Assembly: GCA_035270125.1 (NCBI GenBank)
Contig: DATFIM010000022.1
Coordinates: forward strand, 1-40,821
DNA: 40,821 nt
Direction: 5' to 3'
Source of the DNA: Halanaerobiales bacterium
GTDB taxonomy: Bacteria; Bacillota; Halanaerobiia; Halanaerobiales; DATFIM01
In this document: in pieces, positions 1 to 40,821 of the stretch
Position numbering within the stretch: position 1 is the stretch's first letter
Layout of the letters: each line of letters begins with the position of its first letter
Notes under the pieces: generated by a model
Told to the model about the DNA's origin: nothing
Databases searched by the model: none
What the model saw: the letters and a program-made list of their open reading frames with translations, nothing else
Position numbers and translations under genes: made by a program

Positions 1-26
1 ACGCTCTACCACTGAGCTATTCCCGC
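1..26 (-). tRNA. partial tRNA, probably tRNA-Gly (5' part only)
   Basis: Read on the minus strand this begins GCGGGAATAGCTCAGTGGTA, the acceptor strand and D-arm of a tRNA. It is cut by the window edge before the anticodon. The GCGGGAA acceptor strand and this D-arm are typical of bacterial tRNA-Gly(GCC), but the isotype is inferred because the anticodon is not visible. It is the last visible member of the Val-Asp-Phe cluster. Confidence 0.75.
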
Positions 27-32
27 AAAAAA

Positions 33-108
33 TGGTGGTGAGAGGCGGAATCGAACCGCCGACACGAGGATTTTCAGTCCACTGCTCTACCGACTGAGCT
101 ATCTCACC
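33..108 (-). tRNA. tRNA-Phe (anticodon GAA)
   Basis: The complete cloverleaf reads on the minus strand from GGTGAGA (5' acceptor strand) to TCTCACC, discriminator A and an encoded CCA. The anticodon loop CTGAAAA gives GAA at 73-75. It is third in the tRNA cluster, 6 bases after tRNA-Asp. Confidence 0.97.
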
Positions 109-114
109 TAAAAA

Positions 115-191
115 TGGCGGAGGCGACGGGATTTGAACCCGCGGTCTCCGGCGTGACAGGCCGGCGCGTTGAACCACTTCGCTACGCCTCC
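115..191 (-). tRNA. tRNA-Asp (anticodon GTC)
   Basis: On the minus strand GGAGGCG pairs with CGCCTCC, followed by discriminator G and an encoded CCA. The anticodon loop CTGTCAC gives GTC, within the familiar GGCCTGTCACGCC anticodon arm. It is second in the cluster, 16 bases after tRNA-Val. Confidence 0.97.
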
Positions 192-207
192 ATTTTTAAT
201 TTTTACA

Positions 208-283
208 TGGTGGGCGAAACAGGGCTCGAACCTGTGACCCCCTGCTTGTAAGGCAGGTGCTCTCCCAGCTGAGCTATTCGCCC
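208..283 (-). tRNA. tRNA-Val (anticodon TAC)
   Basis: On the minus strand GGGCGAA pairs with TTCGCCC, followed by A and an encoded CCA. The anticodon loop CTTACAA gives TAC. It is the first gene of the minus-strand tRNA cluster and begins about 15 bases after the predicted transcription start. Confidence 0.97.
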
Positions 284-304
284 ATCACTACTTCAGCATA
301 AAAC

Positions 305-333
305 AGTATATACAAAACTTAGCTTTAAGTCAA
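305..333 (-). promoter_or_regulatory. promoter of the tRNA-Val/Asp/Phe/Gly cluster
   Basis: On the minus strand there is a -35 TTGACT (328-333), a 17-bp spacer and a -10 TATACT (305-310). It lies 22 bases upstream of tRNA-Val. Both boxes are near the sigma-A consensus. The rest of the gap to the LCP gene (334-430) is AT-rich with AGTAT-like repeats and no clear terminator. Confidence 0.85.
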
Positions 334-430
334 AATTATCAAAGTCTTTTAAAAGATATTATATTTAATTATATACTACATACTACTAAATACTATAAAA
401 TACTTGACAATTTAAAATTAAGTTAATTAA

Positions 431-1189
431 TTACTTTTTTGCTGTTATTTCATATTTTATTTTAATTTTTTCATTTTTTTGTAATAATTTTACTAAATCA
501 CTAACCAGTCTCTGATCCATATTTGTATCTACCATTTTATAACTTTCAACAATAGTAGAATATAGTTGTGGAATATCAGTTAAATAATCTTTATTTAATG
601 TTTTATTTTTAACTGCTTTAATTAATTTTTCCTGTCTTTTTAACCTATCAGTTTTAACCTGTTCATAGTTATACCATCGTATGTAACTTAATGCTTCTTT
701 TCCGGAAAGTACATTTTCTCCCTTTTTTAAATCTAAATTCAAATCAGGAATTTCCATTTTTTTATCTAAATTTATTGGTACTCCTCCAATTTCATCTATA
801 AATTTGATAAATCCATCATAACTTATAACAAAATAATAATCTTCTTTTATATCTAAAAAATCATTTGTTTTTTTTCTTAATTCAGCAGTTTCATATTTTT
901 TTAATTTATTATCATCTACCTCTATTTCAGGTGAAATTGAGTTTAATTCAATAATATTGTCTTCATTTTTATATTGAGCCATAATTATAGCATCAGTTTC
1001 TATACTATCTTTTTGAACACTTTTTCTATCATCTAGACCTAAAATCAAAATATTTATATCTCTTTTAATCTCAAAATCATCAATTGCTAATCCTGGGATA
1101 AGCTGCGGAAAAAAATTATATAAATAAATTCCTGAAAATAATAAAATAAATATTGCAATTAAAATAACCCATTTAGTCTTTTTATTCAT
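431..1189 (-). CDS. LytR-CpsA-Psr (LCP) family protein, divergent
   Basis: This 252-aa protein has one N-terminal membrane helix (about residues 7-25) followed by an extracytoplasmic LCP domain. LCP enzymes transfer undecaprenyl-linked glycopolymers to the cell wall. The fold markers are NILILGLDDR (about 46-55), IGGVPINLDKKM, the LSGKEALSYIRW stretch and DRLKRQEKLI. Several arginines that normally hold the pyrophosphate are absent: the usual RTD is ETD (SIETDAIIM), the SIPRD motif reads SISPE, and the usual R-x-R after the Ala-Leu is RWYN. It is therefore a shortened, degenerate LCP, perhaps inactive or with another substrate. The start is ATG with AAGGGAG upstream. It is a single gene upstream of the tRNA cluster on the same strand. 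Confidence 0.8.
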   Translation of the reverse strand: MNKKTKWVILIAIFILLFSGIYLYNFFPQLIPGLAIDDFEIKRDINILILGLDDRKSVQKDSIETDAIIMAQYKNEDNIIELNSISPEIEVDDNKLKKYETAELRKKTNDFLDIKEDYYFVISYDGFIKFIDEIGGVPINLDKKMEIPDLNLDLKKGENVLSGKEALSYIRWYNYEQVKTDRLKRQEKLIKAVKNKTLNKDYLTDIPQLYSTIVESYKMVDTNMDQRLVSDLVKLLQKNEKIKIKYEITAKK

Positions 1190-1330
1190 GAATTTAAAAC
1201 TCCCTTCAATTTTTCATATGATAATTTATATTTATTTTAGTTACTGTTATTATATTTTCAATAAATATAGATCTATTCCTCCTTTTGATTTTAGATTATA
1301 TTTTTTTGAATCATTTTTAAGCTTTTTTCC

Positions 1331-1358
1331 TTGACAGAATATATAATTATGCTATAAT
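1331..1358 (+). promoter_or_regulatory. promoter of tRNA-Leu
   Basis: A perfect -35 TTGACA (1331-1336), a 16-bp spacer and a perfect -10 TATAAT (1353-1358) lie just upstream of the tRNA-Leu gene. The 5' end of the tRNA is 14 bases downstream of the -10 box. Confidence 0.92.
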
Positions 1359-1371
1359 ATATAAGTGCAAT

Positions 1372-1459
1372 GCCGAGGTGGCGGAATTGGCAGACGCGCA
1401 GCGTTGAGGGCGCTGTGGGTATTTTGCCTGTGCGGGTTCGAATCCCACCCTCGGCACCA
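1372..1459 (+). tRNA. tRNA-Leu (anticodon GAG)
   Basis: GCCGAGG pairs with CCTCGGC, followed by discriminator A and an encoded CCA. The anticodon stem-loop CAGCG-TTGAGGG-CGCTG gives anticodon GAG. A long variable arm, typical of class II tRNA-Leu, follows. It is a single-gene transcription unit with its own promoter and terminator. No integrase or attachment-site duplication was seen next to it. Confidence 0.97.
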
Positions 1460-1482
1460 TTTTAATTTAATACGATAATTTA

Positions 1483-1526
1483 CCCCCAAGTTTACCCTGA
1501 TAATGCAGGTTTCTTGGGGGTTTTTT
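1483..1526 (+). terminator. rho-independent terminator of tRNA-Leu
   Basis: The stem CCCCCAAG (1483-1490) and CTTGGGGG (1513-1520) closes a 22-base loop and is followed by six T. It lies 23 bases after the tRNA. Confidence 0.88.
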
Positions 1527-1665
1527 ATTTTCAGTTCTTCAAAGGGAAAGAGACACTCTTGTCGAATATTATTAATAAGGCTTTTCCTTCTTTCGAGTTT
1601 TATAGATAATACGATTTAATTCGAAAAGAAATGTCGAAATTTAAATAAACTAAGGAGGTTTTTTA

Positions 1666-2523
1666 ATGCCTTATTTAGCTGCTGAAGATCGTTATCAAAA
1701 AATGGAATATCACTATACTGGAAATAGTGGACTCAAATTACCTGCAATTTCTTTAGGGTTATGGCATAACTTTGGCGGAGTTGACAGTTTAGAAAACGCC
1801 CGCAAAATGCTACGACAGGCTTTTGATTTAGGAATTACCCACTTTGATCTGGCCAATAACTACGGCCCCCCTGCTGGTTCTGCAGAAGAAACAATGGGGA
1901 TTTTAATGTAAAAAGACTTTAAACCTTACCGCGATGAACTCCTCATTTCTTCGAAAGCTGGTTATGGAATGTGGCCGGGACCTTATGGAAACTGGGGTTC
2001 CCGCAAATACTTAATTTCAAGTATAGATCAAAGTTTAAAAAGGATGGGACTTGATTATGTAGATATCTTTTATCACCACCGACCAGATCCAGATACTCCA
2101 CTTGAAGAAACAATTGGGGCTTTAAAACAGATTCAGGATCAGGGAAAGGCTCTTTATGTAGGTATTTCCAATTATAATGCCCGCCAGACTGAAAAAGCTG
2201 TAGAAGTTGCTGAAAAAATGGGAGTTAAACTACTCTTAAATCAGTTTAACTATTCTATCTTTGACCGCTGGTCAGAAGAAGAAAGTCTTTTAAGAACACT
2301 TACAGAATCTGAAATGGGTTCAATTATCTTTTCACCTCTTTCTCAAGGCTTATTAACTGATAAATATCTGGGAGGAATTCCAGAAGATTCTCGCGCTGCT
2401 AAAGAAAGCGGTTTTCTTAAAAAAGAAAACATCACTGCAGAAAAACTAGAAAAAGTTAGAAAGCTAAATGATATTGCAGCTGAATAAATGGGTATTACCA
2501 ACCGGGCACTTGAGAATATATGA
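1666..2523 (+). pseudogene. aldo/keto reductase (YghZ/Gpr-like), broken by an in-frame stop and a truncated 3' end
   Basis: One reading frame encodes an aldo/keto reductase of the YghZ (L-glyceraldehyde-3-phosphate reductase-like) type. It runs from the ATG at 1666, behind a strong SD (AAGGAGG), to a TAA at 1909-1911, and resumes in the same frame without a base shift (KDFKPYRDEL, then SSKAGYGMWPGPYG). A second TAA at 2485-2487 is followed by a short tail ITNRALENI ending at TGA 2521-2523. The tetrad Asp (FDLANNYG), Tyr, Lys (SSKAGY) and His (YHHRPDP) is present, but the last 60-70 residues, which hold the usual NADPH-binding end, are missing. The family is about 330-350 aa; this remnant is about 285 codons. 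It is a recent pseudogene: the sequence between the stops is still well conserved. Its GC content looks higher than that of the window in general. Confidence 0.85.
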
Positions 2524-2530
2524 AAATAAC

Positions 2531-2574
2531 AAAAAAAGCTAAAACCCCCTGATCTAGGGACTTTAGCTTTTTTT
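2531..2574. terminator. bidirectional terminator between the aldo/keto reductase remnant and the GH16 gene
   Basis: A 13-bp stem AAAAAAAGCTAAA (2531-2543) pairs with TTTAGCTTTTTTT (2562-2574), with an inner CCCT/AGGG pairing. Poly-A on one side and poly-T on the other let it serve both converging units, ending the long glucan operon on the minus strand. Confidence 0.85.
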
Positions 2575-2590
2575 GATTGTTCAGCTTATT

Positions 2591-4438
2591 TTACTTCTTT
2601 TCTAAAACTACATTATCAATATAAATTGTAGTTACTGCACCATTATCAGTGTTTCCCAAAGAGAATACCAGTTTGGGTATATCAGCTTTACTTAGATTAA
2701 CATCAAAATTGAAGTTTTTCATTTCAGTACCTAATTCTGCATTAGTCTCACCATAAACAGTCCAGGATCCTCCATCTTCCTGAATCATAGCAATAATGTC
2801 ACGCGCTTTATCAGCTCTGGCATCAAATGATAGAGTGTATTCTCCAGCCTCTAAATCAAGATACTGTGCAAACTGAACTGCCCAGGTCTGGTTGCCGAGA
2901 CTTGTTACATCAATTTTAAATACGCCGTCTTCAACACCATAGTCTCCAACAGCTCCACCTTCACCTGCCCAGACATACCAGTTATCAGGAGCGTCTCCCA
3001 TTTCATTTACAATTTCACTGTCAAAGTTACTATTTACAACTGCATTTTTAGTATAGCCTGGTTCTTCAGATTCTCCACCTCTTTGAGTTTCATTATCTGC
3101 TGTTCTTTCTACTACATGATAGGGCTCTTCCTGATCATCAATATACCAACTGATCTGATCAGGAGTCCACTCTAGAGTAAAGGTATGGTAGCTTTCAACA
3201 AAATTACCTTCTTCTAACTCAAAATCTTCAGTGATTCCTCCACCACCATAGTGGTTAGGTCCGTGAACTGTTCCGTGAACTTCTTTTACATTCCCGGCAA
3301 TGAATTCCATAATATCAATTTCGCCACAGGCAGGCCATGGATTTTCAGCTATATCAGATCCTAACATCCAGAATGCAGGCCATAGTCCCTGTCCTTCAGG
3401 CAGTTTAGCTCTGATTTCTACCTTACCATATTTCATATTAACTTTATTTTGAGTTATCATCCTGGTAGAAGTATAATCATAACTTCCATATTGATCACTG
3501 CGATTTTCTTTTCTAGCCGTAATAACTAAGTTGCTGTCTTCAACGCGGGCATTTTCGCCTTCAGTATAATACTGTAGCTCATTATTACCCCAGCCAGGAA
3601 TTCCCTGCTTGTGACCATTTCCTACTTCATAAGTCCAGTAATCTTCATTAACTTCTTCTCCTTCAAAATCATCCTGCCAGTCTAAGTTGCCGTCCTGGTC
3701 ATAAACTTTAATGTAGTCAACTAACATTTCTCTAGGAAAATCAGTTTCAACCTGACCACCTAAATTACCACCCACAGCTACATTAAATATAAAGAAGAAG
3801 TCATTATTGTAAACCCATTCTTTTTTAGGATCTTCTGGAATTTCATCTGCAGCAGCTTCACCAATCTTTGTTATACTGACATTATCAATCCAAATTGTAC
3901 CTGTATTTTTACCTAGTTGAAATTCAACTCTTGCTTTGGGATCAGTATCTTTCCCCATTACAAATTCAAATTCATAACTTTTTAAGTTTCTGTCTAGTTC
4001 AGCTACAAAACCTCCAGTTTCACCATTACCATTAACATAGGAGTTCCAGGATCTATCAGCAGTTCCCCCAATTTTTAATTCTATTTCTCTCGGTTTAGAA
4101 GCTTTAGCATCAAATTGAACTTTATACTTATAGCCCTTTTCGATCTCAACTGGAGCCTGCATCAGCTGAATTGAATAAGTATTACTTCCACCTTCAAAAA
4201 TAGAGGCTTTAAAAGCACCATCATCCATTTCAGCTGAAGCTTCACCAGCATTTTCTAAAAAGAGCCAGCTGTCTTTAGTATCAAAGTTTCCATCACCATT
4301 ATCTGTAACTTCATTTACCCCGTAAAACCCTTCTTCAAAATCAGCATTATCCAGAATATTTTCCGCCTGAACAGAAATACTAAAAAAAACTAAAACCATC
4401 ACTAAAATCACTGAAATTTTACTTTTAAACTTTAGCAT
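2591..4438 (-). CDS. secreted GH16 beta-glucanase (laminarinase type) with circularly permuted catalytic domain and two CBM4_9 modules
   Basis: This 615-aa secreted endo-beta-glucanase is predicted to cut beta-1,3-glucan outside the cell. A signal peptide covers residues 1-25 (ending VQA). A CBM4_9-like jelly roll (about 27-192) ends in TIWIDNVSI, and a second one (466-615) ends in TIYIDNVVL. Between them lies a GH16 fold in swapped order. Residues 207-247 (EWVYNNDFFF, VAVGGN, FPREMLVDYIKVYD) are what normally ends a GH16 domain. Residues 253-445 start with the normal N-terminus (DWQDDFEG, GWGNNELQYY) and contain the catalytic EIDIME (nucleophile E373, acid/base E378). The domain is complete but circularly permuted. 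It is the last gene of the operon, 24 bases after GH30, and both have higher GC than the genes upstream. The GH16 family is certain; the exact substrate is inferred from the neighbours. Confidence 0.93.
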   Translation of the reverse strand: MLKFKSKISVILVMVLVFFSISVQAENILDNADFEEGFYGVNEVTDNGDGNFDTKDSWLFLENAGEASAEMDDGAFKASIFEGGSNTYSIQLMQAPVEIEKGYKYKVQFDAKASKPREIELKIGGTADRSWNSYVNGNGETGGFVAELDRNLKSYEFEFVMGKDTDPKARVEFQLGKNTGTIWIDNVSITKIGEAAADEIPEDPKKEWVYNNDFFFIFNVAVGGNLGGQVETDFPREMLVDYIKVYDQDGNLDWQDDFEGEEVNEDYWTYEVGNGHKQGIPGWGNNELQYYTEGENARVEDSNLVITARKENRSDQYGSYDYTSTRMITQNKVNMKYGKVEIRAKLPEGQGLWPAFWMLGSDIAENPWPACGEIDIMEFIAGNVKEVHGTVHGPNHYGGGGITEDFELEEGNFVESYHTFTLEWTPDQISWYIDDQEEPYHVVERTADNETQRGGESEEPGYTKNAVVNSNFDSEIVNEMGDAPDNWYVWAGEGGAVGDYGVEDGVFKIDVTSLGNQTWAVQFAQYLDLEAGEYTLSFDARADKARDIIAMIQEDGGSWTVYGETNAELGTEMKNFNFDVNLSKADIPKLVFSLGNTDNGAVTTIYIDNVVLEKK

Positions 4439-4462
4439 CCTATCACCCTTTTTAAATATTTT

Positions 4463-5824
4463 TTAATAAACGAGGGTCTGAATTGCATGAGCAGGTATTT
4501 GAACCTTTACCTGTTTTTTCTTTTCTTTTAGAATAAATTCCTGAGCCTCATCTTTTTCATTCATCACTACAACTGCAGTAGACTGATCTGGATTTTCGAA
4601 AGCTGTAAATAGGAGCTGATTAGTATCGTTTTCAAGACCAATTTTTACTGCTCCTGGTTTAATGTATTTGCTGAAATGACCCAGATAATAGTAGGGACTA
4701 TTATAATGAACTTTATTTTTTTCAGTATCTACAATGATCGGGGCATCACAGTAATTTTGAACATGATTTGGTCCACCTTCTTTGTTTAAAACAAGATTCC
4801 AGTCTACCCAGCCGGTTGTGTAGTGATTTAAATCCGCTATAAGATGACGACCGTATTTTTCTCCGGTCCACCACTCATCAATAAAGTTATCTGCATTAAA
4901 TAAGGGATTACAACCTTCAGTAAAGACTAATTCTTTATCATAGGTCTCATAGGTATAGCTTAAAACTTCATCATCAACTATATCCTTGCTATCATCTTCA
5001 CCATACCAGTGAAAACCTACACCCCAGACCCACTGAGCTGCTTCTGGATCAGCTAAAATGGTATCGACTCTGGATTTCATAATATCTTTGTTGTGGTCCC
5101 AGACAATAATCTTAACTTCTTCCAAACCTGCTTCTTTTAGAGTTGGACCTAAGACCTTAACAAAGTCTCTTTCTTCTTCATCTTCATAAATACAGTTGTC
5201 CCAGGGGGTCTCAGCCATTGGCTCATTCTGAATAGTCACTCCCCAGATATCTATATCTCTTTTTTGATATTCTTTAATGTATTTAACAAAATAGTCAGTC
5301 CAGGTCTGCCAGTATTCTTTTTTTAATTTACCACCTTTGTTCATCCTGCCATTGGTCTTCATCCAAGCAGGTGGACTCCAGGGAGAGGAAAAGAGTTTAA
5401 ATTCTGCTCCTTCAACTTTCATTGCATCTTTGATAAAGGGAATTAAATACTCTTCATCACGGGAAATATCAAAATCTTCAAGTTCAGTATCTTTCTCTGT
5501 TTCTGTATAAGCGTAATTCCCCAGAGAAAAGTCACAGCTATTGATATGTGTACGACATAAGCTGTAAGCTATACCTTTTTCAGGATGAAAATATGCTTCT
5601 AAGACTTCATCTCTCAACTCAACCGGTACCTGGTCTAAAGTGTAGGCCCCTGATTCAGTAAAAGCCCCACCAAAACCGGTGATCTCCTGAGCCTTTTGTT
5701 CGCGCTTGATTTCAATTACTGCTGAATCAGCAGCCGCTCCTGTTTTGAATTCTAATCTGTCTTTTTCTGTTAATCTGTCATCTGTATTTTTGGCTGTCTG
5801 AATTAATTTAATCTCTTTTGTCAT
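4463..5824 (-). CDS. GH30 family glycoside hydrolase (beta-1,6-glucanase / beta-glucosidase-like), cytoplasmic
   Basis: This 453-aa retaining (beta/alpha)8 glycosidase carries a short beta domain. The diagnostic stretches are ITGFGGAFTESGA (about 48-60), SSPWSPPAWMK (146-156), TIQNEP with acid/base E201, and VFTEG with nucleophile E303. The C-terminus is the usual small beta-sheet. No signal peptide is present, so it acts inside the cell on imported oligosaccharides. In a laminarin locus the likely job is removal of beta-1,6 branches or gentio-type linkages, since GH30 subfamilies include endo-beta-1,6-glucanases and beta-glucosidases; the subfamily cannot be fixed by eye. It lies between the cupin and the GH16 gene in the operon and shares their strand and short spacing. 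Codon use is GC-richer than in the upstream genes. Confidence 0.9.
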   Translation of the reverse strand: MTKEIKLIQTAKNTDDRLTEKDRLEFKTGAAADSAVIEIKREQKAQEITGFGGAFTESGAYTLDQVPVELRDEVLEAYFHPEKGIAYSLCRTHINSCDFSLGNYAYTETEKDTELEDFDISRDEEYLIPFIKDAMKVEGAEFKLFSSPWSPPAWMKTNGRMNKGGKLKKEYWQTWTDYFVKYIKEYQKRDIDIWGVTIQNEPMAETPWDNCIYEDEEERDFVKVLGPTLKEAGLEEVKIIVWDHNKDIMKSRVDTILADPEAAQWVWGVGFHWYGEDDSKDIVDDEVLSYTYETYDKELVFTEGCNPLFNADNFIDEWWTGEKYGRHLIADLNHYTTGWVDWNLVLNKEGGPNHVQNYCDAPIIVDTEKNKVHYNSPYYYLGHFSKYIKPGAVKIGLENDTNQLLFTAFENPDQSTAVVVMNEKDEAQEFILKEKKKQVKVQIPAHAIQTLVY

Positions 5825-5867
5825 TAAATGACCATTCCTTTATAATAAATATTTATTTTTTAACTTA

Positions 5868-6287
5868 TTAATTAAAGTTTGAACTTAACATCATAAGTTT
5901 ATTCCTTTGTTTTTCATTTAATTTTTGCTCTGGAGAATTATTAAGGCAGGTATTTTTATTCTCCACAATTAATACCATTGCATTTCTACTTAAAGTATGG
6001 GTATGCCATACAGATTTTTTGATATTATACATTTTATATGGTTTCATTTTTTGAGCATAAATTTTATCTATTTTCTGATCGCCCTCAGCCAAAAATAACA
6101 GACATTCTCCCTTAAGTAAAACAAAGACTTCATCAGTTTGATTATGCTTTTGCATTTTATCAATATTTTTAGGTAATAGTTCATCACAATAATTTAAAAC
6201 TGCAACTCTCCATTCCCCATAATCTATAATTGGCTTATATCCTGATTCATTATATTCTTCAATATCGATCAAATCAGATTTCATCAT
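5868..6287 (-). CDS. cupin-fold protein of unknown function in the glucan operon
   Basis: This is a small single-domain cupin of about 139 aa. Cupin motif 1 is visible as KHNQTDEVFVLLKGE and motif 2 as VWHTHTLS followed by a VLIVEN strand. The His and Glu positions could bind a metal. Similar small cupins occur in Firmicute sugar operons, and a role as a sugar-isomer binding protein or mutarotase-like helper is only a guess. I chose the ATG at 6287 because SD AAGGA lies 6 bases upstream of it; the ATG at 6293 abuts the SD. It lies between the GH94 and GH30 genes and is AT-rich like GH94, unlike GH30. Confidence 0.75.
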   Translation of the reverse strand: MMKSDLIDIEEYNESGYKPIIDYGEWRVAVLNYCDELLPKNIDKMQKHNQTDEVFVLLKGECLLFLAEGDQKIDKIYAQKMKPYKMYNIKKSVWHTHTLSRNAMVLIVENKNTCLNNSPEQKLNEKQRNKLMMLSSNFN

Positions 6288-6318
6288 TTTCATTCCTTAT
6301 AAAAATATATTTTTAAAT

Positions 6319-9060
6319 TTAAGCTAATCTCACCTTAATTTTTAATATCTCAGATTTATTATAATTAGTAATTAAATCTCTACTGATTACAGCTTTTTTA
6401 TCTTCTAAACCAAAGTCAATGTCTTTATTATTTAATTTTATGTTTTTAATCTCATATTCTTTATAATCAAGGTTTTTATTATTTTCATATATTACAGAAA
6501 TATCTCTTTTAGCAAAAATTGTTTCTATTTTTGCTCTTCCATTTTTATCAAAATGCTCAGCCAATAATTTTGGAACCAGAACTAAATCTCCCAGTTCACC
6601 GCTTATTCCATAAACTTGAGTGACCATAGTCAACAAAAGCCAGCTAGCTGAACCTGTTAAATAATGATACATACCTCTACCTCGATTATTGAAATATTCA
6701 GGAATTCCAGGATAAATCTTACTTTCTTCAAAATTAATAGATTGATTATAAATAGAATTTATAACTTCATTACCTGCTTCAGCAAATCCTCTTTTATAAA
6801 GTGCATTACTATACATTACAGCCATATGATTGAACATAGCTCCATTTTCTTTATGACCATAGGCAAAACCAAAAGCTCTTCCCATATTTAATAAAATTTC
6901 TTTGAAATTAGTATTTAAACGATAAGCTTCAAAATTATCATCTTTTAAATATTCATTAGTACTTTTTACTATTTCTTCAATCTGATCATCTGTAGCTACA
7001 CCGCTCATAATAGGAAAAACTTGTCCTGTTAAAGTCATTCTAAATCCTAGTGAATGATCTCCTTCAAGTCGTTCTCCATTATTGTCATAATAACCATTAA
7101 AATGTTTATATCCTTTTTCATTTTCAAGCCATTCATTTTCTCTAATATTTTCTATTATCCAATTTGCTTTTTTCTCTATATCAGCAATTAAAGAATCAAT
7201 AGCAAACTTCTTCTTTTCCCCTGAAACTTTATTCTGATAGGAAGAAAAATATTTATCTAACAGTTCTTTTTTTGCACTAACTGAGTCATAATTAACTTTG
7301 TTATATATAGAGTCAAACAAATATTTCATTTCAGAAGCCAGTTTAATATTTTTTATATTTTTTTCAGATTTTAGTTTTCTTAAAAACTCAGCTATTTCCA
7401 ATAAATTGCTGGCATAGAGTGCAGTAAAAGCAACACTTTCTCCATTTTCCTCAGCCATATCAAATCCGTCATTCCAATCTCCAGCCTCTAATTTAAAATT
7501 ATTATTTTCACCAACATTGAAAAATAAACTAAGATGTTGAATTAATAAATGCTCTAAAATACTTCCCTGATAAATTTGATTATTGAAATCTAATAATTTA
7601 TTCCCATAATCCTCATTCCATTCTTCATCAATTTCTGTACCAAAAGAAGTGTGTGAATCTTTAAAATAACTCTGATTTTCAAGCAAGAAATCCAAATCTC
7701 CACTTCGATCAATATATAGTTTGGTAGTCAAAAAAGGCCAGGCACCGTGGTCCATCCAGACTCGGCTGATATTATTACGGTCAGCTATAAATTCTCCTGG
7801 TTCAGACCCTATAATTGTAGCATTTGTACCATCAAAACGAACACCAGCAAAATTATTATACAAAATGTCTCTTACATTTTCAGGCTCCATTAATAACAAG
7901 CCAAGAGAATCCTGCCATAGATCTCGCCAACCTCTTCCTCCCCGGCCATAATCATGGTGAGGTAAAAATGAACATCCAAAAATTCTTCTCAAAATAGGTT
8001 GCAAACTCACCCAGCGCATCCACTGATCAAAATCATTATTTCCAGACTCTAACTGAAATTTATCTAATTTATTCTTCCAAAATTTCTTATTTTCAGCAAG
8101 ATACTTATTAAATTTTTCATGGCTACAATATTTTTTTACAGCAGTTTTAATTAACTTATTATCTTTATTTTCATCAATGACTATTGCCAATATATAACTT
8201 TTTTCCTCATTAGGAGCCAAAGTAATATCTTTAAATCTTAAAGCTCCCATAGTTTCATAACCCTCTACTTCTGCCCCTGCATTTAAATAATCATTATTAA
8301 CTTTTGCAGCTTTTCCTGGCCAATCTAAAAATCCTTCTTCTCCAATAAAATCTTCAAGAACTGGATAAAAACCTATAGCTTTTTCAGAATTATCTTCAGT
8401 TCCTAAAACAGCATAAGAAACATAATTTTTCTTATGACCTCTCTCATCAAAAGATAAAGTAGGGGTTACAACTATTCCATCTTCTATTGTTTTTGTTCTT
8501 TGAAGTAAAGAAGTTACATGGCGGTGATCTCGTAGATTATCTGCAGATCTTCCATAAATTGGAATAGCGGAAGTAGGAGTAATTTTAATTTCCTCATCTC
8601 CATTATTTATAATTTTAACCTTCATTAATTCAACCTGATCATGATTTGCAGGCACAAAATTTGTTATTTCTGATTTAATTTTTAGTTTTTCACTTTTCCT
8701 AATAATTTTATGCCATAAAAAACCTGCTTTCACAGTTGTTTTTTCATCGTTTTTATCTAAATATTTTTTAGAATGCTGAGCTGCAGAATTGCCAGTTGCA
8801 GACCACAACTTCTTATCATTAATTAATAACCAAAAATTCCTTGCTGATCTATTATTATGAAGATTTTCTACAGACACAGGCTCCATTGCAAAAGTATTCT
8901 GTCCTGTTTTTATATCTCCATTTAATTTTGGTGTAATTGCCGACATCATTCCTACTTCATTTGTTAAAGGAAAATATATACGATTATAATTATCAGCATT
9001 TTCTAACTTAAATTCCCCAGAATTACCTGTAAAATGCCATTCATTATTTTCTTTACTCAA
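6319..9060 (-). CDS. GH94 glycoside phosphorylase, laminaribiose phosphorylase-like
   Basis: This is a cytoplasmic inverting phosphorylase of about 913 aa with the GH94 layout: N-terminal beta-sandwich, helical linker, (alpha/alpha)6 barrel and a C-terminal beta domain. The motifs are GRGGRGWRDLWQD (phosphate/sugar site, about 375-387) and AGDWNDGFDMAE with the catalytic acid Asp at about 531-534. The length and layout match laminaribiose phosphorylases (about 910 aa), longer than cellobiose phosphorylases. It would convert laminaribiose and phosphate into glucose 1-phosphate and glucose. I prefer TTG at 9060 over GTG at 9069: SD AAGGTG lies 6 bases before TTG, whereas the GTG is part of the SD. 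It directly follows the ATPase genes. The specificity is inferred from length and context; cellobiose is the alternative. Confidence 0.88.
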   Translation of the reverse strand: MSKENNEWHFTGNSGEFKLENADNYNRIYFPLTNEVGMMSAITPKLNGDIKTGQNTFAMEPVSVENLHNNRSARNFWLLINDKKLWSATGNSAAQHSKKYLDKNDEKTTVKAGFLWHKIIRKSEKLKIKSEITNFVPANHDQVELMKVKIINNGDEEIKITPTSAIPIYGRSADNLRDHRHVTSLLQRTKTIEDGIVVTPTLSFDERGHKKNYVSYAVLGTEDNSEKAIGFYPVLEDFIGEEGFLDWPGKAAKVNNDYLNAGAEVEGYETMGALRFKDITLAPNEEKSYILAIVIDENKDNKLIKTAVKKYCSHEKFNKYLAENKKFWKNKLDKFQLESGNNDFDQWMRWVSLQPILRRIFGCSFLPHHDYGRGGRGWRDLWQDSLGLLLMEPENVRDILYNNFAGVRFDGTNATIIGSEPGEFIADRNNISRVWMDHGAWPFLTTKLYIDRSGDLDFLLENQSYFKDSHTSFGTEIDEEWNEDYGNKLLDFNNQIYQGSILEHLLIQHLSLFFNVGENNNFKLEAGDWNDGFDMAEENGESVAFTALYASNLLEIAEFLRKLKSEKNIKNIKLASEMKYLFDSIYNKVNYDSVSAKKELLDKYFSSYQNKVSGEKKKFAIDSLIADIEKKANWIIENIRENEWLENEKGYKHFNGYYDNNGERLEGDHSLGFRMTLTGQVFPIMSGVATDDQIEEIVKSTNEYLKDDNFEAYRLNTNFKEILLNMGRAFGFAYGHKENGAMFNHMAVMYSNALYKRGFAEAGNEVINSIYNQSINFEESKIYPGIPEYFNNRGRGMYHYLTGSASWLLLTMVTQVYGISGELGDLVLVPKLLAEHFDKNGRAKIETIFAKRDISVIYENNKNLDYKEYEIKNIKLNNKDIDFGLEDKKAVISRDLITNYNKSEILKIKVRLA

Positions 9061-9079
9061 ACTCCTCACCTTCCAATTA

Positions 9080-10015
9080 TTATTTATTTAATTCTTCGTC
9101 ACTAAATAACACACTATGATTTTCCTCTATTTCAACAAAACCTTTATCTTTATTTTTATTATAAAATTCCCTAACATCATTAACTACCTGTTCAGGTAAA
9201 AATTCTTCATCTGGATCCCAACGTTCTCCAATTTCAGGTACAGCTTCAAAAAGCATCTGAGTATAGGGATGGGTTGCATTTTCGTATATCTTTTTAGTAT
9301 CCCCTCTTTCTACAAGTCGACCTTTATACATAATTAATGATTTATCACTAATATAATATCCTAAATTTAAATCATGAGTAATAAATATAACTGACATTCC
9401 ATTCTTTTTACAGGTTTCAATCAATAAATTTAAAACTCCAATTCTGGTAGATGCATCAAGCATACTGATTAACTCATCTGCAATTAAAATATCAACATCC
9501 ATTAAAAGTGCTCTAGCAATAAGTAATCTCTGCAGTTGTCCTCCACTTAATTGATGAGGAAATTTACCTAGAGTTCTGTCTGGATTTAAATTAACATCAC
9601 AAAGTGCTTTTTTAATTGCCCTGTCTTTATCTTCATAACCTAAATCAAAAGAATCAAAAATCATATCAAAAACCCTGTCTACTCTATAAAGTGGATTAAA
9701 CGTAGCAAATGGATCCTGAAAAATCCCCTGAACATTTCGATAATAATTCTTAAGTTCATCTTTATCATCGATTACTGAAATATCTTTTCCTCTATAAGTG
9801 ATTTTTCCTTCTGTTGGATTTATTAATTTTAAGATCAACTTACCAACTGTAGTTTTACCACTACCACTTTCACCAATAAGTGAAATTATTTTTCCTTTTT
9901 CTATATCAAATGATATATCTTTAGCAGCAACTGTATATTCTGGATTAAAAAATCCACATTTAAATACTTTAGTTAAACCATTTACTGACATTACACATTC
10001 ATTATTTTTTGCCAT
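9080..10015 (-). CDS. ABC transporter ATP-binding protein, DppF/OppF type
   Basis: This 311-aa nucleotide-binding subunit belongs to a dipeptide/oligosaccharide-type importer. Walker A is GESGSGKTT (about 54-62), the signature is LSGGQLQRLLIARAL, Walker B is ILIADELISMLD and the switch is FITHDL. The residue after the catalytic Glu is Leu where the family usually has Pro (DEP). A C-terminal oligopeptide-type extension (HPYTQMLFEAVPE) follows. The gene overlaps the end of the partner ATPase by 14 bases, indicating translational coupling. In this locus the transporter probably imports beta-glucan oligosaccharides, as the related Thermotoga cellobiose/laminaribiose systems do. Confidence 0.9.
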   Translation of the reverse strand: MAKNNECVMSVNGLTKVFKCGFFNPEYTVAAKDISFDIEKGKIISLIGESGSGKTTVGKLILKLINPTEGKITYRGKDISVIDDKDELKNYYRNVQGIFQDPFATFNPLYRVDRVFDMIFDSFDLGYEDKDRAIKKALCDVNLNPDRTLGKFPHQLSGGQLQRLLIARALLMDVDILIADELISMLDASTRIGVLNLLIETCKKNGMSVIFITHDLNLGYYISDKSLIMYKGRLVERGDTKKIYENATHPYTQMLFEAVPEIGERWDPDEEFLPEQVVNDVREFYNKNKDKGFVEIEENHSVLFSDEELNK

Positions 10016-10994
10016 TTAAATCACTTCCTAATTCTTTCCAACGCCAGCAGGAGACAAAATGATCTTCTGCTACCTTTTCTCTTTCTGGATTTTTTTCACA
10101 TTTATCTATTGAATAAGGGCAGCGCTGTCTAAAACGACAACCTTCATCAATATTTAATAAATAAGGAGGAGTTCCTTTTATTCCAGATAATTTTTTGTCA
10201 TTATACTGAATACCTACCTGTGGAAGAGAGTCAATTAAAGCTCTAGTATAAGGATGGCGAGGATTATTAACAATCTCATCAGTAGGTCCAATTTCTGCAA
10301 AATTTCCAGCATACATTATCATTATCCGGTCAGCTATCTGATATAATATTGATAAATCATGTGTTATAAAAATTGAAGATTTTATTATTTCTAAATCTCT
10401 TAAATTAGAAAGCATTGTAGCTACAAAGCGCTGAGAACTAACATCTAAAGCAGATGTTATTTCATCGGCAATTAAAAATTCTGGATCTAAGATTGTAGAT
10501 ATAATCATAATAACTCTTTGTTTCATTCCACCTGATAATTCAAAAGAATATCTATTTAAAACTGATTCATCAAGATTAACTAAGTCTAAGCGATCTTTTA
10601 CTTTCTTAAAAAATTCTTTATTTGTTTTCACTCCATGCTGTTTTGCTAAATCTGATATATAAGTTTTTATTTTTTTAGTAGGAGAAAAAGCATCTAAAGC
10701 ATATTGAGGAATTAAAGAAATTGTTCTTAAACGCAATTTTTTAAATTCTTTTTCACTCATATTCATTATCTTGTTTCCAACTAAATCAACCTCACCAGAC
10801 ATATATTTTAGAGGTCTTTTACAGGAAATAAAAGTATTAGCTAACGTACTTTTTCCACAACCAGATTCACCTGCTAACCCCAGAATTTCTCCTTTTTTTA
10901 AATTAAATGTTACATTATCTACTGCTTTAACCTGACCTTTTAAAATATCATAATATGCTTTTAAGTTTTTTACTTTTAATATATTTTCAGTCAT
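10002..10994 (-). CDS. ABC transporter ATP-binding protein, DppD/OppD type
   Basis: This 330-aa ATPase partners the DppF-type subunit. Walker A is GESGCGKST (about 42-50), the signature is LSGGMKQRVIMI, Walker B is FLIADEITSALD and the switch is FITHDLS. The C-terminal oligopeptide/dipeptide-type domain contains the Cys-rich stretch CRFRQRCPYSIDKC, seen in OppD/DppD proteins where it can bind an iron-sulfur cluster. The gene starts 3 bases after the permease stop and its end overlaps the next ATPase gene, so the four membrane/ATPase subunits form one tight block. Confidence 0.9.
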   Translation of the reverse strand: MTENILKVKNLKAYYDILKGQVKAVDNVTFNLKKGEILGLAGESGCGKSTLANTFISCKRPLKYMSGEVDLVGNKIMNMSEKEFKKLRLRTISLIPQYALDAFSPTKKIKTYISDLAKQHGVKTNKEFFKKVKDRLDLVNLDESVLNRYSFELSGGMKQRVIMIISTILDPEFLIADEITSALDVSSQRFVATMLSNLRDLEIIKSSIFITHDLSILYQIADRIMIMYAGNFAEIGPTDEIVNNPRHPYTRALIDSLPQVGIQYNDKKLSGIKGTPPYLLNIDEGCRFRQRCPYSIDKCEKNPEREKVAEDHFVSCWRWKELGSDLNGKK

Positions 10995-10997
10995 AAT

Positions 10998-11861
10998 TTA
11001 CATCTCCCTTAATCTAGGGTTAAAGGCTGCATCTAAGCCTGTATTTATAAAATAAAGTGCTGTAATTAAAATCGCAAGTATTAATCCAGGTATTATAGCC
11101 CACCACCACATACCAAGTTGTATTCCATTCCAGTTTACAGCATTCTGCATTACAAGTCCCAGAGAAATTCCTTTAGTTGGGCCAAGACCTAAAAATTCAA
11201 GCTGAACGGTGGCCAACATCGTACTATTAAACTGTTGAATAAATACCATAAATACATATGAAAACATGTTTGCTGCAATATCTTCTCTTAGAATTCTACC
11301 AACACTTATCGCAGATATTCTTGATAAGGAAACATATTCTTCATTTTTTAAAGAAAGTGTCTGTGACCTAACAGCTCTAGCAGTCCAGGGCCATGCAGTT
11401 AAAGAAACAATTACAGCCATAATTACAACCCCTCTAACCTCAAGAAACGCAGCAATTACAATCAACAAAGCCAGTTGAGGAATTACCACAAAAATATTTG
11501 TAAGCATCATTAAAAGTTCATCAAAAATTGTACCTCCATAATAACCTGCTAAAAATCCAATTACACAACCGACTAAAGTTGCTATTGTACCGGCTATTGC
11601 TCCAACTAAAAGGGTTGAACGTAAACCATAAACTGTTCTAGTAAATACATCTCTCCCATCAATAGTTGTTCCAAAAAAATGTTGACTGGATGGAGGTAAA
11701 TATCCTGCTCCTGCATATTCATCATACTCATATTTTGATATCATAGGTCCAAAAACTGCTAACATAAATACTAAAACAACTATTGTTAGGCCAAATATAA
11801 CCTTTTTGTTTGTTAATGCATAATATAAGTTTTCATGTTTTGCCCAAAAGTTTTTTAACAT
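10998..11861 (-). CDS. ABC transporter permease, DppC/OppC type
   Basis: This 287-aa inner-membrane permease has about six membrane helices. The first (about 22-44) is followed by the periplasmic segment with FGTTIDGRDVFTR that is characteristic of OppC/DppC. The EAA-like loop appears as LSLKNEEYVSLSRISAIS. It begins 3 bases after the stop of the other permease, with its SD (GAGGAG) inside that gene's last codons. Confidence 0.9.
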   Translation of the reverse strand: MLKNFWAKHENLYYALTNKKVIFGLTIVVLVFMLAVFGPMISKYEYDEYAGAGYLPPSSQHFFGTTIDGRDVFTRTVYGLRSTLLVGAIAGTIATLVGCVIGFLAGYYGGTIFDELLMMLTNIFVVIPQLALLIVIAAFLEVRGVVIMAVIVSLTAWPWTARAVRSQTLSLKNEEYVSLSRISAISVGRILREDIAANMFSYVFMVFIQQFNSTMLATVQLEFLGLGPTKGISLGLVMQNAVNWNGIQLGMWWWAIIPGLILAILITALYFINTGLDAAFNPRLREM

Positions 11862-11864
11862 AAC

Positions 11865-12854
11865 TTACATCTCCTCTGTATATGAAAGTCTTACTCGCGG
11901 ATCAATAAACATATAGATTATATCTACAGTAAAGTTTGCTACTAAAACCATAGTGACAATTGTTAGAAATATTCCCTGCATCAAAAAATAATCCTGATTT
12001 TGTACTGCATTCAGAAGTAATCTTCCCAAACCAGGATAGTTAAATACTACCTGAACTGTAATAGCTCCTCCTACAATTCTACCTAATCTTAGAGCAAGAC
12101 CTGTAACCTGAGGTAAAACTCCATTTCTAAAACCATACTTACGGATTAACTTTCTTGAAGAACCTAATGTTTCCATATATTTTGAATAATTTGAGCTTTT
12201 CTCATACATAATCATATTTCTCATCCCGATAGCCCATCCTCCAAGCTGTACTAAAAACATAGTGAAAAATGGTAAAAACCAGTGGTGTAAAAAATTTATA
12301 ATAAAACTAAAGTTTAAACCTGGAGATGCAGTTGAACTATAAGCTCCGCTGATTGGAAACCACCCAATAACTACTCCAAAGAAAAAGGCCACAATTCCAG
12401 CCATCCAAAAATATGGTGAAGCTGCTAAAAAATAAAAGAAGGGCATTGTTGTTTTATCAACTCTTTTATTAGTACCTGAATATGCTCCTAATTTATTTCC
12501 AACTACCCAACTTGATATAATTGCAGGAAGTAATACAGAAATATCAAATACTATTGCTCTTTTTATAATATCTAAAACTGGAGTTGGAAACTGAATAATT
12601 GAAATCCCAAAATCAAGCGTAAAAATCGATTTCCAAAAATTTACATACTGTAGCCATAAAGGCTGATCAAGATTAAATAACAAAGTAAGCTGATCTTCTA
12701 AAATCTGACGCCCACCTTCCATACCTGAAAAACGAGATAAAAGTGATTGAATTGGATCACCAGGCATCATTCTTGGAATAAAAAAGTTGATAGTAACTGC
12801 AAGAATAAATGTTATTATATAAATTACTATTTTTTTCGCTAAATATCTACCCAT
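11865..12854 (-). CDS. ABC transporter permease, DppB/OppB type
   Basis: This 329-aa permease has an N-terminal helix (about 9-27), the MMPGDP motif (29-34) and further helices of the BPD_transp_1 domain. The cytoplasmic loop reads YSKYMETLGSSRK and the C-terminus RVRLSYTEEM. Together with the OppC-like subunit it forms the translocation channel. A good SD (AAAGGAGGAG) precedes the ATG. It is separated from the binding-protein gene by a strong hairpin, which suggests the binding protein is made in excess. Confidence 0.9.
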   Translation of the reverse strand: MGRYLAKKIVIYIITFILAVTINFFIPRMMPGDPIQSLLSRFSGMEGGRQILEDQLTLLFNLDQPLWLQYVNFWKSIFTLDFGISIIQFPTPVLDIIKRAIVFDISVLLPAIISSWVVGNKLGAYSGTNKRVDKTTMPFFYFLAASPYFWMAGIVAFFFGVVIGWFPISGAYSSTASPGLNFSFIINFLHHWFLPFFTMFLVQLGGWAIGMRNMIMYEKSSNYSKYMETLGSSRKLIRKYGFRNGVLPQVTGLALRLGRIVGGAITVQVVFNYPGLGRLLLNAVQNQDYFLMQGIFLTIVTMVLVANFTVDIIYMFIDPRVRLSYTEEM

Positions 12855-12876
12855 TTTTGCTCCTCCTTTATAAATA

Positions 12877-12904
12877 ACAGGTCCGATAATATTATCGGAC
12901 CTGT
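12877..12904. terminator. intra-operon hairpin (perfect 28-bp palindrome) between binding protein and permease genes
   Basis: A perfect 14+14 inverted repeat, one arm being ACAGGTCCGATAAT, lies in the 83-base gap. On the minus strand it is followed by an AT-rich stretch but no long T run, so it may act as a partial terminator or as a 3' mRNA-stabilising hairpin for the binding-protein message. Transcription must partly pass it to express the permeases. Confidence 0.75.
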
Positions 12905-12937
12905 ATATTAAAAGATATATTTTCCCCTCTTTTAATT

Positions 12938-14623
12938 TTACTTAGCTGGTTCTATGTTAATTAGAGTTTCAATCATACCTAACTGATAGGCATTACCCCA
13001 ACTAACTGGAACACCATATGGATCATTTTCATTAGGCCAGTTTGTCCAGTATTGAGTTGTTTGCTGTGCCCATAAACCATTATGCCATAGAGGTACACTT
13101 GGCATATCTATTAATAATGTTTTCTGTATCTCAGAAGCTAGTTCCTGCTTTTCTTCTTCATCTTTTATCATATTGAACTGGTCAATTTTTTTGAATAATT
13201 CAGGATTATCATAAGCTCCCCAATTACCATTAGTTATTTGTTCACCATGGATACTACTGTTTGCAACACCATTCCAGTAATCAAATGGAGTAGAAGATAG
13301 TGTTGTCTGGAAAACCCCAATCATCATATCAAAGTTTTTATTAAAACGTCTATTATCAAATAGTGAACTATCAGGGAAATCGGGAGTAATCTTAATACCA
13401 ATTTCTTCAGCATCAGCTGAAATTGATCTAACTGCTGACATCCAGTCAGTCCAACCACTTGGAACCATAATTTTCAATTCAAGTGGATCTCCATTTGGCA
13501 TTTCTCTCCAGCCATCACCATCTTCATCAACATAACCTGCATCAATTAGTAAACCTTTAGCTTTTGTAGGATTATATTCAAAACCATAATCTTCTACTAC
13601 TTCTTCATCAAGATAAGATTCCCAGCCTTCTCCAAATAATCCTGTAGGATTAGATGGCTTTACCAGACCGCCATAAACTTTATTTACAATATTATCTTTA
13701 TTAACCATAAAAGCCATTGCTCTTCTAAATTGAGTATCATCCATTGGTTCTCGAGTTGTATTCATATACATTAGAGCAGTATTCCAGGAAAGCATATAAG
13801 GCTCTTCTTCATACCAGGTTTTTAACCCAAATTGTTTTTTAACTCTTTGAACTCCTGGAATAAAGTTATTACTTAAATCAAGCTCACCCTTCATTAACAT
13901 TCCCATTACAATATTATTACTCTGATTTACAAGATCAACAAGATATTTAGGAGTAGGCTGACCAAATACATCATTACCCCACCAATCATCATTTCTTTCC
14001 CAAACCATTCTATCCTGACCAGCTTCTTTAGCAGTATAAGGACCTGTACCAACTGGATCTTTCATAGCATTAGTAATTAATTGATCTGAAGGAATTTCAC
14101 TCCAGATATGTTCTGGAATAATATAACGTTCATACAATTCTGCATTCCATTCTGCATAATGCGGCTCACTAAATGTAAATCTTACTGTATAATTATCTTC
14201 AGCTTTTACAGATTCCATCCAGTTCCATATTGGAGAATAGAAAACATCATTTTCTTTGGCCAATTCATATGTGAAAACAACATCTTCAGCATTAAATTCT
14301 TCTCCATCATGCCAATTAATATTCTCTCTCAAATTAAGAACATATTCGTCATCTGATACCCATTCTCCACTTTTAGCTAACCAGGGAGTATACTCATCTT
14401 TCACAGGATTATATGAAAACATAGGCTCATATACCAAACCTCCTGTACCAGGAGTACAGTTAGGAATCAAAATATTCCAGGTTGATGGAGGACCCCACAT
14501 AGCACCAGAAACTACCAATGTCTTATCACGATCTAATTCCAAGGCAAATGAAACTGTACTAAAAGCCAAAACCAATACCAACACTAAAGTTAAAAATAAA
14601 GATAATTTTGAATAAAACTTCAC
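12938..14623 (-). CDS. extracellular solute-binding protein, family 5 (oligosaccharide/oligopeptide)
   Basis: This periplasmic SBP_bac_5 protein of 561 aa captures the ligand for the DppBCDF-like importer. I chose GTG at 14623, which gives a clean signal peptide (KFYSKLSLFLTLVLVLVLAF, then ...STVSFA) behind SD AAGGGGTG; the frame stays open upstream to 14728, but that stretch contains the operator and a hairpin. The mature protein shows the family pattern (LVYEPMFSYN, WHDGEEFNAEDVVFTYE, NKDNIVNKVYGG). There is no lipobox Cys, so the protein would be free in a periplasm. The glycan ligand is inferred from the neighbours, and from the many Trp residues, which suit sugar binding. Confidence 0.9.
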   Translation of the reverse strand: MKFYSKLSLFLTLVLVLVLAFSTVSFALELDRDKTLVVSGAMWGPPSTWNILIPNCTPGTGGLVYEPMFSYNPVKDEYTPWLAKSGEWVSDDEYVLNLRENINWHDGEEFNAEDVVFTYELAKENDVFYSPIWNWMESVKAEDNYTVRFTFSEPHYAEWNAELYERYIIPEHIWSEIPSDQLITNAMKDPVGTGPYTAKEAGQDRMVWERNDDWWGNDVFGQPTPKYLVDLVNQSNNIVMGMLMKGELDLSNNFIPGVQRVKKQFGLKTWYEEEPYMLSWNTALMYMNTTREPMDDTQFRRAMAFMVNKDNIVNKVYGGLVKPSNPTGLFGEGWESYLDEEVVEDYGFEYNPTKAKGLLIDAGYVDEDGDGWREMPNGDPLELKIMVPSGWTDWMSAVRSISADAEEIGIKITPDFPDSSLFDNRRFNKNFDMMIGVFQTTLSSTPFDYWNGVANSSIHGEQITNGNWGAYDNPELFKKIDQFNMIKDEEEKQELASEIQKTLLIDMPSVPLWHNGLWAQQTTQYWTNWPNENDPYGVPVSWGNAYQLGMIETLINIEPAK

Positions 14624-14660
14624 GTTAACACCCCTTTTTTGTTTTTTGAACTTTCTATAT

Positions 14661-14686
14661 AAAAATCCCTTTAAAATACGGGATTT
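14661..14686 (-). terminator. hairpin between regulator and transporter operon
   Basis: On the minus strand AAATCCC (14680-14686) and GGGATTT (14663-14669) pair around a 10-base loop, followed by TTTTT. It probably terminates the upstream lacI transcript. Because it lies between the operator at 14694 and the binding-protein start, it could also attenuate the operon. Confidence 0.6.
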
Positions 14687-14693
14687 GTTAACT

Positions 14694-14709
14694 TTGTAAG
14701 CGGTTACAA
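14694..14709. promoter_or_regulatory. LacI-family operator upstream of the transporter operon
   Basis: TTGTAAGCGGTTACAA is a near-perfect 16-bp dyad with a central CG, typical of LacI/GalR operators. It lies 71 bases upstream of the binding-protein start and just after the stop codon of the regulator gene. It matches the sites at 15774 and 20591. Confidence 0.85.
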
Positions 14710-14724
14710 TAACAGCAATAAAAA

Positions 14725-15738
14725 TCATCTTATGTCTTTACATGATTCTCTTTCGATTAATTCAACAGGTAAAATAATTGGAGAACTACTTTTATCAGAT
14801 TTCCCCATCATACTTATCAATAATTGAGTAGCAGATTCCCCCATTTTCTTTTTATTCTGTTTAACTGTTGTTAAAGCTGGTTTAACATAACTGCTAACTT
14901 CTATATCATCAAAACCAATTATAGAAAAATCTTTTGGTATTTCAAGTCCTGCATCTTCAATTGCTCTCATTGCACCGATAGCCATAGTATCACTCTGACA
15001 AAAAATTGCTGTTGGCTGATCATCTAAATTTAATATTTTTTTTGCAGCCTTGTAACCACCCTTTTCAGAATATTTTCCATTAAATATCCAATCAGAATTA
15101 TATTTTATATTCAATTCTTCAAGAGCTTCTTCAAATCCTTTAAATCTATCATTAGTGGGTTTAGTTGCTTTAATTCCGGCAATCATTCCGATTTTTTTAT
15201 GGCCCATTTCTTTAAAATAATTAACAGCTTTTTTTGCCCCTGAAATATTATTAGACATTACATAAGAAGCATTTTCTCTCTTTATATCAATATCTACAAA
15301 TACAACAGGTATATCTGACTCTAATAATTTTGGTAAGTTAGGATCATCTTTTAACACTCCCATCAATACTACTCCATCAACATGACGATCCTGACATTTT
15401 TCAAGGTAACTAAATTCATCACCCCATTGCCTATTTGTAAAATAGAGAATGTCATAACCTTTTTTACCTAAATTCTTTTCCAGACCATAAATTACTTCTC
15501 TAAAAAATGGATGATGGAGGCCGCTATTGAAATGATCTGTAAAAAATACTCCTATTATATTTGATCTGTTAGTAGATAAACTTCTGGCAACAGTATTCGG
15601 TCTATAATTATTTTCTTTAATTATTTTGATTATTTTTTCTCTGGTTTCATCTTTTACAGCAGGATGGTCATTAATTACTCTAGAAACTGTTGCTGTGGAA
15701 ACATTAGCCTGAATTGCAATATCTTTTATTGTAGTCAT
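14725..15738 (-). CDS. LacI-family transcriptional regulator of the glucan locus
   Basis: This 337-aa protein begins with the classic LacI helix-turn-helix (TIKDIAIQANVSTATVSRVI, residues 3-22) and hinge (YRPNTVARSLSTNRS). A periplasmic-binding-like effector domain follows (GVFFTDHF, DGVVLMGV, PTAIFCQSDTMAIGAM, IGFDDIEVSSYVKPALTT). The start ATG has SD AAGGAGG. An operator 36 bases upstream of the ATG suggests autoregulation, and identical sites precede the transporter operon and the GH1 gene. The effector is probably a beta-glucan oligosaccharide, which is an inference from context. Confidence 0.93.
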   Translation of the reverse strand: MTTIKDIAIQANVSTATVSRVINDHPAVKDETREKIIKIIKENNYRPNTVARSLSTNRSNIIGVFFTDHFNSGLHHPFFREVIYGLEKNLGKKGYDILYFTNRQWGDEFSYLEKCQDRHVDGVVLMGVLKDDPNLPKLLESDIPVVFVDIDIKRENASYVMSNNISGAKKAVNYFKEMGHKKIGMIAGIKATKPTNDRFKGFEEALEELNIKYNSDWIFNGKYSEKGGYKAAKKILNLDDQPTAIFCQSDTMAIGAMRAIEDAGLEIPKDFSIIGFDDIEVSSYVKPALTTVKQNKKKMGESATQLLISMMGKSDKSSSPIILPVELIERESCKDIR

Positions 15739-15773
15739 TATTTTCCTCCTTATATTAATGTCTTAATTGTTTT

Positions 15774-15789
15774 TTGTAACCGATTACAA
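15774..15789. promoter_or_regulatory. LacI-family operator upstream of the regulator gene
   Basis: TTGTAACCGATTACAA is a 16-bp dyad 36 bases before the lacI-type start. A weak promoter candidate on the minus strand (TTAATT, 17 bp, TATAAC) lies immediately upstream of it, so binding would block transcription initiation. Confidence 0.85.
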
Positions 15790-15882
15790 TTACCTGTTAT
15801 ATTTATTCTTCTTGGTTGAATTAAATATTCCTTCTTTTTTATTATAATTTTTCAAATATTATATTATTTTTATTTTAAATCA

Positions 15883-18800
15883 TTATTTTAGATTAATAAA
15901 AAGATAATCAATTTTACCATTACGTAGTTTTTTTGCATATTTTCCTTTGATTTTAGATCCTTTTATCTCAATTTTTTCACCATTAATTAAAAATTCAAAA
16001 CTTTTTATTTTAACTTTATTATCACCAAAAGTGTTTTTATTCTTAGGATTATTGTAAACAGCAATCGTATGGCCTAATAACCTAAAAGCAAAAGAATTTT
16101 TTGGTATTTTAAAATTTACTTTTTTCTTTTTAGACAACTGAAAACTAACATCTCTATCTTCCTGGGTAAAAATATCTTTTTGTAGAATTGGACGTGGCTT
16201 AAAACATAATTTATTATTTTCATAAACAAATGGCTTAGGACCAAAAGCAATCAATGACCAAATATGCAAAAACTCTGCTGTTGACCCACTCAAACGAGCT
16301 ATATATCCACGACCATGATTTTTAACATCAGTATTTAAGCTACTCATAATAAAAGAACTATTTTCTAAAATACTTCTACCATATCTTTCTGGATCTTGAA
16401 AAGGAATTAAAACATCTTTCATAACCTTATAAAATTCTTCATTTAAATTACTTTTTAATAACTCCAAAAGATATTTATATTCCATATGAAGCCAAATTGA
16501 ACCATTTTCTAACCATCCTGAACTAAAAGCTCTGGCTCTACCTATATCATCTGGCATATCTGAAAGATCTCCATTAAGTCGATACATCTTCAGTTTTTTA
16601 TCATATAATTCACTTTTACAAACACTTTGATGTAAATCAAGTATTTTCTCTTTATTCTCCAATATTTTCATGGCCCTAACCTGTCCTTCAAGAAAAGGAG
16701 GAAGAGCATGCTGTGCAAATTCTTTTACCTTAATATACTGATTACCCTTTTTCGAATAAAACCCTGTTTTTTCATATTCTTCTGGTAAATAGTAATAATA
16801 GGTATTGTAAAGACCACTTTTTTTGTTATAAGATTTCTTAATTGCAGAATTAAGCTTCATTTTACTCATATTTAAAAAAGATTTAAGCTCATTATATTGC
16901 ATTTCTTTTGTTTGTCCATTTATACCTTTGAAAACCTTATTTCTGTAAACTTCCTTTAAGCTAGTAGCTTGATCCCAATAAGAAAAATCGTCTTCTTGTT
17001 TCTGCCATTTTACTAATTCCTGTTCCAGTTCTCTTATAAAATCATAAACTTCTACAGGCAATTTGACATTAGGTTTTATTTTATCTATTTTTTCTATTAA
17101 AAAATCAACTAATCTATATAATTCCATAACTTCAGGAGTTGAAGAACCAAATATTCCAGGCAATCCATTTAAAGCATCATACCATCCCGGTTTATTTGCT
17201 TCCATTTCAATCCCTACTCCTTCAGGATCAAAAGATGCTAATTTATTAACTACTATTGCAAGTAATTTATTCATTAAATTTGTTTTAAATATCTTTCCGT
17301 TTTTCTTTCTTAACTGTTTAGATTTAAATTTACGATTTTTTATTTCAGCTTTTTTCTCTTCATCAACTTTAACTGCATCTAACTGTCTGGGGCCATTATT
17401 TGTTAGAACATATTTTTCACTTCTGGGATTTACGCGGACATAATTATCGTAATAAGTATAACTATTATCATTTATAAGCAATTCATATTCTTTTTCAGGA
17501 TAAACAGCCAGGTAGTTTTTAATTAAATCTAAAAGATATGTCCAGTGATCTATCCAAAATCCTTCTCCATGCTCAGCTTCTATTTTGCTTTCTGCTTTTT
17601 TCATAATTTTATTTATGAATTCTTCTAAAGAAACACTAAGTTTAACCTCATTATCAGTTATAAATAGACCTAAATCACCAGGAGTAAATTGTTTTTTTAA
17701 TCTATTATCTACTAAAGTTTTTTTGTTTTTTACTAATTTTATAAACTCTTTTCTATCATTTCTTTTCAAATGAAAACTCAGGCCTTTAATTAATAATGGA
17801 TTAAATCCATCTATTTGAATGAGATTTGCAAATAGCTTTATATTTGACTTTTGAACTTTTGGATTAAATAAATTATCAGACCTTCTATTCTGATTAACAT
17901 CTCTATAATTCCCATTACCCTGTGAAAAATAATTAGGTTCTAATTGAAAAAAATTATAATCTCTTTCCAAATCACCATGTTTACGAGAAAAAAGATGATA
18001 AGTATGATCTCCAATTTCAGAAGGAAATCCTCCTCTAAGAACATTATCCAAAAAAGTCTGTCTGCAGTATTGATCAAATTGAGAATAATTACTTACTGTA
18101 AAAATATGATCCAAATAATAGTTATGTATTTTTTTGTTTTCTTTTTCTTTATAATTAACATAACCTGGTTCTAAAATTTTCTTCTTTATAGTTTCAAGTT
18201 TTTTCTTTGAACTAGTGTGACCATAAAAAGAATTAATAACTATTTCATCTCCACCATTCACTTTTTTTATAACCGAACTCATAGCTGATGGATAACGATT
18301 TTCTAAAAGTTGTTCCCCCTGAAAATCAGCTAATATTTTTCTTTCAAAATTAACTGGGTTTAAAAAAGATTTATTATTGGCAAAGATGATCTCAGGATCT
18401 ACTAAAGGTTGCAGTATTTTATTATCACCATTATCAGAAGAAAAAGAAAGAAAGAAATGACCAGAATTTATTTCTTTTACTTCAGGTTTATCATCAGCAG
18501 TTGCACTTATTCTAAAAAAAGGCATTTTTTCTTCCATATTATCAACTCTACACCAACCAGACATAGTCTGGCTAACTTCCTTTAGAGCTTGATTTGATAA
18601 CCCTTCAGGTATCACTTCAGGTAAACCATCAAGAACTTCTAATTTTATATCTTTATCAGCTAAATTTTTGATGTTCACTCTTCTTACCAATGAGCCAAAG
18701 TTTTCTCCTGGTAAAATAAAATAATTTATTAAAATTTCAAGATCTAATTCATGATTTACTTCTTTTAATGTTAAAGAATAAGGTTCAATTATCATTTTAT

Positions 18801-19101
18801 TTTTTATCTTATCTGAAGTTTTCTTAAATGGTTCATATACATAATCAGATTCAATAAATTTAATAAATGTTCTAAAACCTTTAAGGGGAGTTAGTTGATA
18901 TGATTTATTAGCAGGATTGAACTCCATAATAGCGTGATCCTTATTTTTTATACCAAAACTAGCAATCCCCTGTCCCCTATTTACATAAAAAGCCCAGATA
19001 GGAACCCCCATTTTTCCTGCAATTCCTGGTAAAAAACTGGAAAAGGTTTTTTGTTTTTGATAATTTTCTATTATAAATTTTCCTTTTTCATTTAGATGCA
19101 C
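15883..19101 (-). CDS. GH161/GH149-type beta-1,3-glucan phosphorylase (GH94-related)
   Basis: This is a 1072-aa cytoplasmic phosphorylase without a signal peptide. The N-terminal half starts FLPGIAGKMGVPIWAFYVNR (23-42), then ASFGIKNKDHAIMEF. The barrel carries YRDVNQNRRSDNLF (399-412), the counterpart of the GH94 RD-xx-QD motif, and WIDHWTYLLDLI (516-527). GWYDALNG (639-646) corresponds to the GH94 W-N-D-x-L-N loop, making D642 the likely acid. The length of nearly 1100 aa and the architecture fit the GH149/GH161 beta-1,3-glucan phosphorylases rather than GH94. It would shorten beta-1,3-oligoglucans with phosphate, releasing glucose 1-phosphate. The start is GTG at 19101 behind AAGGAGTG. It is co-transcribed 57 bases after GH1. 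The choice between GH161 and GH149 is by context and recall, not computed. Confidence 0.8.
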   Translation of the reverse strand: MHLNEKGKFIIENYQKQKTFSSFLPGIAGKMGVPIWAFYVNRGQGIASFGIKNKDHAIMEFNPANKSYQLTPLKGFRTFIKFIESDYVYEPFKKTSDKIKNKMIIEPYSLTLKEVNHELDLEILINYFILPGENFGSLVRRVNIKNLADKDIKLEVLDGLPEVIPEGLSNQALKEVSQTMSGWCRVDNMEEKMPFFRISATADDKPEVKEINSGHFFLSFSSDNGDNKILQPLVDPEIIFANNKSFLNPVNFERKILADFQGEQLLENRYPSAMSSVIKKVNGGDEIVINSFYGHTSSKKKLETIKKKILEPGYVNYKEKENKKIHNYYLDHIFTVSNYSQFDQYCRQTFLDNVLRGGFPSEIGDHTYHLFSRKHGDLERDYNFFQLEPNYFSQGNGNYRDVNQNRRSDNLFNPKVQKSNIKLFANLIQIDGFNPLLIKGLSFHLKRNDRKEFIKLVKNKKTLVDNRLKKQFTPGDLGLFITDNEVKLSVSLEEFINKIMKKAESKIEAEHGEGFWIDHWTYLLDLIKNYLAVYPEKEYELLINDNSYTYYDNYVRVNPRSEKYVLTNNGPRQLDAVKVDEEKKAEIKNRKFKSKQLRKKNGKIFKTNLMNKLLAIVVNKLASFDPEGVGIEMEANKPGWYDALNGLPGIFGSSTPEVMELYRLVDFLIEKIDKIKPNVKLPVEVYDFIRELEQELVKWQKQEDDFSYWDQATSLKEVYRNKVFKGINGQTKEMQYNELKSFLNMSKMKLNSAIKKSYNKKSGLYNTYYYYLPEEYEKTGFYSKKGNQYIKVKEFAQHALPPFLEGQVRAMKILENKEKILDLHQSVCKSELYDKKLKMYRLNGDLSDMPDDIGRARAFSSGWLENGSIWLHMEYKYLLELLKSNLNEEFYKVMKDVLIPFQDPERYGRSILENSSFIMSSLNTDVKNHGRGYIARLSGSTAEFLHIWSLIAFGPKPFVYENNKLCFKPRPILQKDIFTQEDRDVSFQLSKKKKVNFKIPKNSFAFRLLGHTIAVYNNPKNKNTFGDNKVKIKSFEFLINGEKIEIKGSKIKGKYAKKLRNGKIDYLFINLK

Positions 19102-19158
19102 AAAATCACTCCTTATTAATCATAATTTCTTAATTCACTAATCTTTAGATACATTAGT

Positions 19159-20508
19159 TTACTTTTCCAAACCATTATTTTTAATTACTTTTTTATACCA
19201 TTTAGCACTGTCCTTCAGATACCGTTCTTGACTATTATCATAATCTATATATACCAATCCAAAACGTTTATCATAACCATAAGCCCATTCAAAATTATCC
19301 ATTAAAGACCAGACATAATAGCCCTGCAAATTCACACCATTCTCAATAGCTTTATGAGCAGCTTTAAAATGTTTTTTCAAATATTCAATACGCTCATTAT
19401 CTTTAATCCTTCCATCATTTAACTCATCTTTAAAAGCTGCACCATTTTCAGTTATATAAAGAGGTAGATCACCATATTTTTCTTTAATTTCTATCAAAAG
19501 ATCATACAATCCTTGAGGATAAACTTCCCACCCCATATCAGTATATTTACTACCTTCTGGCTTAATATTACTAATTGGTATAATTTTGTTATTACTATTA
19601 TATTTTGTTACAGCTCTGGTATAATAATTAATTCCTAAAAAATCTATTTCTTTAGCTATTAACTTCATATCATCATCTTTGATTTCAAATCCGCCAACTG
19701 CTTGATTATAAATATTCAAAAGTCTTCCTGGATATTTCTCTTTAAAAATCGGATCTAAAAACCAGTTGTTTATATTTTCTTTTGCTAATTTCGCTGCTTT
19801 TTTATCTTTTTTAGAACTACTTGCAGGATAAGTTTGATGAAGATTAAGAGTAATACCAATTTCTCCATCTAAATTTTTACTTCTAAATCTTTCAACAGAT
19901 TTACCATGGGAAACTAAAAGATTATGAGAAGCATTTAAAGCTAATTTCAAATCATTTAGTCCTGGAGCATGTTCTCCCTTATGATGACCTAAGAAAGAAA
20001 CAACCCAGGGTTCATTATGAGTTATCCAACGATCAACCTTATCTCCAAGCTCATCAAACATTAATTCAGCATATTCTGCAAAATATTCAGCTACATCTCT
20101 ATTTGCCCAGCCTCCTATTTTTTGCAATTCAAAAGGTAAGTCCCAATGATATAGGGTTAATGTAGGTGAAATTTCTGCTTCAAGTAACTTTTCTATTAAT
20201 CTTTTATAAAAGTCAAGCCCTTTTTGATTTACCTTTCCCTTTCCATCAGGAATAATTCTTGGCCAGGATACAGAAAACCTATATGTATCCAGCCCCAATT
20301 GTTTCATGATCTCTACATCCTCTTCAAATCGATGATAATGATCACAGGCCACATCTCCTTTATCAGCATTCTTTACATTACCTGGAGTATGACTAAAACT
20401 GTCCCAAATGGACATTTTCTTTCCATCTTTATTCCAGGCTCCTTCTATTTGATATGAAGCTGTAGCGGCTCCCCAGATAAAATTATCAGGAAAAAAAAGT
20501 TTGTTCAT
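19159..20508 (-). CDS. bglA: GH1 family beta-glucosidase
   Basis: This 449-aa protein is of full GH1 length. The N-terminal GH1 signature is FIWGAATASYQIEG (10-23). The acid/base is E166 in THNEPW and the nucleophile is E354 in YITENG. WSLMDNFEWAYGY lies near the C-terminus. No signal peptide is present. It hydrolyses the terminal beta-glucosyl bonds of imported glucan oligosaccharides to glucose. There is no phosphate-site signature that I can identify, so a 6-phospho-beta-glucosidase is less likely given the ABC-type importer. It is the first gene of a two-gene unit with the large phosphorylase, under an operator at 20591. The start ATG has SD AAGGAGTG. Confidence 0.93.
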   Translation of the reverse strand: MNKLFFPDNFIWGAATASYQIEGAWNKDGKKMSIWDSFSHTPGNVKNADKGDVACDHYHRFEEDVEIMKQLGLDTYRFSVSWPRIIPDGKGKVNQKGLDFYKRLIEKLLEAEISPTLTLYHWDLPFELQKIGGWANRDVAEYFAEYAELMFDELGDKVDRWITHNEPWVVSFLGHHKGEHAPGLNDLKLALNASHNLLVSHGKSVERFRSKNLDGEIGITLNLHQTYPASSSKKDKKAAKLAKENINNWFLDPIFKEKYPGRLLNIYNQAVGGFEIKDDDMKLIAKEIDFLGINYYTRAVTKYNSNNKIIPISNIKPEGSKYTDMGWEVYPQGLYDLLIEIKEKYGDLPLYITENGAAFKDELNDGRIKDNERIEYLKKHFKAAHKAIENGVNLQGYYVWSLMDNFEWAYGYDKRFGLVYIDYDNSQERYLKDSAKWYKKVIKNNGLEK

Positions 20509-20590
20509 TAATTAACACTCCTTCAATTTTTAATTGTTTCATAGAGTTATAGTGATAATATTCTAAATTTTTTATTAAATAAAATTTATT

Positions 20591-20606
20591 TTGTAACCGA
20601 TTACAT
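20591..20606. promoter_or_regulatory. LacI-family operator upstream of the GH1-phosphorylase unit
   Basis: TTGTAACCGATTACAT is identical to the site before the regulator gene except for its last base. It lies 82 bases upstream of the GH1 start. The remainder of the gap 20509-20769 is AT-rich and holds the divergent promoter at 20681. Confidence 0.85.
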
Positions 20607-20680
20607 TTCTTCTTGTTATTATATTCTTGATTAATTACAATAACCCTTTTTTTATTTATAAATTTTTTTCGACAAATAAG

Positions 20681-20709
20681 TTGATTAATCTCATAAAAAA
20701 CTATATAAT
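20681..20709 (+). promoter_or_regulatory. promoter of the phospholipase C-like gene
   Basis: A -35 TTGATT (20681-20686), a 17-bp spacer and a perfect -10 TATAAT (20704-20709) lie about 60 bases upstream of the coding start. Confidence 0.75.
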
Positions 20710-20769
20710 GATAGACAAAGTTGTATAAAGAAAATAAATAAAATAGAATAAATAAAAATATAAAAGGAA

Positions 20770-21360
20770 GTGAAAAAACTGGAAGCTCGCACCCATACTT
20801 TATTAGCAAAAAAAATCTACAATTTTTTTAAGAAAAGAAATGTGAATTTATCTAAATTTTGGCTGACTATAGGAAGTGTTAAACCGGATTTTACTAATGA
20901 CGATATTAATCATTATAAAGATGAAAGTATATATTTGTTTTACGAAAAATTCTCTGAATTAAAAAATATTGACCCAGAAAAAGATATTAAAAATTTTTCA
21001 ATGAAATTGGGAGAAATTTTTCATTATACTGCTGACTTTTTTTGTCATGCTCATAATAATAAAAAAATGGAGAATAATTATCTATATCATTTTAAATATG
21101 AATGGCAACTTAATAAATTCGCTTATAATTCTAAAAGTGAAATATTCAATCTAAAACATCTCGATCCCTATATTTATCAATTAACATTAAAAGAATTGAT
21201 GAATTATAAACATAAGGAATACTCAAATAAAAAAACTTCTTTTAAAAATGATCTTTTTTATTCTTTTCAATTTAGTATATTTATAACTAATAAATTACTT
21301 GCCAATGCCTATAATCAAAAACTATCTAATCCAAATTTCAATCTAAATATAGCAAAATAA
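20770..21360 (+). CDS. zinc-dependent phospholipase C family protein
   Basis: This protein of about 196 aa resembles the Zn-dependent phospholipase C domain, an all-alpha fold with His/Asp metal ligands. The visible markers are EARTHTLLAKK near the N-terminus, TIGSVKPDF (34-42) and GEIFHYTADFFCHAHN (about 86-101). No signal peptide is seen, so the activity and cellular site are uncertain. Start choice is unusual: GTG at 20770 is part of the SD (AAGGAAGTG), while the in-frame CTG at 20779 lies 8 bases after it and fits spacing better. It is a single gene with its own promoter and terminator. Confidence 0.75.
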   Translation: MKKLEARTHTLLAKKIYNFFKKRNVNLSKFWLTIGSVKPDFTNDDINHYKDESIYLFYEKFSELKNIDPEKDIKNFSMKLGEIFHYTADFFCHAHNNKKMENNYLYHFKYEWQLNKFAYNSKSEIFNLKHLDPYIYQLTLKELMNYKHKEYSNKKTSFKNDLFYSFQFSIFITNKLLANAYNQKLSNPNFNLNIAK

Positions 21361-21380
21361 TTTTATGTATATCAATTAAA

Positions 21381-21412
21381 AAACCTCGACCTAAATAGGT
21401 CGAGGTTTGTTT
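21381..21412. terminator. bidirectional terminator between phospholipase-like gene and csp
   Basis: A perfect 13-bp stem AAACCTCGACCTA (21381-21393) pairs with TAGGTCGAGGTTT (21396-21408), with A runs on one side and T-rich sequence on the other. It lies between two converging genes. Confidence 0.9.
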
Positions 21413-21432
21413 ATTCCCAGTTTTATTACTTT

Positions 21433-21636
21433 TTATAGTTTATTTACATTTTCTGCTTGTGGACCACGGTCACCTTCAACAATTTCAAATTCTACTTCTT
21501 CGCCGTCTTCTAGTGACTTAAAACCATCATCCTGAATTGCAGAGAAATGTACAAAAACATCATCTCCATCTTCTCTTTCAATAAAACCATAACCTTTTTT
21601 ACTGTCAAACCACTTAACTTTTCCTGTGTAAATCAT
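21433..21636 (-). CDS. cold-shock protein (CspA family)
   Basis: This 67-aa single OB-fold cold-shock domain protein binds single-stranded RNA/DNA and acts as an RNA chaperone. RNP1 is KGYGFIE (14-20) and RNP2 is VFVHF (27-31), with the usual start [11 protein letters not shown] and end GPQAENV. It is strongly acidic outside the binding face. A leader of about 60 bases separates the promoter from the ATG, with SD AGGAGG. It is monocistronic, ended by the hairpin at 21381. Confidence 0.97.
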
Positions 21637-21702
21637 TTAAAAAATTCCTCCTAATTTTTAATAAAGTGAGCTCTTTCTTAGATTTTTTTGCCCACAAAAT
21701 AT

Positions 21703-21731
21703 AGTATATAGTAAAAATGATCATAAGTCAA
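21703..21731 (-). promoter_or_regulatory. promoter of the cold-shock gene
   Basis: On the minus strand a -35 TTGACT (21726-21731), a 17-bp spacer and a -10 TATACT (21703-21708) are near consensus. This is the same pair of hexamers as at the tRNA cluster promoter. Confidence 0.85.
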
Positions 21732-21742
21732 GTGATAACCAT

Positions 21743-22753
21743 TTAATTACGTAAATAATTTAGTGGATTGGCTGGTCTTCCATTAACTTGAACTTCAAAA
21801 TGTAAATGTGGACCTGTAGAATTTCCAGTATTACCAGATCTAGAAATCACTTCACCTCTATGAACATATTCTCCATTATGTACAAGTAATTCAGAATTAT
21901 GAGCATATAAAGTTTTTAAACCTTTCTGATGTAGGATAATTACTAAATAACCATAGCCTGAACTCCAACCACTATAAATTACCCGACCATCTCCAGCTGC
22001 TTTTATTCCAGTTCCAGGATTTACTGCATAATCAATCCCTTCATGCATCCTACCCCATCTAGGTCCATAATAAGAAGAAATTCTAGCATTCACCGGAGCT
22101 ATAAACATCTGTTCCAATCTATCTTTATAACTAAATTCAGGAACTGCCCCAGGTAATAATAAAGTTTGACCAATTTGAATTTTTTCAGGATTTTTTATTC
22201 CATTACTGTTAATAATTTTTGTCCTGCTAATATTAAATTTATTTGCTATTGAACTTAAATTTTCTCCAGGAGAAATATTGTATAATATCCCCTTTACAGG
22301 TAATATCTTTATTTTCTCTCCAGGTTTAATTCTATTCATATTACTAATATCATTAGCACCTATTAAAGTATCAATATTTATATCATATTTATTTGCAATA
22401 CTCCAGAGTGTTTCTCCTTTTTTAACTGTATGTTCTTTTATTTTTTTCAGTAGTGAATTTTTTTCTATTATTTCTTTTCTTATTCGACCAATATTATATA
22501 AATTTCTATTTTCAGCTAAAGCAAAATTTTGATCTGAATTAAATGTATTTATATTTTCATTTTTATCTGAAGTTAATTTTGTATTTATTAATTCCAAATT
22601 ATTATTATGATTTTCTGTTATTAATTCTACATTTGCTATCATTCTCTGATTAATTTTTGGTTTACTATCTTCAGAATTAGAAATAAAAGAAATAAATGAA
22701 ACTAAAATAAAAATTGGAATTAATATATAAATTAGCTTAACAGATTTATTCAT
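21743..22753 (-). CDS. LysM-domain M23 family metallopeptidase
   Basis: This 336-aa cell-wall endopeptidase has an N-terminal membrane anchor or signal (about 5-25) and a low-complexity Asn-rich linker. Two LysM peptidoglycan-binding repeats follow (about 108-152 HTVKKGETLWSIA, 157-201 YNISPGENLSSIA), then a peptidase M23 lysostaphin-like domain (233-330). The zinc ligands H237 and D241 (MHEGID) and H318 (HLHFEV, with H316) are all present, so it should be active, unlike EnvC/NlpD-type degenerate members. It is divergent from trkH. The SD AGGAG is rather far (12 bases) from the ATG. Confidence 0.93.
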   Translation of the reverse strand: MNKSVKLIYILIPIFILVSFISFISNSEDSKPKINQRMIANVELITENHNNNLELINTKLTSDKNENINTFNSDQNFALAENRNLYNIGRIRKEIIEKNSLLKKIKEHTVKKGETLWSIANKYDINIDTLIGANDISNMNRIKPGEKIKILPVKGILYNISPGENLSSIANKFNISRTKIINSNGIKNPEKIQIGQTLLLPGAVPEFSYKDRLEQMFIAPVNARISSYYGPRWGRMHEGIDYAVNPGTGIKAAGDGRVIYSGWSSGYGYLVIILHQKGLKTLYAHNSELLVHNGEYVHRGEVISRSGNTGNSTGPHLHFEVQVNGRPANPLNYLRN

Positions 22754-22887
22754 TAGTCTTTTCAGCTCCTAATTAAAATAATTACTTAAATTCATATTTA
22801 TTATACCATTTATTTTATTGTTTTGTAAACAATTATAGCCTACTTCTTTTATTTTGAACTTATTTACTAAATTATTTTTATTATTTT

Positions 22888-22916
22888 CTGAAATTTTTAA
22901 TAAACTATGTTATAAT
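22888..22916 (+). promoter_or_regulatory. promoter of the trkH-trkA unit
   Basis: A -35 CTGAAA (22888-22893), a 17-bp spacer and a perfect -10 TATAAT (22911-22916) are present. An SD AGGGGGG follows at 22941-22947. Confidence 0.7.
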
Positions 22917-22981
22917 TGTAAAAACAATTATTTTAAAAAAAGGGGGGACCAATAATAAAATTAATTAACAGAAAAAACAAA

Positions 22982-24460
22982 TTGACTAATGCTATATTTT
23001 TAGTTTCCGCCTATCTTTTAATTGTTCTTGGAATTATGCTTTTTATCCCTTTTTTATTATCTATATTTTTAAGAGAAAATTCTAATATTCAATATGCATT
23101 TTTAATTCCTTCAATAATTTCTTTAACTACTGGTTTTATAATAAAATTTTTATATAGAAATATAGAATTAAAATTAAATGTAATTTCAAGTATGGTTTCA
23201 GTTACTTTTGCCTGGATCCTATCGTCTTTTATAGGCTCAATTCCTTTTAAATTAGGTTTGGATGAAAGCTATCTCGATTCTTTTTTTGAATCAGTAAGTG
23301 GTTTTACTACTACTGGAATTACTGTGTTCCAAAAATTAGAAACAATGCCAATGTCTATTATTTTTTGGAGAAGTATGATCCAGTGGCTTGGTGGTTTGGG
23401 AATATTAACTTTTTTCCTATTAATTACCTTTAGAAGTGAAGGAAATCATTGGCAATTATTTTCGGCTGAAAGTCATAAAATAAATACCAGCCGTCCAGTT
23501 CCAAATGTATATAAAACAATAAGTATTTTATGGAGTATCTACATATTATTTACTTTTATTCAAATAATTTTATTAGTGATCTTTAAAATGCCTTTTTTTG
23601 AAGCTGTAATCCATAGTTTTACAACTTTATCTACTGGTGGTTTTTCTAATTATGATGCAAGTATTGGTCATTATCAATTAAGTGGCCATCCATATTACCG
23701 ACAAATAGAATATATAATAATTTTATTTATGACTCTTGGTGGAATTAATTTTATAGTTCATTATCAAGCTTTAAAAGGAAATTTAAAAAAATATATCGAT
23801 AACATTGAGATGAGATATTTTTGGCAAATTATAATATATGTAACAACTATAATATTCATTGGAAAAACAGTTCTAGATACTCAAACCATAATGAATTTAG
23901 AAGAAAATTTTAGAAAAATTCTTTTTCAGGTTGTCTCTGTTATGACAACAACTGGTTTTGGTACTGAAAGTATCGGAGGGGCGTTTTTCCCGGCAGTAGC
24001 CAAACAATTATTTTTACTTTTAATGTTAATTGGGGGTTGTGTAGGTTCAACATCTGGAGGAATAAAAGTAATTAGAGTTGCAATTCTAAACAAATTATTT
24101 ATTAGAGAAATCAAAAAAATTTATTTACCAAAACATGCTGTCATCCCGGTAACTATTGATAAACAGACTGTTGAAATTGAAGAAATATTAAAAGTAGCTG
24201 CCTTAGTTTTTGCCTGGATTTTTTTGATTCTTATAGGTTCAGGAATAACCGCAGTATTTTCTGATTTATCAGCATTTCAATCAATTTCTGGTATGTTATC
24301 TGCAGTCGGAAATATTGGTCCATTTTATTTTTCAGTTAGTAAAATGGCTTCTCTTTCACCAGTTATAAAAATAACATATATTATTGGAATGTTAGCAGGA
24401 AGACTTGAAATATTACCGGTATTTTTAATATTTTTTCGTAATGTCTGGAAATACAACTAA
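22982..24460 (+). CDS. trkH: TrkH-type potassium uptake membrane subunit
   Basis: This is an ion-conducting subunit of 492 aa or more, with four membrane-pore-membrane repeats. The four selectivity filter segments are visible: FTTTGITVF, LSTGGFSNY, MTTTGFGTES and AVGNIGPFYF. WRSMIQWLGGLGIL is the family hallmark. Potassium uptake is central to salt adaptation in salt-in halophiles. TTG at 22982 is the first canonical start, but it is 34 bases after the SD (22941-22947); the frame is open upstream and reads IKLINRKNKLTN from ATA at 22955, 7 bases from the SD, which resembles the usual TrkH N-terminus. The true start may therefore be ATA. It is followed after 17 bases by trkA. Confidence 0.92.
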   Translation: MTNAIFLVSAYLLIVLGIMLFIPFLLSIFLRENSNIQYAFLIPSIISLTTGFIIKFLYRNIELKLNVISSMVSVTFAWILSSFIGSIPFKLGLDESYLDSFFESVSGFTTTGITVFQKLETMPMSIIFWRSMIQWLGGLGILTFFLLITFRSEGNHWQLFSAESHKINTSRPVPNVYKTISILWSIYILFTFIQIILLVIFKMPFFEAVIHSFTTLSTGGFSNYDASIGHYQLSGHPYYRQIEYIIILFMTLGGINFIVHYQALKGNLKKYIDNIEMRYFWQIIIYVTTIIFIGKTVLDTQTIMNLEENFRKILFQVVSVMTTTGFGTESIGGAFFPAVAKQLFLLLMLIGGCVGSTSGGIKVIRVAILNKLFIREIKKIYLPKHAVIPVTIDKQTVEIEEILKVAALVFAWIFLILIGSGITAVFSDLSAFQSISGMLSAVGNIGPFYFSVSKMASLSPVIKITYIIGMLAGRLEILPVFLIFFRNVWKYN

Positions 24461-24477
24461 AATCAGGAGGAAATATT

Positions 24478-25146
24478 ATGTATATAATAATCGCGGGTGG
24501 AGGTATAGTAGGACGTAATCTCACTAAAATGTTAGTAAAAGATCACGATGTTGTAGTAATTGACCAGGATAAAAGAATATGCGAAAGGTTATATTCAGAA
24601 TATGGAGTTTTGACAATTAATGGAGATGCTACAAAAATTGAAACTCTAAAAGAAGCAGGTATTGATCGTTGCGATATAGGAGTTGCTGCTATGAGATATG
24701 ATTCTGATAATCTAGTTTTTGCGCTAATGGCAAATAATTATGGAGCAAATAAAATTCTTACAAGAATGAGAGAACCCGAATATGAAAGTGCCTATGAATT
24801 AGCCGGAGTCACAAAAATTGGTTCTGCAATTGATATTATGGTCAATGAATTTTACATAGAAATTGAGGAACCTGAGATAAGAAGGGTTGCCTCAATAAGT
24901 AATGGGAAAGCTGAAATTTCAATAATTACTATTCCTGAAGATTCTAAAATAAAAGGAAAGACAATATCTGATATAGTACAAAATCCCAGTTTCCCTGATG
25001 ATTGTATTATAGCCGGTATTTTCGACATCAAAGAAGATGAGCTAATAATTCCAAGAGGTAATCAACGTATCTATGCAAAAAACCAGGTTTTCTTAGTAGC
25101 TTCTGAAGATAACATTATACAGGCAGCTTCATTTTTGAAAAGTTAG
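24478..25146 (+). CDS. trkA: TrkA/KtrA-type potassium channel regulatory protein
   Basis: This 222-aa cytoplasmic ring-forming regulator gates the TrkH channel. It has an RCK_N Rossmann domain with GGGIVG (7-12) and D29 at the end of the second strand, which favours NAD(H), then an RCK_C domain (about 135-222). It is of single-repeat length, as in KtrA, rather than the duplicated E. coli TrkA. SD AGGAGG precedes the ATG. Its stop codon overlaps the stop of the convergent alpha/beta hydrolase gene (bases 25143-25146). Confidence 0.93.
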   Translation: MYIIIAGGGIVGRNLTKMLVKDHDVVVIDQDKRICERLYSEYGVLTINGDATKIETLKEAGIDRCDIGVAAMRYDSDNLVFALMANNYGANKILTRMREPEYESAYELAGVTKIGSAIDIMVNEFYIEIEEPEIRRVASISNGKAEISIITIPEDSKIKGKTISDIVQNPSFPDDCIIAGIFDIKEDELIIPRGNQRIYAKNQVFLVASEDNIIQAASFLKS

Positions 25147-26039
25147 TTTTTATTTAAAAAATTATCTATTATTGCAATTAAATCCTCAAGTCTATCAATA
25201 AATGGAGAATGTCCGGAATTTTTAATAATTTTTAATTCAGCATTTTCTCCGATCCCTTCTACAGTTTCTTCTTGCATTTCTCTAGTGACAACTTCATCAT
25301 GATCACCATAAAAAACCAGGGTGGGGACTTCGATTTCATCTACCTCACCTGTTCCTTCTATTAAACCATTATGTTCATGTGATATATTAAAATAACTTAA
25401 GGCAAAATTAAAATCAACTAAATTTCTTTGTTTAAGCATTTCATCTATATATGCCTCATAGCGGTTACTTTCAGGTGTATGAGTAGTAAATTTAGATCTT
25501 TCACAAACTTTTTTCATTGTCCAGCGAGCAATTTTATTTAAAATGAATTTATCTTTCCATTTGTATGCTTTCAATGCAGGTTTAACAACTTCTTTAATTT
25601 CTCCACGAGAAGCCAGATATTCTCCATCTTTATAGATCGGAAAACCTTTTATACTTGAACTTTCAAGTAAAATTAGTCTTTGAACATATTCCTGATAATT
25701 TATAGTAAACCTCATTGAAACTGTACCACCAGCACCCCATCCTATTATATTAAATTCTTTTAAACCTAATTTATCGCAAAATAATTTAAGGTCTTCAGCA
25801 AGATCTTCAATCCTATCAATTTTTTCATTATAAGAAGATTCTCCAAATCCTCTCAAATCAGGAGCATATAAGGTATATTTCTTTTCTGATATATTTTCCA
25901 TAAATAAATCCCAGTCTTTTGATGAACTGGTATTTCCATGAATAAGTAAAATGATTTTTTCTCCTTTTCCAGTTTTTCTATAAGCAAGATTTTCACCATT
26001 ATCCAATTTTACTTTATCAAATTCAATTTCATTAGCCAT
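25143..26039 (-). CDS. alpha/beta hydrolase fold protein lacking the nucleophilic serine
   Basis: This 298-aa protein has a complete alpha/beta hydrolase layout: LLIHGNTSSSKDW oxyanion strand (31-43), YAPDLRGFGES (58-68), nucleophile elbow at 98-106, VFYGDHD (242-248) and NSGHSPF (274-280). The elbow reads GWGAGG where active relatives have G-x-S-x-G, so residue 102 is Gly (codon GGT, 25734-25736). The acid and His are kept. It may be a pseudoenzyme, a serine-independent enzyme or a recent missense allele. The start ATG has SD AGAGGAG. It is a single gene. Confidence 0.85.
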   Translation of the reverse strand: MANEIEFDKVKLDNGENLAYRKTGKGEKIILLIHGNTSSSKDWDLFMENISEKKYTLYAPDLRGFGESSYNEKIDRIEDLAEDLKLFCDKLGLKEFNIIGWGAGGTVSMRFTINYQEYVQRLILLESSSIKGFPIYKDGEYLASRGEIKEVVKPALKAYKWKDKFILNKIARWTMKKVCERSKFTTHTPESNRYEAYIDEMLKQRNLVDFNFALSYFNISHEHNGLIEGTGEVDEIEVPTLVFYGDHDEVVTREMQEETVEGIGENAELKIIKNSGHSPFIDRLEDLIAIIDNFLNKN

Positions 26040-26132
26040 AGTTACATCTCCTCTTAAAATTTGATGATTGCTTCCATAATATATTATTAAAAAAATATGC
26101 TCTATTTCCTTCTTTTAAATAAAATTTTTTCA

Positions 26133-26176
26133 AAAAAAATAAGCTCTTATCATAAATATGATAATGATAAGAGCTT
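26133..26176 (-). terminator. terminator of the baeRF gene
   Basis: AAGCTCTTATCAT (26141-26153) pairs with ATGATAAGAGCTT (26164-26176), and on the minus strand is followed by eight T. It lies 23 bases after the stop codon. Confidence 0.88.
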
Positions 26177-26198
26177 AAAAAATTAAATTTTATATTTT

Positions 26199-27338
26199 TT
26201 AATACCTATAAATAGCTGCTATTTTTTCATTTGCTGGCATCTCTTCTTTATTTAAAATATATATTTCTCCACCATTCATTATAGTATAAACAGCTGCTTC
26301 ATTGTATAAATCAATATCTTTTGAACTGTTGTCTATTTCTATTTTTTCATTATCATGATTAAATAAGCCTCTTTTTTCACTATCACTCTGAATAAATAAA
26401 GAGTCTATTTTACCATAATATGCTTCTTTTATTATTTTTTTGAAATCAGTATCAGTTTTATCACTACCAATTAAATTTTTATATTTATTTATAGCTTCAA
26501 TTTTATAATTTTCAATATATGGTTTTACAACTTTCCAGGCTTTATTTAAAATTTCCCCTTCACTAATTTTATCAGGACTCCCTTTAATAAATTCTTTAAG
26601 CAAATTATTATAACTATTTGCTTTCTTATAAAGAGGAAATACTTCTTCAACACACATTACTATTAGTGGATCATTTCTATTATGCAGATAATCATATACT
26701 GCCTCATCTATTTCTCTTAAATATCTCAGAAAATCTTCTTTGTTATCTTCATCTGTTACTCCCTGCCCATGATAAATCGCAGAACCATTACCAGAATTAG
26801 AATGATATTGTATTGTCTTTTCGGGATCATCATACTTTAAAGTATCTTCAATACTATCAGGAGAGCCTTCAAGTTCAATTTCTCTTATATTTTCTTGTGT
26901 ACTTTCAAAAAATTTATTACTATTTTTACTTATGGTTAATATATAAAATTTCCTATCTTCAAAAAGTTCAGGAATTAATTGCTTTATTAAAAAATTATTT
27001 TCTACAGCAATTTCTTCTACAAAATTAAGAGGTAAACGATAATAATTTATACTTTCTTTCGAAAGAAATACAGCTAAACCAATACTTTGTTTAAACCAAA
27101 AATCTCTATTATTTGTTAGTTCCCGAAGAGGTTTTAAAAATTCATCAACTTCACTATCATTATAATCCCATTTTTCTTTCAGCTTTTCTCTGATTTCTTT
27201 AATCATATTTTTCATTCTAATTTTCATCTTGTTCACATCATTACCGGCTTTTCGACTTGTTGGCATATATAAACTAACACAGGGCCCTTCATTTCCACTA
27301 ATCAATTCTTGAATATCACTCTTCATAATTTTATCCAC
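26199..27338 (-). CDS. bacterial archaeo-eukaryotic release factor (baeRF) family protein, family 3-like
   Basis: This 379-aa protein resembles baeRF family 3 proteins, bacterial relatives of eRF1/Vms1-type peptidyl-tRNA hydrolases. The markers are GPCVSLYMPT near residue 20, FWFKQSIGLAVF (80-91) and the loop IYHGQGVTDED. The HGQG part of this loop stands in place of the eRF1 GGQ motif. PLIVMCVEEVFPLYKKAN and the ending KIAAIYRY complete the match. A role in releasing stalled nascent chains is inferred from the superfamily. The start is GTG at 27338, 6 bases from SD GGGGGG. It is monocistronic, with its own promoter and terminator. Confidence 0.75.
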   Translation of the reverse strand: MDKIMKSDIQELISGNEGPCVSLYMPTSRKAGNDVNKMKIRMKNMIKEIREKLKEKWDYNDSEVDEFLKPLRELTNNRDFWFKQSIGLAVFLSKESINYYRLPLNFVEEIAVENNFLIKQLIPELFEDRKFYILTISKNSNKFFESTQENIREIELEGSPDSIEDTLKYDDPEKTIQYHSNSGNGSAIYHGQGVTDEDNKEDFLRYLREIDEAVYDYLHNRNDPLIVMCVEEVFPLYKKANSYNNLLKEFIKGSPDKISEGEILNKAWKVVKPYIENYKIEAINKYKNLIGSDKTDTDFKKIIKEAYYGKIDSLFIQSDSEKRGLFNHDNEKIEIDNSSKDIDLYNEAAVYTIMNGGEIYILNKEEMPANEKIAAIYRY

Positions 27339-27395
27339 ATTGTTCCCCCCTGTTTAAATTTACCTTTATTTAGTTAATAGCCAATACTTAATTTA

Positions 27396-27424
27396 ATAAT
27401 AACAAGCGGTAAAAAATATTTCAA
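27396..27424 (-). promoter_or_regulatory. promoter of the baeRF gene
   Basis: On the minus strand a -35 TTGAAA (27419-27424), a 17-bp spacer and a -10 TATTAT (27396-27401) are present. Confidence 0.7.
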
Positions 27425-27471
27425 ACTTCATAATATTATTATAATTCGCTAAATTAAATGTATTTCCTGCT

Positions 27472-28185
27472 TTATTTATTTCTTAATTTCATAGCTTTTT
27501 TAGGATAATCAGTTATAATACCATCTACCCCAATATTTAATAAAGTTTTAATTTCTTTTTCAGCATTAACCCCAAATACAAAAACTTCTAAGCCATTCTT
27601 ATGTGATTCATCTATTAATTTCTTAGTAGTCACAGAATAATGAGGATGTAAACTTTTAATATCTAATAATTTGGCATAATTCCATGGTTCATATATATTT
27701 GAAGTGTAGAGTATGCCAGATTTAATTTTAGGATCTATTTTTTGAATTTTTTTAATACTATAGTGATTAAAAGATGAAAAAATTACTTTTTCTTCTAATT
27801 TTAATTTTTTTACTAAATCAACTGCTCTTTTCTCAATATTAGGGTATTTTACCAGGGAATTTTTTATTTCAATATTTATTATCTCACATGTTTTTAACTC
27901 TGCTAATACTTCCTTTAAAGTTGGAATTTTAGCTTTATCAAAAAAATTACTTTCTAAATTATATTGTCTTAATTCACTAAATTTCATATCCTTTATACAT
28001 CCCTGACTATCTGTGAGACGTTCTAGATTTTCATCATGTATTACCACAATTTCATTATCAGAAGTCAAATGAATATCAAGTTCAACCCCATCAACTCCAA
28101 TATCAACAGCTTTTTTAAAAGCTGAAAGAGAATTTTCAATTGCTATTTTGGGAGCACCTCGATGCCCCAGAATATAAGGTTTCAT
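27472..28185 (-). CDS. glycerophosphodiester phosphodiesterase (GDPD/UgpQ family)
   Basis: This 237-aa cytoplasmic enzyme hydrolyses deacylated phospholipid headgroups to glycerol 3-phosphate and an alcohol. The GDPD signature is complete: GHRG (7-10) with ENSLSAF, the metal-site VELDIHLT, VIHDENLERLT, and IEIKN in the middle of the barrel. The start ATG lies 2 bases after the nitroreductase stop, so the two are coupled. It is probably the last gene of the lipid-related cluster on this strand. Confidence 0.92.
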   Translation of the reverse strand: MKPYILGHRGAPKIAIENSLSAFKKAVDIGVDGVELDIHLTSDNEIVVIHDENLERLTDSQGCIKDMKFSELRQYNLESNFFDKAKIPTLKEVLAELKTCEIINIEIKNSLVKYPNIEKRAVDLVKKLKLEEKVIFSSFNHYSIKKIQKIDPKIKSGILYTSNIYEPWNYAKLLDIKSLHPHYSVTTKKLIDESHKNGLEVFVFGVNAEKEIKTLLNIGVDGIITDYPKKAMKLRNK

Positions 28186-28187
28186 TT

Positions 28188-28817
28188 TTAATATTCTTCT
28201 ACTATTTTATCATATTCAAATCTAGTTTCACGGGGATTTAATTTTTTATTTTGATCAAAATAACCCATTGAAATCATCATTGTAATTTCATAATTATCTT
28301 CAATATCATATAGTTCTCTTGTTTTTTCCTGGTTAAATCCAATCATCGGGTGAGAATCTACTCCATAATATTTAGCTGAATACATAATACTCATAGCCAA
28401 AAGAGAACTATTTCGAATTGCATAAGATATTTTTCTACCTTCAGTATTATAAAGTTTATTATTATTATAGGAAATAACCTTTTCTATTTTTTCTTCAGTA
28501 ATTTTATTTAATCTTAATTTTTCATCCCATATATCCTTATTTCTTGCATAACCATCTTTATCTCCTAAAATAATTAAAGTAACTGGTGCTTTTAAAACTT
28601 TTTCTTGATTACATGCTTCTTCATAAAGTTCTTTTCTTTTACTTTTTGATTTTACAGCTATTATTTTCCAGGGCTGTGTATTAAAACTTGAAGGAGCTAA
28701 AACAGCTAAATTTATTATTTTTTTCAATAATTTATTATCTAAATCTTTTTCCGGATCAAAAAAATTAACAGAACGTCTCTCTTCCGCAAGTTCTTTAAAT
28801 GACAAATTTTTATTCAT
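28188..28817 (-). CDS. nitroreductase family protein (FMN-dependent NAD(P)H oxidoreductase)
   Basis: This 209-aa protein shows the nitroreductase pattern ERRSVNFF (13-20), LAVLAPSSFNTQPWKIIAV (about 38-56, FMN phosphate site), an internal SLLAMSIMYSAKYYGVDSHP and a C-terminal MISMGYF. The natural substrate is unknown, as for most of the family. It has a good SD (AGGAGG) and is translationally coupled to GDPD downstream. Confidence 0.88.
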   Translation of the reverse strand: MNKNLSFKELAEERRSVNFFDPEKDLDNKLLKKIINLAVLAPSSFNTQPWKIIAVKSKSKRKELYEEACNQEKVLKAPVTLIILGDKDGYARNKDIWDEKLRLNKITEEKIEKVISYNNNKLYNTEGRKISYAIRNSSLLAMSIMYSAKYYGVDSHPMIGFNQEKTRELYDIEDNYEITMMISMGYFDQNKKLNPRETRFEYDKIVEEY

Positions 28818-28897
28818 AATAGCCCTCCTGTTTATTTATTAAGAATTATTACTATAATTATATTAACTTAGTTTATATTTGTCAAAAAATTAATAAA

Positions 28898-29851
28898 TTA
28901 TAAAAATTGCACTACTTTTGCAACACCAAGCGTCAATGCATAACTAACATTAATTAATAAAAAATTTTGAACTGAAAAAATAAAAGTTTCATTCTTTTGT
29001 TGATTTTTAAAAAATTTATTTATATTATTTTTAACAGGTATATAAGTAAGTAATACAAGCAAACTAAATGCAGGAAGAATATTCAAAAGGACAAGAATAG
29101 TAATATTTATATAACTAATATAATATAAAATTTTAAATAATTTCAATGCTTTCTCAACACCAATATGAATAACTAAAGTAAATCTTTTGTTTTCTAAGTC
29201 ATCTTCAATATCACAGACATTATTTGCTAACATTATATTAGCTATTCCATTAACTGCCGGTAATGAAACAAAAAATATTTTGATAATCTCTTTATAGTTA
29301 AACATAATATTAATTAAATTATTTTTCAGTAAAATATTCACGATATCAGTTGAAAAAACATGAATATATGTTGCTAAAAAAATAATAATAAATCCCATAA
29401 AAAATCCAGAAAAAATTTCTCCAAGAGGCATTCTAGAAATAGGGATAGGTCCATATGAATATAAAACTCCTACAATAAAAGAAATTATTCCCAAAATTAA
29501 AACAACAGAATCAGTATTCAAAAATAAGAAAAATCCTGTAATTGAGGCAATACTAAATAATATTATTATTGTTTTTATAACCGTTGCTTCTTTTATATTA
29601 TAATGAACAATCGCATTATGTTTTTCATAGTTATATCCATGTTTTTTTTCAGCTTCTTTATAATCTATATAATTATTTATTGTAGTTGCCACCATATCAA
29701 AACTCAAAAGAGAAATAAGCATAAGTAAAAAATTTTTAATATCAAATTGATTATAATTATATATAGCAAATAAACTACCAGTGAAAAAAGGGACCATACT
29801 GGCCACTTTGGTTTGAATCTCAACCAATTTTAGAAAACTTTTAATATTCAT
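28898..29851 (-). CDS. UbiA/MenA-type prenyltransferase
   Basis: This 317-aa integral membrane protein has about eight or nine helices. It carries both Asp-rich substrate/magnesium motifs of the UbiA superfamily: NNYIDYKEAE (59-68) and NNVCDIEDD (210-218). The MenA-like stretch YSYGPIPIS/MPLGEIFSGFFMG spans 131-153. It transfers a prenyl chain from a prenyl diphosphate to an acceptor. MenA would make menaquinone precursors, but this organism type is a fermentative anaerobe and no quinone genes are nearby, so the acceptor is open. It begins 16 bases after the patatin gene. Confidence 0.8.
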   Translation of the reverse strand: MNIKSFLKLVEIQTKVASMVPFFTGSLFAIYNYNQFDIKNFLLMLISLLSFDMVATTINNYIDYKEAEKKHGYNYEKHNAIVHYNIKEATVIKTIIILFSIASITGFFLFLNTDSVVLILGIISFIVGVLYSYGPIPISRMPLGEIFSGFFMGFIIIFLATYIHVFSTDIVNILLKNNLINIMFNYKEIIKIFFVSLPAVNGIANIMLANNVCDIEDDLENKRFTLVIHIGVEKALKLFKILYYISYINITILVLLNILPAFSLLVLLTYIPVKNNINKFFKNQQKNETFIFSVQNFLLINVSYALTLGVAKVVQFL

Positions 29852-29867
29852 TATATCAGCTCCGGAA

Positions 29868-31091
29868 TTAATTGGTAATTTTTGACTTTAAAAGAGTAAG
29901 TATAATTTTAAATTTTAACTCATCACTTACAGTTTTGGCTAATAATTTATTATTAAATACAAAATTAGGGATATACTTATTATTTTCTGAATTTCTTTTC
30001 TTTAAATTTTTATTTATTTTTTTCATTAAATCCTGCAAATTATAGATATGATATCTATTTATATTTAATTTCTCTGCTAGGACTTCTAACATTCCGGCAA
30101 TAATATACTTATAATCCTGTTTTTTATCAATATCTAACATTTCAGCAATATAAGGAATTAATTTTTCAAATAATAGTCTTTTAGGGGGCATCTTTTCTAT
30201 TTTAAATATTTTACCTGTTTCTAAAATATCATTTTCACAAATATCACATAAAAAATTAAAATAATATTCATCATTATAAGAAAAATCCAGATAATATTTC
30301 TTACCTATTAAGTCTTTAAATTTTTTCATAGTATCATAATAACCCATATTAAGATTTCTTCTTGCTTTCTTTTTACTAAAATCTACCGTTAAACCAAGAT
30401 CATCTGAAGGCTCAATTTCAATAATATTTAGATCCATTTCACTTAAATCAGGACTTCTACCTAAACCAAAAGTCCTAACAGCTATTATATTTTTATATCC
30501 TCTTTTTGCTAATAAATTAACTGGTAAATTATTATAAAAACCACCATCTAGAAAAATTTTGCCATCAACTTTTTCTCTAATAAAAAAAGGTAAATAGGCA
30601 CTGGCCATTAGATATTCAGCCAGTTTTCCTTCAGGAATATCTTCTAAATATAATTCCATTGGCTCTTTATCAGTTAAAGAAATCGTTACTATTCCAAAAT
30701 CTTTACCGGAATTTCTTATTTTATCTTCTTTAATATATTGTTGTAAAATTTCCTTTATTTTTGAGTTATCTACACCCTTTTTTTCAAATATGTCTTTAAC
30801 TTTATTATAAAAATATATAAATGTTTCTTTAGTAATTTTTAGATCTTTTAAATCCTGAAAATAATTATCATTAATTTCATAAACTTTTGAAGGCTTAATA
30901 TTGTACCATAGATTATAAGCTTTTTCCAGATCATCCTGGATCAACATTGCTCCATTTAAAGCACCTACTGATGTACCACTTATTCCCCCAATTTTAATAT
31001 CTAATTCAGCAAGAGCTTTAGCTGCTCCAATATGATAAGCACCTTTTGCTCCTCCTCCTTCTAAAACCAAACCATAATTTTCTTTTTGCAT
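29868..31091 (-). CDS. patatin-like phospholipase
   Basis: This is a 407-aa lipid acyl hydrolase with a Ser-Asp dyad: GLVLEGGGAKGAYHIG oxyanion loop (7-22), GTSVG with S41, and LDGG with D182. A C-terminal extension of about 150 residues follows the patatin domain; its function is unknown to me. I chose ATG 31091 since the GTG 9 bases upstream is part of the SD (AAAGGTG). It lies between a DUF456 membrane protein and a prenyltransferase, consistent with membrane-lipid turnover. Confidence 0.9.
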   Translation of the reverse strand: MQKENYGLVLEGGGAKGAYHIGAAKALAELDIKIGGISGTSVGALNGAMLIQDDLEKAYNLWYNIKPSKVYEINDNYFQDLKDLKITKETFIYFYNKVKDIFEKKGVDNSKIKEILQQYIKEDKIRNSGKDFGIVTISLTDKEPMELYLEDIPEGKLAEYLMASAYLPFFIREKVDGKIFLDGGFYNNLPVNLLAKRGYKNIIAVRTFGLGRSPDLSEMDLNIIEIEPSDDLGLTVDFSKKKARRNLNMGYYDTMKKFKDLIGKKYYLDFSYNDEYYFNFLCDICENDILETGKIFKIEKMPPKRLLFEKLIPYIAEMLDIDKKQDYKYIIAGMLEVLAEKLNINRYHIYNLQDLMKKINKNLKKRNSENNKYIPNFVFNNKLLAKTVSDELKFKIILTLLKSKITN

Positions 31092-31115
31092 TTTAATCAC
31101 CTTTAATAAATATTT

Positions 31116-31595
31116 TTAAACTACTGAAAATACAAACCAGACAATAATTATGATTTGTAATATAAATTTAATAAAACCACTTCCTAAATAAGCTATTAAA
31201 GTGGAAAATGCAATTTTAAATGATCTATCTTTATCACGATTACTTATATATTCAACTACCAGAACACCAAAAAACGGACCAATTATTAATCCCAAGGGCC
31301 CTAAAAATATCATACCAGCTAACAATCCTAAAAAAGCACCTAAGATTGATAAATTATTTCCTCCTGATTTTTTTACAAAATATGCATTAGCCAAAAAATC
31401 AGCCAATTGAATTAAAATAGTTATAAAAGCCAAAGAAATAAAAAAACTTTGAGATAACACACTATCATTTAAGAAAAAATGATAAACAGCTACTCCTAAC
31501 CAGATGGGGATAACATCAGGAATAATTGGAATAAAACTTCCAACAAGACTCAAAATGAAAAATATTCCAATTAGCAAATACAAGAAAATATCCAT
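31116..31595 (-). CDS. DUF456 family membrane protein
   Basis: This 159-aa protein has about four or five membrane helices. The Gly-rich GAFLGLLAGMIFLGPLGLII stretch with a following GPFFGV is the DUF456 (YqgC-like) signature. Function is unknown. It lies 19 bases after plsC with SD AGGAG and belongs to the same transcript. Confidence 0.82.
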   Translation of the reverse strand: MDIFLYLLIGIFFILSLVGSFIPIIPDVIPIWLGVAVYHFFLNDSVLSQSFFISLAFITILIQLADFLANAYFVKKSGGNNLSILGAFLGLLAGMIFLGPLGLIIGPFFGVLVVEYISNRDKDRSFKIAFSTLIAYLGSGFIKFILQIIIIVWFVFSVV

Positions 31596-31614
31596 TTAGC
31601 ATCACTCCTGTTTT

Positions 31615-32355
31615 TTAAGAATCATTGTCCCCATTTTTTTCATTGTTTGTAGGTATTATAAGATTATTTTCACCTTCAAAAGAACGCAATTCACCCTGAC
31701 AAAGATTGGTCATCCAATTACCGAACCCAGGAAAGGGACCTTCTCCAGGATATTCTGGAATCAAATTTTTAACTGTCAAAGCCATTCTACGAGCAAAATC
31801 TTCATTTGTTTCATCTTCTTTGGCATAATGAAGATCACCTATTCTAACTTTCACCGGTTTTCTAAAATATATCTCTTTACTACCAGCTATTGCAAGAGGT
31901 AAAATTGGTATTCCTAATTTTTTAGCTAAAGAAAATACACCTACATGAAAAGGAAAAAGCTCACCTTCTTCATGACCTATTCTTCCTTCAGGAAATATTG
32001 CTAAAATCTCACCTGATCTTACAACTTTAAACATTGACTTTAAACCTGCACTTCTAGAATGGGTTCGTGTTCGATCAATTGTAATTATAGGTTTACCCAT
32101 AAAATCAATAAAATTCTTATTAAATTTAGTATCATAAATACCTTCATATTCAGCTACAAAAATTATCCTTGGTTCTGCTGGAAAAATTGAATAAATTAAA
32201 AAAGGATCACTCCAGTTTAAATGATTTGAAATCAAAATAAATGTTTCATCTTCAGGAATATTTTCTTTACCTTCAACTTTTAAATTAATCATTGAGTTTA
32301 ATAAACCTGTTGCTAATTTCTTTGTTATTTTGAATTGAATTGGCGGTTTAGCCAT
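31615..32355 (-). CDS. plsC: 1-acyl-sn-glycerol-3-phosphate acyltransferase (PlsC family)
   Basis: This 246-aa membrane-associated acyltransferase makes phosphatidic acid. The catalytic HX4D is NHLNWSD (H45, D50), and the phosphate-binding motif FPEGRIG and the IPILPLAI strand are present. I chose ATG 32355 because the GTG at 32364 is part of the SD (AGAGAGTG). It is the first gene of a tight cluster (plsC, DUF456, patatin, prenyltransferase), divergent from the symporter gene. An inverted repeat lies upstream at 32426-32461. Assignment as the main PlsC is not certain, since genomes often have several paralogues. Confidence 0.88.
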   Translation of the reverse strand: MAKPPIQFKITKKLATGLLNSMINLKVEGKENIPEDETFILISNHLNWSDPFLIYSIFPAEPRIIFVAEYEGIYDTKFNKNFIDFMGKPIITIDRTRTHSRSAGLKSMFKVVRSGEILAIFPEGRIGHEEGELFPFHVGVFSLAKKLGIPILPLAIAGSKEIYFRKPVKVRIGDLHYAKEDETNEDFARRMALTVKNLIPEYPGEGPFPGFGNWMTNLCQGELRSFEGENNLIIPTNNEKNGDNDS

Positions 32356-32425
32356 TAATATCACTCTCTTTCATTATGAAATCTAACTTAATATATAGCT
32401 TTTATCTTTATTAATAATTCTAGAT

Positions 32426-32461
32426 TGCATTTACATTTCCTTCCTATCTTTAAAATGCAAA
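32426..32461. repeat. inverted repeat TTGCATTT...AAATGCAA in the plsC/symporter intergenic region
   Basis: TTGCATTT (32426-32433) and AAATGCAA (32454-32461) are a perfect 8-bp inverted pair with a 20-base spacer, between two divergent start regions. It could be a pair of operator half-sites, but no regulator can be named. Confidence 0.4.
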
Positions 32462-32473
32462 CTTTATTAAAAA

Positions 32474-32502
32474 TTGAAAATAAAAAAATTTTTATATATA
32501 AT
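32474..32502 (+). promoter_or_regulatory. promoter of the GPH symporter gene
   Basis: A -35 TTGAAA (32474-32479), a 17-bp spacer and a perfect -10 TATAAT (32497-32502) lie just upstream of SD GGAGG. Confidence 0.72.
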
Positions 32503-32523
32503 AATACTTGAATGGAGGTTAAA

Positions 32524-33969
32524 ATGATTAATACACAAAGTATTGATAAAAAAAATATAATATTATACGGACTTGGTGACCTTTTCGGCGGTGGAGCTTT
32601 TTTAATCATTGGAACTCTTTATATGATTTTTTTAACTGATATAGTAGGACTCAGCCCCAGTCGAGCTGGCACTGTTTTAGTAATAGGTAAAATATGGGAT
32701 GCAGTATCAGATCCTCTAATGGGTTATTTGTCTGATCATACTAAAACTAAATATGGAAAACGAAGAATTTATTTTCTCATCGGAATTATCCCGATTGCCA
32801 TAAGTTTTACATTATTATGGTATCCTATAGATTTTTCTTCACAGCTATTTTTATTTTTTTATTATAGTTTTGCTTACATATTTTTTTCTACTGTATTTAC
32901 ACTAGTAATGGTCCCCTATACTGCTTTAAATGCCGATATGACCTCGGATTTCAAGGTAAGAACAAAATTATCTACTTCTAGAATGTTATTTTCTCAGTTA
33001 TCAGCTTTAATTGCAGGGGTCCTTCCCAAAATGTTAATTAACTTTTTATTAAAAAACTCTATTATAATTACTGAATCAAAAGCTTATTTAGTAATGGGAA
33101 TTATTTTTGGTATTTTTTATTCTCTTCCCTGGATTTTTGTTTTTTGGGGAACAAAAGAACTTCCAGAAAACCATTCAGAAAAAAGAACTAAATTAACTAC
33201 AAAAATAAAAAGTTTTAGAACCATTTTCGAAAATAAATCTTTTAGAATTCATCTTTTAATGTATATTTTTGCCTATTTAGCAATGGATTTTGTTATGGCC
33301 CTTTTTGTTTACTACTTAAACTATTATTTGCAGTTACCAAATCTCTTTTCTTATTGTATGCTAGCAATTTTAACAAGTCAAATATTAATGTTGCCTTTTT
33401 ATATGAAAATCAGCAACAAATATGGAAAAGCAAAAGCCTATATAATAGGTTTAACAATCTGGGGCTTAAGTATGCTAAGTCTTTTATTTTTGGGACCTAA
33501 CACTTCTATTTATTTAATCATATTAGTCTGTATTTTCATTGGAGCCGGTCTCTCAGCTGGAGTAATGGTTCCTTATGCCATTCTTCCTTCAATAACAGAT
33601 GTAGATGAAGTAATGACTCTCAAAAAAAGAACAGGCGTATATTCAGGTCTTATGACCCTTATTAGAAAGTTTGCCCAGGCAATAGCCATGTGGTCAATTG
33701 GTATTTTTCTTTCTTTAATCGGTTATGTTCCAAATACCAGCCAGAGTGGTGAAACTTTATTCAACTTAAAAATGATTTTTATATTCATTCCAGTAATTTT
33801 CATTATAGCTGGAATAATTTCTGCCTTTAAATTTAAAATTACTCCAAAAAAACAACAAATTTTAAGAAAAGAAATTAACAGATTACGTTCTGGTGGCAAA
33901 AGAAAAGAGGTTAAACCCAAAGTCAAAAAAATATGTGAAGAATTATCTGGAAATAATTATTTTAATTAA
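32524..33969 (+). CDS. MFS transporter, glycoside-pentoside-hexuronide (GPH) cation symporter family
   Basis: This is a 481-aa 12-helix sugar:cation (sodium or proton) symporter. The GPH hallmarks are YGLGDLFGGGAF at the N-terminus, GKIWDAVSDPLMGYLSDHT (helix 2-3 loop), YGKRRIYFLIG, and PSITDVDEVMTLKKRTGVYS before helix 10. The substrate cannot be read from sequence; glycosides or pentosides are typical. I chose ATG 32524 because the upstream in-frame ATG at 32512 overlaps the SD (GGAGG). It is a single gene and converges on the secreted hydrolase-like gene without a visible terminator. Confidence 0.9.
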   Translation: MINTQSIDKKNIILYGLGDLFGGGAFLIIGTLYMIFLTDIVGLSPSRAGTVLVIGKIWDAVSDPLMGYLSDHTKTKYGKRRIYFLIGIIPIAISFTLLWYPIDFSSQLFLFFYYSFAYIFFSTVFTLVMVPYTALNADMTSDFKVRTKLSTSRMLFSQLSALIAGVLPKMLINFLLKNSIIITESKAYLVMGIIFGIFYSLPWIFVFWGTKELPENHSEKRTKLTTKIKSFRTIFENKSFRIHLLMYIFAYLAMDFVMALFVYYLNYYLQLPNLFSYCMLAILTSQILMLPFYMKISNKYGKAKAYIIGLTIWGLSMLSLLFLGPNTSIYLIILVCIFIGAGLSAGVMVPYAILPSITDVDEVMTLKKRTGVYSGLMTLIRKFAQAIAMWSIGIFLSLIGYVPNTSQSGETLFNLKMIFIFIPVIFIIAGIISAFKFKITPKKQQILRKEINRLRSGGKRKEVKPKVKKICEELSGNNYFN

Positions 33970-33975
33970 TTTTAC

Positions 33976-35178
33976 TTACATATTCATAAAAGCCTCAATA
34001 TTTTCTATAAATTTTTCATTCAAATAAATACTTTGAGTTTTTTCTTCTTTGATAAAAATATCATCTGTGATTAAATTATATTTGATATTATCTCTTTGAA
34101 TTATTTCTTCAGGCATTTTTTTAGTTTCTTTTTCTATAATTAAAATTGGACTTTGATTGTTTTTTATTAATTTTAATGGATTGTATTCAAACCAGGAAAT
34201 TAAAAAAGGTTGAATATCTGGAGCAAAAAAAGTTCTCAATTCTTGTGAAATTTCTTTTACTTTTTCACCCTTTTCCAATTTATTAATTATGTATCTTGTT
34301 TCTGCATATAAATCATTTTGAAGACCATATAGCTGATTTAAAAGTATTTTTGAAGCAGGACCTGTCGGGGGCTCAATAAAAATAAATTTATTTATATCTA
34401 TTTTAGATTTTTCGACTGCAGCCAGTGAGAGTAGAGCTCCCTGTCCATCACCTACAATATATAACTTATCATAATTTGGATTAATAGAAATTTTTTCAAG
34501 AAATTTTATTGACTCTGTAACTAAATCATTATAGTTGAAATCCTCTTTTTCTGTAGTCTTTGCAAAATTAAAGGTATTATTTTCATAATAAAAAACTGCA
34601 TATCCATTTTTAATAAATAACTCTCTTATCATTTGATATTTCTTAATTGTTTCATCATTTGCTTTACCAAAATCAGAAAAAATCATTAAGGCTGGATAAG
34701 GTGGACTAATATCAGGTTCCTTTTCTATTTCTTTCGTTTCTAACTTTTCTTCTTTTTTTGTACTCTTTTCTTCTTTCTCTTTTTTTTCAGATTTTTCTAT
34801 TTCTTTAATTAAATGAAATCTTCCTTTTAGATTTTTTTGAATATATTCTCCTGTTATTTCATAATTAGAAAATTCCCCAATAAATTTTCCAGTTTCTTCA
34901 GCTGGAATTTCAAAATTTATTTCACTGTCTTTATAACTTATATTTTTTAACTGATAATCTACTATATTTTGAGCAGGAATATCTATTGTCCCCTTAATAC
35001 CATTATTGGTATTAAAAAAATCTATTACAATTTCTAATTCATGATTATTAACTCTAATTTTTCCTGTCCATTTTCCTATTAGATCATTTTCAGTTAATGG
35101 TTCAGCATTAATAGGTGTAGCTATACTTATGATTAAAATTAATAAAAATATAATTAAAAAACTATCATTTATTTTCAT
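33976..35178 (-). CDS. secreted protein with N-terminal beta domain and degenerate alpha/beta hydrolase domain
   Basis: This 400-aa protein has a signal peptide at 1-25 (ending NAE). The beta-rich domain (about 26-125) starts LIGKWTGKI and resembles the extra domain of some secreted alpha/beta hydrolases. A Lys/Glu-rich linker follows (126-155), then an alpha/beta hydrolase-like region (160-400). The nucleophile elbow is IVGDGQGALL (241-250), so Gly245 replaces the Ser. The expected Asp and His are also not recognisable near SPILIIEKET and the C-terminus. It is probably not a serine hydrolase; a binding or structural role is possible. It is a single gene, divergent from mnmH. Confidence 0.7.
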   Translation of the reverse strand: MKINDSFLIIFLLILIISIATPINAEPLTENDLIGKWTGKIRVNNHELEIVIDFFNTNNGIKGTIDIPAQNIVDYQLKNISYKDSEINFEIPAEETGKFIGEFSNYEITGEYIQKNLKGRFHLIKEIEKSEKKEKEEKSTKKEEKLETKEIEKEPDISPPYPALMIFSDFGKANDETIKKYQMIRELFIKNGYAVFYYENNTFNFAKTTEKEDFNYNDLVTESIKFLEKISINPNYDKLYIVGDGQGALLSLAAVEKSKIDINKFIFIEPPTGPASKILLNQLYGLQNDLYAETRYIINKLEKGEKVKEISQELRTFFAPDIQPFLISWFEYNPLKLIKNNQSPILIIEKETKKMPEEIIQRDNIKYNLITDDIFIKEEKTQSIYLNEKFIENIEAFMNM

Positions 35179-35213
35179 TTTACGCCTCCTACATTTATAA
35201 TTTTTATATTTAA

Positions 35214-35242
35214 TTGCTTATATAGTAATTATATCATATAAT
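35214..35242 (+). promoter_or_regulatory. promoter of the tRNA 2-selenouridine synthase gene
   Basis: A -35 TTGCTT (35214-35219), a 17-bp spacer and a perfect -10 TATAAT (35237-35242) lie 31 bases before the start codon. Confidence 0.75.
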
Positions 35243-35273
35243 AGATATGAATTTAAAAAGGAGTCAATAATTT

Positions 35274-36332
35274 ATGGATAAAATAACATACACAGAGTCA
35301 CTTAATAAAAATTCTGTAATTTATGTCGATGTAAGAACAAGCAAAGAATATAACGAGTCAACAATTCCCGGGGCAATTAATTTACCGATTTTAAATAATA
35401 AAGAGAGAAAGATTGTAGGTACTATATATAATAATGAAAGCCCTGCAGCTGCCAAAATGAAAGGTGTTGAATTTATTTCACCTAAAATTCCAGAATTAGT
35501 TAAAAAAATTAGAGAACTAAGACAAAAATATAATTATGTTATTATATTTTGTTCAAGAGGTAATCTTAGAAGTAAAAGCCTTGTAACCTTTGCTGATTTA
35601 GCAGGTCTTAAAGCTTTTCAATTAAAAGGTGGTTACAAAGCTTATAGGCACTTTATATTAAATAAACTAGAAAATTATAAATTAGATAATCGATTTCTTG
35701 TAATCCACGGTAATACAGGAGTTGGTAAAACTGATCTTTTGTATAAATTAAATAATAAAGGCATTCATATTATAGATCTTGAAGGTCTGGCAAATCATCG
35801 TGGCTCAGCTTTTGGTGATATTGGACTTAAAAAACCAAGAAATCAAAAAATGTTTGATTCATTATTATGGGAAAAACTAGAAAGTATTACAGATGAAAAT
35901 ATAATTGCTGTAGAAGCTGAAAATCGTAGAATAGGTATGTCTAATCTTCCTCAATTTTTTGTAAATAAAATGAATAATGGAATTCATATCTTAATAGAAA
36001 GCTCAATTGATGCTCGAATTAATAGAATCTATAATGAATATACTGATAGTTTTCAAGAAAACAAACAAAAATTTATTCAAAAAACTTTAGATTCAATTGA
36101 ATCAGTAAAAAAACATTTAATAAGAGATATGGGTAAACAAAAATATAAAAGATTAAAAAATTTAGTCAAAAAGAAAAACCTTAAATCTGTGATTGAAATT
36201 CTATTAAAACACTACTATGATCCATTATATAAAAACAAACAAAAAATACAAAAAAACTATTCTTTAAAAATCAATTCTGATAATCTTAATTATATACAGG
36301 ACAAAATAATTGAATTTATTTCAAATATTTAA
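35274..36332 (+). CDS. mnmH: tRNA 2-selenouridine synthase (SelU/MnmH)
   Basis: This 352-aa enzyme converts 2-thiouridine at the tRNA wobble base into 2-selenouridine using selenophosphate. The N-terminal rhodanese domain (about 1-130) carries VDVRTSKEYNESTIPGAINL and the active Cys93 in FCSRGNLRS. The C-terminal P-loop domain has Walker A GNTGVGKT (146-153), with HRGSAFGDIG downstream. These two domains together are specific for this family. Its activity requires SelD elsewhere in the genome. The start ATG has SD AAAGGAG. The stop codon overlaps the stop of the convergent metH-like gene. Confidence 0.93.
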   Translation: MDKITYTESLNKNSVIYVDVRTSKEYNESTIPGAINLPILNNKERKIVGTIYNNESPAAAKMKGVEFISPKIPELVKKIRELRQKYNYVIIFCSRGNLRSKSLVTFADLAGLKAFQLKGGYKAYRHFILNKLENYKLDNRFLVIHGNTGVGKTDLLYKLNNKGIHIIDLEGLANHRGSAFGDIGLKKPRNQKMFDSLLWEKLESITDENIIAVEAENRRIGMSNLPQFFVNKMNNGIHILIESSIDARINRIYNEYTDSFQENKQKFIQKTLDSIESVKKHLIRDMGKQKYKRLKNLVKKKNLKSVIEILLKHYYDPLYKNKQKIQKNYSLKINSDNLNYIQDKIIEFISNI

Positions 36333-38731
36333 TTATTGATTATTTTTTCGGCTATTTCTACTGCCTTAAAAGCATTATCGGCATAACCATCAGCCCCAAT
36401 TTTGGAAGCATATTCTTTAGTTACTACTGCTCCACCTACTATAACTTTTACCTTAGGAAATTCATCTTTGATTTTTTTGGTTATTCTTTTTAAAGAAGGC
36501 AAAGTAGTTGTCATTAAAGAACTTAAAGCGACTATATCTATATTATTTTCTTTAATTGAATTTATTATTTCATTATCAGCAACATTTTTACCTAAATCAA
36601 AAACTTCAAATCCATTATTTTGAAGCATTATTTTTACAATATTTTTTCCAATATCATGTATATCTCCTTTAACTGTTGCCATTAATAATTTACCTTTTGT
36701 TTCCTGTTTTTCATCCAATATTAATGGTTTTAAAATAGCTACTGCTTTTTCCATTGTTTTGGCTGAAGACATTAGTTGTGGTAAATAAAACTCCCCTTTA
36801 TCATATTTATCTCCTACAATTTTTATTGCAGGAATCAAAATTTCATTTATTATTTCTAAAGCTTCATTTTCTTTTAATAATTTGTCTAAATAATCATCTA
36901 AATATGAATCATCTCCATCAATTATACTCTCTTTTAATAAAAAACCAATATCTTTATGATCAGACTTATTATCTTTTTTTATCTTTTCATTATCTTTTTT
37001 ATGATATTTCTTTATATATAATTGCGCATTTTTATCGCGTTCTACTAACAAATCAGAAGCTTTTATTGTATTTATTATCCCCTCATCTAAAGGGTTAACT
37101 ATAGCCATATTCAATCCTTCCCGAATTGCCATGGCTAAAAAGCTCCTATTAATATATCTTCTAGCAGGTAATCCATATGAAATATTACTTATTCCTAAAA
37201 CAGTTTTTAATCCTAATTTTTCTTTTATTAATTTTACAGCTCTAAGAGTTTCATCAATCTGCTCCTGGGAACTTCCTGCAGTAAGTACTAAAGTATCTAC
37301 AAATATATTTTTTTTAGGTATTCCTAATTTTTTAGCTTTTTCAAGAATCTTTTTGGCAACTTCTACTCTTTTTTCTGCACTTTCAGGTATACCTGAATCA
37401 GTTAAAGTTAAAGCTATAACTGAAGCACCATATTTTTTGGCCAGTGGTAAAACTTTATTTATACTTTCCTTTTCAGCAGTAACTGAATTTATAAGAGCTT
37501 TCCCCGCATAAGATTTTAATGCTTCTTCCATAGCTTCATAATCACTGGTATCAATAGAAACTGGAATATCACATTTGTTATGAATAGCAAAAATCGCTTT
37601 TTTTATATATTTTTTCTGATCAAAATCAGCAACCCCTATATTCAAATCAACTATATCTGCTCCTGATTTTTCCTGTTTGGAAGCTAGTTCCCCTAATAAT
37701 GATGTTTTACCATTTTTAATTTCTTTTGTTAGCTGCTCATTTCCACTGGGATTAATTTTTTCACCTATAATAGTAGTAGGTATATTTTCTCCAACCCTTA
37801 CTATCTTTGTTCTGCTGGCAATACTTCCATTTTTCTCTTCTTTTCTTTTTAAAGGTTTTTTATTTTTCACTTTTTCTTTTACTTTTTTTATATAATCAGG
37901 GCCAGTTCCACAACAACCACCAATTATATTGGCACCATTTTTTACAGCCTCATTTATATAATCAGCCATATAGTCAGCATCTGCATTATAAACTGTATTT
38001 CCGAGAGAATCTAATTGAGGCATACCAGCATTTGGTTTAAAACTTAGAGGAAGATGAGTCGAATTTTTCAGTTTTTCTAACACACTAATCATGTCTTTTG
38101 GACCTATACTACAATTAATTCCTAATATATCAGCTCCTACAGCTTCTAGAATAATTGCAGCAGAATCTGCCCCTGTTCCACTGATCGTTTTTCCATTTTC
38201 TTCATAAGTTAAACTACAAAGTACAGGTAGATTACTTACTTCTTTAGCGGCAATTACAGCAGCTCTTGCTTCCTGAATATCAGAAATAGTTTCAATAGTT
38301 ATTAAATCTACACCAGCTTCTTTTAGAAAATTTATTTGTTCGGCAAAAATATTTTTAACTCTATCAAATGTAAAATTTCCAATTGGTTTTAATAATTCTC
38401 CAGTCGGGCCAACTGAACCTGAAATAATAATTTCATTACTACTAGCCTCTTTAATAAATTTCACTGCATTTTTATTAATTTCTTCTATCTTATCTGCTAA
38501 ATTATATTCTTTAAGTTTTAATCTATTCGCTCCAAAAGTATTAGTCTGGATAATATCACTTCCAGCTAAAAAATAAGATTCATGTACTTTTTTTACTTTC
38601 TTTTTATTTTTTAAATTCCATAATTCTGGAGGTTCACCTGCTTTTAGACCATTTTTTTGCAATTCAGTTCCAATCGCTCCATCAAAAACTAAAATTTCAT
38701 TTTTCAATCTTTGTAAAATATTTTTCATCAT
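36329..38731 (-). CDS. metH: cobalamin-dependent methionine synthase, short form (Hcy, pterin and B12 modules)
   Basis: This 800-aa protein is built of three MetH modules. The homocysteine S-methyltransferase module (about 1-290) has FDGAIGTELQKNG and the zinc cysteines in INCS and GGCCGTGP. The pterin-binding module (about 305-570) has GEKINPSGN, DLNIGVAD and SIDTSD. The cobalamin cap and binding module (about 610-800) has the lower-ligand motif DIHDIGKN and VALSSLMTTT. It transfers a methyl group from methyltetrahydrofolate to homocysteine. The C-terminal AdoMet/reactivation domain of E. coli MetH is absent, so reactivation must use a separate protein. I chose ATG 38731 behind SD AGGGAG. 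No S-box or B12 riboswitch was recognised in the 150-base leader. Confidence 0.92.
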   Translation of the reverse strand: MMKNILQRLKNEILVFDGAIGTELQKNGLKAGEPPELWNLKNKKKVKKVHESYFLAGSDIIQTNTFGANRLKLKEYNLADKIEEINKNAVKFIKEASSNEIIISGSVGPTGELLKPIGNFTFDRVKNIFAEQINFLKEAGVDLITIETISDIQEARAAVIAAKEVSNLPVLCSLTYEENGKTISGTGADSAAIILEAVGADILGINCSIGPKDMISVLEKLKNSTHLPLSFKPNAGMPQLDSLGNTVYNADADYMADYINEAVKNGANIIGGCCGTGPDYIKKVKEKVKNKKPLKRKEEKNGSIASRTKIVRVGENIPTTIIGEKINPSGNEQLTKEIKNGKTSLLGELASKQEKSGADIVDLNIGVADFDQKKYIKKAIFAIHNKCDIPVSIDTSDYEAMEEALKSYAGKALINSVTAEKESINKVLPLAKKYGASVIALTLTDSGIPESAEKRVEVAKKILEKAKKLGIPKKNIFVDTLVLTAGSSQEQIDETLRAVKLIKEKLGLKTVLGISNISYGLPARRYINRSFLAMAIREGLNMAIVNPLDEGIINTIKASDLLVERDKNAQLYIKKYHKKDNEKIKKDNKSDHKDIGFLLKESIIDGDDSYLDDYLDKLLKENEALEIINEILIPAIKIVGDKYDKGEFYLPQLMSSAKTMEKAVAILKPLILDEKQETKGKLLMATVKGDIHDIGKNIVKIMLQNNGFEVFDLGKNVADNEIINSIKENNIDIVALSSLMTTTLPSLKRITKKIKDEFPKVKVIVGGAVVTKEYASKIGADGYADNAFKAVEIAEKIINN

Positions 38732-38817
38732 AACACTCCCTATATCCAAAATCTTTAGTAATTTTTTACTCTATATTTATCTTATCAAAATAATAAAGCT
38801 AAAACAATAAGGTAAAA

Positions 38818-38833
38818 TGTGATAAATATCATA
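38818..38833. promoter_or_regulatory. candidate CRP/FNR-family (HcpR-like) activator site upstream of hcp
   Basis: TGTGATAAATATCATA matches the CRP/FNR-superfamily pattern TGTGA-N6-TCACA with one mismatch. Its centre is 41.5 bases upstream of the start point predicted from the -10 box, the classic class II activator position. HcpR, a CRP/FNR-family protein, is a known regulator of hcp in other anaerobes; the link here is inferred. Confidence 0.6.
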
Positions 38834-38860
38834 GTAATCTTCTCAGCTTTCTATTACAAT
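38832..38860 (+). promoter_or_regulatory. candidate hcp promoter with weak -35
   Basis: TAGTAA (38832-38837), a 17-bp spacer and TACAAT (38855-38860) are present. The poor -35 fits an activator-dependent promoter. A perfect 8-1-8 palindrome TTACAATAATATTGTAA (38854-38870) covers the -10 and start point and could be a repressor site. Confidence 0.5.
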
Positions 38861-38901
38861 AATATTGTAAAACAAATTACAAAAATCAGGAGGTATAATT
38901 T

Positions 38902-40572
38902 ATGAGTATGTTTTGTTATCAATGTCAGGAAACATCTAAAAACGAAGGTTGTACAGTAAAAGGAGTCTGTGGAAAAAATGAAGATGTTGCAAATCTACAG
39001 GATTTACTAATTTATACTTTAAAGGGAATTTCAATATTTGCTGAAAAAGCAAAAGATTTAGGAGTAGAATACAAAAAAGCTCGTGATTTTATTGTTGATG
39101 GAATGTTTGCCACAATTACTAATGTTAACTTTGATGAAAATCGTTTTGAAGAAATGATTGAAGAAGGTATTAAATTAAGAGATGAATATCGCGAAAAATT
39201 TGAAAAAGCTTATGAAAAAGAAAATGGAGAAGAATTTTCAGGTAATCTGCCAGAAATGGCTGTCTGGACTCCAGAAAATATAGATGATCTTTACACAAAA
39301 GCTCAAGAAGTTGGAGTTCTAAATACAGAAAATGAAGATATTCGTTCACTAAGAGAGCTTATGACTTATGGTCTAAAAGGAGTTTCAGCATATTTAAGTC
39401 ATGCCAGAACATTAGGTTATGAAGATGAAGAAATTTATGATTTCCTCCAGAAAGGTCTGGCCGCTACTACAGATGATAGCCTGTCAGTCGATGATCTTAT
39501 TGGTATGGTCATGAAAACAGGAGAAACAGGCGTAAAAACTATGGCTCTTCTTGATGAAGCCAATACAGATACTTATGGACACCCAGAACCAACTGAAGTA
39601 AATATTGGTGTAAATGACCGCCCTGGTATTCTCGTAAGTGGACATGATTTACGTGATTTTAAAGAATTACTGGAACAAACTAAAGGTGAAGGTATTGATA
39701 TTTATACACATGGTGAAATGTTACCTGCTAACTCTTATCCAGAATTTAAAAAGTATGATCATTTTATCGGTAATTATGGGAATTCCTGGTGGAAACAGGA
39801 TGAAGAGTTTGAAAAATTCAATGGCCCAGTATTAATGACTACAAACTGTTTAACTCCTCCCAAAGATAGTTATAAAAATAGAGTATATACAACAGATGTA
39901 GTAGGTTATCCGGGATTAAGTCATATTGAAGACAGAGATGATTTTTCTGACACTAAAGATTTCTCAAAAATAGTAGAACATGCTAAAAAATGTGATTCTC
40001 CGGAAAAACTCGAAGAAGGTTCTATTCCTGGAGGATTTGCACATAATAGTGTTTTAAGTATTGCAGACAAAGTAATTGAAGCAATTCAGGCCGGAAAAAT
40101 CAAAAGATTTGTAGTTATGGCTGGTTGTGATGGTAGATTTAGTTCTCGTAACTATTATAAAGATGTAGCAGAAGAATTACCTGAAGATACTATTATTTTA
40201 ACAGCTGGCTGTGCAAAATATCGATATAACAAACTTGACCTTGGAGATATTGATGGAATTCCAAGAGTGCTCGACGCAGGTCAGTGTAATGATTCCTATT
40301 CACTGGTAGTAATTGCCCAAAAATTAGCTGAAGCAATGGATATTGATGATATTAATGAACTTCCAATATCCTATGATATTGCCTGGTATGAACAAAAAGC
40401 AGTTACTGTTCTTCTTGCTCTTCTCAGTCTTGGAGTAAAAGGAATTAGACTAGGACCTACACTTCCTGCTTTTGTTTCAGATAATGTATTAAATGTATTA
40501 GTTGATAAGTTTGATATTAAACCTATTGGTGATGTAAAAGAAGATGTTGAAGCAATGATGGCCGGTAACTAA
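38902..40572 (+). CDS. hcp: hydroxylamine reductase / hybrid-cluster protein
   Basis: This 556-aa cytoplasmic iron-sulfur enzyme detoxifies nitric oxide or hydroxylamine. The N-terminal cysteines CX2CX8CX5C (C5, C8, C17, C23) mark a class I protein with a [4Fe-4S] cluster. The hybrid-cluster ligands lie in [51 protein letters not shown] and [11 protein letters not shown]. It has a good SD (AGGAGG). It is monocistronic: a strong terminator follows and no reductase partner gene is adjacent. Confidence 0.97.
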
Positions 40573-40599
40573 TTTAAAATATATACAAAAAAAATACTT

Positions 40600-40628
40600 A
40601 ACGGGAGGTAGGCTACCTCCCGTTTTTT
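40600..40628. terminator. bidirectional terminator between hcp and rsgA
   Basis: AACGGGAGGTA (40600-40610) pairs with TACCTCCCGTT (40614-40624), followed by T6 on the plus strand, with an A run upstream that serves the minus strand. Confidence 0.93.
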
Positions 40629-40632
40629 ATAT

Positions 40633-40821
40633 TTACCTATTATTTTTTGTTATTTCATACCATTTTTCCTGTTCTATATTATTAGCAGATTTCATTTTCT
40701 TTAATTTTTGATATCTCATTTCTCTTTTCATCTTATGAAAATTCTTTAATCTTTCTTCTTTTAAATCACCATCTTTTATTGCTTTTTTCACAGCACAACT
40801 TGGTTCATGAGTATGAGTACA
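40633..40821 (-). CDS. rsgA: ribosome biogenesis GTPase RsgA, C-terminal fragment (runs off window)
   Basis: The last 62 codons are visible, in the minus-strand frame entering from the window edge and ending at TAA 40633-40635. The fragment starts CTHTHEPSCAVKKAIKDGD, the zinc-binding end of RsgA (YjeQ/EngC), a circularly permuted GTPase that helps mature the 30S subunit. A Lys-rich tail follows (NFHKMKREMRYQKLKK, ending WYEITKNNR), as in longer RsgA forms. The GTPase domain lies outside the window, so the gene name rests on this zinc-site match. Confidence 0.85.
   Translation of the reverse strand, partial: CTHTHEPSCAVKKAIKDGDLKEERLKNFHKMKREMRYQKLKKMKSANNIEQEKWYEITKNNR

Follow-up and report, generated by a model that had tools for sequence, protein, structure and literature searches.

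The window, which is the whole 40,821-nucleotide stretch of DNA that was analysed, comes from the draft genome (243 contigs) of a salt-loving bacterium of the order Halanaerobiales. A run of genes on its minus strand encodes a secreted GH16 laminarinase, which is the only GH16 protein found in the genome, together with glycosidases, phosphorylases, an importer and a regulator. The features are as follows, with the basis of each assignment in brackets.

2591..4438, minus: permuted GH16 laminarinase, 615 aa, secreted (ORF; domain order from Pfam, phmmer and native profile)
4364..4438, minus: probable signal peptide, residues 1-25, ending ..VQA/EN (by inspection: basic start, hydrophobic core, AXA-like site)
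3860..4363, minus: N-side CBM_4_9 module (CBMa), residues 26-193 (Pfam PF02018; clusters with native N-side CBMs)
3695..3829, minus: GH16 C-terminal segment, placed first, residues 204-248 (native profile 193-239; 3azx 206-255)
3677..3700, minus: junction of the former termini (YDQDGNLD), residues 247-254 (in the AF2 model of the domain, a tight hairpin between strands 38-48 and 54-58)
3101..3694, minus: GH16 N-terminal segment, placed second, residues 249-446 (native profile 3-193; 3azx 8-204)
3305..3322, minus: catalytic motif EIDIME, residues 373-378 (E373, D375, E378; EIDIME or EIDMME in every permuted protein)
2597..3046, minus: C-side CBM_4_9 module (CBMb), residues 465-614 (PF02018; 1gui match 467-612; clusters with native C-side CBMs)
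4463..5824, minus: GH30 glycosidase adjoining the laminarinase (Pfam PF02055/PF17189; syntenic)
6319..9069, minus: GH94 laminaribiose phosphorylase (6ggy laminaribiose phosphorylase, 1118 bits, whole length)
9080..14728, minus: Opp-type ABC importer with two ATPases, two permeases and a binding protein (Pfam identifies the binding protein and one each of the ATPases and permeases; ORFs)
14725..15738, minus: LacI-type regulator (Pfam)
15883..19101, minus: GH161 phosphorylase (9qqk GH161 phosphorylase, 795 bits)
19159..20508, minus: GH1 beta-glucosidase (Pfam)

The region at 3104-3820 (minus strand; residues 207-445 of the 615-aa ORF) had been predicted to hold a naturally circularly permuted GH16 domain of laminarinase type, and the sequence searches bear this out. 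When the protein is compared with the PDB by phmmer, chain positions 8-204 of the Thermotoga maritima laminarinase 3azx match residues 248-445 (i-E 1.8e-67), and chain positions 206-255 match residues 199-247 (i-E 3.8e-6). The two pieces lie in swapped order, and the break falls in a single native loop, namely the SWYIDDQ..YHVV / EWVYNN loop of GH16. A profile made from 113 GH16 sequences in native order divides the protein in the same way: model positions 193-239 correspond to residues 204-248, and positions 3-193 to residues 251-449 (52 and 252 bits). The matches are complementary, without gap or overlap, and each piece occurs once; no native-profile match lies beyond residue 449, and there is thus no second C-terminal copy in the protein. 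A rotated copy matches the profile as a single domain at 317.5 bits, while the better half of the real order reaches 251.6 bits. When native proteins are swapped by hand, their profile matches split as those of the window protein do.

Pfam presents the enzyme differently. PF00722 (GH16) scores 84.6 bits against a cut-off of 22, but covers only profile positions 5-141 of 175 and ends at residue 449; it stops at position 141 because the GH16 pieces are swapped, as the two-piece match to 3azx shows. This is a warning for annotation, since Pfam displays a truncated GH16 and overlooks the displaced end. PF02018 (CBM4/9) is above its cut-off at 89.7 bits over two stretches, and 1gui, a CBM of T. maritima Lam16A, matches residues 467-612. 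The protein is a laminarinase-type GH16 both by profile match and by the catalytic motif E-x-D-x-(x)-E with the extra residue. Native N-to-C order is absent, the C segment standing ahead of the N segment; that order is a usual but not a defining trait of GH16, and the Fibrobacter lichenase is also without it. As single, complementary pieces whose order is swapped relative to its relatives, the domain is, at the level of sequence, a natural circular permutant.

The search for other proteins of the same order found them in six further genomes of the order Halanaerobiales (G016, G019, G024, G025, G026 and G030). Identity to the window protein is 76% in G016 and G019, 61% in G025 and 57-58% in G024 and G026; the G030 protein has 288 aa and consists of a signal peptide and the permuted GH16 only. 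Named records with the permuted order are Halanaerobium saccharolyticum WC1, which is an isolate, Halanaerobium sp. 5-U2 and Halanaerobiaceae MAGs. The original prediction had CBMs capping both new ends. This is true of four of the seven genomes, including that of the window; two (G024 and G026) have the N-side CBM only, and G030 has none. None of the other GH16 genes retrieved has this order; they came from Halanaerobiales, the class, a phylum sample and the 80 best loci among 84,980 species. Searches of the window genome for GH81 and GH17 gave no match, but neither did their controls, so these negatives carry no weight. Fourteen loci first flagged as permuted (L081, L085, L086 and others) proved to be adjacent or fused native GH16 units. 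A scan of viruses gave five GH16 relatives, none of them classed as permuted and one without a C match; plasmid matches by tblastn were all under 60% identity.

To place the permutants, 71 GH16 domains were put in native order (N+C) for a tree. The permuted proteins form one clade (SH-aLRT 100 for N+C; 99/99 for the N segment alone), and its neighbours are native CBM-GH16-CBM laminarinases of Halanaerobiia (G031, G052 and Halanaerobacter jeridensis). In gene order, GH161, GH30 and a native GH16 gene in G057 correspond to GH161, GH30 and the permuted GH16 gene in G024, G025 and G026. The junctions, too, read like native boundaries. In G025, KIGEEDLGD / KKEWVYDKEYF can be compared with KVGQEELAEE and DKEWVYDHPHF of native H. 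jeridensis; at the other junction, LFHVVERTADNE.. / ..NEIVNGDF can be compared with native LFHVVNKDEV and NEVVNGDF. That the permutation had a single origin in Halanaerobiales, its ancestor being a CBM-GH16-CBM laminarinase of the same locus, is part of the best explanation of the data: a secreted endo-beta-1,3-glucanase with a naturally circularly permuted GH16 domain. We give this reading as a whole a probability of about 0.92.

A swapped order might also come from gene fusion instead of the permutation of one gene: two neighbouring GH16 paralogues would have formed a chimera, one supplying the C segment and the other the N segment. In relatives, GH16 genes often stand in tandem or close together (G031, G051, G052, G056 and Bacteroidota loci), and an intergenic stretch of H. 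saccharolyticum WC1 preserves a 28-aa remnant of the 3' end of a further GH16 gene. However, within the limits of its 45 columns, too few for a resolved tree, the C segment points to the CBM-GH16-CBM lineage to which the N segment belongs, and a single native gene accounts for both the flanking CBMs and the locus. Such a fusion is unlikely.

Much less probable still is a cyclic rotation of the whole gene from an ancestral GH16N-CBM-CBM-GH16C, which the original prediction had hinted at as the origin. The module order formally fits, but the CBM tree speaks against it: the N-side CBM falls among native N-side CBMs (85/82), and its C-side counterpart among native C-side CBMs (99/94). None of the proteins scanned has CBMs inside GH16, a native CBM-GH16-CBM gene occupies the same locus, and the G030 permutant, which consists of GH16 alone, does without any CBM.

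The CBMs at their own ends and the native gene at the same locus show that the swap was confined to GH16 and happened in place. Such a swap would most simply have come about by in-frame tandem duplication of GH16, after which the N part of the first copy and the C part of the second were lost. No duplicated GH16-GH16 intermediate was found in the permuted lineage; neighbouring GH16 genes are frequent, but the one in-frame tandem observed belongs to a distant SAR92 protein.

In the permuted enzyme, the chain would start in the loop that in native order leads into the last pair of strands (EWVYNN..VGGN..VDYIKVYD). A hairpin of two to four residues (DQDG) would then link the old C- and N-terminal strands, after which the chain would pass through the whole core with its catalytic EIDIME and exit at the entry loop. 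The closed fold would be an ordinary retaining beta-1,3-glucanase fold with the new ends in one loop, and both CBM4/9 modules would be attached there. Structure prediction is consistent with this path. From six aligned permuted sequences, AF2 produced a model with pLDDT 77 and pTM 0.82; when native N and C pieces were added as separate rows, these rose to 94.6 and 0.91, giving one confident domain with a beta jelly-roll fold. The old ends are joined in this model by the short hairpin VYDQDGNLDW (strands 38-48 and 54-58), in keeping with the prediction that only a few residues connect them. Foldseek superposed the sequential part on 4dfs at 1.0 A over 196 columns with a TM of 0.75, where the ceiling for a sequential match is about 0.78. 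Because Foldseek aligns sequentially, the position of the displaced strands is read from AF2 confidence only (pLDDT 93-98 per block of the displaced segment), and this suggests that they occupy their native slot. With high AF2 confidence and a core that superposes at 1.0 A, the fold is predicted to close like that of an ordinary GH16. Pairing of the half-domains across two chains, as in a domain-swapped dimer, is hard to credit: the linkers to the CBMs look flexible and no tool result favours a dimer, whereas the monomer is predicted confidently, the hairpin between the old ends is tight, and the core superposes on the catalytic domains of single-chain laminarinases.

The permuted domain is under purifying selection. 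In the least saturated pairs, dN/dS is 0.12 (window versus WC1) and 0.105 (G024 versus G026). The catalytic motif is intact in all permuted members, the WC1 protein carrying EIDMME. Low dN/dS, the intact motif and the laminarin operon together indicate a working endo-beta-1,3-glucanase. The best reading of the sequence is that it acts outside the cell and feeds a laminarin pathway. Cut beta-1,3-glucan would pass through the adjacent ABC importer, gene-for-gene matches of which adjoin the native GH16 of G004, to the laminaribiose and GH161 phosphorylases, GH30 and GH1. The operon context also supports putative retaining beta-1,3 hydrolysis. That the gene owes its order to faulty assembly or binning, or is a functionless product of rearrangement and decay, has next to no probability: the window genome is a 243-contig draft, but the swapped order recurs in seven genomes, including the isolate WC1 and a 499-kb contig, which rules out an assembly error or a join within the gene, and dN/dS near 0.1 and the intact motif speak against decay.

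The closest characterised enzymes are Lam16A of Thermotoga maritima and T. petrophila (3azx and 4dfs), which share 52-53% identity over the core, superpose at 1.0-1.2 A and have EIDIME. Their architecture, like that of the window protein, is of the CBM4-GH16-CBM4 type. They are in native order, whereas here the last 45 or so GH16 residues come first. The CBM-GH16-CBM laminarinases of Halanaerobiia (G031, G052, G057 and H. jeridensis) are nearest in the trees and have the same CBM types at the same ends, and that of G057 lies in the same GH161-GH30-GH16 locus as the permutants; all are in native order.

Natural permutation of GH16 is already known. The 1,3-1,4-beta-glucanase of Fibrobacter succinogenes (1mve) is described as a natural GH16 permutant (Tsai et al. 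2003, cited in PMC4606783 and PMC2395249). It is likewise a natural circular permutation of the GH16 jelly roll, but it is a lichenase rather than a laminarinase, and its break is different, as had been predicted: positions 6-118 of 1mve correspond to residues 321-437 of the window protein, and the 1mve chain starts near residue 316-321 in the same numbering, about 125 residues from the break at 446/204. The permutation here is therefore independent. Fungal TOS1, according to a 2010 paper cited in PMC4176579, is a permuted 1,3-beta-glucanase; it also has a permuted beta-1,3-glucanase-like fold, but belongs to a eukaryotic family, and PF10287 (TOS1) matches the window protein below threshold (14.5 bits, cut-off 27, E 0.027). 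Structures of engineered Bacillus beta-glucanase permutants (1CPM, 1AJK and 1AJO; sites 59, 84 and 127 of 2AYH) have been solved (PMC2395249). These show that the GH16 jelly roll tolerates new ends, but they are artificial and are lichenases; 1ajo reaches a TM of only 0.5 against the AF2 model of the window protein (Foldseek). No permuted bacterial laminarinase of this kind was found in the literature searched, which was covered in part. A bacterial laminarinase permutant with a different break is a new, independent case.

Natural circular permutations that trace to a single origin in a tree and have an unpermuted orthologue, of the same class and at the same locus, are to our knowledge scarce. 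Since cousins keep the native gene at the same chromosomal place, the rise of such rearrangements can be studied directly; the permuted enzyme, its native cousins (H. jeridensis and G057) and the CBM-less permutant of G030 can be compared side by side. It is conceivable, though doubtful, that permutation between fixed CBMs was retained because the shifted CBM attachment changed the action on polymeric beta-1,3-glucan. If this is true, a locus that holds the native orthologue in some genomes and the permuted one in others would amount to a natural experiment on what causes circular permutation.

Several other features were seen at the loci compared. In SAR92 clade bacterium H921 (L102:2681-4705), a 674-aa GH16-GH16 protein has a first GH16 without its first strand (profile from 34), and the motif APVWSDEFDGG follows the last strand of that domain; this looks like a second, one-strand GH16 permutation. 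The remnant in WC1 (L033:9184-9267, minus strand; also L034) lies between native GH16 and GH30 genes and encodes 28 aa of a GH16 3' end (GGNWPGYPDSTTEFPQKMYVDWVRVYK, then a stop); it is read as a scar of recombination or gene loss. G031 encodes a 1309-aa protein (L032:10298-14227) consisting of CBM-GH16-CBM and about 570 further residues, by eye another glycosidase and a binding module, and it looks like a two-enzyme relative in native order. Two further ORFs lie close to the laminarinase gene in the window. One (1969-2487, plus strand; 172 aa) matches positions 74-234 of the 291 in an aldo/keto reductase profile and has the same extent beside the permuted gene of WC1; it looks like a gene fragment. 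The other (5868-6293, minus strand) encodes a 141-aa protein with no Pfam match. It also occurs between GH94 and GH161 in G024 and G025 (62-66% identity), and is a further member of the laminarin locus.
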